Source: a virus
Reading direction: 5' to 3' (one strand)
Length of the DNA: 40,893 nucleotides
Virus record (IMG/VR): IMGVR_UViG_3300042868_002708
Location: 1-40,893 of that record
Part shown: positions 1 through 40,893 of the stretch, in pieces
Layout of the letters: every line of letters starts with the position of its first letter
Numbering within the stretch: the first letter of the stretch is position 1
Position numbers and translations under genes: made by a program
Notes under the pieces: model-generated
Databases searched by the model: none
What the model was told of the DNA's origin: nothing
What the model saw: the letters and a program-made list of their open reading frames with translations, nothing else

Positions 1-143
1 TTAAGTCATAACTTCTGTCTTTAGATTCAAATGTCCAAGCGTCTGACCAAATTTTATCTACGTCCAAAATAATCTGTCTCCATCTTCAATAGGTAAAAAG
101 CCTACAGCCTTAGTTACTTTTTCTTTGTTATCAAACTCTGTTG
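1..143. repeat. Terminal direct repeat, copy 1 (circle junction)
   Basis: Bases 1-143 match 40751-40893 except at position 17 (g here, a at 40767). This is what an assembler leaves when a circular or circularly permuted molecule is read past its starting point. The difference falls in the third base of an Asp codon (GAC versus GAT) of the nuclease C-terminal gene, so it is synonymous. That fits natural strain variation better than a random error. A true short terminal repeat of a linear virion genome cannot be excluded, but the repeat lies inside genes, which makes an assembly overlap more likely. Confidence 0.9.
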
Positions 144-468
144 TTGCTGGTAAATTATCTTGTTCCGTCCAAGTTATGTTATCAAACTTTGACAAGTTAA
201 AAGACCATACTCCCTCAGGTGTAGAATTGATATATAGAGGAGCCATTAAGTTTGTGTTGGCTACCTCCATTAATCTATCGTACTTTGATTTCTCAATAAG
301 TAAACTGCTGTAATGGGTGTGTCGGCACTTTAATTCTATGTATGCGTTAAGGGATTTAGATGTGCAATCAAATGATGAGAACGCATCTTCAGATGAAGCC
401 TCTAAGTCTGGTATTAAAACTTCTTTAAGTCTTAAGAATAAACTTTCTTCGTTCATATTCTCAAACAT
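58..468 (-). CDS. Small PD-(D/E)XK endonuclease-like protein inserted in a split nuclease gene
   Basis: The 136-residue product has a PD-(D/E)XK-like signature. An Asp in 'SSFDCTSK' (about residue 34) is followed by a strand ending in 'YIELKCR' (about 44-50), giving D...ExK. Downstream are 'IEKSKYDRLM' and 'PLYINSTPEG'. From memory this resembles small free-standing homing endonucleases of cyanophages (the F-CphI type), but I could not search. The ATG overlaps the stop of the nuclease N-terminal piece (GATGTTTGA), and the gene ends where the C-terminal piece begins. It therefore occupies almost the whole interval between two halves of one ancestral gene. I infer a homing or intronless-invader nuclease, with a role in recombination as the alternative. 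Confidence 0.6.
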   Translation of the reverse strand: MFENMNEESLFLRLKEVLIPDLEASSEDAFSSFDCTSKSLNAYIELKCRHTHYSSLLIEKSKYDRLMEVANTNLMAPLYINSTPEGVWSFNLSKFDNITWTEQDNLPATTEFDNKEKVTKAVGFLPIEDGDRLFWT

Positions 469-667
469 CTTTGTTTTCTTTCCAAGTTTCTAGGTCATAG
501 ATTTCTGTTGCTTTATGCACAGCAGAACCACCAAGGTTCCATATCGCTGGTTGTTCATCAACTTGTGCTATGCGTCCAAGATAGTACTGCCATCCACAAT
601 TTAACCAAGTTGTTAATGATGAATATGAAACGTGTTCTGGTACTTGATGACCATTAATTTCTAACAT
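461..667 (-). CDS. Cas4/RecB-like exonuclease, N-terminal piece
   Basis: The 68-residue protein contains the start of a Cas4-family PD-(D/E)XK exonuclease. 'SYSSLTTWLNCGWQYYL' holds the first cluster cysteine (Cys24), and 'GGSAVHKATEIYD' holds the RecB-family GxxxH histidine. It stops at 'KENKDV', where the family normally continues. The remainder, with the metal-binding motif and three more cysteines, is encoded at 40164-40817 across the circle junction. I chose the ATG at 667 because an AGGAGAT site lies just upstream; the open frame extends to 772 but that part has no family similarity. The two pieces probably assemble into one enzyme, or the gene is decaying. Confidence 0.72.
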   Translation of the reverse strand: MLEINGHQVPEHVSYSSLTTWLNCGWQYYLGRIAQVDEQPAIWNLGGSAVHKATEIYDLETWKENKDV

Positions 668-698
668 TTTATCTCCTGTCTCTTTGTCTCTAAGGATA

Positions 699-729
699 GT
701 CAGGGAGGGGGAGACAACCCTTCCCTGAC
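699..729. other. Strong hairpin in the leader of the split nuclease gene
   Basis: A seven-base stem (GTCAGGG with CCCTGAC) continues through A-T and G-T pairs into GGG/CCC around a six-base loop. It lies about 30 bases upstream of the nuclease start at 667 on the leftward transcript. No run of T follows on either strand, so it is more likely a leader or mRNA-stabilising structure than an intrinsic terminator. Confidence 0.5.
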
Positions 730-777
730 CAAAGGAGGAAGTGCAAAACACTTCTAAGTAAAACAATACCAAAGGTT

Positions 778-881
778 TATCATTTATGCAAACGCATAAA
801 TGATATTAATATAACTACTACTATAGTAGTTATATTATATATATATTAATACTATAGTAGTTAATACTATAGTATTTAATA
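778..881. promoter_or_regulatory. AT-rich dyad cluster between divergent genes
   Basis: This sits in the 318-base gap between the leftward nuclease (start 667) and the rightward lysozyme (start 986). It holds a 12-bp inverted repeat (778-789 with 794-805, loop aaac), then a 13-bp inverted repeat (807-819 with 825-837). Three direct copies of ACTATAGTAGTTA or a close variant start at 820, 851 and 866. The sequence is almost pure A+T. Iterated palindromes in a divergent gap suggest an operator array or a replication or unwinding element. No gene was seen in this gap. Confidence 0.5.
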
Positions 882-908
882 ATATATATTCCCACCCTGC
901 CACCCTCT

Positions 909-938
909 AGTTTAATACTAGAACTTTAGGTTTGTCAA
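909..938 (-). promoter_or_regulatory. Possible leftward promoter
   Basis: On the minus strand TTGACA (933-938) is followed after 18 bases by TAAACT (909-914). It would read through the dyad cluster toward the split nuclease and the replication operon. The -35 box is a full consensus match and the -10 box is weak. Confidence 0.3.
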
Positions 939-962
939 ATCCCTAATGCTTGTGGTAAGGTG

Positions 963-974
963 GTTCGTACGAAC
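963..974. promoter_or_regulatory. 12-bp palindrome GTTCGTACGAAC before the lysozyme gene
   Basis: A perfect 12-bp palindrome ends one base before the ribosome binding site of the lysozyme gene. Its position suits an operator or a translational control site. I did not notice another copy in the window. Confidence 0.35.
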
Positions 975-985
975 AAAGGAGATAA

Positions 986-1330
986 ATGTTCATACCAATA
1001 ATTCTTTTAAGTTTCCCTCCTGCAATAATGTCGGAGCAAATAAAAGAATCTCCTGTCTTAAGTCGTGCTTATGTACGAGGTCAAGCAGAAGTTAAAGGTT
1101 GGACAGGTAATCAATGGAGTTGCCTTGATGAATTAGTTTGGCGTGAATCTCGGTGGAAGATAAACGCAGATAATCCTAACTCATCTGCTTTTGGTTTATT
1201 CCAAATGTTAAAGACTCCTGAAGATACTGAAATTGAGGAGCAAACAAAACGAGGTCTAAGATATATCGAACATAGATATGACGAACCTTGTTCTGCCTTA
1301 AGACATCACGATAGAAGAAACTGGTATTAA
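986..1330 (+). CDS. Lytic transglycosylase / lysozyme-like cell wall hydrolase
   Basis: The 114-residue protein has a hydrophobic N terminus (residues 3-14) followed by a compact SLT-type lysozyme-like domain. 'LVWRESRW' gives the catalytic Glu54, and then come 'NSSAFGLFQML', 'GLRYIEHRYDEPCSAL' and a terminal aromatic 'NWY'. Cys46 and Cys102 are placed as in actinobacterial secreted transglycosylases, where they can pair. It should cleave peptidoglycan glycan strands, either from the virion or at lysis. A strong AAAGGAGATAA site precedes the ATG. It is the only rightward gene in the left arm and lies far from the M23 endolysin. Its stop codon overlaps that of the convergent zinc-ribbon gene at 1327. 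Confidence 0.8.
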   Translation: MFIPIILLSFPPAIMSEQIKESPVLSRAYVRGQAEVKGWTGNQWSCLDELVWRESRWKINADNPNSSAFGLFQMLKTPEDTEIEEQTKRGLRYIEHRYDEPCSALRHHDRRNWY

Positions 1331-1551
1331 TCCTCTAATTCTAATTTAGAATCTATTGGTATAGGTGGCGTTACTGTTGCTCCACAAGACCAGCAATAAG
1401 CCCCTTGTAAGCCATATGCGTCTATTTCGTATGTCTGTGTATCAAAATGTACAGGAATCATAATCCACTCGCCATCACACCTAGTGCATCGCGCACTAGG
1501 TATGTTGGTGAAATCTTCTTTATTCTTTTCCTTCTTCTTCTTCCACTTCAT
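1327..1551 (-). CDS. Zinc-ribbon small protein
   Basis: The product is 74 residues with a lysine- and glutamate-rich N terminus and two CxxC pairs ('CTRC' and 'CWSC') about 30 residues apart, as in a zinc ribbon. It is the last gene of the leftward early block and ends against the lysozyme gene. The ATG at 1551 lies inside the upstream gene with no clear ribosome binding site, which suggests translational coupling. A TTG one codon earlier is the alternative start. Function unknown; it may bind nucleic acid or protein. Confidence 0.7.
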   Translation of the reverse strand: MKWKKKKEKNKEDFTNIPSARCTRCDGEWIMIPVHFDTQTYEIDAYGLQGAYCWSCGATVTPPIPIDSKLELED

Positions 1552-1804
1552 CAAGATTTAGCATATCCTCGTCTATTAAAATCGTTGTGGCATCAGCAAA
1601 TTTCATAGCCAATGCACCAATAGTACCTATAATTAAAAGTCTAGTGTTATGACTGGTACTAGCATCTTGCCAAGTATCGTCATCTCTCACAAGTCCGTTA
1701 ATTATATCCACAACATTTTCACTCTCTTCAACTGCTTCAACTACTTCCCTCTTAAATGCGCTGTTGATGAGTTCTTCAATACGATACTCGTTACTATCAG
1801 GCAA
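1520..1804 (-). CDS. Hypothetical acidic protein downstream of whiB
   Basis: The product is 94 residues, acidic throughout, with a hydrophobic helix 'LLIIGTIGALAMKFA' in the middle and a Glu-rich C terminus. I place the start at the TTG at 1804, because a strong GGAGAGGAGAC site sits five bases upstream inside the end of whiB. A frame-open ATG at 1858 lies deeper inside whiB. The start overlaps the whiB stop (GTTGCCTGA), so the two are probably co-translated. Family not recognised. Confidence 0.6.
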   Translation of the reverse strand: MPDSNEYRIEELINSAFKREVVEAVEESENVVDIINGLVRDDDTWQDASTSHNTRLLIIGTIGALAMKFADATTILIDEDMLNLDEVEEEEGKE

Positions 1805-2132
1805 CCTCGTCTCCTCTCCTATTCCAAGATGTAAAAGCATCTCGTTGCGCTGTTTCAAATATTTCTGGGACTATGCCTAACTCTTTACGCGCTCGTTTCC
1901 TCTCTGTATAGGTAGTTCCTCCCCACACTCCACGAACATCAACGTGTAAAGCATACTCATAACATTGTCTTAAGACAGGACAATCTTGACAGTACGCCTT
2001 TTGCTCTGGCGCTATCTCTTCTCTTCTCCTATTTGAACCATAATTAAAGAACCAATCAGGGTCAGGGTGAGATAAACATTTCGCTGTCTCAAAGTATGGC
2101 GTTATATGGCGAGTACTGATTGGTTTTGCCAC
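1797..2132 (-). CDS. whiB: WhiB-family iron-sulfur transcription regulator
   Basis: This 111-residue protein has the full WhiB signature. Cysteines at 19, 48, 51 and 57 (C-x28-C-x2-C-x5-C) bind a 4Fe-4S cluster, 'GVWGG' lies at 68-72, and the basic 'TERKRARKEL' follows. Known WhiB proteins act with the principal sigma factor of Actinobacteria and can sense redox or nitric oxide. Phage copies such as TM4 WhiB can repress host whiB genes and affect superinfection. The GTG start follows GGAGATAAC and lies inside the upstream gene. It is the firmest evidence here for an actinobacterial host. A GTCTTAAGAC palindrome lies within the gene at 1967, reading Val-Leu-Arg. Confidence 0.93.
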   Translation of the reverse strand: MAKPISTRHITPYFETAKCLSHPDPDWFFNYGSNRRREEIAPEQKAYCQDCPVLRQCYEYALHVDVRGVWGGTTYTERKRARKELGIVPEIFETAQRDAFTSWNRRGDEVA

Positions 2133-2596
2133 GATTTAGTTATCTCCTCTTCGATAGTGGTTTCGCCACCTCGTACTCGATAGATGATTGCGCCAAGGTC
2201 AATGACATCACTCTTAGCCCAGCGTTGTCTTTCATCATCACGACTTAAGACATAAAGAGACCTACTCAATGGGTCAAAGATGTATGCAAACTCAGTACAC
2301 ATAACATCTTCGGACTCCCAAGTGAGCCACAGTTCTTGTTTGTGTTGGCTGGCTATGCCGTAACCTGCTATGTAGTTGTCTTCTTCTTTAAGATAGTCAG
2401 GTTTTTCAAAACTAAGCGATGACCAACTAGGTTGCTCAAAGACTAGCGTTGATACGACATCATTTAAGTTATGTCTTAAGACTAACTCAATTAGAGTTGG
2501 AACCATATTGCTTGGGTATCCGTCCCAATGTACATACTTACCAATCCAAGTATCTTCATTACCTATTGTCCTACCCACTATTGACCTTGTTGCCAT
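2102..2596 (-). CDS. Conserved phage protein ('MATRS...VHWDGYP' type)
   Basis: The product is 164 residues. The N-terminal 'MATRSIVGRTIG' followed by 'KYVHWDGYPSNMVPTL' is a pattern I recall in uncharacterised proteins of phages and plasmids. No catalytic motif is evident. The ATG follows a strong AGGAGGCAAATAA site, and the 3' end overlaps the whiB start by 31 bases, so the two are co-transcribed. It carries two of the recurring palindromes (2242 and 2473). Function unknown. Confidence 0.7.
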   Translation of the reverse strand: MATRSIVGRTIGNEDTWIGKYVHWDGYPSNMVPTLIELVLRHNLNDVVSTLVFEQPSWSSLSFEKPDYLKEEDNYIAGYGIASQHKQELWLTWESEDVMCTEFAYIFDPLSRSLYVLSRDDERQRWAKSDVIDLGAIIYRVRGGETTIEEEITKSWQNQSVLAI

Positions 2597-2597
2597 T

Positions 2598-2753
2598 TTA
2601 TTTGCCTCCTTGTATTAAATCAAACGATACCTTACCGATTGACTTTTCTTGCTCTAACTCTTCTTCTGTTGGCACATAAGATAACTCTCTGATTATGTGC
2701 CTTAACATAGTTTCAATGCGTTCTAATCTTTGTTCAATCGTCATTGTCATCAT
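2598..2753 (-). CDS. Hypothetical small helical protein
   Basis: The product is about 51 residues. The likely amphipathic helix 'EQRLERIETMLRHIIREL' is followed by an acidic tail. Start choice is uncertain among ATGs at 2753, 2750 and 2744; all lie within the 3' end of the upstream microprotein gene, so coupling is likely. The open frame extends to 2870 but runs over another gene there. Unrecognised family. Confidence 0.5.
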   Translation of the reverse strand: MMTMTIEQRLERIETMLRHIIRELSYVPTEEELEQEKSIGKVSFDLIQGGK

Positions 2754-2886
2754 CTCTATCTGTGTCCCAATCCCACTCGTCACGCATTTCTTGTTTGTAA
2801 TCTTTGTATGCTTGTTCTTCGCATATCTGGCACTCGCCAGACCAACTTTTTCCACAGCATAAGATTGCATTGTCTAAACTATTCAT
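2734..2886 (-). CDS. Cys-rich microprotein (50 aa)
   Basis: The product has N-terminal cysteines ('ILCCGKSWSGECQIC') and a very acidic tail rich in Asp. The ATG at 2886 overlaps the stop of the upstream membrane microprotein (CGATGA) and has a G-rich site upstream. Its 3' end overlaps the start of the next gene. It resembles a small zinc-binding protein; function unknown. Confidence 0.55.
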   Translation of the reverse strand: MNSLDNAILCCGKSWSGECQICEEQAYKDYKQEMRDEWDWDTDRDDDNDD

Positions 2887-2951
2887 CGCTGCCCCCATAC
2901 TAAGAACATTAGCACAACGAATCCGATAGATATGATAAGTTCAACAATCAT
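2883..2951 (-). CDS. Single-pass membrane microprotein (22 aa)
   Basis: A tiny frame starts at an ATG overlapping the previous stop (AAATGA) and ends by overlapping the next start. Its product is almost entirely one hydrophobic helix ('IVELIISIGFVVLMFLVW'). The end-to-end overlap with both neighbours is the main evidence that it is translated. It could be a membrane peptide acting on host physiology. Confidence 0.4.
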   Translation of the reverse strand: MIVELIISIGFVVLMFLVWGQR

Positions 2952-3043
2952 TTGTCGTCCTCGCTTGTCTTGAAATCATCACGACAATCATCGCAATACT
3001 TACCACCAGTTTTTTCTTGGTGTTCGCATATCTCGCATAACAT
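2948..3043 (-). CDS. Zinc-finger microprotein (31 aa)
   Basis: The product has two CxxC pairs ('CEIC' and 'CDDC') twelve residues apart and an acidic tail. A strong AAGGAGATAAG site lies just before the ATG at 3043. The gene overlaps the next by four bases (ATGA). The compact CxxC-x12-CxxC layout fits a single zinc-bound knuckle. Confidence 0.55.
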   Translation of the reverse strand: MLCEICEHQEKTGGKYCDDCRDDFKTSEDDK

Positions 3044-3044
3044 A

Positions 3045-3212
3045 TTACTTATCTCCTTCGCAATTAGAACATATTGTAACTCCATTGTAAATATGTCCAC
3101 CCTCTTCGTCAAGGTCTACGACATTAGAACAAGAACCACATTTAGTTATTGAATCTATATGTCTTAAGACATCAACAGTTTCAGGTTTTAATAGTTCTGC
3201 AATTGTTGGCAT
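3045..3212 (-). CDS. Zinc-ribbon small protein
   Basis: The product is 55 residues with 'CGSC' and 'CSNC' pairs 22 residues apart, separated by an acidic loop, as in a zinc ribbon. The ATG at 3212 overlaps the upstream stop by one base (TAATG), with GGGGGAC upstream. A GTCTTAAGAC palindrome (3161-3170) lies in the coding region and reads Val-Leu-Arg. Function unknown. Confidence 0.65.
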   Translation of the reverse strand: MPTIAELLKPETVDVLRHIDSITKCGSCSNVVDLDEEGGHIYNGVTICSNCEGDK

Positions 3213-3487
3213 TACATTGTCCCCCAATTTGCACCATAGACTTCTTGTCCGTAGTCATCTTCAAAGGTGAGTTCTTTCAATGGCACATTAAACTCCATTG
3301 AAATCTCGTCCTCTAACCAAGCGACTACATCATCTAAGTCTGGGTCTTCTATGTCCCACTCTTTCATACTTGCTACTGCTTTTTCTACATCAAAGATAAC
3401 TAACTTAGTTACAAATAGTTTCTTTGGTAGTTTTATCTCAGCGTCAAGCGCAGGACTTGTTGTCATATCTTCTGACTTAAGACTCAT
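3212..3487 (-). CDS. Hypothetical acidic early protein
   Basis: The product is 91 residues and strongly acidic. I chose the ATG at 3487, because GGAGGATAGGAAT lies directly before it; an in-frame ATG at 3502 lacks such a site. The gene overlaps both neighbours by a few bases. No recognisable motif. A half-matching palindrome (3474) falls at its start. Confidence 0.6.
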   Translation of the reverse strand: MSLKSEDMTTSPALDAEIKLPKKLFVTKLVIFDVEKAVASMKEWDIEDPDLDDVVAWLEDEISMEFNVPLKELTFEDDYGQEVYGANWGTM

Positions 3488-3627
3488 ATTCCTATCCTCC
3501 AATCATTAGAATTTTTATGTCTTACGCAATCACAATAAAGACACATATCGTAATCTGTTTCGTCATTAGCATAAACATAATCGTGTTCTTCTTTGATATG
3601 TATTTCTATATATTCTTCAATCTTCAT
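3484..3627 (-). CDS. Small Cys-containing early protein (47 aa)
   Basis: This frame is preceded by AAGGAGAATAAAG and overlaps the next gene by four bases (ATGA). The product has 'CLYCDC' near the middle within an otherwise acidic, Tyr-rich sequence. It could be a partial metal site. Function unknown. Confidence 0.5.
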   Translation of the reverse strand: MKIEEYIEIHIKEEHDYVYANDETDYDMCLYCDCVRHKNSNDWRIGI

Positions 3628-3856
3628 CTTTATTCTCCTTGTCGAATCTTAAAACACTATTAACAGCGTCAATAAAATTCTCCGTTGTAGCCCACTCATA
3701 CATAACATCAAAGACCTCTGACAATTTCTTATCAGTAATCTGTACCTTGATATCATCTGCAAGGCAATCTATATCTTCTTTAGTGTAGACATCGAAGAAT
3801 ATCTCCTCTTCAAGGTCATACTTTTTTAGTATTTCTATTGCTTTTTTTACTTTCAT
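3617..3856 (-). CDS. Hypothetical early protein, paralog of 4074-4301
   Basis: The product is 79 residues beginning 'MKVKKAIEILKKYDLEEE'. It shares its length and pattern (a basic start, Ile/Leu helix, 'EE' then a beta strand, acidic middle) with the gene two positions upstream, so the pair looks like an old duplication. The ATG follows AAGGAGACAAG. I recall small phage proteins that open with a similar 'VKD(L/V)I..L' helix. Function unknown. Confidence 0.6.
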   Translation of the reverse strand: MKVKKAIEILKKYDLEEEIFFDVYTKEDIDCLADDIKVQITDKKLSEVFDVMYEWATTENFIDAVNSVLRFDKENKDED

Positions 3857-4074
3857 CTTGTCTCCTTATTTAGTTGGTCAATCATTAAGGAAACCTTAGC
3901 GCACGTTTTTTCTTCGTTAAGAATAAACATCTCGTCTCCTTGGTAAGCGCGTTCCCACACTTTCATTTTAGGGTCGTACGCTGTGCCGTCACTAAATACA
4001 TCTTCTTCAGTTTCAGTGTCGTGTATCCACTCGTTTGTTACATCGTCAAACATAATTACATAATGGTGTTGCAT
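3853..4074 (-). CDS. Hypothetical early protein
   Basis: The product is 73 residues with aromatic and acidic segments ('HHYVIMFDDVTNEWIHD'). The start at 4074 shares its first base with the end of the upstream gene, and a GAGGTGAGC site lies inside that gene. It lies between the two paralogs at 3617 and 4074. No motif recognised. Confidence 0.6.
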   Translation of the reverse strand: MQHHYVIMFDDVTNEWIHDTETEEDVFSDGTAYDPKMKVWERAYQGDEMFILNEEKTCAKVSLMIDQLNKETR

Positions 4075-4301
4075 TATTCGCTCACCTCGTATTCTCTCAA
4101 CACATTAAGTATTTCTTCACTAATAACTTGTGATGAGAAATCGAGATTGTTGTCATCGACTTCTTTAGTAACCTTAGACCAAACATCATCGGTTATAGGA
4201 CTCTCTTCAGTATCAAAGATGTCCTTACTCCACCAAAGAATTACAACTTCTTCTTCAGGGTTTAGTTCTTTCATATTTTTAATTACATCTTTTGCTTTCA
4301 T
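4074..4301 (-). CDS. Hypothetical early protein, paralog of 3617-3856
   Basis: The product is 75 residues. 'MKAKDVIKNMKELNPEEEVV' matches the pattern of the paralog start, followed by 'ILWWSKDIFDTEES' and a C-terminal helix. AAGGAGACAAA precedes the ATG. The duplication with 3617-3856 spans one intervening gene, which suggests recombination or slippage in the early block. Confidence 0.6.
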   Translation of the reverse strand: MKAKDVIKNMKELNPEEEVVILWWSKDIFDTEESPITDDVWSKVTKEVDDNNLDFSSQVISEEILNVLREYEVSE

Positions 4302-4330
4302 TTTGTCTCCTTGTCTCCGTGTCTTATGTC

Positions 4331-4567
4331 TTAAGACAGGTTTTCTATCGTTCCTACTGATACTGCAACTAACAACATAATCAAAGTTGCAAGCGCTGTC
4401 AAGACTCGCTCGCCTCTTTTTGTTAGTTTCATACCACCTATATACATAGGTGAATCTTTATCTGGTTGTGTAGCGAAAGCGAAACCTCGTACGCTCTCTT
4501 CACATATGCACAGGTGCCAATCTGCATAGCACTCGTAGCAATACTTATGTCTTAAGTCTTGATTCAT
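4331..4567 (-). CDS. Membrane protein with Cys-rich head
   Basis: The product is 78 residues. A Cys-rich N-terminal part ('CYECYADWHLCIC', residues about 9-21) precedes a hydrophobic segment near the C terminus ('VLTALATLIMLLVAVSVG', about 55-72). It is likely anchored in the host membrane with a metal-binding cytoplasmic head. TAGGAGACGAA precedes the ATG. The stop codon lies inside a TGTCTTAAGACA palindrome (4327-4338). Confidence 0.6.
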   Translation of the reverse strand: MNQDLRHKYCYECYADWHLCICEESVRGFAFATQPDKDSPMYIGGMKLTKRGERVLTALATLIMLLVAVSVGTIENLS

Positions 4568-4575
4568 TTCGTCTC

Positions 4576-4971
4576 CTAATCCATTTCTTCTATGATTGCG
4601 TTTGCTTGTTTCATATCTTCTTTACATATATTACACAATCCAACTACATTTGTAGTGATTCCTTCGGGCGTGTTCCAAGATAGAAGAAACTTTCCAATAC
4701 TTCTTCCTGCTATCTTTTTTGATTTAATTTCTGGGCAATCTCCCATATCACATAGGTCTAATGTTGGGACATTGTTTCTTTTAAACAATCTATGAATAAA
4801 ATCGAAAGCCTCTGACTTGTTCTTAAAGTTTTGTCTTAAGACTTTATTTATACTTTTCAATGATTGTGTATTTCTTGTACCAAATCTTAAATCCCACGCT
4901 AAACTTTGATACACACCTATCAGCGCAACGTGTTGCATAGCGCTTAGGCTAATCATTTCTTCTTTCTGCAT
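4576..4971 (-). CDS. Hypothetical early protein (131 aa)
   Basis: I start this at the ATG at 4971, because AAGGAGACGAA sits immediately upstream, as in its neighbours; the open frame runs on to 5067 over promoter-like sequence. A helical N terminus precedes Cys pairs ('CDMGDC' and 'CNICKED') that may form one metal site. It contains a GTCTTAAGAC copy (4833) read as Val-Leu-Arg. Family not recognised. Confidence 0.6.
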   Translation of the reverse strand: MQKEEMISLSAMQHVALIGVYQSLAWDLRFGTRNTQSLKSINKVLRQNFKNKSEAFDFIHRLFKRNNVPTLDLCDMGDCPEIKSKKIAGRSIGKFLLSWNTPEGITTNVVGLCNICKEDMKQANAIIEEMD

Positions 4972-5000
4972 TTCGTCTCCTTTGTAGTTACTTGTCTTGC

Positions 5001-5067
5001 TTGTTACCAAATCTATGCCCTCGTATCCTCTCCTGTCAAGGATATTTAGATAACGATTTGGTAACAA
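5001..5067 (-). promoter_or_regulatory. Leftward promoter flanked by a 13-bp inverted repeat
   Basis: On the minus strand TTGACA (5034-5039) and TAGATT (5010-5015) are 18 bases apart, a good promoter match. A perfect 13-bp inverted repeat (5001-5013 with 5055-5067, core TTGTTACCAAATC) brackets it. The same TGTTACC core recurs at 6687-6715 and 7161-7183. This fits a promoter controlled by a regulator that binds TGTTACC boxes. Confidence 0.45.
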
Positions 5068-5086
5068 TTTCTTTCCGTCTTAAGAC

Positions 5087-5182
5087 CTAACCTTTTCTAA
5101 TTAGGCGTGCTACTACTAACATCAAAACTGCTGATGTTGTAAAACTGATTGCTAATAAAATCCCTAGCACATCTGTTCCCAT
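5087..5182 (-). CDS. Single-pass membrane microprotein (31 aa)
   Basis: A short frame with GAGGAGACGAA directly before its ATG, the same leader as the longer early genes. The product is one hydrophobic helix ('ILLAISFTTSAVLMLVVA') ending in basic residues ('RLIRKG'). A GTCTTAAGAC palindrome begins at the base after the stop codon. Likely a small inner-membrane peptide; function unknown. Confidence 0.55.
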   Translation of the reverse strand: MGTDVLGILLAISFTTSAVLMLVVARLIRKG

Positions 5183-5244
5183 TTCGTCTCCTCGTCCCCT
5201 CTGTAGTAGTTTGTGTTGGCTCTGGCTTTTTAGTTCCAGAAGAA

Positions 5245-5272
5245 AGGGCTTACGCCTTAAGACATAAGCCCT
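5245..5272. other. Intergenic hairpin built on a CTTAAG palindrome (unit 1)
   Basis: Near-perfect 28-base inverted repeat centred on CTTAAG. The outer AGGGCTTA pairs with TAAGCCCT, with two mismatched positions nearer the centre. It lies between the genes at 5087 and 5284. Two related units follow at 5499 and 5898. No T-run follows, so it is not a standard terminator. Confidence 0.6.
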
Positions 5273-5283
5273 AACTTCCGTCT

Positions 5284-5454
5284 CTAACTAGCGACCTCTT
5301 CTAATTTGCCTAGATAATCTAAGCAAATTCTGATAGCGTCATCTGCACCTTGGCAAGAATTTACCTCTCTGGTAAATTCGTCCGAACTCTTTCCTGCTCT
5401 TCTGTATTGCTTGTACACTTCTGCCATAAAATAGCGTGGGTCTTGGTCGAACAT
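5284..5454 (-). CDS. Hypothetical small early protein (56 aa)
   Basis: An AGGAGAC site lies before the ATG at 5454. The product starts 'MFDQDPRYFMAEVYKQY' and looks helical and mixed-charge, with no motif I recognise. It is flanked on both sides by palindrome-centred hairpins (5245 and 5499), as though the gene and its hairpin form one cassette. Confidence 0.6.
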   Translation of the reverse strand: MFDQDPRYFMAEVYKQYRRAGKSSDEFTREVNSCQGADDAIRICLDYLGKLEEVAS

Positions 5455-5473
5455 TTTTTGTCTCCTCTCCTTT

Positions 5474-5524
5474 GGCTAACCTTTAGCCTCAGGGTCAAGA
5501 GGTTATGTCTTAAGACGTAACCTC
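5474..5524. other. Intergenic double hairpin with GTCTTAAGAC (unit 2)
   Basis: A 26-base inverted repeat (5499-5524) has GAGGTTA and TAACCTC around GTCTTAAGAC with one mismatched pair. A smaller hairpin lies beside it, with arms GGCTAA/TTAGCC at 5474-5479 and 5483-5488. The surrounding sequence resembles the unit at 5885-5940, including 'TTAGCCTCAGGGT' and 'TCCGATTCTA'. Confidence 0.6.
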
Positions 5525-5536
5525 CTGCCTCCGATT

Positions 5537-5845
5537 CTAAATCGCGCTTTCTTCTTCGTTTATTTCTTCAAATCTTTTGGCTATCTGATAAAAAGCGTCA
5601 GCGCCCCAGCCGATTAGTAATTGTCGGAGTAATAGAGAGCCAGTTCCGTTTCCTCTCTCTTCTTCGTCTGTTGCTAGTCGGTTAATCCAAAATTCGAAAT
5701 CTTGTTGGATTAACTCTGAACCTCCTAGTACGCCCTTTTTATCTACAACTTTTTTGAAATGGTAATACATTTCTTGGTCGTTCTCTGCTACTAGCAAGAA
5801 ATCGTTAACGAATTGTTCTCTTGCTTGGTTCTCTGTTGCTTGCAT
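5537..5845 (-). CDS. Hypothetical early protein (102 aa)
   Basis: Acidic, probably all-helical product with 'LLLRQLLIGWGADAFYQIAKRF' near the C terminus. GAGGAGACAAA precedes the ATG. Family not recognised. Repeated hairpin units lie on both sides, as for the 56-residue gene next to it. Confidence 0.6.
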   Translation of the reverse strand: MQATENQAREQFVNDFLLVAENDQEMYYHFKKVVDKKGVLGGSELIQQDFEFWINRLATDEEERGNGTGSLLLRQLLIGWGADAFYQIAKRFEEINEEESAI

Positions 5846-5897
5846 TTTGTCTCCTCGTTTTGTTTGTGTTGGTTCCTGTGGTGATTAGCCTCAGGGT

Positions 5898-5929
5898 GAG
5901 GCTCTTAAGTCTTAAGACCTAAGAACCTC
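5898..5929. other. Intergenic hairpin built on GTCTTAAGAC (unit 3)
   Basis: A 32-base inverted repeat with two mismatched pairs, centred on GTCTTAAGAC at 5909-5918. A second CTTAAG lies at 5904-5909. Its flanks resemble the unit at 5474-5524, so these gaps share ancestry. It lies between the SprT-like gene and the next leftward gene. Confidence 0.6.
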
Positions 5930-5938
5930 CCTCCGATT

Positions 5939-6586
5939 CTATTCGTTGTCTTCTGCTATAAATTCACTATCACAAGTCTGGCACATCGGACGGCAATTGT
6001 CTAGCACCTTTTGAGATAATCTTATGATTTCTCCACAATTACACATCGCCTTAATGCCGTTCTTGTTTCTTGATTTCTTTTGCCCTTTTTCTATTTGCAA
6101 GGCTGTCACATCTAAAGCCTTGGCGATTTTCTCGATTTCTTTTTTCCACCTTTTAAGGGCGTGTTCTGGCATTGAGGTCTTAGATAGTCCGATTCCTTTT
6201 TTCTCGCTCTTTTCTATCTTAAGACTAAAGATTTCTTGGGCTGTATTTTGGAATTTCTTGTTATGGTAGCCGTCACCTGTCACGTCTTGAATATCGTTCT
6301 TGAAATTATAGGCGTGGGCTAATTCGTGGAGCAAGGTTCCCATTGTGTCTTCAGCACCTCTGCTCAATGATTCAGCAGATAGGAAGATTTCATTAGCCAA
6401 TTTCTCGCCTTTTTTCCAAGGTGTGAAATGTGTAAAGTGTCCGTGGATTTTTCCCTTTTCTTCACGAGCCAATGAAACTACAATTTCTGGGAATTCGATT
6501 CCAATTTCTTGGATAACTGAATTCTTTACATCTTCAAGAACTGAGAGCAATCCTGATAGTTCCTGAGTCTTTTCTTTTGTCTTCAT
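5939..6586 (-). CDS. SprT-like zinc metalloprotease
   Basis: The 215-residue protein has the zincin motif 'LLHELAHAYN' (His87, Glu88, His91). A downstream 'YHNKKF' supplies the probable third zinc ligand, His108. A C-terminal zinc ribbon follows (Cys182, 184, 202, 205 with Cys198 nearby). This is the SprT/SPRTN architecture, whose cellular members cut DNA-bound proteins; phage copies are common in actinophages but uncharacterised. CAGGAGACAAAAA precedes the ATG. It is the first gene of the leftward early block, next to the control region, so it is probably expressed early. I infer clearance of host proteins from DNA or attack on a host factor. Confidence 0.85.
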   Translation of the reverse strand: MKTKEKTQELSGLLSVLEDVKNSVIQEIGIEFPEIVVSLAREEKGKIHGHFTHFTPWKKGEKLANEIFLSAESLSRGAEDTMGTLLHELAHAYNFKNDIQDVTGDGYHNKKFQNTAQEIFSLKIEKSEKKGIGLSKTSMPEHALKRWKKEIEKIAKALDVTALQIEKGQKKSRNKNGIKAMCNCGEIIRLSQKVLDNCRPMCQTCDSEFIAEDNE

Positions 6587-6607
6587 TTTTTGTCTCCTGT
6601 GTCTTAA

Positions 6608-6625
6608 GTCGGAACTATTTCCGAC
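6608..6625. other. Hairpin in the SprT leader
   Basis: Perfect seven-base arms GTCGGAA/TTCCGAC around the loop ctat, overlapping a GTCTTAAGTC site at 6601-6610. It would lie in the 5' untranslated leader of the leftward early transcript if the candidate promoter at 6626-6653 is used. Confidence 0.5.
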
Positions 6626-6653
6626 CTAATAAATCAACGGTACCAGACGCCAA
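6626..6653 (-). promoter_or_regulatory. Possible leftward early promoter
   Basis: On the minus strand TTGGCG (6648-6653) and TATTAG (6626-6631) are spaced 16 bases apart, about 40 bases upstream of the SprT-like start. The match to consensus is moderate. Position at the head of the early block is the main support. Confidence 0.3.
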
Positions 6654-6793
6654 TCGTGAGGTGTCAAGGTGAAAAGGGGGAAATTAGGTAACGATTTGAT
6701 AACGATTTAGTAACAGACAAAACGGACAAATCGGACATCTATGAGGGGTCGTGAGGAATCGTGAGGGAATTCACAAATCGGACAAAACGGACA
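6654..6793. repeat. Iteron-like repeat cluster
   Basis: Several short repeat families lie together. TCGTGAGG occurs at 6654, 6749 and 6759. GGTAACGATTT and GATAACGATTT are adjacent at 6687-6708, with a third partial unit at 6709. ACAAA(A/T)CGG nine-mers occur as a tandem pair at 6717-6734 and again in reverse order at 6773-6790. The region is gene-free, lies between the divergent early and late blocks, and resembles a replication origin or multi-site operator. Confidence 0.55.
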
Positions 6794-6796
6794 CAG

Positions 6797-7060
6797 CCTT
6801 AGGATTCACAACTCTAAGCCTAAGGTCAAGGGTTACGGATTGCCTGACCTTTTAACTCATAACTTTAAAGCCTTGACTATCCAATCTATTTATGCTAGGA
6901 GATTAGAGGAGGGGGAGGGGGTAGGAATAAATAAGAGGGGGGATAGTCCTCTTTCACATAATCTATATATACCGACACAAACCAAAACTAGGGCTAGAAA
7001 TGCTCTTCCAATCCATAAACTACACTACAAAAACATTACCCCCCTATGTTAATATTCTGC
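6797..7060. other. Gene-free stretch of the control region
   Basis: After the repeats comes a CCTTAGG/CCTAAGG inverted repeat (within 6797-6825), then sequence with a purine-rich run of G and A near 6900-6945. A 70-codon open frame exists here but starts at TTG with no ribosome binding site, so I do not call a gene. I see nothing else. Confidence 0.5.
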
Positions 7061-7114
7061 GTGGGTGTATGCGCTAGCATCCCATCTAAAATTTTCCTGG
7101 GTTATTACACCCAC
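7061..7114. other. Structured element closed by a nine-base stem
   Basis: GTGGGTGTA (7061-7069) pairs perfectly with TACACCCAC (7106-7114). Two short internal stems are possible (TGC/GCA around gcta, and CCCA/TGGG around an AT-rich loop), giving a small branched fold. It is too short for a tRNA and has no T-loop. It could be a leader RNA or a protein-binding dyad. Confidence 0.4.
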
Positions 7115-7160
7115 TCTGACCTGCGATAATACAATCTGTAAAAAATACTTTGTAAAATGC

Positions 7161-7194
7161 TGTTACCAAACCTCTCGGTAACACCTTATATATA
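7161..7194 (+). promoter_or_regulatory. Candidate late promoter with embedded operator
   Basis: TGTTACC (7161-7167) and GGTAACA (7177-7183) form a perfect seven-base inverted repeat. It overlaps a possible -35 (TTACCA, 7163-7168) and lies ahead of a -10-like TATATA (7187-7192), 18 bases from the -35. A regulator bound to the repeat would cover the promoter. The TGTTACC core recurs at 5001-5067. Confidence 0.4.
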
Positions 7195-7220
7195 GTAGAG
7201 GACAAAATAATTTTATAACA

Positions 7221-7246
7221 CTGTTGCCTTGACCCATCGGCAACAG
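7221..7246. promoter_or_regulatory. Second inverted repeat, CTGTTGCC/GGCAACAG
   Basis: Perfect eight-base arms (7221-7228 and 7239-7246) with a ten-base spacer. This closely resembles the TGTTACC/GGTAACA dyad 60 bases upstream (TGTTRCC-N9/10-GGYAACA). It may be a second operator copy or a leader hairpin of the late transcript. Confidence 0.45.
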
Positions 7247-7258
7247 GGTAGTGTTTAC

Positions 7259-7288
7259 GCAAGTCATCTTTGTTGATGACTTGCTTTT
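7259..7288 (+). terminator. Intrinsic terminator or attenuator before the late operon
   Basis: Ten-base arms GCAAGTCATC/GATGACTTGC (7259-7268 and 7275-7284) with a six-base loop are followed by TTTT. This is a textbook rightward Rho-independent terminator about 55 bases upstream of terL. Placed after the candidate promoter, it could attenuate late transcription until an antitermination event or a downstream promoter takes over. Confidence 0.7.
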
Positions 7289-7342
7289 ATATAATATAAT
7301 ATTATATATAATACTATCCCTGGAGCAAAAGGACAAATTCCA

Positions 7343-9247
7343 ATGGCAGCAAAAGCAGGATTATCGCACCACCTTAAGGCTGAATCAGCCAAGAAAAAAG
7401 AGGACTACCTTAAGGGTATTGCCTCAGGGATGACTAACGATGCCGCCTCTAAGTTGGCTGGCATCAAACCTGATACGGTCAAGTATTGGATTAAATCTGA
7501 TAAGGCTTTCCGCGCTGACCTTGATAACGCTAGAACTGATAGGGATGACGTTCGGGCTAAAACCAAAGACGCAGACAAGAACAGCGTAGGCTTTGAAGCC
7601 TTCTCTGAGGAATACCTAGAGATGAAGGTTTTCCCCCACCAGCGCAATTTTATATCCCTTCTTGAGAAGGGTGAACCTGAGTGGATTCATCCAGCAATGA
7701 CTTATGAGCCTGCTGTAAAAAATCGCGTTTTAATAAACATACCTCCTGAGCACGCTAAGTCAACTACAATTACGGTTAACTACTCAACCTATAGAATTGC
7801 CCTTGACCCTAACGTTCGTATTATTATCGTTTCTAAGACTTTGGCTAAAGCACGAGAATTCGTGTATGCTATTAAGCAACGCCTCAGCCATCCACGCTGG
7901 CAGAAGATGCAGCAAATGTATGGACCTGAAGGTGGCTGGAAAGAAGACTCAGAGACCTGGCGAACTGACACAGTTTACCTAGGTACTGAAACTAGAGACT
8001 CTGGCGAAAAAGACCCAACCCTCCAAGCCCTTGGTATGGGTGGGCAAATCTACGGTGCTCGCGCCGACTTGATTATCCTTGATGACGTTATAACTGGTGC
8101 CAATGCCCACGAGTGGGAAAAACAAATTAACTGGTTACAAAAAGAAGTTATAACTCGTCTTGGTAAAAATGGTAAACTTTTAGTTGTAGGGACACGAATA
8201 GGTTCTATTGACCTATACCGAGAACTTCGCAACCCTGAGCACTGGTCTGGAAATAAAACTCCATTCACATATCTGGCTATGCCAGCAGTACTAGAGTTCA
8301 ACGAAGACCCAGAGAAGTGGGTAACGCTATGGGCGAGGTCAGACAGACCTTGGGATGGCGATGAGGACACGACACCTGACGTAGATGGATTTTTCCCTAA
8401 ATGGGATGGTCCTACGTTATTCCAGAGACGCTCCGAAGTTACCCCTTCTACTTGGGCTATGGTTTATCAACAACAAGATGTTGAAGACGATTCTATTTTT
8501 TCACCCTTATGTGTACAAGGTTCTATCCAAGGTATGCGTAAAATTGGGATATTGCATTACGGCGCACCAGGTCATCCTAAAGACCCTGGTAACTATCGCA
8601 TAGTTATGGGTATAGACCCTGCTATGTCTGGAGCAACTGCAGCAGTAGTAGTGGCTGTAGATGTTGACAACAAGAAAAGATATGTTCTTGATGTCTGTAA
8701 TATGACAGACCCAACGCCTGAAAAAATTAAAAACTTAATACAAGAGTGGGCTGTTAAATATCAGCCTAACGTTGTAGTTGCGGAGAAAAATGCTTTCCAA
8801 CTCTTCCTCACCAAAGATGAAGGAATACGTGACTTTCTGTCTTCACGCGGAATCGTATTCCGTGAGCATTTCACTGGCAACAACAAATGGGACGTTGATT
8901 TCGGTGTTGCGTCTTTGGCTCCACTCTTTGGAACAACTACAAACGAAAAATTCGTAAAGAACTCAAATATGATTGAACTGCCTTCAACTGAAAAGTCTGA
9001 AGGTGTTAAGGCTTTAGTAACCCAGTTAATAACCTGGAAACCTGATGCACGCAAACGTCAACCTACTGACTGTGTTATGGCTTTATGGTTTACAGAAATT
9101 GTTATTCGTGAGTGGTTAGAACGTGGAAACCATCTTACCCAGTTTACTAATAGTAGATGGCACTCCAGAAGACAACTTAATGCAAGATATGTAATCGATT
9201 TAGATGAGGCATTTGCCGAACAACAAGCAGAAGTATTCTATCAATAA
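7343..9247 (+). CDS. terL: Terminase large subunit with N-terminal HTH
   Basis: The 634-residue DNA-packaging motor has an ATPase domain with Walker A-like 'IPPEHAKST' (about 133-141) and Walker B 'LIILDD' (243-248). The RNase H-like nuclease domain follows, with 'GIDPAMSG' (423-430) and 'VVVAEKNAF' containing Glu481. The first 60-70 residues contain a helix-turn-helix-like segment ('NDAASKLAGIKPDTVKYWIK', 32-51), typical of small terminase or DNA-recognition modules. No separate small terminase gene was found nearby. The ATG follows AAAGGACAAATTCCA. It opens the late operon, with the portal gene eight bases downstream. Confidence 0.93.
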   Translation: MAAKAGLSHHLKAESAKKKEDYLKGIASGMTNDAASKLAGIKPDTVKYWIKSDKAFRADLDNARTDRDDVRAKTKDADKNSVGFEAFSEEYLEMKVFPHQRNFISLLEKGEPEWIHPAMTYEPAVKNRVLINIPPEHAKSTTITVNYSTYRIALDPNVRIIIVSKTLAKAREFVYAIKQRLSHPRWQKMQQMYGPEGGWKEDSETWRTDTVYLGTETRDSGEKDPTLQALGMGGQIYGARADLIILDDVITGANAHEWEKQINWLQKEVITRLGKNGKLLVVGTRIGSIDLYRELRNPEHWSGNKTPFTYLAMPAVLEFNEDPEKWVTLWARSDRPWDGDEDTTPDVDGFFPKWDGPTLFQRRSEVTPSTWAMVYQQQDVEDDSIFSPLCVQGSIQGMRKIGILHYGAPGHPKDPGNYRIVMGIDPAMSGATAAVVVAVDVDNKKRYVLDVCNMTDPTPEKIKNLIQEWAVKYQPNVVVAEKNAFQLFLTKDEGIRDFLSSRGIVFREHFTGNNKWDVDFGVASLAPLFGTTTNEKFVKNSNMIELPSTEKSEGVKALVTQLITWKPDARKRQPTDCVMALWFTEIVIREWLERGNHLTQFTNSRWHSRRQLNARYVIDLDEAFAEQQAEVFYQ

Positions 9248-9255
9248 GGAAATTA

Positions 9256-11001
9256 GTGGCTCTTAATATAACACAAATAGCAACAAAGGTAGAAGCGCTT
9301 AAACGCCGCAACGCTAGTCGCGATGCTCGTATGGGTGACGTTCTAGAAGTACGCAGGGGCAACCTTGTAAACGTATTTCCAGAAATGTTTCCTGAAGGTG
9401 CAACCAAGGCTATGATTGCAAACTTCGTTGACGTAGCAGCAAGAGACGTTTCCGAAGTACTAGCACCACTACCTTCTTTTAACTGTACAACAACTAATAC
9501 TAATTCTGACCGTGCTAAAAAATCAGCAGACATCAGAACCCTTATTGTTAATAACTATGTTCAACATTCACGTCTACAAACTCAAATGTACACAGGTGCT
9601 GACTGGTACGGTACCTATGGCTTCCTACCTATTGTTATTGAAGCAGACTTTGAAAACAATCTTCCACGTATACGTGTAGAAAACCCTATTGGTTCATATC
9701 CTGAATTTGATAGATATGGCAAAGTTGTTTCATTTACTAAACGTTATGTTAAAACTATTGCTGAACTCATTACAGAGTTTCCAGAATTTGAAAGAGAAAT
9801 CCTTAACGGATATAGAATGGATGAGGTTGACCTTTATTCCGAATTAGAAATGGTTCGTTATGAAGATAGAAACGTTATCCTTTTATATTTACCTACTAGA
9901 GGTAATTTAGTTTTAACCAGTACTGATAACCCAATGGGTGAAGTAATGGTTCGCGTTGCTATGCGCCCAGGAATTGACAATGAACCAAGAGGTCAATTTG
10001 ATGATGTTCTTTGGGTTCAGATAGCACGCGCAAGATTTGCACAGTTAGCAATGGATGCAGCAGAGAAATCTATTAATGCTCCATTAGCAGTTCCGAATGA
10101 CGTACAAGAATTCGCCTTTGGTCCAGACGCTGTGTTAAGAACTGCTCAACCGCAGAACATTCGCCGTGTAGGCTTAGAGGTTCCACCTGCTGCGTTTACT
10201 GAAGCAGAATTATTACAAAGAGAAATGCGTCTTGGCGCACGTTATCCTGAAGGACGCTCTGGTGTTATTAATGCCAGCGTTGTAACAGGACAAGGTGTAC
10301 AAGCCTTATTAGGCGCATTTGATACCCAGGTTAAAACTGGTCAACAAATTTTGTCAGACGTATTTGAAGACGTAATTGAATTATGTCTTAAGATGGACGA
10401 AAGATTATTTGCAGGTGAAAAGAAAGTTGCAGCCACATCTGGTGGTGCAAGATTTGAATTAAGTTATGACCCAGGTAGAGATATTCGTGGGGACTACACA
10501 GTTCAAGTTCGTTATGGTTTGATGTCAGGACTTGACCCAAGCCGTGCATTAATCTTCTCATTACAAGCATTAGGTGCAGATTTAGTATCAAGAGATTTCG
10601 TAATGCGCGAACTACCTTGGTCAATGAACGTAGGCGGAGAACAACAATCAATTGATGTTCAACGTATGCGTGATAACTTAAACGCATCAGTTGCTTCACT
10701 AGCACAAGCAATACCACAATTCGCAGCACAGGGACAAGACCCAAGTCAACTTGTTAATAACATCGCTGAGGTAATAAAGGAAAGACAAAAAGGTACAAAC
10801 ATCGAAGATGCTGTACAAAAAGTCTTTGCTCCAGAACCAGCCCCACAAGTTCCCCCTGCTGAGATGACTGCTCCTGGCGAGCAACCTGTCCCTGTTGCAC
10901 CAGTTGAAGCGCCTCCAGGGGGTCCTTCTCCAACAGCACCAGAGCAAGCGTTGCAAATGCAAGGACAAATGGATATTCAAGCATTACTAGGACAATTATA
11001 A
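9256..11001 (+). CDS. Portal protein
   Basis: The 581-residue protein lies directly after terL, as portals do. It has portal-like segments: 'GADWYGTYGFLPIVIEAD', 'RVENPIGSYPEFDRYGKV', and a helical 'GQGVQALLGAFDTQVKTG' leading to a long C-terminal helical region. The last 60 residues are Pro/Gln-rich. It should form the dodecameric ring through which DNA enters the capsid. The start is GTG with AAGGAAATTA upstream. The assignment rests on position, length and these segments. Confidence 0.85.
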   Translation: MALNITQIATKVEALKRRNASRDARMGDVLEVRRGNLVNVFPEMFPEGATKAMIANFVDVAARDVSEVLAPLPSFNCTTTNTNSDRAKKSADIRTLIVNNYVQHSRLQTQMYTGADWYGTYGFLPIVIEADFENNLPRIRVENPIGSYPEFDRYGKVVSFTKRYVKTIAELITEFPEFEREILNGYRMDEVDLYSELEMVRYEDRNVILLYLPTRGNLVLTSTDNPMGEVMVRVAMRPGIDNEPRGQFDDVLWVQIARARFAQLAMDAAEKSINAPLAVPNDVQEFAFGPDAVLRTAQPQNIRRVGLEVPPAAFTEAELLQREMRLGARYPEGRSGVINASVVTGQGVQALLGAFDTQVKTGQQILSDVFEDVIELCLKMDERLFAGEKKVAATSGGARFELSYDPGRDIRGDYTVQVRYGLMSGLDPSRALIFSLQALGADLVSRDFVMRELPWSMNVGGEQQSIDVQRMRDNLNASVASLAQAIPQFAAQGQDPSQLVNNIAEVIKERQKGTNIEDAVQKVFAPEPAPQVPPAEMTAPGEQPVPVAPVEAPPGGPSPTAPEQALQMQGQMDIQALLGQL

Positions 11002-11016
11002 ATTTAAGGAATCTAA

Positions 11017-11433
11017 ATGGCTAACGAAGTAGTCTCAGGCGTAGGTAGAAACGCCAAACGTACTGATAGAAATATTTCTAGCCGTACAACTCAGCCTATT
11101 CGTGAAATGAAATCACAAAAGTACGGCGAAGGTAAAGCATTACTAGAACAACAAAGAATAAGCCCTATGGCTGGAAGTGTTAAAACTCCTAAGATTGAAA
11201 CAGCAAGTGCTGCTCCAAGAACTCCTGTTGTTCCATTAACTGCTGATACACAATACCCTGACCAACCTGCTGAAGTAGGTTTACCATTTGGCGAAGGACC
11301 AGGACCAGAAATCTTTGGTAACCTTAATCCAGAACCAGAAACATTAACAGATATTTTAGGACGTATGGTTAATGCTGATTCTTCAGGAGAAGTAAAAGCA
11401 ATTTACGAAAACGCTTTATTACAAGGACAGTAA
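11017..11433 (+). CDS. Hypothetical virion-associated protein (138 aa)
   Basis: The basic N-terminal half ('GRNAKRTDRNISSRTTQPIR') and a Pro/Glu-rich, probably disordered middle precede a C-terminal helix. The gene lies between the portal and giant-protein genes. Its stop overlaps the ATG of the giant gene by one base (TAATG), indicating co-translation. It may be a portal- or internal-protein partner; no family recognised. Confidence 0.6.
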   Translation: MANEVVSGVGRNAKRTDRNISSRTTQPIREMKSQKYGEGKALLEQQRISPMAGSVKTPKIETASAAPRTPVVPLTADTQYPDQPAEVGLPFGEGPGPEIFGNLNPEPETLTDILGRMVNADSSGEVKAIYENALLQGQ

Positions 11434-14400
11434 TGGCTGATAATAAAGAAATACAAGATTATTCAGCAGAACTGTACAAAACTGTAACTAAGTTTACCCC
11501 TACCCCTTCTCAAAGTGCTGAACTTAATGGTTGGGCTGGTATTCAAAATGTTAATCAACGTTTATACAGTTTTAACGACCCTATTTTAGCAAGTAAAGAA
11601 TTTAACAAACTTGATAAAAACATTCAAGACATTATCGCTCAACAGAATCCTAATGCACCCTTTTTACCTCAACCAGAAAAAAAAGGTTTCATTAAGCAAT
11701 CATTAGAAGGTTTAAGAAGTTACGCTAACTTAATTACTGGCGTATATCGTGGTGCTAAGTTTGCACAACAAGAAAAGATTTCATTCTCTAAAGCCTGGGA
11801 TATGACAAAGGGCAACGGAGAAGCATTTTTTGATAGGGACCGTGTACAAAAAGTTGATGCTTTTTATTCCAAGGGTGTTGCTAAAGTTGCCAAAATGGCA
11901 TCTATGGGCAAAAGTTCTGGAGAAATTTTAGCCAATATTAATATGGCTGATGCTGCAGAAGTGAAAGCATACCAAGACTACCTTGATGTTGAAAATAATA
12001 AGACAATGCAACAGGCTCTTGGCGATTACAATATGGCTAAGATTTCTCTTGGTAGAGATATTGCTTATGACATCTTTGGTCTTAGAGTTAAACCAGGCGA
12101 ATACGGAACTGCTAAACGTAAAGCCTTTGGTGTTGTATCTGCTGTTGGTGATTTAGCAAACAATATTATATTTGACCCACTAACTTATGTTGCTCTTCCT
12201 TTCCAAGTAGCAAAGATTGGTGCACTAGGGGTAACTCGTGCAGCAACACTTGGTGGTTTAGGAAGAACCATTACAGGCGAAGCAGCCTTAAGTGCAAAGA
12301 TTTCAGATGCTTTTACTCATCCATTATTTGGAAAAGCAGTAACTAGATTTTACGATAACATTGGTGTTCAAGTAGAGCGTCTTGCTAAGGGAACAGAAGA
12401 AGAAGCAAACCAGGCTTTCGGTATTATCAATAGACAATTTGGCAAAGACATAAGACCTGATGTAGTTCAGGCTATGGTTAAAGCAAAAGTATTCAATGCT
12501 GATGCTGCTAAGAAGTTTTTTCAAGATGCAGAAAACTTTAGTTTACTTACTAACGGTAAAAAAGTATTAGGTAAAGATGTTATTCCTACCTATAGCATTT
12601 TTCGTGGATATAAAAACGAGATTAAAAATGCTATGCTTAGAACAACAGGGATTAGCACAACTAAAAAAGGTGCCGTTACTGCAGGAATAACTAGCGAAAC
12701 ATTATTAAAAACTATTGCTAGACCAGATTTTCTTCAAGATAAAGTAGCGCAAGAACAATTAACTGCAGCAATTAAAGATTCTGCTAGCAAAGCAAGTAGA
12801 TTTGCACGCTTTATTGAGATAGCACCTAGTGCAAAGACTATTAAAATTGCTAGATACATTGGTCCAGACGGCAAAGAAATAGACGAAGGTTTAAAATCCC
12901 TTAAAGATGTTATATCTTTAGGTCGTATTGCTGGTATGTCTCGTCCAGATGCTGACGAATTAGGTAGATTATGGACAACTGCTAGCGTTGCTCAACGTAG
13001 AAATATTCATAAAGGTTTAGTATTCGCAATATCTGATGAACTTGGATTATTCCAAGGTATGGATAGTGCTAGAATAATGAATAAACTTGACAAAATTGCA
13101 GGAACTCAAGAATACGCATTAGAACAAAACATAGATGCTGCATTATACAAAGCGATGCCAGAAGATATGCGTAAATTTCTTGATGATGCTTACAAATCTA
13201 CTGGTGGCGTATTAAAAACTATTAAAAGTACAGAAAGACCAATTACTTTTAACCCTGGAAAGTTAGGTTCTGATAGGGCTGCTGCAGCGATGGAGCATCA
13301 ACTATCTTTTGAACTAAACACTCCAGACCTTCGTGCTATTCGTTCCGAAGTTTACAGTGCTAGAGGGGCTAAGATTCGCTCCCTTGGACAAGTATTTAAC
13401 AATAAGTATGCTGATGCAATTGTAAGTACCTGGGCTTTCTTAACACTTGTTCCACGTTTAGGTATTCGTTCTGCTATTGAAGAAATAGGTGTATTTGGTT
13501 TAATTGCTACGCCTAAAACATTAGTTAATTTAATACGTTATGGTTATCCAACTAGCCGTGCTGGAAGAATAGTTAAAGATTCTGATGCTAAGTTTTTTGA
13601 TAGCAAAGGCGTTGGTGGTCCTACTCGTGTTTACTATGCTATGTTTAAACCAAATCTTACTAAAGAGATTAAAGAAAGCATTGATAAAGATTCAAGTATA
13701 GAAAACGTAGCACTCCAAACCAATGTTGCTATACAAAAAGGTAGATTTGGATTTAATCGTCCTTTAGACCAGCAATTTACTAAAGATACTGAAGATTTAG
13801 TTAGATTTGGATATGATTCTACTGGCTATAAAGAAGCAACTATGTCAGTTACAGCATCAACAGATATTAGTGGTGCTGCTGCCAAGGGATATGGCGCTGG
13901 AGCAGTTGTAATACCAGAACAAGGTCCTTCTTTAGCCTTTAGTATGAATAGAAAAAAGTTTGAAAAAGAATTTACTTCAGAAGGTCCTGCTGTAGAAATT
14001 AAACTACAAGACCAACCAGATGCTTACTATATGGCTCTTGGTGTTGAAATGTTTAAGCGAGCAGGAGTAGCAGGTAACACATCTAAACTTGCAATTAAAT
14101 ACATTGATAACCCTAAAAAGGCTATTGAAGAAATACGTAAAGAATTAGATAAAAATACAACTTTGGCAAGCGCATTTACCAATAACGTAGATTCTAATGT
14201 TACCAATAGTCAGTTAGCATCATCTATTTATTTTGCTACTCGTCAAACCTTTACTAATGCAAAAGGTGAAGTTAACCCTGATTTAGTTAAACTTGTTTAC
14301 ACTAGAGGTAAAGACAAAAACGGTAAGATAGTTGATAACTGGACTCCAGATATTGATATGGAAAAATTGCGTTTGATGAAAGGCAAAGACCTTCCTATTA

Positions 14401-16259
14401 CTGTCTTAAGTCAAAAGTGGATTCCTATTGCTGAAAATCAAGGTGGATTGATTGATGCTATAAATAGAAGAGGCTATGCCTGGATGGACCGTCAAATATC
14501 CACAATGACCAGAGAGCCTATCTTTACTGCTAACTACCATACTTATCGTAAAGAATATAGAAACCTAGAAAACATAAAGCGCAGCACATTAATTAAAAAT
14601 GGGATGAGTCCAGAGGCTGCAGATAAAGTTGCCAGAAAGTACGCTAGTGATTTAGCAACGGATGCAGCAGGTAAGCGTACATTAGATTTTGTCGATAATC
14701 CATTAATTAGAACTAACTTAGCATTTGGATTACGTAACTTTGCTCGTTTCTATCGTGCAACAGAAGACTTCTGGAGACGTGCTTACAGACTAGGCACTAC
14801 CCAAACAGATGCTATTATTCGTTTAAGATTAGCAACTCAAGGATTAGAACACTCAGGCTTTGTTTATGAAGATGATGAAGGCGAATTATACTTTGTATTT
14901 CCTGGTGATGATATAATTTATAATGCAGTATCTATAGCACATAGATTTATAGATGGTAATTCAAATCTTAAATTGCCACAATCATTACAATTTAGTGGTA
15001 AAGTTAAATTCTTATCACCGTCATTAGACCCACAATCAGCAATCCCTACATTTTCAGGTCCACTTGCTGGTATTTCAATGGTTGTTCTACAACAACACGC
15101 ACCTAACTTTTGGGGCATTAGAGATAGATTACTTGGTGTAACTCTTGGTGAAATGAGCAAGGACGCAACATATAAAGATGTTATTCTTCCTCCAGTTGCT
15201 AAACGTATTATGTCATTTATGTCACCTAATGATGTTAACGGTGAAATGGCTTCTGCTCAAAGACAAGCCTATGCTTACCTTGTTGCAAATGGTGAGGGCT
15301 TAGATATAAATGCCACACCTGAAGAAAAACTGAAATTTCAAGAAAACTTAGAAGCATTAGCATCTAACATATTAACTACTAGATTCTTTTTAGGTTTAGT
15401 ATCTCCAGTTGCATTAAGTGCATCTGCAGGTAAAGACGTTAGCGCTACATTAAAAGACTTAGGGAATGTTGATTTTAGGTCTGAGTTTTATGAAACTGTT
15501 CAAGAATTAACTTTACAAGGTTCAACAGACCCTTTTGGTGAAGCCAATATGAGATGGGCTAAGGCTAAACCAGGTGTACTTGCTTACACAATAGCACAAA
15601 GTGAAAGAAGTAGAGTTTTAAGTATTCGTCAAACTAATGATGCTATTGCTTGGTTAAAAAAGAATGAATCATTAGTTAATAAGTATCCAGAAGGTTCTGC
15701 TTTTTTTGTACCTAATAGTGGTGAATTTGATATTGCTGAATCTAAGTTTTTTCAAAGAGAAGGCTACACTGATAAGATTCCAGTAGAAGATTTTATAACT
15801 AAAGTTACTGCTCAGGAACAATTAAATGAATACTACACTAAACGTGATGAGTGGGATTCAAAAATTGAAAACGCACCTGAAAGTATTCGTTCAATTATTC
15901 GTCAGCAAAAAACTTTAGATATGCAAGAGTTTACTAAAGGTAAATACTACTTACAAAAAGCATTAGAAAATTATGGAAGTGCTGCAGATACTACTGCTGC
16001 TTGGGAAGAACTTGTTAGAATGATTGACAATAATGATGCTCCTAAAACTCCAAATGCACAAAAAGTTATAGATATAGTTAATCTTGTTCAAGAAGCAAAC
16101 AACGTTACAGCAATGATGTTTGATGGAACTGTAGATGCTTCTCAGCGTAGAAGTTTGATACGTAATAACGCTATGCAACAAGCATTAGAGATTGCTGCAA
16201 ACGATGCAGGTCTTATAAGAATCATTAATACTGTTGTTAAGAAACAATTAGGAGTTTAA
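11433..16259 (+). CDS. Giant virion protein (1608 aa), candidate internal/ejection protein
   Basis: At 4.8 kb this is the largest gene, about 12% of the genome. The product is mostly helical, with a hydrophobic stretch near residues 240-270 ('VSAVGDLANNIIFDPLTYVA'), and a segment around 1090-1130 rich in Arg and aromatics ('LRNFARFYRATEDFWRRAYR'). I see no peptidase, transglycosylase or polymerase motif. Its place between portal and scaffold or capsid genes, without tape-measure repeats, suggests a protein packed inside the head and ejected with DNA, as in podoviruses. The class of 'large polyvalent' phage proteins is an alternative. Function inferred from size and position only. Confidence 0.65.
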   Translation: MADNKEIQDYSAELYKTVTKFTPTPSQSAELNGWAGIQNVNQRLYSFNDPILASKEFNKLDKNIQDIIAQQNPNAPFLPQPEKKGFIKQSLEGLRSYANLITGVYRGAKFAQQEKISFSKAWDMTKGNGEAFFDRDRVQKVDAFYSKGVAKVAKMASMGKSSGEILANINMADAAEVKAYQDYLDVENNKTMQQALGDYNMAKISLGRDIAYDIFGLRVKPGEYGTAKRKAFGVVSAVGDLANNIIFDPLTYVALPFQVAKIGALGVTRAATLGGLGRTITGEAALSAKISDAFTHPLFGKAVTRFYDNIGVQVERLAKGTEEEANQAFGIINRQFGKDIRPDVVQAMVKAKVFNADAAKKFFQDAENFSLLTNGKKVLGKDVIPTYSIFRGYKNEIKNAMLRTTGISTTKKGAVTAGITSETLLKTIARPDFLQDKVAQEQLTAAIKDSASKASRFARFIEIAPSAKTIKIARYIGPDGKEIDEGLKSLKDVISLGRIAGMSRPDADELGRLWTTASVAQRRNIHKGLVFAISDELGLFQGMDSARIMNKLDKIAGTQEYALEQNIDAALYKAMPEDMRKFLDDAYKSTGGVLKTIKSTERPITFNPGKLGSDRAAAAMEHQLSFELNTPDLRAIRSEVYSARGAKIRSLGQVFNNKYADAIVSTWAFLTLVPRLGIRSAIEEIGVFGLIATPKTLVNLIRYGYPTSRAGRIVKDSDAKFFDSKGVGGPTRVYYAMFKPNLTKEIKESIDKDSSIENVALQTNVAIQKGRFGFNRPLDQQFTKDTEDLVRFGYDSTGYKEATMSVTASTDISGAAAKGYGAGAVVIPEQGPSLAFSMNRKKFEKEFTSEGPAVEIKLQDQPDAYYMALGVEMFKRAGVAGNTSKLAIKYIDNPKKAIEEIRKELDKNTTLASAFTNNVDSNVTNSQLASSIYFATRQTFTNAKGEVNPDLVKLVYTRGKDKNGKIVDNWTPDIDMEKLRLMKGKDLPITVLSQKWIPIAENQGGLIDAINRRGYAWMDRQISTMTREPIFTANYHTYRKEYRNLENIKRSTLIKNGMSPEAADKVARKYASDLATDAAGKRTLDFVDNPLIRTNLAFGLRNFARFYRATEDFWRRAYRLGTTQTDAIIRLRLATQGLEHSGFVYEDDEGELYFVFPGDDIIYNAVSIAHRFIDGNSNLKLPQSLQFSGKVKFLSPSLDPQSAIPTFSGPLAGISMVVLQQHAPNFWGIRDRLLGVTLGEMSKDATYKDVILPPVAKRIMSFMSPNDVNGEMASAQRQAYAYLVANGEGLDINATPEEKLKFQENLEALASNILTTRFFLGLVSPVALSASAGKDVSATLKDLGNVDFRSEFYETVQELTLQGSTDPFGEANMRWAKAKPGVLAYTIAQSERSRVLSIRQTNDAIAWLKKNESLVNKYPEGSAFFVPNSGEFDIAESKFFQREGYTDKIPVEDFITKVTAQEQLNEYYTKRDEWDSKIENAPESIRSIIRQQKTLDMQEFTKGKYYLQKALENYGSAADTTAAWEELVRMIDNNDAPKTPNAQKVIDIVNLVQEANNVTAMMFDGTVDASQRRSLIRNNAMQQALEIAANDAGLIRIINTVVKKQLGV

Positions 16260-16262
16260 TAA

Positions 16263-17342
16263 GTGGCATACGATACACCTTTAGGTGAAGAAGTTGTACA
16301 AGAATCTAGTAACGTTGGTCAATTTTATAAATCTAGTGACCCTGCTAATACTTACTATAAAGTATATGATTCAACTTCAGGTCAATACGTTTGGCAAAAA
16401 ACAAACGATTTCTTAAGAAGTTTATATGCTAATCCTAATGCTGTTAAAACAATTAAACAACAACTAGGTTATGATATTATAGATGGCTCTATTAATCCTG
16501 ACTTTATTAAAGATGTTGAAAAAGTTCAAGGTACTCTATCTTCAACTAATCAAAGATTAGAAAAAATTGGTGAAGGTGGCTGGAGTTTATTTTCATACCT
16601 TCAACAATCAAAAACTGGCAAAAGTGGAACAACATCTACTGCAACAGTTACCGACAAGAACAGGGCTGCTCAAGAATTATTAGATACTGCTAAAGATTAT
16701 CTTGGTTCTGGTATTGCTATAAATAAAGCAGACATTAAAGCATATGTTAATGAACTCAATTCTTTAGAACGTAAGCGTCCAACAATATCTAGAACTGGCG
16801 AAACTATTGCTGGTGGATTAACTGCTGACGAAAAAGAACAATTAGCACTTAAATACATTGGGAAATATGTTACTGCTGAAGGTATTCAAAATGTTGGTGG
16901 TGCTTTAGGAAGTAATTATAGAACTATTAATACTCTTGCTGGAAACTACGGTATTCAACTTGACAAAGCAGCATTACGTAGTTTAGTTCTGGATAGCGTT
17001 AGTTCTAAAAATGGTTTAGAAAATACACAGACTAAAATTACAAACCTTGCTAAAGTTAAATACAGAGCATTAACTCCATTTATTGACCAAGGATTAAGCG
17101 TTAAAGATATTGCTAATGAATACGTTGCTAGAAAAGCACAATTACTAGAACTTAACCCTGCTGGAATTAGAATAGATAATGACCCAGATATTCAAGGTGC
17201 TTTAACTGGAGATGCTTTAATTCCTTTATACCAGTTTGAAAAATCATTACGTAATAACCCACAATGGCAATATACTAACAATGCAAGAGAAGAAGCATCT
17301 AATTATGCTCTTACTATTTTGCAAGATTTTGGATTGATGTAA
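16263..17342 (+). CDS. Virion-associated protein (359 aa), function unknown
   Basis: The GTG start has AGGAG upstream, four bases after the giant gene. The product begins with aromatic-rich segments ('FYKSSDPANTYYKVYD') and continues as a helical protein with 'LALKYIGKYVTAEGIQNVGG'. It lies in the run of unrecognised genes between portal and scaffold. Likely structural or internal to the virion. Confidence 0.6.
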   Translation: MAYDTPLGEEVVQESSNVGQFYKSSDPANTYYKVYDSTSGQYVWQKTNDFLRSLYANPNAVKTIKQQLGYDIIDGSINPDFIKDVEKVQGTLSSTNQRLEKIGEGGWSLFSYLQQSKTGKSGTTSTATVTDKNRAAQELLDTAKDYLGSGIAINKADIKAYVNELNSLERKRPTISRTGETIAGGLTADEKEQLALKYIGKYVTAEGIQNVGGALGSNYRTINTLAGNYGIQLDKAALRSLVLDSVSSKNGLENTQTKITNLAKVKYRALTPFIDQGLSVKDIANEYVARKAQLLELNPAGIRIDNDPDIQGALTGDALIPLYQFEKSLRNNPQWQYTNNAREEASNYALTILQDFGLM

Positions 17343-18653
17343 ATGGCTGAAAAACCAAAGTTACCTATTCCTCCTAAACCACCTGCTTTTCCTTCAGGTA
17401 TTAAACCATCAACTCTTCCTGGTGCTACTAAAGCAGTTAAACAATATACAACTCCTGCTGGTCCAAAGGCTCCTGTTGGAGTAATGGGTTCATCATATGT
17501 TCCTGGTCGAACATCAAATACTTTTAATCCTGCAAGTTTAACTAAATCAAATAGACAAGTTGTTGAAACAATTCAACAACGTGGCGCTACTGGTGTCACT
17601 CCTGGTACCGATAAAGGTACAGGTAAAGGAACTGGTACCGATAAAGGCACTAAAACAAAAACTATTTTAAGAACTGAAGATAATGGTGATGGTACATATA
17701 CCATTTATTATAGTGATGGAACTACTGAAACTGGTGGTACTAAAATTGGTGGTGCTGCAGAAGACCCAGCACTTCAATATCAAAGAGACGTAGAAGCAGC
17801 AAATCGTAAATCTGCATTTCAAATACTTGCTGATGAATTTACCCAACGTGGTTTACCAACACTTGCTACTGAAGTAGAAAGATTTATGAAAGAGGGATTA
17901 ACCCCTGCTGAAGCCAGAATTTCTATACGTAATACCCAAGCATATAAAGATAGATTTAAAGGTAACGAAGGTCGTATTAAAAAAGGATTAGCAGTTTATC
18001 AACCTGACGAATATCTTGCAGCAGAAGAAACATATCGTAATCTTTTACTAGCAAATAATCTTCAAGACCTTATTAGCAAAAATACAACTGATTCATTTAT
18101 TTCTGGTGCAGTATCTGCACAAGAAGTACAAGACAGAATCCAAAATGTATTCACTAAAATTGATAACGCTGACCCAACATTAAAAGGACAACTAGGTCAA
18201 TACTTTAGTAGTTACGGTATTGCAGACCCTAACTTACAACGTTCTCAATTAGCATCTGCTTTGCTAACTGGCGAGACTTCATCAATGGCATTAGAGCGTC
18301 AATTAAAGAAAGCACAATTACGTGCTGGTGCTCAAATGTCTGGTGTAACAATTGCTGAAACTGGTGTTGAATCATTACAACAACAACTAGAAGCACAAAA
18401 CGTATCTGATGTTTACGGTGTTGCTAAGACAGGTTTTAGTACACTTTCTCAAACACAACCTGGCACTGAAAAACTTGCACAAATTTACGGAGAGCAGACA
18501 ACTGGTCTCTCAGAAGAACTTCAACAAGAAGCCTTCTTTGGTTTACAATCACAAAGACGTAAGAAATTACAAGAGAGAGAACAAGCCACATTTGGTGGAC
18601 AAGCAGGTATTTCAACTGCTGGTCTAGCCAGAGGCACTGCAGGTTCGTTCTAA
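17343..18653 (+). CDS. Virion-associated protein (436 aa) with Pro- and Gly-rich N terminus
   Basis: It begins immediately after the previous stop. Residues 1-50 are proline-rich, followed by a short Gly/Thr/Lys repeat ('GTDKGTGKGTGTDKGTKT') and a beta-hairpin-like 'NGDGTYTIYYSDGTTETG'. The rest looks like long helices. The Gly/Thr repeat arises from a duplicated GGTACCGATAAAGG at the DNA level. Probably an internal or connector-associated virion protein. Confidence 0.6.
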   Translation: MAEKPKLPIPPKPPAFPSGIKPSTLPGATKAVKQYTTPAGPKAPVGVMGSSYVPGRTSNTFNPASLTKSNRQVVETIQQRGATGVTPGTDKGTGKGTGTDKGTKTKTILRTEDNGDGTYTIYYSDGTTETGGTKIGGAAEDPALQYQRDVEAANRKSAFQILADEFTQRGLPTLATEVERFMKEGLTPAEARISIRNTQAYKDRFKGNEGRIKKGLAVYQPDEYLAAEETYRNLLLANNLQDLISKNTTDSFISGAVSAQEVQDRIQNVFTKIDNADPTLKGQLGQYFSSYGIADPNLQRSQLASALLTGETSSMALERQLKKAQLRAGAQMSGVTIAETGVESLQQQLEAQNVSDVYGVAKTGFSTLSQTQPGTEKLAQIYGEQTTGLSEELQQEAFFGLQSQRRKKLQEREQATFGGQAGISTAGLARGTAGSF

Positions 18654-18779
18654 CAATAGACCCTCAGTAGGACCCACCAGCCCCTACGAGAGTAACAAGA
18701 CTGGTAGCAAGAGCCATTATAAATCCCCCCAGATTTAACGTGAGGCTTGCGACTAACAAAAAAGAATGGGAGCGTTGCG
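18654..18779 (+). other. Short non-coding gap before the scaffold gene
   Basis: A 126-base gap, unusual in this tightly packed operon. It can form a small stem (GTAGG with CCTAC, near 18662-18690) and is richer in C than its surroundings. I see no convincing promoter or terminator. It may hold a processing or promoter signal that raises capsid-gene expression. Confidence 0.35.
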
Positions 18780-19256
18780 ATGAGCAACAACTATCAAGAC
18801 TGGGAAGATGACGAAGAAGATGTTATCCCTAGTCAACAATCAGAAAGCGATTTATTAAAGCAACTTCGCAAGGAGTTAAAAAATAAATCAAAGATGCTTT
18901 CCGAAATGGAAGGACAACTTTCTTCGATTAAGACTGAGCAACGTCAAAACGTTATTAAGTCAGTTCTTGAAAGTAAGGGCGTTAGCCCAAAGATAGCAAA
19001 ATTTATTCCAGCCGATATTGATGCTTCAACTGAAGCAGTAGATAATTGGATTTCGGATAATGCTGATGTCTTCGGTTTAACAGTACAAACGCCCGATGAT
19101 GTGAAGCCAGATTTGGCTACACTCAGACAAATTGATGCTGTTACATCTAATGCCCAGTCTCCTGCTGGTGTGGATGATTTATTTTTGAGATTACAAAATG
19201 CAGAATCTGCAGAAGAAATCACAAATATGATTTTCCAACAAGGCGGGGAGATTTAG
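18780..19256 (+). CDS. Capsid scaffolding protein
   Basis: The 158-residue product is acidic with a coiled-coil region ('LLKQLRKELKNKSKMLSEME'). A conserved-looking core follows ('KGVSPKIAKFIPADIDAS...VDNWISDNADVFG') of the kind I know from actinophage scaffolds. It lies directly upstream of the major capsid gene, the usual position. I start at the ATG at 18780 with GGGAG seven bases upstream, not the TTG at 18747. It should direct procapsid assembly and then leave or be degraded. Confidence 0.75.
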   Translation: MSNNYQDWEDDEEDVIPSQQSESDLLKQLRKELKNKSKMLSEMEGQLSSIKTEQRQNVIKSVLESKGVSPKIAKFIPADIDASTEAVDNWISDNADVFGLTVQTPDDVKPDLATLRQIDAVTSNAQSPAGVDDLFLRLQNAESAEEITNMIFQQGGEI

Positions 19257-19286
19257 GCTTAACTACTAACTAAGGAAATAACCAGA

Positions 19287-20312
19287 ATGTCAACAGTATA
19301 TACCGCATTATCAGGCGGCGCTGCAACGACTAACGGTGGTCTTGGTGGCGGTCAATATTCAAGTGCTTCTAACGTAGGAACCTTTACACCATCCAATGGT
19401 GCAGGTCTCGTACAAAAAGCATATGACCGTCTAGTTGAGTTCGCACTTCGCTCTCAACCATTACTACGTTCAGTCGCTGACAAACGTCCAGCACGTCAAT
19501 CAATGCCAGGTTCATCTGTAGTATTCCAAATCTACAATGACCTAAACAAAGCAACAACTCCTTTGTCAGAACAAGTTGACCCAGATTCAGTAGCGATTGG
19601 TACACCAAGTGCTATTACCGTTGTTCTTAACGAATACGGTAATGCAGTTCTAACCACACGCAAACTGCAATTAATGTCACTTGCTGAAGTTGACCCAGCG
19701 ATTGCAAATATCGTTGCGTTCAATATGGCTGACTCAATTGATGAAGTTGTTCAAACAGAACTACGTGGCGGAAGCAACGTAATCTACGCAAGCAACGCAT
19801 CAGGAGTTCGCGCAACAGCAACAACTAACGTTACTGGCGCACACACTTTGAAAGCAGCAGACATTCGTCTTGCTGTTGCAAAATTGCGTGCAGGTAAAGC
19901 AATTGCTCGTAAAGGCAGCCTATACTGGTGTGCAATACACCCAGAAGTTTCACACGACTTACGTGCTGAAACAGGCGCTGCTTCTTGGAGATTGCCTCAC
20001 GAATACCAATCAAATGCTGAAATTTGGGCAGGAGAAATTGGTAACTTCGAAGGTGCATACTTCATCGAATCACCACGTATGTACAACGCTACCGATGGTG
20101 GCTCAAGTGCACGCGTGTTCCGTACATTACTTGCTGGTCAACAAGCACTTGCTGAAGCAGTTGCTGAAGAACCACACGTAGTTATTGGAAACGTTACTGA
20201 CAAATTGATGCGCTTGCGCCCAATTGGTTGGTACGGAGTATTAGGATTCAAGCGTTATCGCGAAGAAGCCTTGTACAGAATTGAATCTTCATCCAGCATT
20301 AACGCTGCGTAG
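19287..20312 (+). CDS. Major capsid protein
   Basis: The 341-residue product starts with a Gly/Ser/Thr-rich arm, followed by 'QPLLRSVADKRPARQSMPGS', 'EYGNAVLTTRKLQLMS' and a long helix with 'ADSIDEVVQTELRGGSN', as expected of HK97-fold coat proteins. It follows the scaffold gene and precedes a terminator-like hairpin. AAGGAAATAACC precedes the ATG. It should form the icosahedral head. HK97-like fold is inferred from length, order and segment pattern. Confidence 0.8.
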   Translation: MSTVYTALSGGAATTNGGLGGGQYSSASNVGTFTPSNGAGLVQKAYDRLVEFALRSQPLLRSVADKRPARQSMPGSSVVFQIYNDLNKATTPLSEQVDPDSVAIGTPSAITVVLNEYGNAVLTTRKLQLMSLAEVDPAIANIVAFNMADSIDEVVQTELRGGSNVIYASNASGVRATATTNVTGAHTLKAADIRLAVAKLRAGKAIARKGSLYWCAIHPEVSHDLRAETGAASWRLPHEYQSNAEIWAGEIGNFEGAYFIESPRMYNATDGGSSARVFRTLLAGQQALAEAVAEEPHVVIGNVTDKLMRLRPIGWYGVLGFKRYREEALYRIESSSSINAA

Positions 20313-20328
20313 TTAGATTCACTTAACG

Positions 20329-20361
20329 GTAGCCCTCGCGTCAAGTGGGGGCTACTCTTAT
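20329..20361 (+). terminator. Hairpin after the capsid gene
   Basis: Arms GTAGCCC (20329-20335) and GGGCTAC (20349-20355) are followed by TCTTATT. It looks like a weak intrinsic terminator in the 64-base gap after the capsid gene. It would allow partial read-through, keeping capsid mRNA more abundant than downstream tail mRNA. Confidence 0.55.
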
Positions 20362-20376
20362 TCAAAGGATTTTAAA

Positions 20377-20634
20377 TTGCCAATATTTTTCCCACCCACA
20401 GTTGAAGAAGGACCAGCAGGTTTTGGTCTATTCTATCGTTACAAGTTAACTCGTGGTATTAGTGTGTTAAAAATTGGTAATACATATTACAAACTTAGAG
20501 TTCCATCAACTGACCAAATAGATTCTGCTAGTGAGTACTATGCAGGAGGGCACGAATATGAAGTTACCTCAAACCAAAAGACTGCACTTATTAACGCTGG
20601 CATCGGCATTACTGAAAGTAACTTTGAAGGATGA
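20377..20634 (+). CDS. Hypothetical structural protein (85 aa)
   Basis: TTG start with AAAGGATTTTAAA upstream. The small, probably beta-rich product begins 'MPIFFPPTVEEGPAGFG'. It comes right after the capsid gene and overlaps the next start by four bases (ATGA). It may be a head-decoration or head-completion protein; not recognised. Confidence 0.6.
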   Translation: MPIFFPPTVEEGPAGFGLFYRYKLTRGISVLKIGNTYYKLRVPSTDQIDSASEYYAGGHEYEVTSNQKTALINAGIGITESNFEG

Positions 20635-20924
20635 TAGAGAACATTCTAGTCGCAGGTGCGACTGCATCAGCGATTGCTTCTGTGTTTTTTGTGATTGCGC
20701 CAACAGTTCGAAAGACTCGTTCTATGATGGAATGGTTGGAAAAATTTCGCAGGGATTGGGAAGGCGAGCCTGGTGGTCCAGGTAGAGACCCTGTTCCAAG
20801 TGTGATGGAAAGATTAAATAGACTTGATGGCGAATTAAGCCACAATGGTGGTTCTTCTATGAAGGATGCTATTGATAGAATTGAGAAAGCGTTAGGGACA
20901 AAGAATGAGTTTACACAGAATTAG
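20631..20924 (+). CDS. Membrane-anchored small protein (97 aa)
   Basis: An N-terminal hydrophobic helix ('ILVAGATASAIASVFFVIA', about 5-23) is followed by a charged cytoplasmic part with a Gly/Pro linker and helix. The layout recalls small membrane proteins of actinophages, some of them holin-like, but the position amid head genes does not suit lysis. It overlaps both neighbours. Confidence 0.6.
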   Translation: MIENILVAGATASAIASVFFVIAPTVRKTRSMMEWLEKFRRDWEGEPGGPGRDPVPSVMERLNRLDGELSHNGGSSMKDAIDRIEKALGTKNEFTQN

Positions 20925-21156
20925 AAAACATCCAGAGTTCGTTGAGGGATGTTTTGGTTGCAAGGCTTCCACTGTTGATTTGAACGCTGGGGAAGCAACG
21001 AGTAGGATGGATATGTCCTCTAAGAAATGGGATAATGAACTTGCGTTGTATCGTTCGGCTAGGTCGCAGGGTATTCAACCTGATACCACTAAGACGAAAG
21101 ATATACGTAGGGCAATAGATGTATCAAACAAAACAGGTCAAGCATACGGAGCCTAA
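20905..21156 (+). CDS. Conserved actinophage protein ('HPEFVEGCFGCK' type)
   Basis: The product is 83 residues. 'RKHPEFVEGCFGCKAST' near the N terminus and 'ELALYRSARSQGIQPDTTKT' later form a pattern I know from many actinophage genomes, where the protein is small, structural-cluster encoded and uncharacterised. The CxxC could bind metal. It overlaps the upstream gene by 20 bases. Supports an actinobacterial host. Confidence 0.7.
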   Translation: MSLHRIRKHPEFVEGCFGCKASTVDLNAGEATSRMDMSSKKWDNELALYRSARSQGIQPDTTKTKDIRRAIDVSNKTGQAYGA

Positions 21157-21157
21157 T

Positions 21158-21268
21158 ATGTACGGTAGTAAAAAAATGCAAAATAAAAAGATGATGAGTA
21201 TGATGTCAAAAATGGATTCAAAGAAAAAATCAAAAGTCAAAATCAAGAAAACAGGAAAGAAGAAATAA
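21158..21268 (+). CDS. Lys/Met-rich miniprotein (36 aa)
   Basis: The ATG lies one base after the previous stop. The product is made mostly of Lys, Met and Ser ('KKMQNKKMMSMMSKMDSKKK'). It is the first of five consecutive small basic proteins. It is short, but its place between tightly spaced genes supports it. Possible DNA-binding or capsid-packed peptide. Confidence 0.55.
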   Translation: MYGSKKMQNKKMMSMMSKMDSKKKSKVKIKKTGKKK

Positions 21269-21269
21269 T

Positions 21270-21413
21270 ATGTGTACAACTTGTGGATGTAATTATCCTA
21301 ATCTAGAACACGCTATGGCTAACGCTAAAGGTAATAACCCAATGGGTATGCCAATAGCACCAAAGCCATCAAGCATTGAAAAAGCAGTTCCAAAGAAACC
21401 GAAAGGAAAATAG
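21270..21413 (+). CDS. Cys-containing miniprotein (47 aa)
   Basis: Starts 'MCTTCGCNYPNLEHAM', with three Cys in six residues, and ends in a Pro/Lys-rich tail. It is separated from both neighbours by one or two bases. I recall short proteins starting 'MCTTCGC' in structural clusters of actinophages. Function unknown; the Cys cluster may bind metal. Confidence 0.6.
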   Translation: MCTTCGCNYPNLEHAMANAKGNNPMGMPIAPKPSSIEKAVPKKPKGK

Positions 21414-21415
21414 TA

Positions 21416-21865
21416 ATGCCAACAAGAGTATCAAAAAGACAGGCTGCAAAAGGACCTGTTAAAGTTAAACAAAGCACAATTAATGCTATTAAAAAAACTG
21501 GTATGTCAAAAGCACTAGGAAACATCACACCAGCACAACGTAAGAACGCTGCATATATGACAGGTTTAAAACGTATGTACGGTGCTGCAAGAGTTAATAA
21601 GGCTCTTGGTAGTGGAAATAGAGCAGTTCCAGTTGGTGGAGTTATGGGAACCAAAAGAGCACAAGTTATGGCTGGTCCAGTACGCTCAACAATGAAGAAG
21701 ACTGCTACTAAGTCAACTCCTGCAAAGAAAACTACTCCAAAGAAAACCACTACTCGTTCTACTGGTGCTGTTCAACAAGCATTAGCAGCAAGAGCACCTA
21801 AAAGTAAAATGTTTAGTAACTTAGGCGCAGGAGTTTCTGTTCCAAGAAATTATAAGAAAAAATAA
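21416..21865 (+). CDS. Basic protein with histone-H1-like tail (149 aa)
   Basis: The product is strongly basic. A globular middle ('NAAYMTGLKRMYGAARVNKA') precedes a Lys/Thr/Pro tract ('TATKSTPAKKTTPKKTTTRS'), as in H1-like or AT-hook-like DNA-binding tails. It probably binds DNA or RNA in the virion or early in infection. It ends 'VPRNYKKK', two bases before the next gene. Confidence 0.6.
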   Translation: MPTRVSKRQAAKGPVKVKQSTINAIKKTGMSKALGNITPAQRKNAAYMTGLKRMYGAARVNKALGSGNRAVPVGGVMGTKRAQVMAGPVRSTMKKTATKSTPAKKTTPKKTTTRSTGAVQQALAARAPKSKMFSNLGAGVSVPRNYKKK

Positions 21866-21867
21866 CA

Positions 21868-22149
21868 ATGGCTAAATCACCTGCTTGGACACGCAAAGAA
21901 GGAAAGAATCCTAAAGGCGGACTTAACGCCAAAGGTCGTGCTTCATACAATAAAGCAACTGGTGGGAATCTTAAACCTCCTGTCAAAGCAGGTCAAGCCA
22001 AAAAATCACCTAAGTCTGCATCAAGACGTAAGTCTTTTTGTAGTCGTATGTGTGGTATGAAGTCTAAACGTACTTCTTCTAAAACGGCACGTGACCCTAA
22101 TTCACGTATAAACAAATCTTTAAGAGCGTGGGACTGTAACTGCAGATGA
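21868..22149 (+). CDS. DUF6321-like basic phage protein
   Basis: The product is 93 residues. 'SPAWTRKEGKNPKGGLNAKG' followed by 'RASYNKATGGNLKPPVKAG' matches a family (DUF6321, from memory) widespread in aquatic phages including cyanophages. Function is unknown; it is small, basic and encoded among virion genes. The C-terminal part here has four Cys, which I do not recall as typical. The stop overlaps the next start (ATGA). Confidence 0.75.
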   Translation: MAKSPAWTRKEGKNPKGGLNAKGRASYNKATGGNLKPPVKAGQAKKSPKSASRRKSFCSRMCGMKSKRTSSKTARDPNSRINKSLRAWDCNCR

Positions 22150-22304
22150 AAAAGAAAGCATTTTGGGATAAGAAGAACCCTAAGAAAACTTCTAAGAAAC
22201 TAACTCCAACACAAATTAAAAGTGCCAAGGCTCGCGCTAAGGCTGCTGGAAGAAAGTATCCAAACCTAGTAGATAATGCTGCTGTAGCAAGAAAATCTAA
22301 ATAA
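22146..22304 (+). CDS. Lys-rich miniprotein (52 aa)
   Basis: The ATG overlaps the stop of the DUF6321-like gene. The product begins 'MKKKAFWDKKNPKKTSKKLT' and continues 'AKARAKAAGRKYPNLVDN', a pattern I recall just after DUF6321 genes in other phages. Likely a partner of that protein. Highly basic, so nucleic-acid binding is possible. Confidence 0.65.
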   Translation: MKKKAFWDKKNPKKTSKKLTPTQIKSAKARAKAAGRKYPNLVDNAAVARKSK

Positions 22305-22321
22305 AACATATTGGGGACGAT

Positions 22322-23383
22322 ATGAAAATCGCAGTATATGCAATTGCTTTAAATGAAGAGAAACACGTTATGCAATGGTTGGAAGCAACCAAGGATGCTG
22401 ATGTTAGACTGGTTGCTGATACTGGTTCAACAGATAGTACAGTTCGAATTTTACAAGGGGCACCAAATGTTATTGTTCATCAAATCAGTGTTCAACCGTT
22501 CAGGTTTGATGATGCGCGTAATGCTGCTCTTGCTTTGTTACCTACTGATGTTGATATGTGTCTTTCCCTTGATTTGGATGAGATACCGCAAGATGGATTC
22601 TTTGATGTCGTAAGACAGAACTGGACTCCTGATGTTAACCGTATTTGGGTTACTTGGGAAACAGGTTACAAATGGCAAAACAATAATCGTTTACATTCAA
22701 GACACGGTTATCGCTGGATTAAACCTTGCCACGAGGTCACAGAATACTATGGTGACTTCTTTGGTGGTGTAGAGAAAAGTATTACTTTAGATTTAACTGT
22801 TACACATAAGCCTGATGACAGTAAGTCCAGGGCGCAGTATCTTCCTATGTTAAAGATGGCTGTTGCTGAAACACCTAATGATGCTCGTATGTGGGCTTAT
22901 CTAACTAGAGAGTATTTCTTCCACGATAAGTGGAGAGAAACTATTGAATCTGCTGAGGAAACACTTAAAGCAGGTGGATGGTATATAGAACGTGCAGCGT
23001 CTTGTAGGGCTGCTGGTGAAGCGTTTGTACATCTTAAGAATAAAGAGATGGCTAGGGATTGGTTTGTTAAAGGTGTGAAAGAAGCACCTGACCAACTTGA
23101 GGCTTGGTATTCTTTAGCACAGTTTAATTATGATATTAAAAATTGGCAAGGTTGCTGGGATTCAGCAATCAAGGTTGAAAGTTTAGTCAAGGAAAAACAT
23201 TATCTTGTTAATGATGATGTTTGGAATTGGAAATGTTTTGATTTATTAGCCTTGTCTGGTTGGTATTTAGGTAAGAAAAAAGAAGCAATGAACTATGCAG
23301 TTATGGCAATACAAGCAAACCCTACTGAACAAAGATTGATAGATAACTTAGAATGGATGCAAAAAGGTAATGACAACATTTAA
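22322..23383 (+). CDS. Family 2-like glycosyltransferase with C-terminal TPR-like helices
   Basis: The 353-residue protein opens with a GT-A fold: 'AIALNEEKHVMQWLE', 'DTGSTDSTV' and the metal-binding 'LDLDEIP' (about 86-92). From about 190 on it is helical and TPR-like ('ARMWAYLTREYF', 'LEAWYSLAQFNY'). It should transfer a sugar from a nucleotide sugar. Encoded among virion genes, it may glycosylate capsid or tail proteins or modify the host surface. GGGGACGAT precedes the ATG. Its end overlaps the next gene by 14 bases. A second glycosyltransferase lies at 33735-34319. Confidence 0.85.
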   Translation: MKIAVYAIALNEEKHVMQWLEATKDADVRLVADTGSTDSTVRILQGAPNVIVHQISVQPFRFDDARNAALALLPTDVDMCLSLDLDEIPQDGFFDVVRQNWTPDVNRIWVTWETGYKWQNNNRLHSRHGYRWIKPCHEVTEYYGDFFGGVEKSITLDLTVTHKPDDSKSRAQYLPMLKMAVAETPNDARMWAYLTREYFFHDKWRETIESAEETLKAGGWYIERAASCRAAGEAFVHLKNKEMARDWFVKGVKEAPDQLEAWYSLAQFNYDIKNWQGCWDSAIKVESLVKEKHYLVNDDVWNWKCFDLLALSGWYLGKKKEAMNYAVMAIQANPTEQRLIDNLEWMQKGNDNI

Positions 23384-24263
23384 TGATATGGTTGAAGAGG
23401 TTTTAATTAACCTTGAAGGGTTTACTCTTCGTCAAGACCGTACCACATATTTGACTTCTACTATTGATAATAATGATTTAACTATTGCTTTAGCATCAGG
23501 TGACAATATTGGTAAAGGTATTGTTGAAATTGATGATGAACTTATTCACATTGATTCTGTTGACCGTTCTGACCGTTCAGCAACTATCTCACCTTTTGGT
23601 AGAGGGTATCGTGGTACTACTGCTGCAGCACACACTTTAAATACTAAAGTTACTTTTGCTCCAAGTTTTCCAAAGATTTCTGTTAAGCGTGCTATTAACG
23701 ATACTATTCGTGCTGTTTACCCAAGTGTTTTTGGTGTTGCTTCCACAACTTTTACATTCAATCCTTCCGTAACAACTTATTCTTTACCTGTTGAAGCAGA
23801 AACAGTATTGGCAGTTTCTTGGGATACTATTGGACCAAGTAATGAATGGCTTCCAATTAGACGTTGGAGACACGAACCAACTGCTAACATAGGTGAGTAT
23901 GCAACAGGTAATGCAATTAGCATTTATGAAGCAATCGTTCCTGGTCGTACTATAAATGTTGTTTACACTAAAACACCTACTGCGCTATCAAGTGGTAGTG
24001 ATGTGTTTACAACTGTTACAGGTTTTGAAGAATCAAGTCGTGATTTAATTGTTTATGGTGCTGCTTACCGTATGGCATCTTTCATTGACCCAGGTCGTTT
24101 AACTTTCACTTCACCTGAAGCAGACCAAAATGACCAGACTCGTCCGTTTGGTGCTGGTACAAATACTGCAAGATATTTGTTGGCTTTATATCAACAACGC
24201 TTGCAAGAAGAAACAAGTAGATTAAATGGCAAGTATCCTGTCCGCGTACACTACACAATATAA
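23370..24263 (+). CDS. Head-tail adaptor / tail-connector candidate
   Basis: The 297-residue protein has an N-terminal beta domain ('GIVEIDDELIHIDSV' then 'GRGYRGTTAAAHT') that resembles the start of the next gene's product. The middle has 'KISVKRAINDTIRAVYPSVF', typical of adaptor helices, and a later helix has 'RDLIVYGAAYRMASF'. I infer a connector ring or adaptor between portal and tail. Position before the fibres supports it; specific family not identified. Confidence 0.6.
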   Translation: MTTFNDMVEEVLINLEGFTLRQDRTTYLTSTIDNNDLTIALASGDNIGKGIVEIDDELIHIDSVDRSDRSATISPFGRGYRGTTAAAHTLNTKVTFAPSFPKISVKRAINDTIRAVYPSVFGVASTTFTFNPSVTTYSLPVEAETVLAVSWDTIGPSNEWLPIRRWRHEPTANIGEYATGNAISIYEAIVPGRTINVVYTKTPTALSSGSDVFTTVTGFEESSRDLIVYGAAYRMASFIDPGRLTFTSPEADQNDQTRPFGAGTNTARYLLALYQQRLQEETSRLNGKYPVRVHYTI

Positions 24264-24272
24264 GGTAAATTA

Positions 24273-26231
24273 ATGTCAAGAAAATATTCTAGCGTTTCAC
24301 TCGAAACCGAAGTTGTTGGTTCTTTAACCACAACTGCCACAACTATTACTGTTGCTAACGCAACTAACTTACTTGGTGGTATTAACGGAGCATCCATCAC
24401 ATCAACTGATGACTTCATTGTTGTGCTTGACCCTGAAACATCAAGCGAAGAAATTGTTAGGGTAACTGCTGTTACTTCTAACACTTTGACTGTTGTTCGT
24501 GGTTACGATGGTTCAACAGGTAAGACACATACTTCTGGTGCCAAGGTTCGCCATATGGCTATCGGTGAAGATATGCGTAATGCTGCAGCCCACATTGAGG
24601 CTACTGCTGCTCACGGTGCTACTGGTGCTGTGGTTGGTACAACTAACACACAAACTTTAACTAACAAAACTATCAGTGCTGCAAGTAACACTATTAGTGA
24701 TATTGCTAATGCTAATATTTCTTCTTCTGCTGCTATTGCTGATACTAAACTTGGAACAATTTCTACAGCAAATAAAGTTCAGAACTCTGCTACTACTGCT
24801 ACTTCAAGTAACTCTGGTTCAGCAATTGTTTCTCGTGATTCTTCAGGTAACTTCTCTGCTGGTGTTATCACAGCAAATGTTACTGGTGCTTTAACAGGTA
24901 ATGCTTCTACTGCTACTACTCTTGCTACTGGTAGAGATTTTCAAATTGTTGGTGATGTTGAGGCTTCAGCCCAATCATTTAACGGTTCAGGAAATGTTAC
25001 CTTAACAACAAGTATTGGTACTGGTGTGATTGTTAACGCTGATGTTAACGCATCTGCTGCGATTGCTGCAACTAAGATTGCTGGTACAGCGATTACTGCT
25101 GCAGATACTGGCACTGTTACTAACACAATGTTGGCTGGTTCTATTGCCAACAGCAAGTTAGCAACTGACCCTCTGGCTCGTGCTAACCACACTGGTACAC
25201 AACTAGCATCAACTGTTTCTGATTTTGATACACAGGTTCGTACTTCTAAAGTAACTGACCTTACTGCACCTACTGGTTCATTCTCAATGAACTCACAAAA
25301 GATTACTAACCTTGCAACAGCCTCAGCAGGTACTGATGCTATTAACAAAGATTATGTTGATAGCAAAATTGGTGCTAATAATGGTATTGCTTCACTTGAT
25401 TCTGCAGGTAAGATTCCAACAACACAACTTCCACCTGTTGCTATCGCTGAAACTTATGTTGTAAGTTCACAGGCAGCAATGCTTGCTTTACCATCTGATA
25501 TCGGTGAGATTGCTATTCGTACAGATGTAAGTAAATCTTTCATCCTTACAGCATCTCCTGCATCAACTCTTGGTAACTGGCAAGAACTGTTAACAAGTGA
25601 TGCTGTTACTTCTGTTGATGGTTTAACAGGTAACGTAAGTTTGGCTTCAACATATGTGAACGTTACTGGCGATACTATGTCTGGTGCCCTTGCTATGGGT
25701 ACTAATAAGATTACTGGTCTTGGTACACCAACTAACTCAGCAGATGCTGCAACTAAAAACTATGTTGATACTGCTGTTATTGCACCAAGTAATCTAACTG
25801 GTGTTATTACCTCTGTTGGTGCTGCAACTTCTATTGCTTCACAGACTGGTACTGGTTCAACATTTGTTGTACAAGACACACCAACTTTAACCACACCTGT
25901 TTTGGGTGTTGCTACTGCAACATCTATTAACGGTACAACTATTCCAAGCACTGCAACCTTAGTTACTACTGGTGATACTACTTTACTTGTTCCAAGTCAG
26001 TCAGGTCAATCAGGTAAGTATTTAACAACTAACGGTACAGCATCTTCTTGGGATACTGTTTCTAGTGGTTCAGCAACCTACTATCAACCTTCAGCACCTA
26101 CTGCTACTGCAACTGGTGAGTTGTGGGTTGATTCTGATGCAACAGCATCAATTTTAAATACTAACGATTTTGTCCAAAAGACAGATATTTACTCAGAAGC
26201 GATTCATCCGTTCGTGATGATGGGAGCATAA
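24273..26231 (+). CDS. Tail fibre / tail spike protein
   Basis: The 652-residue protein is Ser/Thr/Ala/Gly-rich with fibre-like beta repeats such as 'NANISSSAAIADTKL' and 'DVNASAAIAATKIAGTAIT', and 'KITNLATASAGTDAINKDYV', the last a motif common in phage tail fibres and repeated later as 'KITGLGTPTNSADAATKNYV'. The N terminus shares a beta domain with the upstream adaptor and probably attaches to the tail. The C-terminal 'YYQPSAPTATATGELWVDSD' recurs in the gene at 28614. Likely a trimeric host-recognition fibre. Confidence 0.85.
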   Translation: MSRKYSSVSLETEVVGSLTTTATTITVANATNLLGGINGASITSTDDFIVVLDPETSSEEIVRVTAVTSNTLTVVRGYDGSTGKTHTSGAKVRHMAIGEDMRNAAAHIEATAAHGATGAVVGTTNTQTLTNKTISAASNTISDIANANISSSAAIADTKLGTISTANKVQNSATTATSSNSGSAIVSRDSSGNFSAGVITANVTGALTGNASTATTLATGRDFQIVGDVEASAQSFNGSGNVTLTTSIGTGVIVNADVNASAAIAATKIAGTAITAADTGTVTNTMLAGSIANSKLATDPLARANHTGTQLASTVSDFDTQVRTSKVTDLTAPTGSFSMNSQKITNLATASAGTDAINKDYVDSKIGANNGIASLDSAGKIPTTQLPPVAIAETYVVSSQAAMLALPSDIGEIAIRTDVSKSFILTASPASTLGNWQELLTSDAVTSVDGLTGNVSLASTYVNVTGDTMSGALAMGTNKITGLGTPTNSADAATKNYVDTAVIAPSNLTGVITSVGAATSIASQTGTGSTFVVQDTPTLTTPVLGVATATSINGTTIPSTATLVTTGDTTLLVPSQSGQSGKYLTTNGTASSWDTVSSGSATYYQPSAPTATATGELWVDSDATASILNTNDFVQKTDIYSEAIHPFVMMGA

Positions 26232-26240
26232 GGAAAAACA

Positions 26241-26570
26241 ATGGCAATCACATATAAGGTGTTAGCACAGTCTGCACCGTCAGCAACAACCAACACAGAT
26301 GTTTATACTGTTGGGTCAGGAAAGCAAACAACTATTTCTACCATCACGGTATGTAATCGTTCAACAACTGCAGCAACATATCGTATTGCTGTTAGACCTA
26401 ACGGTGCAACTATAGCAAACGAACATTACATTGCATACGATGCACCTGTTGGTTCTAATGATTCTGTTACTTGGACTATTGGTATGACTTGTGATGCAGC
26501 AGATGTTGTTACTGTTTATGCTTCTACAGCAAACTTGTCTGTTAATATCTTCGGAGCGGAGATTGCGTAA
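26241..26570 (+). CDS. Small beta-sandwich tail protein (109 aa)
   Basis: Beta-rich product ('TISTITVCNRSTTAATYRIA' followed by 'APVGSNDSVTWTIG'), of a type I know from tail-fibre regions of phages and prophages. AAGGAAAAACA precedes the ATG, and the stop overlaps the next start by one base. Probably a fibre-associated or decoration protein. Confidence 0.65.
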   Translation: MAITYKVLAQSAPSATTNTDVYTVGSGKQTTISTITVCNRSTTAATYRIAVRPNGATIANEHYIAYDAPVGSNDSVTWTIGMTCDAADVVTVYASTANLSVNIFGAEIA

Positions 26571-27103
26571 TGGCTATTAAAACGGCTAGTGGTTCTCGTT
26601 TGAGTGGGTCTTTGCCTGCTGGTCTTGTTTTGTTAAACACAACATCGTTTTCTGGAGTATCTAGTCAATCAATTAATGATGTTTTTAGTGCAACTTATCG
26701 TTATTACAGAGTTGTATGCGATTTAACGGCTTCAAGTGCAAGCGAAAGTGTTTCTTTAAGATTAAGAGTTGGTGGCTCAGATGCAAGTGGTTCAAATTAT
26801 TCTTTTGGTGGTCACGAAAGTTTTGTTAACAATGCAACTTTTTACGCAAGCATTCAAAGTAACGGAACAGGATTTTTTTTAGGTAGAAGCAATACACATT
26901 TTGGAAGTTCACTTGATGTCAGACGACCATTCTTAACAGAACCTACACAATTTGCTTATAGCACTATCAGGTCAGATGGAACAATAAATTCTGCAACTGG
27001 TAATGGTGTTCACACTTTAGGTACTTCTTACACAGGTTTTACTTTGATAGTTGCGTCTGGAACTTTTTCAGGCTCGGTTTCTACTTTTGGTTATAGTGTT
27101 TAG
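26570..27103 (+). CDS. Tail adhesin domain protein, paralog A
   Basis: The product is 177 residues. The core 'INDVFSATYRYYRVVCDL' and 'SVSLRLRVGGSDASGSNY', and the ending 'GFTLIVASGTFSGSVSTFGY', match the C-terminal half of the protein at 28614 and the protein at 29599. The same jelly-roll-like domain is thus present three times in this cluster. Likely a receptor-binding or carbohydrate-binding module at the tail tip. Confidence 0.7.
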   Translation: MAIKTASGSRLSGSLPAGLVLLNTTSFSGVSSQSINDVFSATYRYYRVVCDLTASSASESVSLRLRVGGSDASGSNYSFGGHESFVNNATFYASIQSNGTGFFLGRSNTHFGSSLDVRRPFLTEPTQFAYSTIRSDGTINSATGNGVHTLGTSYTGFTLIVASGTFSGSVSTFGYSV

Positions 27104-27114
27104 GAGAATGAATA

Positions 27115-27327
27115 ATGGCAACTGAAAAAATTATGATTGGTGTAGATGACCAAGTTATTGAATTGACTGGTGCAGAACTAGAAGCGTTCTTGGCTGACCG
27201 TGCAGCAATGCAAGCAGAACAAGAAACCTTTGAAGCGGAACAGGCTGCTAAAGCAGAACAGAAAGCAGCAATCCTAGAGCGTTTAGGTTTAACCGAAGAT
27301 GAACTGAAGGTGGTATTGAATGGCTAA
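27115..27327 (+). CDS. Coiled-coil tail-cluster protein (70 aa)
   Basis: After a short beta start, the product is one Ala/Glu/Gln-rich helix ('FLADRAAMQAEQETFEAEQA') and a C-terminal 'LGLTEDELKVVL'. Small coiled-coil proteins like this often sit between fibre genes as chaperones or linkers. GGAGAATGATAA precedes the ATG. It overlaps the next gene by eight bases. Confidence 0.65.
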   Translation: MATEKIMIGVDDQVIELTGAELEAFLADRAAMQAEQETFEAEQAAKAEQKAAILERLGLTEDELKVVLNG

Positions 27328-28450
27328 GCAAGCGTACGTGTATTCTGGAACTGAATGGGTTCCGTTGGCTTCTGAGGTTACTAACCTTTCAGGTTATCAG
27401 ACTAAGGCATTGAACCAGTTTCCTTATAGGAATTTGTTGATTAATGGTGATATGCAGATTGCCCAACGTGCAACTTCTGTTGCTTCTATTACTACTTCTA
27501 GTTATAACACAGCAGATAGATGGACTGTTTATGCTACAACTTTAGGAACTTGGACACAATCTGTAGAGAACGATGCACCAACAGGTTCAGGTTTTCGCAA
27601 ATCATTAAAGATGCTTTGCACTACTGCTGATGCTTCTCCTGCTACAAATGACAGTTTAGAAATTACACAAATCTTAGAAGGTCAAAACCTTCAACAAGTT
27701 AAAAAAGGTACAGCAGCAGCAGAACAATTAACTCTTTCTTTTTGGATTAAATCTAATGTTACTGGTACTTATACTGTTTGGATTTATGATGGTGATAACG
27801 CAAGAGCAATTGCTGCACAATATACTGTAAGTGCTTCAGGTACTTGGGAATATAAAACTGTTACTTTTGCAGCAGATACTACTGGTGCTTTTGATAACGA
27901 TAATAACGCATCATTGTATTTAAGATTTGGTTTAGGTTTTGGTTCTGGTTGGACTTCTGGAACTCTTGCTTCTTCTTGGCAATCTTACACTCAAGCAAAT
28001 GTTGGTGTTGGTCAAGTTAACGTAGGTGCAGCAACTAACAACTACTGGCAAATTACTGGTGTTCAACTTGAGGTTGGTGATGTTGCTACACCTTTTGAGT
28101 TTAAACCTGTTGAAGATGAATTACTAGAATGTCAAAGATACTATACAAATTTTTACCCATACGGTGCAGTAGGTTCATTTTATAGTTCAACTCAATGTAA
28201 AATTAGTTTTACTAATCCAGTTCCTATGAGAACGGATGCAGTTATGACTGTAAAATCTGCAACATACACAGATATGATAGAACAAACTGGTGTAGCAACA
28301 AGAACACCTACAAGTATATCTGCAAATTACTCAGGTGTTGCTGGTCAAGTAATTCATTTTCAAGGAATGTCTGGTGCTACTACGGCTCACGGTGCAATAT
28401 ATCGTTGGGGTGGAGACATAACTACTATTTCTTTTAGTGCGGAGTTATAA
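27320..28450 (+). CDS. Tail fibre with carbohydrate-binding-like domain
   Basis: The product is 376 residues. 'FPYRNLLINGDMQIAQRATS', 'SYNTADRWTVY', 'EITQILEGQNLQQVKKGTA', 'LTLSFWIKSNVTGTYTVWIY' and 'WQITGVQLEVGDVATPFEF' form a pattern I know well from tail proteins of aquatic phages, a beta-sandwich resembling carbohydrate-binding modules. The C-terminal part ('CQRYYTNFYPYG' onward) is a separate tip domain. The stop overlaps the next start (TAATG). Confidence 0.85.
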   Translation: MAKQAYVYSGTEWVPLASEVTNLSGYQTKALNQFPYRNLLINGDMQIAQRATSVASITTSSYNTADRWTVYATTLGTWTQSVENDAPTGSGFRKSLKMLCTTADASPATNDSLEITQILEGQNLQQVKKGTAAAEQLTLSFWIKSNVTGTYTVWIYDGDNARAIAAQYTVSASGTWEYKTVTFAADTTGAFDNDNNASLYLRFGLGFGSGWTSGTLASSWQSYTQANVGVGQVNVGAATNNYWQITGVQLEVGDVATPFEFKPVEDELLECQRYYTNFYPYGAVGSFYSSTQCKISFTNPVPMRTDAVMTVKSATYTDMIEQTGVATRTPTSISANYSGVAGQVIHFQGMSGATTAHGAIYRWGGDITTISFSAEL

Positions 28451-28614
28451 TGTATAAAATAAAAACAGGTGATGAACTTAATCAATCATTTATAGTTAAG
28501 ATTGAATCTGACGCAACGCATTGGATTCCTATGAATGAAGCCAATACTGATTACAAAACATATTTAGAATGGGTTGCTGAAGGCAACGAAGCAGAAGAAT
28601 GGGAAGTAGCATAA
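28450..28614 (+). CDS. Small tail-fibre-associated protein (54 aa)
   Basis: Starts at the TAATG overlap after the fibre gene and ends with another TAATG overlap. The product contains 'HWIPMNEANTDYKTYLEW' followed by 'VAEGNEAEEW'. The pattern 'IP.(D/N)EAN.DY..YL.W..EGN' recurs in small fibre-associated phage proteins, including suspected fibre chaperones. The pattern and double coupling make it a confident gene despite its length. Confidence 0.7.
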   Translation: MYKIKTGDELNQSFIVKIESDATHWIPMNEANTDYKTYLEWVAEGNEAEEWEVA

Positions 28615-29585
28615 TGGCAGCAGTACCAATATACGTTTGGAACGGAACAGCCTGGCAAGAAACAGGACCAACCATTCCAGCATCCCCAATCAAATACCAA
28701 GCAAGTGCCCCATCCAGCCCCTCCACAGGCGATATTTGGGTGGACTCTGACGCTGATGTGACCACAGGTTCTCAACAGTTCCAACGTTTCCGTTTCGTGG
28801 CTTCTGGTGGGGAAACCACTATTTCTGGTAATGATGCTAATGGTGCAACTCTTGCTTATACTGCTGGTGCTGAACTGGTGGTTTTGAATGGTTCTACCCT
28901 GGTTAGGGGTCAGGACTATACAGCAACTAATGGTACAAGTATTACTGGTTTGAGTCCTGCTCTTGTTGCTAATGATGTGTTGGAAGTGTTTTCTTTTATT
29001 GCTTTCAGTGTTGCTAATACTTATACACAGTCACAGGTTGATGGGTTGTTGGATTCTTATGTTGGTTTAAGATTGATTACTCCTACATCTGTTGTTAGTG
29101 GAACCATTTCTTCTACAGGTAGTGTAAGTTTTACTACTGCATCAAGCATAAATCTTAATGGTATATTTAGTTCAACTTATGATAATTATTTAGTTAAATT
29201 AGATTATACAGCAAGTGCAAGTAATGGAATGTATTTACGATTAAGAGCATCTGGTACTGATGCTAATGGTACGGATTATTTTAGACAAATGGTCACAGGT
29301 GACGGCACAACTGCATCTGGTAATCGTGAAAGTTCTTCAACTTATTATAATTTTGGTTATTCAAATACTGGAAGAAGCAGCGCGACCCTTGAAATTAACT
29401 CACCATTTATTGCGAGACCAACTACAGGTAACACAATGTTTAATGAACAAACTAACACTTCTTCAATTGCTACTCGTAGTTCTAGTTGGGGTCACAATGT
29501 TTCAACTGCTTATGATGGTATGACAATCTACCCAAATACAGGTACTTTAACTGGCACTATCCGTGTTTACGGTTACAAGAATTAA
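28614..29585 (+). CDS. Tail protein with adhesin domain, paralog B
   Basis: The product is 323 residues from the ATG at 28614; the frame opens earlier, but that overlaps the previous gene. The N terminus has 'YVWNGTAWQETG' and 'YQASAPSSPSTGDIWVDSD', a module shared with the C terminus of the fibre at 24273. The middle contains 'VLNGSTLVRGQDYTATNG'. The C-terminal half is the adhesin domain seen in paralogs A and C ('FSSTYDNYLVKLDYTAS' to 'GTLTGTIRVYGYKN'). Confidence 0.75.
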   Translation: MAAVPIYVWNGTAWQETGPTIPASPIKYQASAPSSPSTGDIWVDSDADVTTGSQQFQRFRFVASGGETTISGNDANGATLAYTAGAELVVLNGSTLVRGQDYTATNGTSITGLSPALVANDVLEVFSFIAFSVANTYTQSQVDGLLDSYVGLRLITPTSVVSGTISSTGSVSFTTASSINLNGIFSSTYDNYLVKLDYTASASNGMYLRLRASGTDANGTDYFRQMVTGDGTTASGNRESSSTYYNFGYSNTGRSSATLEINSPFIARPTTGNTMFNEQTNTSSIATRSSSWGHNVSTAYDGMTIYPNTGTLTGTIRVYGYKN

Positions 29586-29598
29586 AGGAGAACAATAA

Positions 29599-30177
29599 AT
29601 GACTAAGGCTCGTGATTTAGCAAACGGTGGTTTCGGTTTAGTTCTTGTTAAACCTTCTTCTGTTGTTGGTGGTACGGATAATGGTAAGGGTACTGTAACA
29701 TTCAGTGCTTCTAATACTATTACGTTAAACAATGTGTTTAGTTCAACCTATAGAAATTATAGAATTGTTGTTCAAATATCTAGCCCAAGTGCTGATGATA
29801 CATTAAGATTACGTTGGAGAAAATCTGGTTCAAATTCAACTACGGAATACTATGGAATGTTTTCTAGAACAAGTGCTGCTGCAACAACTGGTGCATTAAA
29901 TACTAATGGTGAATCAAGTGTACAACTTTTAACTTTAGATTCAGACAATCCAAATGCAGTTTATGGGTTTTCTTATGATGCATTAAATCCTTTTGTATCT
30001 TCTTATACTTCATTAGTAGGAACTGCTTTAGGTATTGAATTAAACTCAAGTCAATATTATGGTTATGCAGGTGCAAGTCACCATAGAGTTGCTGATACTT
30101 ACGATGGTCTTACAATTTTTACAGGTTCAAGTGCAAACATAACAGGAACAATTTCAGTTTACGGATATAATAACTAA
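29599..30177 (+). CDS. Tail adhesin domain protein, paralog C
   Basis: The product is 192 residues. 'VFSSTYRNYRIVVQISS', 'TLRLRWRKSGSNSTTEYYG' and the ending 'YDGLTIFTGSS...ISVYGYNN' match paralogs A and B. AAAGGAGAACAATAA before the ATG is a strong ribosome binding site, suggesting good expression. Probably a receptor-binding tip protein; variation among the copies would broaden or switch host specificity. Confidence 0.7.
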   Translation: MTKARDLANGGFGLVLVKPSSVVGGTDNGKGTVTFSASNTITLNNVFSSTYRNYRIVVQISSPSADDTLRLRWRKSGSNSTTEYYGMFSRTSAAATTGALNTNGESSVQLLTLDSDNPNAVYGFSYDALNPFVSSYTSLVGTALGIELNSSQYYGYAGASHHRVADTYDGLTIFTGSSANITGTISVYGYNN

Positions 30178-30192
30178 GATAAGGAACACCTA

Positions 30193-32178
30193 GTGGCTTT
30201 ATCAAGCACAATTAGAACACTTCGTTCAAGAGACATCACAGATGCAATCCCATTTAACGTTGGGCAACCATCTTATGTTTCTGACATTTGGACAAACACA
30301 ACTGTTGCATACGATGTTGCAATCGGTGGTCTACCATTCTTCTACGGCATCTCCAACGAGAGACCATACGAACGTCAGACAGCACCGTACAAAAAACAAC
30401 AGTTTGATAACAGTAAAGAACCTGGTGAGCAAACACTTGAGGGCTGGTGGATTAGAAGCCAATCATCTTTTCATCGTGGTGCAGGTATTACTTTCTTTGA
30501 CCCTTCTGCTGGTGAGGAAGTTGATTACCGTTTCAGTTCATCACAAGGTGTTAACGTTTGGGACAAAGGTCAAGTAACTTTATTAAAGAAAGTTGTTGCA
30601 GGTCACGAAACCACAACTACTTCACAAAAACTTCGCTCTATCAGATACTCAAACACTGATGCTGTCTTAAGTCTTGATGGTCACGATGTTGACAAACTTC
30701 TTGGTGATGGAACAGTTGTTCATTTCATTGACTACAACTCTGGCACAGAAGACCCTGTGTTTGCAATATGTGATGATGGCACAACAGCCTATTGGGCAAC
30801 TAATGACCTTGACTCTGGTACTAACAAAGCACACGTTTACAAAAAAGTTTTAACTGGGGATTCAACAACTGCTGATACTAAAATGTTTAACATCAACTCG
30901 TACCTTTTTACAGTAGATAAAGTGGTTATGGATTATGTTAAAGGTCGTATCATTCTTGCAGCAGATAACAAAGTTTACGAACTAACCCCATCAACATCAT
31001 CTTTACCATCCCCAATTTTTACACACACAAACACCTCATACACATTCACAAGTGTTACCGAATCAGGTGCAGCAATCTATGTGGCAGGTTTCGCTGGCAC
31101 ACAATCATCAATATACAAGTTCACCTTGTCTGATGCTGGTGCTATCACTTCGCTAACATCTGCTGTTATCGCAGCCGAAATGCCAATCGGTGAACTAATC
31201 CAATCAATCAAATACTATCTTGGCTATATGCTCATCGGTACCAATAAAGGTATTCGTGTGGCACAAGTATCTGTTGATGATGGTTCTATTGCTTATGGTC
31301 CACTGATTGTGGAAACATCTCAACCTGTTTACGATTTTGCTTTCCGTGATAGATTCGCTTGGGCAACCACAAGTGTGAACGGTACTGCTGGTTTAACACG
31401 TATTGATTTAAGTGAACAAATCAGTCCTCTTCGTTTTGCTTACGCAACAGATTTGTACACCGATACCACAACAACAACCACAACTGCTTGTGCTTTACTT
31501 GGCACAACTAACCGTATGGTTTTCACAGCAGCAAACTCATACCATTTTATTGAATCAGCCACAGAGTTTATGGACTTTGGTTTCCTTCAAACAGGTTTCA
31601 TTCGTTATGGAACATTGGAACCTAAAAACTTTAAACGTTTACGTGCACGAGGTAACTACAATAATGGTGGTTTACTTCTTGCCCCTGTTGGTGAAGATGG
31701 CACAATTTATGAAACTGCTATTTATAATTCAACCATTGGTGCACCTGAGATTAACACTATTAACCCTCCAGGTTCACAAGAATATATTGGTTTAAGGTTT
31801 ACCCTTTCAAGGTATGAGGACCCAACTGATTTGTCTTCAACTAAAGACACTCTTGGTCCAACCTTTAAGGGATACCAGTTACGTGCGTTACCTGCAACAC
31901 CAAGACAACATCTAATACAACTACCTTTGTATTGTTATGACACTGAAACAGACAGATACAATGTGCAAGTTGGTTACGATGGTCGTTCTTGGGAACGTGT
32001 GCAGGCGTTAGAAGATTTGGAAACAACAGGTGATGAGGTTATCTTCCAGGATTTTACTACTGGTGAACAGATAACTGTTGTTATTGATTCAGTTGGTTTC
32101 CAAAGAGCAACACCACCATCTGGGGGCTTCTCAGGTTTCGGTGGAAATCTCACAGTTATAGTTAGGGAAGTTGGATAA
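30193..32178 (+). CDS. Large tail protein, possible beta-propeller (661 aa)
   Basis: GTG start with AAGGAACACCTA. The N-terminal 150 residues ('GGLPFFYGISNERPYERQTA' and 'LEGWWIRSQSSFHRGAGITF') resemble tail proteins of actinophages I have seen. The middle has repeated strands of the 'VDKVVMDYVKGRIILAADNK' kind, as in a propeller. The C terminus forms another beta domain. Candidates are a tail-tube or hub protein comparable to podovirus nozzle proteins. Named only as a tail protein. Confidence 0.65.
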   Translation: MALSSTIRTLRSRDITDAIPFNVGQPSYVSDIWTNTTVAYDVAIGGLPFFYGISNERPYERQTAPYKKQQFDNSKEPGEQTLEGWWIRSQSSFHRGAGITFFDPSAGEEVDYRFSSSQGVNVWDKGQVTLLKKVVAGHETTTTSQKLRSIRYSNTDAVLSLDGHDVDKLLGDGTVVHFIDYNSGTEDPVFAICDDGTTAYWATNDLDSGTNKAHVYKKVLTGDSTTADTKMFNINSYLFTVDKVVMDYVKGRIILAADNKVYELTPSTSSLPSPIFTHTNTSYTFTSVTESGAAIYVAGFAGTQSSIYKFTLSDAGAITSLTSAVIAAEMPIGELIQSIKYYLGYMLIGTNKGIRVAQVSVDDGSIAYGPLIVETSQPVYDFAFRDRFAWATTSVNGTAGLTRIDLSEQISPLRFAYATDLYTDTTTTTTTACALLGTTNRMVFTAANSYHFIESATEFMDFGFLQTGFIRYGTLEPKNFKRLRARGNYNNGGLLLAPVGEDGTIYETAIYNSTIGAPEINTINPPGSQEYIGLRFTLSRYEDPTDLSSTKDTLGPTFKGYQLRALPATPRQHLIQLPLYCYDTETDRYNVQVGYDGRSWERVQALEDLETTGDEVIFQDFTTGEQITVVIDSVGFQRATPPSGGFSGFGGNLTVIVREVG

Positions 32179-32433
32179 ATGAAATTAAGTATTATTAAAG
32201 ATGTAGTGTTTCGTTCTATTGCTTTATTTATGACAATGGCATTACCTGCTATTGGTGCTGGTGCTTTCGCTGGTGTTGAACCAGTTCAATCAGCCCTTAT
32301 CGCTGGTGCCCTTGGTGTGTCCAAGGTGCTCACAGATTTAGCCAAAGCATTTTTGGATGATGGAAAACTTACAGAAGAAGAAGTAGATGCAGTATTCAAA
32401 CGTGCTGGTAAGAAATCTGAAGGCGGCAAGTAA
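32179..32433 (+). CDS. Holin candidate
   Basis: The 84-residue product has two hydrophobic stretches ('SIALFMTMALPAIGAGAFAG', about 13-32, and 'SALIAGALGVSKVLTDLA', about 38-55), then a charged C-terminal tail ending 'KRAGKKSEGGK'. This is the layout of small class II holins. It starts one base after the tail gene and lies two genes upstream of the M23 endolysin. It would make membrane lesions that release or activate the lysins. Confidence 0.7.
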   Translation: MKLSIIKDVVFRSIALFMTMALPAIGAGAFAGVEPVQSALIAGALGVSKVLTDLAKAFLDDGKLTEEEVDAVFKRAGKKSEGGK

Positions 32434-32436
32434 ACC

Positions 32437-32817
32437 TTGTACATCCAATTAAAAGATGACAAAGTAAAGCAGTCCTTTAAGCCTGCTGTTTGGACACCTA
32501 TGTTGCTCAATGGTCAAGATGCTATTGACCCAACAAAAGAAGGTAATTGTTTTTGGGAAGCCCAACTACATTTAACTTTACCTAAAACAGGTAGACCAAC
32601 ATATGTGAAAATGAATTACTCAAGAGATTACAAAGGTAAGAATGACACTACTGGCACTAACACTTATGCTGTGCCAGCAGATGTTACCTCTGTTCAGTTC
32701 ACTTTATCTTGGTTCTTTAAAGCAAAACCTGGTACACCTATTTCTTGTATGGTTTACCACAACGGAAAATCAGATATAGTTTCAGAGATTAGACAATTTA
32801 AAGGAATGATACTCTAA
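32437..32817 (+). CDS. Beta-rich lysis-cassette protein (126 aa)
   Basis: TTG start four bases after the holin stop; a weak GGCGGCAAG lies upstream. The product looks like a beta-sandwich ('FWEAQLHLTLPKTGRPTYVK' and 'VTSVQFTLSWFFKAKPGTP'). It overlaps the M23 gene by one base (TAATG). A wall- or carbohydrate-binding partner of the endolysin is an attractive guess, but no family is recognised. Confidence 0.6.
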   Translation: MYIQLKDDKVKQSFKPAVWTPMLLNGQDAIDPTKEGNCFWEAQLHLTLPKTGRPTYVKMNYSRDYKGKNDTTGTNTYAVPADVTSVQFTLSWFFKAKPGTPISCMVYHNGKSDIVSEIRQFKGMIL

Positions 32818-33212
32818 TGGCATCACCTATTAAAGATGGAAAGATTACAACTGCCTACAAAAAACTAGGTAAAATGTGGTCAAAAGGTTATCACACTGGT
32901 GTTGACTATGCTTGCAAAACTGGCACAGATATTCTTGCTGTTGCTGATGGCACAGTAACCAACGCTAATTGGGGTAAATCCTACGGTACACAAATTGTAC
33001 AAAAGATTGACGGTCAAAATGTTTGGGTTATCTACGCACACTTATCTAAATCATTAGTTAAGGCTGGCGATAAAGTAACTAAGGGACAAATGATAGCAGA
33101 ATCAGGTAACACTGGTAACTCTTCAGGTCCTCATCTACATTTTGAGGCAAGAGATAACGTTAGATGGTCTGCTGGTAAAGATGTAGACCCAAAGGATATT
33201 CTCGCTATTTAG
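32817..33212 (+). CDS. M23 family peptidoglycan endopeptidase (endolysin)
   Basis: The 131-residue protein is essentially one LytM/M23 domain. 'HTGVDYA' gives the zinc ligands His26 and Asp30, and 'GPHLHFEAR' gives His106 and His108; His75 in 'YAHLS' is the additional active-site histidine. It should cut peptide cross-bridges in the host wall. No signal peptide is seen, so export depends on the holin. It is the last gene of the late operon and ends eight bases inside the convergent proteasome-like gene. Confidence 0.9.
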   Translation: MASPIKDGKITTAYKKLGKMWSKGYHTGVDYACKTGTDILAVADGTVTNANWGKSYGTQIVQKIDGQNVWVIYAHLSKSLVKAGDKVTKGQMIAESGNTGNSSGPHLHFEARDNVRWSAGKDVDPKDILAI

Positions 33213-33738
33213 TTTGTTTATGTGTAATAAAGGGTGGTGCAGTGAAGACATTGTTCTTCGCTGCAATACTCATAGCCTGCTTCCAAGAAGCACCTGCGTG
33301 TAAAGCACCTATGGCATAAGATGCCCCACTACCTATGCCATAGATACCATCGTCTCTCATCAGCACAGATAACGTATCATCTATTTCGTAGATGATTCCG
33401 TTTAATGCTATGAGAAAAATAAAGTCTTGGTCATCTGATTCTTTGTCTGGTTGATAACCATTAACAGATAAAGTAAATCTTAATGATGGTGCAATTGTTT
33501 CAACCATATAATGATATGGGTCTTTGGTTGCCACTGGTGTTAATGATGGTGGTTTCCAAATGTGTTGTAAAATATCGCAAGGCAATGTTAATCCTGCTCC
33601 TGCTATAAGAAATTTCCCACGCTTAGTTATCTTTGTAACTGTTGGGTGTGAGTAGGTTCTCCCTGAATCATCTGTGATTCGTGAGTCTGCTACAAGTAAA
33701 CAATGGTCTGGTTTTTGTATACCAATTATTGTTGTCAT
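33205..33738 (-). CDS. Proteasome/HslV-like Ntn hydrolase
   Basis: The 177-residue protein begins 'MTTIIGIQ'. Removing Met exposes Thr1, and counting from it Asp17 falls in 'VADSRIT' exactly as in proteasome beta subunits and HslV. A Lys at 35 stands near the usual Lys33, and 'YGIGSGASYAIGALHAG' gives the conserved Gly-Ser-Gly helix start. I chose the ATG at 33738 because it puts Thr next to Met; an in-frame start three codons earlier would bury it. Likely a threonine peptidase or self-assembling ring. Role could be degrading host or phage proteins. It overlaps the neighbouring glycosyltransferase gene. Confidence 0.8.
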   Translation of the reverse strand: MTTIIGIQKPDHCLLVADSRITDDSGRTYSHPTVTKITKRGKFLIAGAGLTLPCDILQHIWKPPSLTPVATKDPYHYMVETIAPSLRFTLSVNGYQPDKESDDQDFIFLIALNGIIYEIDDTLSVLMRDDGIYGIGSGASYAIGALHAGASWKQAMSIAAKNNVFTAPPFITHKQTK

Positions 33739-34319
33739 AGGTTCCACTTCTTTTCAAAGTATTCTTTATCTGCTTCTGTAAGTTTCATTAGGTCTTCGTT
33801 AATAGATGTTAAATGGTTTCCGTGTAAGTGTTCTACTTCTGCTGGAATGTAAACAACTTCACCTATCTCTTTTGCTTTCAATCTAATATCATCATCGCCA
33901 TACCACCATCTAAAGTTTTCATCTGCTCTAATGTTTGATTTAATATCAAGCACCCAACAGTAACCTGGTAGATGTCCTGAATATGGTAACGGATAACCAA
34001 GTGTACCTTTAAGTTCTTTCATACCATAAGCAATTTTATTTATAGGATTATTCTTCAGTCTTAAGTCATCATTTAATACAGCAATGTAATCTGCACCAAA
34101 GGTTCTGGCAATATCTATGCCACGATTCCACCATCTGTGGATGTTAACTGGGTCTAAATCCCAAACATTATTTACACCTTCTATTGGTTCTGATTCAACT
34201 GTATGCACAATTACAATTTTTTCAGGAGAGATTTGACTTTCATTAATTATATCTGCAAGGTATTGACGGCGTGTTCCAGTAGGAATGGTCAACCAAATGT
34301 CTAGATTATTATCTGTCAT
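33735..34319 (-). CDS. GT-A-type glycosyltransferase
   Basis: The 194-residue protein has 'RQYLADIINESQISPEKIVI' at the start of a nucleotide-binding fold, then 'YIAVLNDDLRLKNN' with a DxD-like NDD (about 99-101), and 'WWYGDDDIRLKAKEIG'. It resembles short GT2-type phage glycosyltransferases. It overlaps the downstream proteasome-like gene by four bases, and its 5' end overlaps the divergent secreted-protein gene. Target unknown; virion or surface glycosylation fits the presence of another glycosyltransferase at 22322. Confidence 0.75.
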   Translation of the reverse strand: MTDNNLDIWLTIPTGTRRQYLADIINESQISPEKIVIVHTVESEPIEGVNNVWDLDPVNIHRWWNRGIDIARTFGADYIAVLNDDLRLKNNPINKIAYGMKELKGTLGYPLPYSGHLPGYCWVLDIKSNIRADENFRWWYGDDDIRLKAKEIGEVVYIPAEVEHLHGNHLTSINEDLMKLTEADKEYFEKKWNL

Positions 34320-35223
34320 AACTATCTTTATCCTTACTACCCTGATTGCTCAACCATCATACTCTGATGATATAACAATCAACTTAGACTCTACCACACC
34401 TTATGTGGATATACCTGTAACTGTTAGTGAACCTGTTGATGCAACTATATCAACCACTACTGGTACTCCTCAAACTAATCCAGGGTTTATTGATTCTTGG
34501 ATTGAAGTTTGGCAAGACACTGTTCGCCTTGCATATAATGATGATGGTGCACACAGTGCTAGTAATGTGTTAGCATCTATCATTAATATTCCTTTACAAG
34601 TTGGTGAGTATTTTATTCGTGCAACATCTTATGCTTACATATGTTGCAACGCATATCCTACTGGTTCTTACTTACTATCTACTAATTTAGTAGTAGTTAG
34701 TCCAACCCCAACTCCGTCTTCATCACCGACAATCGATGAGCCAACTCCTGAGCCTTCTTTTCCTTCTCCGTCACCGTCTGATATTCCTTCTCCATCAGAA
34801 TCTCCAGAGGTTCCAGTTGTTCCAGTTCAAGAGCCATCCGAGCCAGACCCTGTAATTTTATTAGAGTCTTCAACGCCTGTGCCATCTCCCCTTCCAAGTG
34901 TTCAAGATACTTTAGAAGCAATTGTTGATTCGTCACCTAGCGTTTCACCTTCTTCTTTACCTTCTTTGCTGATACCTGAAGTTGAGCCAACTCTTTTGTC
35001 CATTGACGCAAATCAAACTCAGCCTTCAATTCTTGATAACCTAGTACCACAATTTCTTTCAGAATCAATCCAACAAATATCTGAAACCATAACTGCTGCA
35101 TTAGACACTGTTTCCAATCTTGGTTCCGAGTTCACACCCGAAGAACGTGAACAAGCCCAACAAGTAGTGTTGGGTGCTATAATTGTAACACAACTATCCA
35201 CATCTGCAAGGAGAATAAAATGA
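34297..35223 (+). CDS. Secreted Ser/Pro-rich protein with N-terminal beta domain
   Basis: The 308-residue product from the ATG at 34297 (AGGAA upstream; an alternative ATG at 34285 is crowded) has a signal peptide ('LLSVITIFILTTLIAQPSYS', residues 4-23). The beta domain that follows ('FIDSWIEVWQDTVRLAYNDD' then 'VGEYFIRATSYAY') resembles PPC-type domains. A Ser/Pro/Glu stalk spans about 150-220 and the C-terminal helices end in 'VVLGAIIVTQL'. It is probably exported to the host envelope. Surface modification or superinfection exclusion is my inference. Its start overlaps the divergent glycosyltransferase gene. Confidence 0.65.
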   Translation: MSRLLSVITIFILTTLIAQPSYSDDITINLDSTTPYVDIPVTVSEPVDATISTTTGTPQTNPGFIDSWIEVWQDTVRLAYNDDGAHSASNVLASIINIPLQVGEYFIRATSYAYICCNAYPTGSYLLSTNLVVVSPTPTPSSSPTIDEPTPEPSFPSPSPSDIPSPSESPEVPVVPVQEPSEPDPVILLESSTPVPSPLPSVQDTLEAIVDSSPSVSPSSLPSLLIPEVEPTLLSIDANQTQPSILDNLVPQFLSESIQQISETITAALDTVSNLGSEFTPEEREQAQQVVLGAIIVTQLSTSARRIK

Positions 35224-35417
35224 GAAACATATCAAGATTCATCTGGAAATATCTTGATGCTTGGGCTGGCGAAGCCTTCACCCTTGTGGGTTTGACTATC
35301 GCTTGGATTGTTCTTCCCCCTGGCGAAACTAGAGATGTTGTTGGTATTATCTGTTTGGGTGCTTTTGCGATGTGGACATTGTTTAAAGTTACCCTTAACT
35401 CAGAGGATGACAAATGA
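35220..35417 (+). CDS. Two-helix membrane protein, holin-like (65 aa)
   Basis: Overlaps the secreted protein stop (ATGA). It has two hydrophobic helices ('FTLVGLTIAWIVL' and 'GIICLGAFAMWTLFKVTL') separated by a short polar turn, with a basic N terminus and an acidic C terminus. It could be a second holin, antiholin, or a partner of the secreted protein. It also overlaps the HNH gene by four bases. Confidence 0.6.
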   Translation: MRNISRFIWKYLDAWAGEAFTLVGLTIAWIVLPPGETRDVVGIICLGAFAMWTLFKVTLNSEDDK

Positions 35418-35683
35418 AAAAAAGAGTTTATGGACCTTATAAAGGTTCTAAGCAAAACAAAGGTCGTCCCATCTATGTTATTAAAAAAGATGGTGGCAAG
35501 AAGACTACTTCAACTAACAAGGCTCGTCTAGATTATAAGAAGAAGACTGGTAAAAGTCTATCTAGAACAACCCACGTTGACCACAAGGACAACAACAAGC
35601 ATAATGATTCAAAAGGCAACCTACGCGCTGTCAGCCGAAAGAGAAATATTGGCAAGGAGAACAAGCGTAGAGTGGGCAAATAA
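35414..35683 (+). CDS. HNH endonuclease
   Basis: The 89-residue basic protein has 'THVDHKDNNKHNDSKGNLRA' (about 53-72), the compact HNH fold with the metal-binding Asp-His pair and downstream His/Asn. 'RVYGPYKGSK' opens the protein, as in other small phage HNH proteins I recall. It may act in packaging or recombination, or be a free-standing mobile nuclease. It is last in the rightward accessory unit, just before a strong terminator. Confidence 0.8.
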   Translation: MKKRVYGPYKGSKQNKGRPIYVIKKDGGKKTTSTNKARLDYKKKTGKSLSRTTHVDHKDNNKHNDSKGNLRAVSRKRNIGKENKRRVGK

Positions 35684-35712
35684 GCCAAAATAAGGGCAAA
35701 ATTCACGACTTA

Positions 35713-35751
35713 AGGCAGGAATAGGTATCACTACCTACCCTGCCTCTTTTT
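35713..35751. terminator. Bidirectional intrinsic terminator between convergent operons
   Basis: AGGCAGG (35713-35719) pairs with CCTGCCT (35739-35745), and inside it TAGGTA pairs with TACCTA around the loop tcac. CTTTTT follows at 35746-35751. It separates the rightward HNH unit from the leftward replication operon, whose last stop codon lies inside the hairpin. This is the clearest terminator in the window. Confidence 0.8.
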
Positions 35752-36385
35752 GCGTTTTTAAAACAGGATAATCTGTGTCGCGATATGGAGCATAACCACC
35801 CAGTTTTTTGATGATTGCATCAATGGCTCTGGTCACTCTCATACGTGCAGCCTTCTCATTAGGTAGGTATAATAATTTGGCTAATGACTTAGAATCTTTA
35901 CCTGATTGATACCACATATATAAAACGTTTTGTTGGTCTTCTTTTAGTTTTTCAAATGCTCTAGATATATCTGCTTGCATAGCAAGAAGGTTTCCACCTT
36001 CGCTTGGGGTTCTACTACTTCTATCAGAGTTAACATCGTTAATGTTTTCTGGTTGAGTAAACTCACCACTTAAGACAGAAGGAAGTAACTCTTCCACAAT
36101 ATCTCTTTTGTAATAGAACACATCAGTTATTTCATAACCAGTAGTTCTAGCCTTTTCATATTGACAATACTTACTTGTAGCATTATGTAATGCTCTAGCA
36201 AATAATCTTACTGCATCTTTTTTATTTTCTAATGAGTGCCACTCTTCTGTTTTCTTTGGATGTTCTACAAACCAAAGCCAGCACTCTTGAGTTATATCTT
36301 GAATAGGAACCATTGGATATTCTTTGCTTTTAGCATAAGATACCGAATTAACTAATGATTCGTATTCTTCTATGTAATCTACCAC
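35735..36385 (-). CDS. Sigma-70-like RNA polymerase sigma factor
   Basis: The 216-residue protein has a region 2-like segment ('PIQDITQECWLWFVEHP', about 27-43) and a C-terminal region 4-like helix-turn-helix ('LKEDQQNVLYMWYQSGKDSK' leading to 'EKAARMRVTRAIDAIIKKLG'). Between them is a long linker. It is the last gene of the replication operon, so it would accumulate midway through infection and could redirect host polymerase to late promoters. Start overlaps the upstream phosphatase by seven bases. A non-sigma HTH regulator is the alternative. Confidence 0.7.
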   Translation of the reverse strand: MVDYIEEYESLVNSVSYAKSKEYPMVPIQDITQECWLWFVEHPKKTEEWHSLENKKDAVRLFARALHNATSKYCQYEKARTTGYEITDVFYYKRDIVEELLPSVLSGEFTQPENINDVNSDRSSRTPSEGGNLLAMQADISRAFEKLKEDQQNVLYMWYQSGKDSKSLAKLLYLPNEKAARMRVTRAIDAIIKKLGGYAPYRDTDYPVLKTQKEAG

Positions 36386-37134
36386 TTATATAATTTACCT
36401 TCTACGACAAATGAATTACCTATCATTGGTACTGGCACTGGTGTAACTCTACCTTTATCTATATAGAGAATTCCAAAACCAGATGCCCAGTTGGCACTTC
36501 CTCCCTTGAGGTAGGTCGCCTGTTTTAAATCCATTATGTTTCCAACTTCAAAACCATAAAGACTTGATGTTATTTTTCCATTATACGCAGTGTTAAAATG
36601 TAGGAGTCCGAGTTTATGTGTGTGTCCACAAAGTACACTCATACCAATTTTTTTAGCGAGTGCCATCGCTGTACCACCTGCGTAACGTGATGATGAACCT
36701 TCATCACCGTGACCCATTACCCAACCAGGAGCAAAGTTCCAAAGTTTGTTGTGGTAAGTAATTCCTAAATCACGATAACCAAGAAGTTTCTCATACTTTA
36801 AATCTCTTAATGTTGCAAGGGCTGGAGCGTCACGCTCAATGTATCTTTGTATTCTATCGCCGTGATTTGACCTCATTAAATGAAATTCACGGTCTCCAAT
36901 TGCTTTACGAAACTTACTCATAATAGATGTAGTTTCATCTAAATCTCTTTGCAGATTAGAATGTTCTGCAACATATCCTTTAGACCAGCGTGCTGGTGCT
37001 AAACAATCTGCTTCATCACCAACGCAGAAAAGTTGGTCTGGTTGATAATCTTTAACAAACTTTATTACTGCATTAATTGCTGGTTTATTATGCAGAGGAA
37101 TCTGCATATCCGATAGGACTACTATGCGTTTCAT
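36379..37134 (-). CDS. Calcineurin-like metallophosphoesterase
   Basis: The 251-residue protein has the ordered motifs of the family: 'VLSDMQIPLH' (first metal site), 'CVGDEADC', 'RSNHGDR', 'VMGHGDEG' and 'LCGHTHKLGL'. It should be a two-metal phosphodiesterase or phosphatase acting on nucleic acid or nucleotides. In the replication operon an Mre11/SbcD-like nuclease function or nucleotide metabolism is plausible, but no SbcC-like partner is seen. Starts at an ATGA overlap. Confidence 0.85.
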   Translation of the reverse strand: MKRIVVLSDMQIPLHNKPAINAVIKFVKDYQPDQLFCVGDEADCLAPARWSKGYVAEHSNLQRDLDETTSIMSKFRKAIGDREFHLMRSNHGDRIQRYIERDAPALATLRDLKYEKLLGYRDLGITYHNKLWNFAPGWVMGHGDEGSSSRYAGGTAMALAKKIGMSVLCGHTHKLGLLHFNTAYNGKITSSLYGFEVGNIMDLKQATYLKGGSANWASGFGILYIDKGRVTPVPVPMIGNSFVVEGKLYKW

Positions 37135-37424
37135 TCAACGCCTTCCCATTGTTTATCTAGCACCATCATAGCGATGATTGCGTAGTTTGCTATATCCATA
37201 AATGAATCTCTTAATGATTCGTTTTCTGGCTTTGCACCTGTTTCAAGAAGATTGTTAATGCGAGCAAGTTTGTCAAACATTCTTACTCTTAATCCGTTTA
37301 GTGGACCACCAGGTGAATCAGATATATTCTTTGGACCATAATCTTTTTGTTTCTTAATCAACAACTCTGCTAAACCATCTGTGTATACATAAGTTACTTC
37401 AGCAAATCTTACTTCGTCATACAT
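37131..37424 (-). CDS. DUF1599 / Nmad1-like protein
   Basis: The 97-residue protein has 'LLIKKQKDYGPKNI', 'GLRVRMFDKLARINNLL' and 'ESLRDSFMDIANYAIIAMMV', the three blocks of the DUF1599 family as I know it. That family was linked by comparative genomics to nucleotide modification (Nmad1), and it occurs in many phage replication modules. Biochemistry is uncertain. Starts at a TAATG overlap with the primase. Confidence 0.75.
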   Translation of the reverse strand: MYDEVRFAEVTYVYTDGLAELLIKKQKDYGPKNISDSPGGPLNGLRVRMFDKLARINNLLETGAKPENESLRDSFMDIANYAIIAMMVLDKQWEGVE

Positions 37425-38044
37425 TAGGCTGCGACCTCAATTTTTTCTGTTAGTAGGTGTTGTTGATTAGATGCGAATAAACTATTAACATCTTCTCCTT
37501 CTGGAATATTAATTTGAATTACTCCAGGAAGTCTTCTTGCTAAGTCTTTAGCAAATTCTTTACCTGCAGAATCTCCATCTGCAAATACATAAATTCTATC
37601 GAAGTCAGAAAGAATTCTGAAATGATGTGGCTTGATGTTCTTAACTCCTGGAACACCAAATGCTGGAAATCCTAGTTTAGATAAGGTGATTGTATCAATC
37701 TCACCTTCGCATAAACATATCCAATCAGTTGCTTGGAAGTATGCACCAACATTATATAGATGTGTTGTTGCTCCAGGTATTCCTAAATACTTTGGTTCTT
37801 CGCCATTGATGGAGCGAAATCTAATATCTACTACACCTGCTTCAGTGATGTAAGGAATTGACAATCTTCCTTGGTACGATTCGTGTCCAACAGAAGGTTC
37901 AGCAACAACGCCTAATTTAAATTTCTCTACGTCTTGAAGTGAGAGACCCCTCTTTGCTAGGTACTCTTCTGCCAAGTTTACGTGCTGTTGGTACTTTAAT
38001 GCTGAGTGTTCCAGCAATCTCTTCTGCTCTAGACTTTGCTTCAC
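37424..38044 (-). CDS. DNA primase, TOPRIM catalytic part
   Basis: The 206-residue protein carries the DnaG-type catalytic core. 'AEEYLAKRGLSLQDVEKFKL' precedes the TOPRIM domain, with 'ICLCEGEIDTITL' (catalytic Glu) and 'IYVFADGDSAGKEFA' (DxD metal site). The zinc-binding domain is in a separate upstream gene. The start is GTG at 38044, with AAGGAG nine bases upstream, 128 bases inside that gene in another frame. It should make RNA primers for phage replication with the ATPase at 38990. Confidence 0.88.
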   Translation of the reverse strand: MKQSLEQKRLLEHSALKYQQHVNLAEEYLAKRGLSLQDVEKFKLGVVAEPSVGHESYQGRLSIPYITEAGVVDIRFRSINGEEPKYLGIPGATTHLYNVGAYFQATDWICLCEGEIDTITLSKLGFPAFGVPGVKNIKPHHFRILSDFDRIYVFADGDSAGKEFAKDLARRLPGVIQINIPEGEDVNSLFASNQQHLLTEKIEVAA

Positions 38045-38258
38045 TGAACGATACTCCTTCTTGCTCCATAATTATCTTGAAAATGTCACCTTTAACATCA
38101 CAAGCAAAACATATAAATGCGTTGTCTTCGTTACTTACTGTCGCCGATGCGTTCCTATCAGAATGGAATGGGCATTTCATAGAACGCCACCCTCTACCTG
38201 ATGGTACACTACTTGCGCCGTAAGACACAAGTACCTTAGCAATCGGTGAATCAGACAT
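37917..38258 (-). CDS. DNA primase, CHC2 zinc-binding part
   Basis: The 113-residue protein has the primase zinc ribbon 'CPFHSDRNASATVS' followed by 'FICFACDVKGDIF' (Cys29, His32, Cys50, Cys53). 'GVSFSEAKSRAEEIAG' follows, as in DnaG. It then runs 128 bases past the start of the TOPRIM gene in a different frame, adding a basic tail ('TARKLGRRVPSKEGSLTSRR'). I use the ATG at 38258 with AAGGGA upstream. It recognises initiation sites on single-stranded DNA. Confidence 0.85.
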   Translation of the reverse strand: MSDSPIAKVLVSYGASSVPSGRGWRSMKCPFHSDRNASATVSNEDNAFICFACDVKGDIFKIIMEQEGVSFSEAKSRAEEIAGTLSIKVPTARKLGRRVPSKEGSLTSRRREI

Positions 38259-38586
38259 CAAGTTCCCTTATTAAAGATAAGAACATATAAAATGGCATAG
38301 TTGCATACCATTCGCCAACATCTGTTGTTCCTTTACGTTTATGAACTACAGCACCTGTTACAGCATTTGCGTTATCTACTTCAACTTCTAACTCTTTAAC
38401 CCAACCAGATAATTCCATCTTCTTATGGTCTTTAACTTCAAATACAACATCGTCAATACCTGAGATGTCACCTTTATCTAAACTTCCCTGTAAGGCACGG
38501 CGTTCTGCTTTAGGGAATCCATTGGCTTTAAGATATTTAACTACAGCAGTTTCTGCAGCAGTACCTTTCTGTTTAGATTTACTCAT
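38251..38586 (-). CDS. Holliday-junction-resolvase-like PD-(D/E)XK nuclease
   Basis: The 111-residue protein has 'KGTAAETAVVKYLKANGFP' (Glu at 12), 'LDKGDISGIDDVVFEVKDHK' (GD then ExK, about 36-55) and a C-terminal helical part. This is the small archaeal-type resolvase or RusA-analogue layout found in many actinophages. It should resolve branched DNA during recombination or before packaging. AAGGAA lies about 11 bases before the ATG. It overlaps the primase gene by eight bases. Confidence 0.75.
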   Translation of the reverse strand: MSKSKQKGTAAETAVVKYLKANGFPKAERRALQGSLDKGDISGIDDVVFEVKDHKKMELSGWVKELEVEVDNANAVTGAVVHKRKGTTDVGEWYATMPFYMFLSLIRELDV

Positions 38587-38918
38587 ATCTTAGCGTTCCT
38601 TTTTAAGGCAGAATACTTCTTTGCCTCCATAGTTTTTTGGGCTTTCTTTCTGCGTAACTTAAAATAAGTGGTGTAGACACCCATCCACTTTTTCATTGTT
38701 TCTTTACGCATATTCTCGTGAGCATCTGGATAACGAATACTTCTAAACTTTTTCTTAGTTGCTTCGTAACCATCTCTTGATTGCTTAATCCAGTTGTCAT
38801 CAGTTATGTCGTAAGGCTTAATTACTTTATAAACATAAGGACAATGAATACAAGCAACACAAGTGTAATCACCACGTTTAACCCAAAGAAATTCGTGATA
38901 GCATCTATAGTTTTTCAT
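38583..38918 (-). CDS. Hypothetical basic protein with Cys cluster (111 aa)
   Basis: The N-terminal half has 'CVACIHC' with another Cys before it ('YRCYHEF'), suggesting one zinc site. The C-terminal half is Lys/Arg-rich and helical ('YFKLRRKKAQKTMEAKKYSA'). The ribosome binding site is weak, and the start overlaps the upstream microprotein gene, so coupling is likely. Nucleic-acid binding in replication is plausible; no family recognised. Confidence 0.65.
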   Translation of the reverse strand: MKNYRCYHEFLWVKRGDYTCVACIHCPYVYKVIKPYDITDDNWIKQSRDGYEATKKKFRSIRYPDAHENMRKETMKKWMGVYTTYFKLRRKKAQKTMEAKKYSALKRNAKI

Positions 38919-38997
38919 TTACATTACACTCATTGTTACAGGTGCAATACCACGTCTTAAGACATATATAACATTTGCCATCATTATCCTTAGACAT
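38905..38997 (-). CDS. Cys-rich microprotein (30 aa)
   Basis: The ATG overlaps the end of the ATPase gene and the stop lies inside the next gene. The product has 'CYICLKTWYCTCNNEC', six Cys-spaced residues fit for a zinc knuckle. The perfect GTCTTAAGAC copy at 38954-38963 lies within it, reading Leu-Lys-Thr. Similar in style to the microproteins of the early block. Confidence 0.5.
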   Translation of the reverse strand: MSKDNDGKCYICLKTWYCTCNNECNVNEKL

Positions 38998-39784
38998 TAA
39001 TCTCTCGGTCAATATCATCTAAGTTCATATATTCAGGATTAAACTTTAAGTAGACAGCATCGGTACCACTAGCATTTGCAGCACCATATCTATTCTTTAC
39101 AGGTGATACAGCCATATCTCCTGCAGGTGTGATAGCCATTGTACAAATCAATGCTGGCATCTGTGAAACTTTACCTTGAATACTTGAACGTGGAGGACAA
39201 GGATTACCAGTAAATGCTTCGGATGTGTGATGTAGTAAAAGAATTGCAGCGTTAGTATCTCTTGCTAAGAATTTAATTTCTTTCATAGTAGAGCGCATTG
39301 CAGACCATTCTTCTCCACCACCATCTGATATATCTACTAAGTTATCTAAAATAATTAAATGTGGATTCTGTCCGTGCACTTCTTCAAATGCTAAAACTTC
39401 TTCATCTAAATCTGATAAAGAAGGTGCAGCCTCAAATGACCAAAAGATATGTTTAGCGTTCTTATTAATAATATCTTTAGCCCAAGGTTGTTCTTCTGAA
39501 AGTATTCTTTCGGCTTCATCTTGTGTCTTACTTGTAACCATAGAAAATAAACGCATACTCATAGTGTGTGCGCCTGTATCTGCTGAAATATAAAGCGTTG
39601 GAACATTAGAACGAAGAGCAATAGCGAGGGCAAGAGTTGACTTGCCCACGCCTGGTGCTCCAGCAAACATTGAAACTTCAGAACGTCTAAGAATTATTTT
39701 CTTCTTCTCAAACGCTCTAAAGACAGGACGAAGAGGTTCCCCTCCTGCTTCAGTCTTGCCAATTGTTCTGCTGAGAGTTCTCAT
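38990..39784 (-). CDS. DnaB/RecA-type replicative ATPase (helicase candidate)
   Basis: The 264-residue protein has Walker A 'GAPGVGKST' (42-50), 'PTLYISADTG' after it, Walker B 'PHLIILDNL' (about 140-148) and a later 'AAILLLHHTSEA' of the sensor type. This is the RecA-fold core of DnaB or RepA-like hexameric helicases, without an N-terminal primase-binding domain. In the operon it stands upstream of the two primase genes, so primer synthesis and unwinding are co-expressed. A RecA/Sak4-like recombinase is the alternative, since the protein is short for DnaB. Confidence 0.75.
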   Translation of the reverse strand: MRTLSRTIGKTEAGGEPLRPVFRAFEKKKIILRRSEVSMFAGAPGVGKSTLALAIALRSNVPTLYISADTGAHTMSMRLFSMVTSKTQDEAERILSEEQPWAKDIINKNAKHIFWSFEAAPSLSDLDEEVLAFEEVHGQNPHLIILDNLVDISDGGGEEWSAMRSTMKEIKFLARDTNAAILLLHHTSEAFTGNPCPPRSSIQGKVSQMPALICTMAITPAGDMAVSPVKNRYGAANASGTDAVYLKFNPEYMNLDDIDREINV

Positions 39785-39787
39785 TTA

Positions 39788-40174
39788 TTATACCCAACCT
39801 GGCTCTCCACGCTTAATCCAAATAGGTTCGCATTGGTCTGAAGTTCCTTTAGCAGATGGGCACATCCACGCTTGCCAAGGACCTTTACCACTTGAACCTG
39901 CTTTGTGTTTGCGTGTTCCGTGTTTGCAACTTGGTGATGGTGTACTTGGTGCAGCAACATTAACTGCTGTAACAGTTCCACCAACAGCACCTGCAATATC
40001 AGAAATAGACATTGGACTCATCGCATCTTCTAATGCGCCAATAACTACATCTATTTGACCAGCAACAACATCACTTATATTTTTACTAAATGATGTTATG
40101 TCATCCCCACGAACTGTAAGGATTGTTCCTTTAGGTGTCTTTACGTTTGCTACAAACGTTGACTCACTTGACAT
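39788..40174 (-). CDS. Zinc-ribbon replication-operon protein
   Basis: The 128-residue protein has an N-terminal half with 'TPKGTILTVRGDDITSF', and a C-terminal zinc-ribbon-like 'CKHGTRKHKAG' with later 'MCPSAKGTSDQCEPIW'. This C-terminal pattern is one I recall in small actinophage proteins encoded beside exonuclease and helicase genes; single-strand DNA binding has been suggested by position. AGGAGAAGTAATCA precedes the ATG. It overlaps the nuclease piece by eleven bases. Confidence 0.65.
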   Translation of the reverse strand: MSSESTFVANVKTPKGTILTVRGDDITSFSKNISDVVAGQIDVVIGALEDAMSPMSISDIAGAVGGTVTAVNVAAPSTPSPSCKHGTRKHKAGSSGKGPWQAWMCPSAKGTSDQCEPIWIKRGEPGWV

Positions 40175-40817
40175 TGATTACTTCTCCTAACGGAAGATGG
40201 TTCTTACCATCTACCCAATAGCAGTGCTCCTGATAGGAACACAGTTTACATCCCTCGAAGTTAGGCAGATATAAATTATTCTCTCTCGCTTTTTGAAAGA
40301 GACTAACCATTTCATCTAACTTTCTTAATGTAAATTTATCTAGGCTAGTAGGAATACTTGTGCTTCCTTGTCTAGCCATCCAGTATACGCCGTAAGACGG
40401 ACGTATTCCTAATGCACGTTCCATCATACAAGCGTAAACTTGTAATTGTAAATCTGATTGTGGTGTTCTTATTCCTGTCTTAAGGTCTAAGATTACTAAT
40501 TCACCTTCAGGTGTAACAAATACTCGGTCAATAGCGCCTTTCATTTGCACGCCACCAACTTCAATTTGAATCATTAATTCTATTGCAGGCAGTCCTTCAG
40601 GTGTTGTCCATAGTTTCCAACCTGAACCTTTACGCCACTCAATCCAGTTGTTTAGAAATGTTTTTCCATTAATAAACCACCAGTCGTAGTTCTCACCATT
40701 AGGGTTAGCCTTAGTTGTTCTTGTTGATTGTCTAAATGAATCTTTAGGTATTAAGTCATAACTTCTATCTTTAGATTCAAATGTCCAAGCGTCTGACCAA
40801 ATTTTATCTACGTCCAA
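40164..40817 (-). CDS. Cas4/RecB-like exonuclease, C-terminal piece
   Basis: This 217-residue protein carries the catalytic core of a Cas4-family PD-(D/E)XK exonuclease. It has 'GAIDRVFV' (first Asp), 'VILDLKTG' (D-x-K), 'QLQVYA' (QxxxY) and a C-terminal 'CKLCSYQEHC', which supplies three of the four cysteines of the usual 4Fe-4S cluster. The fourth cysteine and the conserved histidine are in the separate piece at 461-667. The TTG start at 40817 is preceded by GGAGAC about eight bases upstream, inside the 3' end of the intervening ORF, so it can be translated on its own. The actinophage relatives I recall are single proteins of roughly 300 residues. Likely role: DNA end resection in phage recombination and replication. 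Confidence 0.75.
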   Translation of the reverse strand: MDVDKIWSDAWTFESKDRSYDLIPKDSFRQSTRTTKANPNGENYDWWFINGKTFLNNWIEWRKGSGWKLWTTPEGLPAIELMIQIEVGGVQMKGAIDRVFVTPEGELVILDLKTGIRTPQSDLQLQVYACMMERALGIRPSYGVYWMARQGSTSIPTSLDKFTLRKLDEMVSLFQKARENNLYLPNFEGCKLCSYQEHCYWVDGKNHLPLGEVINVK

Positions 40818-40893
40818 AATAATCTGTCTCCATCTTCAATAGGTAAAAAGCCTACAGCCTTAGTTACTTTTTCTTTGTTATCAAACTCTGTTG
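40751..40893. repeat. Terminal direct repeat, copy 2 (circle junction)
   Basis: This is the second copy of the 143-base repeat at 1-143. It carries the 5' part of the nuclease C-terminal gene, whose TTG start is at 40817, and the last codons of the inserted endonuclease-like ORF, which is complete at 58-468. When the circle is closed here, the leftward replication operon runs without interruption from about 667 through 58 and on to 40817. Confidence 0.9.

Follow-up and report, generated by a model that had tools for sequence, protein, structure and literature searches.

The first genes of a leftward viral early operon are separated by three similar long inverted repeats, raising the question of what these repeats are and at which level, DNA or RNA, they act. 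An initial sequence-only reading had proposed either duplicated gene-plus-hairpin cassettes or a repeated RNA element controlling mRNA processing or stability. The window, i.e., the whole stretch of DNA analyzed, is a 40,893-base IMG/VR record (IMGVR_UViG_3300042868_002708) from an uncultured freshwater actinobacteriophage. Below, we describe the setting and fold of the three hairpins (modules A, B, and C), the evidence that their pairing is maintained, and the explanations that this evidence favors.

Setting of the modules in the early operon

The window's terminase is 44 to 55% identical to the terminases of a Streptomyces phage and of "Caudovirales ct2KA10," and a WhiB-like regulator is encoded; an actinobacterial host is therefore very probable. 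From 7343 the structural genes run rightward, and from 6586 the early genes run leftward, so the RNA of the modules is that of the minus strand. The modules sit among the first four genes of the early operon, whose features, together with two putative regulators, are as follows (L numbers denote related contigs).

6663..6707 (-), region that probably holds the early promoter of the SprT gene, with AAATCGTTAYC direct repeats and TTGACA but without a clear -10
5939..6586 (-), SprT-like protein gene (PF10263, phrog_6361; family matches), first in the leftward early operon
5883..5944 (-), hairpin module A: P1 (UAG/CUA), P2 (UCGG/CUGA), P3 (14 bp plus 2), loop UUAA; begins at the TAG stop codon that ends the SprT-like gene
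5537..5845 (-), accessory gene X (102 aa), in the interval from A to B; L007, L008, and L009 have the unrelated gene W instead
5481..5542 (-), hairpin module B, architecture as in A; begins at the TAG stop codon of gene X
5284..5454 (-), accessory gene Y (56 aa), in the interval from B to C; L008 has the unrelated gene V instead
5228..5289 (-), hairpin module C, architecture as in A, with P2 as CGGAAG/CUUCUG and a U-rich tail after P3; begins at the TAG stop of the 56-aa gene
5087..5182 (-), 31-aa gene Z, 3' of module C, probable single membrane helix
5010..5069 (-), another probable promoter, located past module C and gene Z: the same AAATCGTTAYC repeats, TTGACA-18-TAGATT
1797..2132 (-), WhiB-like regulator, pointing to an actinobacterial host
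35735-36385 (-), phage-encoded sigma factor (phrog_354)

Family searches gave no confident match for accessory genes X, Y, W, V, U, and Z; a weak match of X to GNAT proteins (8.5e-5) fell below the Pfam cutoff and was not trusted. The AAATCGTTAYC direct repeats ahead of TTGACA (window 6687-6707 and 5049-5069; L009 8894-8915 and 10009; L007 9311) are probably an operator or activator site. A promoter scan found no sigma-70-like promoter in the gaps holding A, B, and C. The sigma factor and the WhiB-like protein suggest phage control of host transcription.

Two other features of the window were observed. An exonuclease (phrog_1870) appears to be split on the minus strand into an N-terminal part (461-772), a 136-aa open reading frame (58-468), and a C-terminal part that lies across the record ends (40164-40817); L007 has three consecutive open reading frames in the same order (13369-14789). 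This arrangement suggests that a domain or element has been inserted and that the record is circularly permuted. At 778-876, three adjoining AT-rich inverted repeats with stems of 12 to 14 bp possibly mark an origin or a bidirectional terminator region.

Three homologous modules with a common fold

Modules A, B, and C are each 62 nt long and homologous (A/B, 74% identity; B/C, 65%; A/C, 58%). In each, the UAG stop codon of the preceding gene pairs with a downstream CUA (P1), followed by the short P2 and by a P3 of 12 to 14 bp capped with UUAA; together, the helices span ~22 to 24 bp with small internal loops, making an imperfect hairpin. The inverted repeats centered on CTTAAG that had been noted at 5245-5272, 5499-5524, and 5898-5929 are present and correspond to the inner stems of these longer modules. 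The sequence blocks said to be common to all three gaps exist as well but are shared only pairwise, TTTGTGTTGG by C and A and TTAGCCTCAGGGT and TCCGATTCTA by B and A. Likewise, the reported absence of a T-run holds for A and B but not for C, where P3 is followed by UUUCUUCU. CTTAAG lies 55 to 74 nt upstream of the next start codon.

The minus-strand RNA of the modules folds at -30 to -33 kcal/mol (z, -6.1 to -6.9), and none of 200 shuffled sequences folded as well; the plus strand folds more weakly (-17 to -25 kcal/mol). A covariance model gave 77 to 78 bits for each of the three modules, all of which are part of the model, and found nothing else above 20 bits in the whole window. We rejected stop codon readthrough: within the loop or the 3' arm, the frame past UAG runs into an in-frame stop, so that no extension is encoded.

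Pairing is kept by compensatory change on the transcribed strand

We aligned 14 distinct module copies gathered from close relatives. RNAalifold recovered the same P1-P2-P3 structure from them unprompted. In this alignment, 96.7% of pair cells were kept paired and 11 of 20 pairs showed two-sided changes, values reached by 0 of 500 shuffles, although the copies are related and partly orthologous, so that covariation counts are not independent events. Cells with a two-sided change numbered 34, whereas shuffles gave 8.3 ± 3.0, and pairing fell to 31 to 57% when the partner was displaced by one to three columns. Individual copies illustrate the pattern. In L027, all three P1 pairs are swapped (UAG/CUA to AGU/ACU); in module A of L009, P2 is altered by compensation (UCGG/CUGA to CUAG/CUAG) and the lower helices are retained. 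The apical 7 bp and the loop are nearly invariant among the aligned copies, whereas mid-stem pairs are variable. Thus, the transcribed strand forms a three-helix hairpin with a UUAA or UUAG loop whose helices are kept by compensatory change. The sequence-only reading had named a lack of compensatory changes in homologues as evidence against it; such changes proved abundant, and its proposal of a repeated RNA element is supported.

Departures from Watson-Crick pairing in the stems distinguish RNA from DNA. On the transcribed (coding) strand, G-U outnumbered A-C by 34:2, and selection therefore acts on the transcribed RNA; such a bias is not expected from a DNA-binding palindrome. Moreover, module C of L007 has the loop UUAG, which breaks the DNA palindrome and leaves the hairpin intact.

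Full modules are carried by a small clade of about eight contigs, some of which represent one and the same phage. No Rfam family reached its gathering score for the modules, BLAST searches among annotated phages gave no relevant match to the region or to module A, and neither the strict module pattern nor a relative of the terminase was found in 84,980 bacterial and archaeal genomes. Judged by their listings, the papers found in the literature searched, which included few subscription papers, give no description of this motif. The covarying RNA element is genuine and is carried by uncultured actinophages of a small clade.

Genes are exchanged between the hairpins

Gene content between the hairpins differs among relatives, as seen in the transcribed order of each locus.

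Window: SprT-A-X-B-Y-C-Z
L007: SprT-A-W-B-Y-C
L008: SprT-A-W-B-V-C
L009: SprT-T-promoter-A-W'-B-Y-D-U-C-Z
L024: SprT-A-X'-U'-C
L027: SprT-hairpin-X''-hairpin-38aa

Genes X, W, Y, and V have no mutual similarity. Comparison of L007 with L008 was informative: the SprT genes are 85.3% identical, the A-W-B stretch, with both hairpins in full, is 98.8% identical (4 differences in 340 nt), and the sequences are then unrelated until C. The changes in identity at A and B mark a recombined block with both ends at hairpins. These data show that genes between module copies were exchanged among relatives, with breakpoints at the copies. The idea of gene-plus-hairpin cassettes is thus supported in an altered form: paralogy is limited to the hairpins, and the genes that they enclose are unrelated and exchanged among phages. 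Duplication of gene and hairpin as one unit is rejected, as X, Y, and W lack similarity. Hairpins are not the sole route of gene gain or loss, since a 79-aa gene further down the operon (3617-3856) is absent in L007 and has no hairpins.

The apex belongs to a family-wide start-associated motif

The module apex GUCUUAAGAC is not private to hairpins A to C. The apex CUUAAGAC is also the core of a family-wide start-associated sequence, CTTAAGACAGGAG, found ~20 nt before ATG in freshwater viral contigs (loci L245-L295 and L296-L373) and often lying behind a covarying hairpin. In the window, this motif is carried by the SprT leader.

6601..6629 (-), start-associated motif GACTTAAGAC (6601-6610), 22 to 24 nt before the SprT ATG, with the leader hairpin (TTAGGTCGGAAATAGTTCCGACTTAA, 6604-6629) joined to it

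The window contains 31 copies of CTTAAG, compared to 16 expected, and 18 of the 31 lie in 1-6610. Exact copies of GTCTTAAGAC number eight in 1-6640 and zero in the structural region (6641-35700). Within early-gene coding sequence, exact copies are found at 1967-1976, 2473-2482, 3161-3170, 4833-4842, and 38954-38963, far above chance and outside long hairpins.

We then counted motifs in 51 contigs with more distant SprT genes (410 kb), a few of which are the close relatives again, taking the strand of the SprT gene as the coding strand. CTTAAGACA occurred 315 times on that strand and 60 times on the opposite strand. Four control 9-mers occurred 0 to 3 times per strand; the fifth, CTTAAGTCA, which has the same CTTAAG core, occurred 23 and 65 times. 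In these contigs, 133 copies of CTTAAGACAGGAG or a near variant lie 15 to 34 nt, mostly 19 to 23 nt, before a start codon, and a database scan for the motif gave at least 120 matches. At 52 of 250 distinct sites from 99 loci, a significantly stable hairpin ends within 4 nt of the motif. In 18 such hairpins, selected as stable, the majority of stem positions have at least three pair types.

Comparison with known systems

The early RNase III sites of T7 are related hairpins between successive early genes at which mRNA is processed into separate messages. The modules resemble them in arrangement, as a set of related hairpins that separate consecutive early genes in a single operon, and each has about two helical turns. 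They differ in having a conserved apex sequence and an association with gene swapping; furthermore, the modules are known from sequence, and cleavage is a proposal. The PeSL (promoter-early stem-loop) cassettes of T4-like phages, attributed to Arbiol et al. in 2010, reportedly combine a strong promoter with an effective terminator. Both are repeated intergenic stem-loops whose homology mediates accessory-gene exchange, and the exchange breakpoints in L007 and L008 (85.3%, then 98.8%, then unrelated) coincide with the repeats. In contrast to PeSLs, A and B have neither element, and no promoter-like site lies in the gaps of A, B, or C.

Start-associated sequences (SAS) and their extended form (ESAS) are described for cluster K mycobacteriophages and Microbacterium phage clusters; the SAS is a motif of about 13 nt that includes the Shine-Dalgarno sequence and lies a few nucleotides (3 to 9) from the start codon (PMC3203893, PMC7302621, PMC11373665). 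Similarities include a repeated short motif with an inverted repeat before start codons, confined to nonstructural genes of actinophages. The 13-nt CTTAAGACAGGAG, or a close variant of it, is present in the SprT leader and in 99 related contigs, in some cases with an inverted repeat upstream. The SprT leader (6601-6610) and 133 sites in relatives have the SAS position; modules A to C, 55 to 74 nt before the start codon, do not. Restriction to nonstructural genes in the direction of transcription was also found (8 versus 0 for GTCTTAAGAC; 315:60 for CTTAAGACA), with a weak orientation in the window (9:6). The inverted repeats of cluster K have no RNA-pairing support and contain a SigA promoter, whereas the modules have covarying pairing and no promoter inside. 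Modules A to C are not SAS by position and carry the same core atop a longer hairpin. Judged by its motif and leaders, the start-associated system of the family closely resembles SAS/ESAS, with RNA-pairing support that cluster K lacks.

A proposed cistron-boundary element and its alternatives

The explanation that we favor, at a probability of roughly 0.5, treats A, B, and C as three copies of a single structured RNA element, placed in leader and intercistronic spaces among the short accessory genes that open the early operon. The element would act in processing, stability, or translation of accessory early cistrons and would also serve as a recombination joint. By analogy with the RNase III sites of T7, we infer the molecular step to be processing, end protection, or translation; control of mRNA processing or stability, as originally suggested, is compatible with this reading. 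In the mRNA, the imperfect hairpin of ~24 bp would mark the border of two cistrons and would be either cut by a double-strand-specific nuclease of the RNase III type or left as a block to exonucleases. Each small cistron would thereby be given a separate 3' end and, before its GGAGAC ribosome site, a structured 5' leader. Homologous recombination between module copies would swap genes without harm to expression, because the same insulating element bounds every cassette. The near-invariant apex CUUAAGAC, common to the start-associated sequence, suggests that a phage or host factor may read it too; pure RNase III sites need no conserved apex, so its invariance hints at something more.

The main rival is that the modules are partial terminators or attenuators of the U-tract-less, "I-shaped" actinobacterial kind, imposing stepwise polarity through the accessory genes. 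In mycobacteria, U-less terminators within 50 bp of stop codons have been described (PMC12288462), and it is for this reason that attenuation is retained, although U-less termination is contested (Czyz 2014, as reported in PMC12288462). The I-shaped terminators resemble the modules in having a strong hairpin right at a stop codon, no U-tract, and an actinobacterial setting. The modules begin at stop codons, and the favored explanation has to contend with terminator-like U-rich tails on module C (UUUCUUCU, alone among the three) and on the related hairpin T of L009 (8642-8700; a perfect 16-bp stem with a UUUCUUUAU tail). However, module copies are also found in the leader of a promoter and in intergenic positions that no promoter follows. 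Since the gaps lack promoters, efficient termination at A and B, which have no U-tract, would leave X and Y without a transcript. In L009, the SprT gene ends in hairpin T, a new promoter follows, and module A then forms the 5' leader with no gene upstream of it, directly after the promoter and ahead of its genes; a strong terminator there would silence the unit and is therefore disfavored. Relatives have canonical U-tract terminators elsewhere, and the lower helices P1 and P2 covary though termination needs neither. We consider attenuation rather unlikely. Hairpin T and the modules have a GGUCUUAGGACUU apex in common, and T may show how modules and terminators interconvert.

Compatible with the cistron-boundary reading, and tentatively held, is the possibility that the apex binds a trans-acting RNA-binding protein, as a translational operator or a put/nut-like antitermination site, and that the same factor reads the start-associated CUUAAGACAGGAG. 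The near-invariant apex above variable mid-stem pairs, the strand bias of CTTAAGACA in relatives, the 133 motif sites before a Shine-Dalgarno sequence and start codon, and the encoded WhiB and sigma factor, by which the phage would reprogram expression, all fit such a factor. No candidate RNA-binding protein was identified, however, and in the lineage of the window the motif is palindromic and weakly strand biased (9:6, early region). A DNA-level element, either an operator or stoperator-like palindrome GTCTTAAGAC or a recombination site, could explain why exact copies number nine in the window (eight at 1-6640; 0 for the reversed control), why some lie inside genes, and why gene exchange takes place at the modules; with G-U pairs retained on one strand only, the palindrome broken in L007, and arms free to vary provided that pairing holds, we regard it as very improbable. 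The single-strand G-U bias likewise disfavors stoperators of the cluster A type. We give equally little credence to a ribosome-gated switch in which ribosomes terminating at the UAG in P1 would free the 3' strand of P1/P2 to pair with sequence just before the next ribosome site as P4. The candidate hairpins in the window are as follows.

5875..5895 (-), possible P4 in module A, an alternative fold that would exclude P1/P2 (P = 0.006)
5469..5493 (-), possible P4 in module B, pairing GGCUAA with UUAGCC (P = 0.018)
5220..5241 (-), possible P4 in module C (P = 0.04)

P4 pairing was found in 16 of 16 copies tested, with P values of 0.002 to 0.14 each against a null model that is a simple shuffle. 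Nevertheless, P4 excludes the Shine-Dalgarno sequence, and module A of L009 keeps P1/P2 without an upstream gene, which is why the switch is kept only as a rival.

Returning to the cistron-boundary element, we speculate, with considerable doubt, that this freshwater actinophage family uses an RNA code on its early mRNAs. In such a code, CUUAAGAC would abut the Shine-Dalgarno sequence behind a covarying leader hairpin or stand at the apex of an intercistronic hairpin, a dedicated factor would select messages for translation or processing, and the intercistronic form would also be a gene exchange joint. A phage family with strong pairing support and the motif in 99 contigs makes the role of pairing testable. 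The repeated structural RNA may let phages shuffle accessory genes while operon expression stays unbroken, and such shuffling is seen here in viruses of abundant, poorly cultured freshwater bacteria.

Follow-up and report, generated by a model that had tools for sequence, protein, structure and literature searches.

An HslV/BPH-type, proteasome-like threonine hydrolase in a freshwater virus and its relatives

Introduction

Phage-borne homologues of the proteasome were described by Fuchs, Alva and Lupas in 2021, without a function being assigned to them (PMC8665760). The kind of protein treated here is therefore already known, from sequence surveys, and belongs to a functionally uncharacterised family; the literature searched held no study on what a proteasome homologue does in a phage. 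Two phage-carried types, AAH and PPH, are compact group I proteasome homologues without a C-terminal H5. PPH measures about 140 residues and has no H2, and the authors reported finding no AAH in phages specific to actinobacteria (PMC8665760). The betaproteobacteria proteasome homologue (BPH) is described with a long pore loop of acidic character and seems to lack an unfoldase, and connectase is a proteasome homologue turned monomeric ligase (PMC8665760).

Here we analyse a proteasome-like gene of a freshwater virus, on a 40,893-base virus record that is referred to, as a whole, as the window. What is new is the near-universal presence of this gene across a family of actinophages, some of them cultured, its position in the head operon of most of them, and its apparent relocation and exchange between lineages. 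Among its members are two phages in culture that infect Ca. Planktophila, an abundant genus of fresh waters (PMC10202952). Since the gene is single-copy, near-universal and, by sequence, catalytically intact in this family, the question of its function is open to experiment.

Results and Discussion

Gene, start codon and catalytic residues

The hydrolase gene lies at 33205..33738 on the minus strand, stop codon included, and encodes a protein of 177 aa opening with MTTIIGIQKPDHCLLVADSR. The full ORF around it extends over 33205-33747 (-), and the Met-Thr start is the ATG at 33736-33738. This start position is common to 167/167 related ORFs (141 ATG, 25 GTG and 1 TTG), Thr always comes next, and the residues upstream of it differ among them, which identifies the ATG as the right start. 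A longer GTG start at 33747 was rejected, as the relatives begin at the Met1 ATG/GTG with unrelated codons upstream. A Met preceding Thr is normally cleaved off by methionine aminopeptidase, so Thr should be residue 1 of a mature protein of 176 residues. Comparison of the start positions of the related ORFs revealed no propeptide.

Numbered from Thr1, the protein has Asp at 17, the catalytic Lys at 35, Gly48 and the motif G135-S136-G137; two residues are inserted ahead of the proteasome Lys33 position, which places the Lys at 35. The corresponding minus-strand codons are found at 33733..33735 (Thr1, the catalytic nucleophile after Met removal), 33685..33687 (Asp17), 33631..33633 (the Lys33 equivalent) and 33325..33333 (G-S-G, with the Ser129 equivalent). 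Thr1, Asp17 and the Lys occur without exception in 145/145 distinct relatives, whose identity reaches as low as ~27%; G-[S/T]-G is likewise present in all 145, and the oxyanion-position Gly is kept in 144. The initial annotation had named the Met-Thr start, an Asp17 counted from Thr1 and a nearby Lys, all of which recur in the relatives, and nothing in the conserved start position or in Thr1 places the Thr away from the processed N terminus. It had also put the GSG in a helix; the motif is real, but it stands just ahead of H3 (model residues 139-147) and outside the helix.

Against ten relatives, close ones, dN/dS was 0.05-0.14, with the upper values resting on near-saturated dS; these ratios show strong purifying selection on the gene. 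Combined with the invariant triad, they exclude chance or decay, and a pseudogene or chance ORF was rejected on these grounds.

The virus and its host

A WhiB-like regulator, a marker of an actinobacterial host, is encoded at 1797..2132 (-) (PF02467, E 3.8e-16, above the cut-off), and WhiB is present in 23/24 records of the window's phage family. The terminase TerL of the window is nearest to those of Planktophila phages and then to those of Streptomyces phages, while its major capsid protein (MCP) is 69% identical to that of ct2KA10. Considering WhiB and these TerL and MCP relatives, an actinobacterial host, as initially proposed, can be inferred with good support. The records named Planktophila phage are isolates on Ca. 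Planktophila LanE-43 (PMC10202952). The homologue in one of them, F5, is 41% identical to the hydrolase and goes unmentioned in the main text of the phage paper (PMC10202952).

Fold and family assignment

An AlphaFold2 model based on an alignment of 26 relatives (pLDDT 91, pTM 0.87) has the proteasome-type Ntn fold, with four alpha-beta-beta-alpha layers and helices H1-H4 forming both helix pairs; H2 covers residues 74-92. The top solved matches in Foldseek were BPH (5ovs, E 8e-10) and then HslV (E 9e-10). VIA-align gave BPH 5ovt a Z of 17.6 (162 residues, rmsd 2.7); HslV, beta subunits and Anbu came almost level with it, at 16-17. The profile of the 26 relatives retrieved BPH (4.5e-10) and HslV (~1e-7) ahead of 20S beta subunits. 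Residues 1-175 matched PHROG phrog_1040, 'peptidase HslV family', at E 1.3e-28. This family, whose name is an annotation, was also matched by every phage relative tested and includes Vibrio phage VpV262 and Planktophila phage F5; the match is full-length, and no family-level difference was found. Predicted viral structures hold many phage homologues, for example in VpV262 and Gordonia phages. PADLOC returned no match.

As a single sequence, the protein stays below the gathering cut-off of Pfam PF00227 (Proteasome; 20.7 bits against 22.4, E 3.6e-4), and it is the profile and fold comparisons that establish homology. It shares size, fold, Thr1/Asp17/Lys33 and GSG with HslV (ClpQ), but scores 19.2 bits with the HslV equivalog model TIGR03692, whose cut-off is 157.75, and has no HslU partner. 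With the 20S beta subunit (PrcB) it has superfamily and fold in common (VIA Z ~16); in contrast to that subunit, it lacks a propeptide and falls under all curated cut-offs, the archaeal beta subunit equivalog far below its own, and the NCBIfam bacterial model TIGR03690 was not among its matches. BPH (PDB 5ovs/5ovt/5ovu), the best solved match by profile and fold, shares the catalytic triad, the missing propeptide and an acidic loop after H2, but is only ~20-23% identical, and the hydrolase is phage-borne, in actinophages.

These results identify the protein as a threonine hydrolase of HslV/BPH type, related to the proteasome but by no test here a 20S beta subunit. The proteasome/HslV-type identity first suggested from the sequence is borne out by fold, profile matches and the invariant triad: the four-layer Ntn fold is present, with Foldseek and VIA-align in agreement, and the family comparison that had been proposed ranks BPH and HslV best.

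Like AAH and PPH, the hydrolase is a compact, phage-carried group I homologue without H5 (PMC8665760). PPH membership was rejected on length (176 mature residues) and on the presence of H2, both helices being present. AAH was compared through its published description; should the hydrolase subfamily prove to be AAH, the finding would touch on the failure, reported in 2021, to find AAH in any phage specific to actinobacteria (PMC8665760).

A further suggestion of the initial annotation was that a phage copy could replace, cap or compete with host proteasome subunits. Many actinobacteria have 20S proteasomes, and with actinobacterial hosts it is conceivable that phage subunits join, cap or poison the host 20S proteasome or another host protease; our literature search found no paper on proteasomes in Nanopelagicales. 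However, the protein is nearer to BPH and HslV than to 20S beta subunits, TIGR03690 is unmatched, and the same family is carried by Vibrio, Pantoea, Erwinia and Psychrobacter phages. Moreover, all catalytic residues are kept, none of which a cap or poison would need. Such a modification of host proteolysis is very improbable, and that suggestion was not supported.

Neighbourhood in the window

Immediately upstream on the same strand lies a glycosyltransferase-like gene (33735..34319, (-)), which is distantly matched by glycosyltransferases of Streptomyces phages (26% identity, E 5e-14) and no Pfam or PHROG match. Its stop and the hydrolase start overlap in an ATGA at 33735..33738 (-), suggesting that the two genes may be translationally coupled. 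On the other side, an M23-type peptidase gene, a probable lysin (32817..33212, (+)), runs towards the hydrolase gene and overlaps its end by 8 bp. The two genes stand tail to tail, in agreement with the initial description of an orientation against the lysis genes.

The ATGA overlap also bears on the possibility that the protein is a dedicated Ntn enzyme with a non-degradative role, acting on one partner as a specific peptidase, an amidase or a connectase-like protein ligase, perhaps together with the glycosyltransferase-like protein. Connectase is a precedent for a monomeric ligase (PMC8665760), but it has an S3/S4 helical insertion, which the hydrolase model lacks, and both helix pairs are present in the model. 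In addition, the glycosyltransferase neighbour is conserved only in the close relatives of the window. A non-degradative role is therefore quite unlikely in our judgement.

The glycosyltransferase-like gene is itself overlapped by a divergent gene (34285-35223, (+)) for a 312-aa, Pro/Ser-rich, secreted-looking protein with a signal-peptide-like start and a weak match to a DVUA0089-family model.

Distribution, relocation and allele exchange

Relatives were sampled as 21 near-full-length freshwater records chosen by MCP. Exactly one hydrolase copy was present in 20 of the 21, and none in G005. In 18/20 the gene immediately follows that of the portal and precedes those of a ~1600-1900-aa protein, the scaffold and the MCP. 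The copy of Planktophila phage F5 begins 16 bp after the stop codon of the portal gene and runs into the following gene. No hydrolase gene is present in Streptomyces phage Stella, whose TerL, portal and MCP are all homologues. The gene is near-universal yet not strictly essential, since the near-full-length G005 lacks it. In the window, the portal gene (9256..11001, (+)) is not followed by the hydrolase. The protein of the 1600-1900-aa type behind this portal, at 11433-16259, has no Pfam or PHROG match in its window version.

The position in most relatives points to late expression at the head stage and counts against proteolysis elsewhere in the infected cell. Under this interpretation the hydrolase would be a prohead protease, made with the head genes, that gets into the procapsid or works on it, either to remove scaffold or to trim proteins of the interior, as a proteasome-type counterpart of the ClpP-like head-maturation proteases of some phages; the scan of window proteins recognised no second candidate for a head protease. 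To our knowledge, a head protease of the proteasome/HslV type has not been described before. Several observations do not fit. The MCP lacks a cleavable delta domain, its N-terminal arm is unchanged in the gene-less G005, where the scaffold is homologous too, and Stella does without the gene. Hydrolase identity tracks neither the portal nor the large protein, and some copies lie outside the head genes, as detailed below. A head-associated protease is the main alternative to the function proposed below, possible but doubtful.

In the clade of the window, the hydrolase gene is on the opposite strand, among replication genes. There it adjoins the glycosyltransferase-like gene, or phosphoesterase and sigma-like genes. 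The description 'accessory island' thus applies to this clade only; across the phage family the gene is a near-universal single copy that usually belongs to the operon of head genes. Copies that have moved group together in a single clade (support 96/97, 96% of bootstraps; the remote G001 copy was absent from this tree), whereas by portal their phages fall in separate lineages. Because the copies group and the portals do not, the simplest account would be one relocation followed by transfer between phage lineages.

Exchange is also apparent where the gene has kept its place. In the pair G013/G009 the portals are 86% identical and the hydrolases 27%, and in the pair G007/G008 the hydrolases are 98% identical and the large proteins 14%. 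Divergent hydrolase versions are thus swapped in place, with portal and capsid conserved. The ~1600-1900-aa protein is also exchanged wholesale, as the 14% identity in G007/G008 comes with portals that are 91% identical. Specific co-evolution of the hydrolase with this protein was rejected, since their identities fail to track each other.

Homologues in Vibrio and Pantoea phages are likewise found outside the head genes, among RNR and PhoH genes in the former and, in a Pantoea phage, among thymidylate synthase and RNase H genes. In contigs of the DSL-LC01 type, whiB is near the hydrolase gene in 4/5, a neighbourhood that may be one inherited event. A further reading, which we regard as unlikely, is that of a core late gene whose product works on the head during assembly, on scaffold or on internal proteins, with alleles exchanged in place and with relocation and spread in one clade.

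Proposed function

Our preferred reading is that the hydrolase works as an unfoldase-independent protease in the infected cell, in host-directed or general proteolysis, to which we give about an even chance. The full catalytic set, the missing propeptide, the lack of an HslU-type ATPase and BPH as nearest solved relative suggest a ring-shaped protease without an unfoldase of its own. The window record yielded no AAA_2 match for an HslU-type unfoldase (positive controls, 14/14), and the AAA matches of the relatives fall in a ~264-aa frame that resembles the DnaB-like helicase of the window. Work independent of an unfoldase is suggested by the fact that no ATPase partner travels with the gene, together with the BPH-like acidic loop after H2. 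This loop has a median charge of -3; ~14% of same-length segments are equally acidic, which makes it only mildly unusual.

Judging from the related families, host methionine aminopeptidase would expose Thr1, the subunits would assemble into a chamber of BPH/HslV-like rings, and Thr1 with the Lys and Asp would cut peptides inside it. Either no dedicated unfoldase would be at work or a host chaperone might be borrowed, and the substrates could be unfolded or damaged proteins, or specific host or phage proteins, in the infected cell. The replication, nucleotide-metabolism and regulatory genes that neighbour the hydrolase in other phages favour such proteolysis in the infected cell. Allele swapping next to conserved capsid genes, relocation to the replication strand and the whiB and sigma neighbours speak for a proteolytic role that is host-directed or general rather than tied to one substrate in the capsid.

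Occurrence on larger contigs and in genome scans

A profile scan of genome contigs with one relative alignment gave no confirmed match. No further hydrolase match was obtained at E 1e-9 in 398 Pseudomonadota genomes beyond a single contig from a second profile scan of genome contigs, L352 (JAURLY010000091.1), assigned to a Gammaproteobacteria MAG. In four larger actinophage-like contigs (L083, L167, L168 and L352), whiB lies within ~1.3 kb of the hydrolase gene on the same strand. L352 carries, besides the hydrolase and WhiB genes, other phage genes like those of the window, and it is probably a misbinned actinophage contig.
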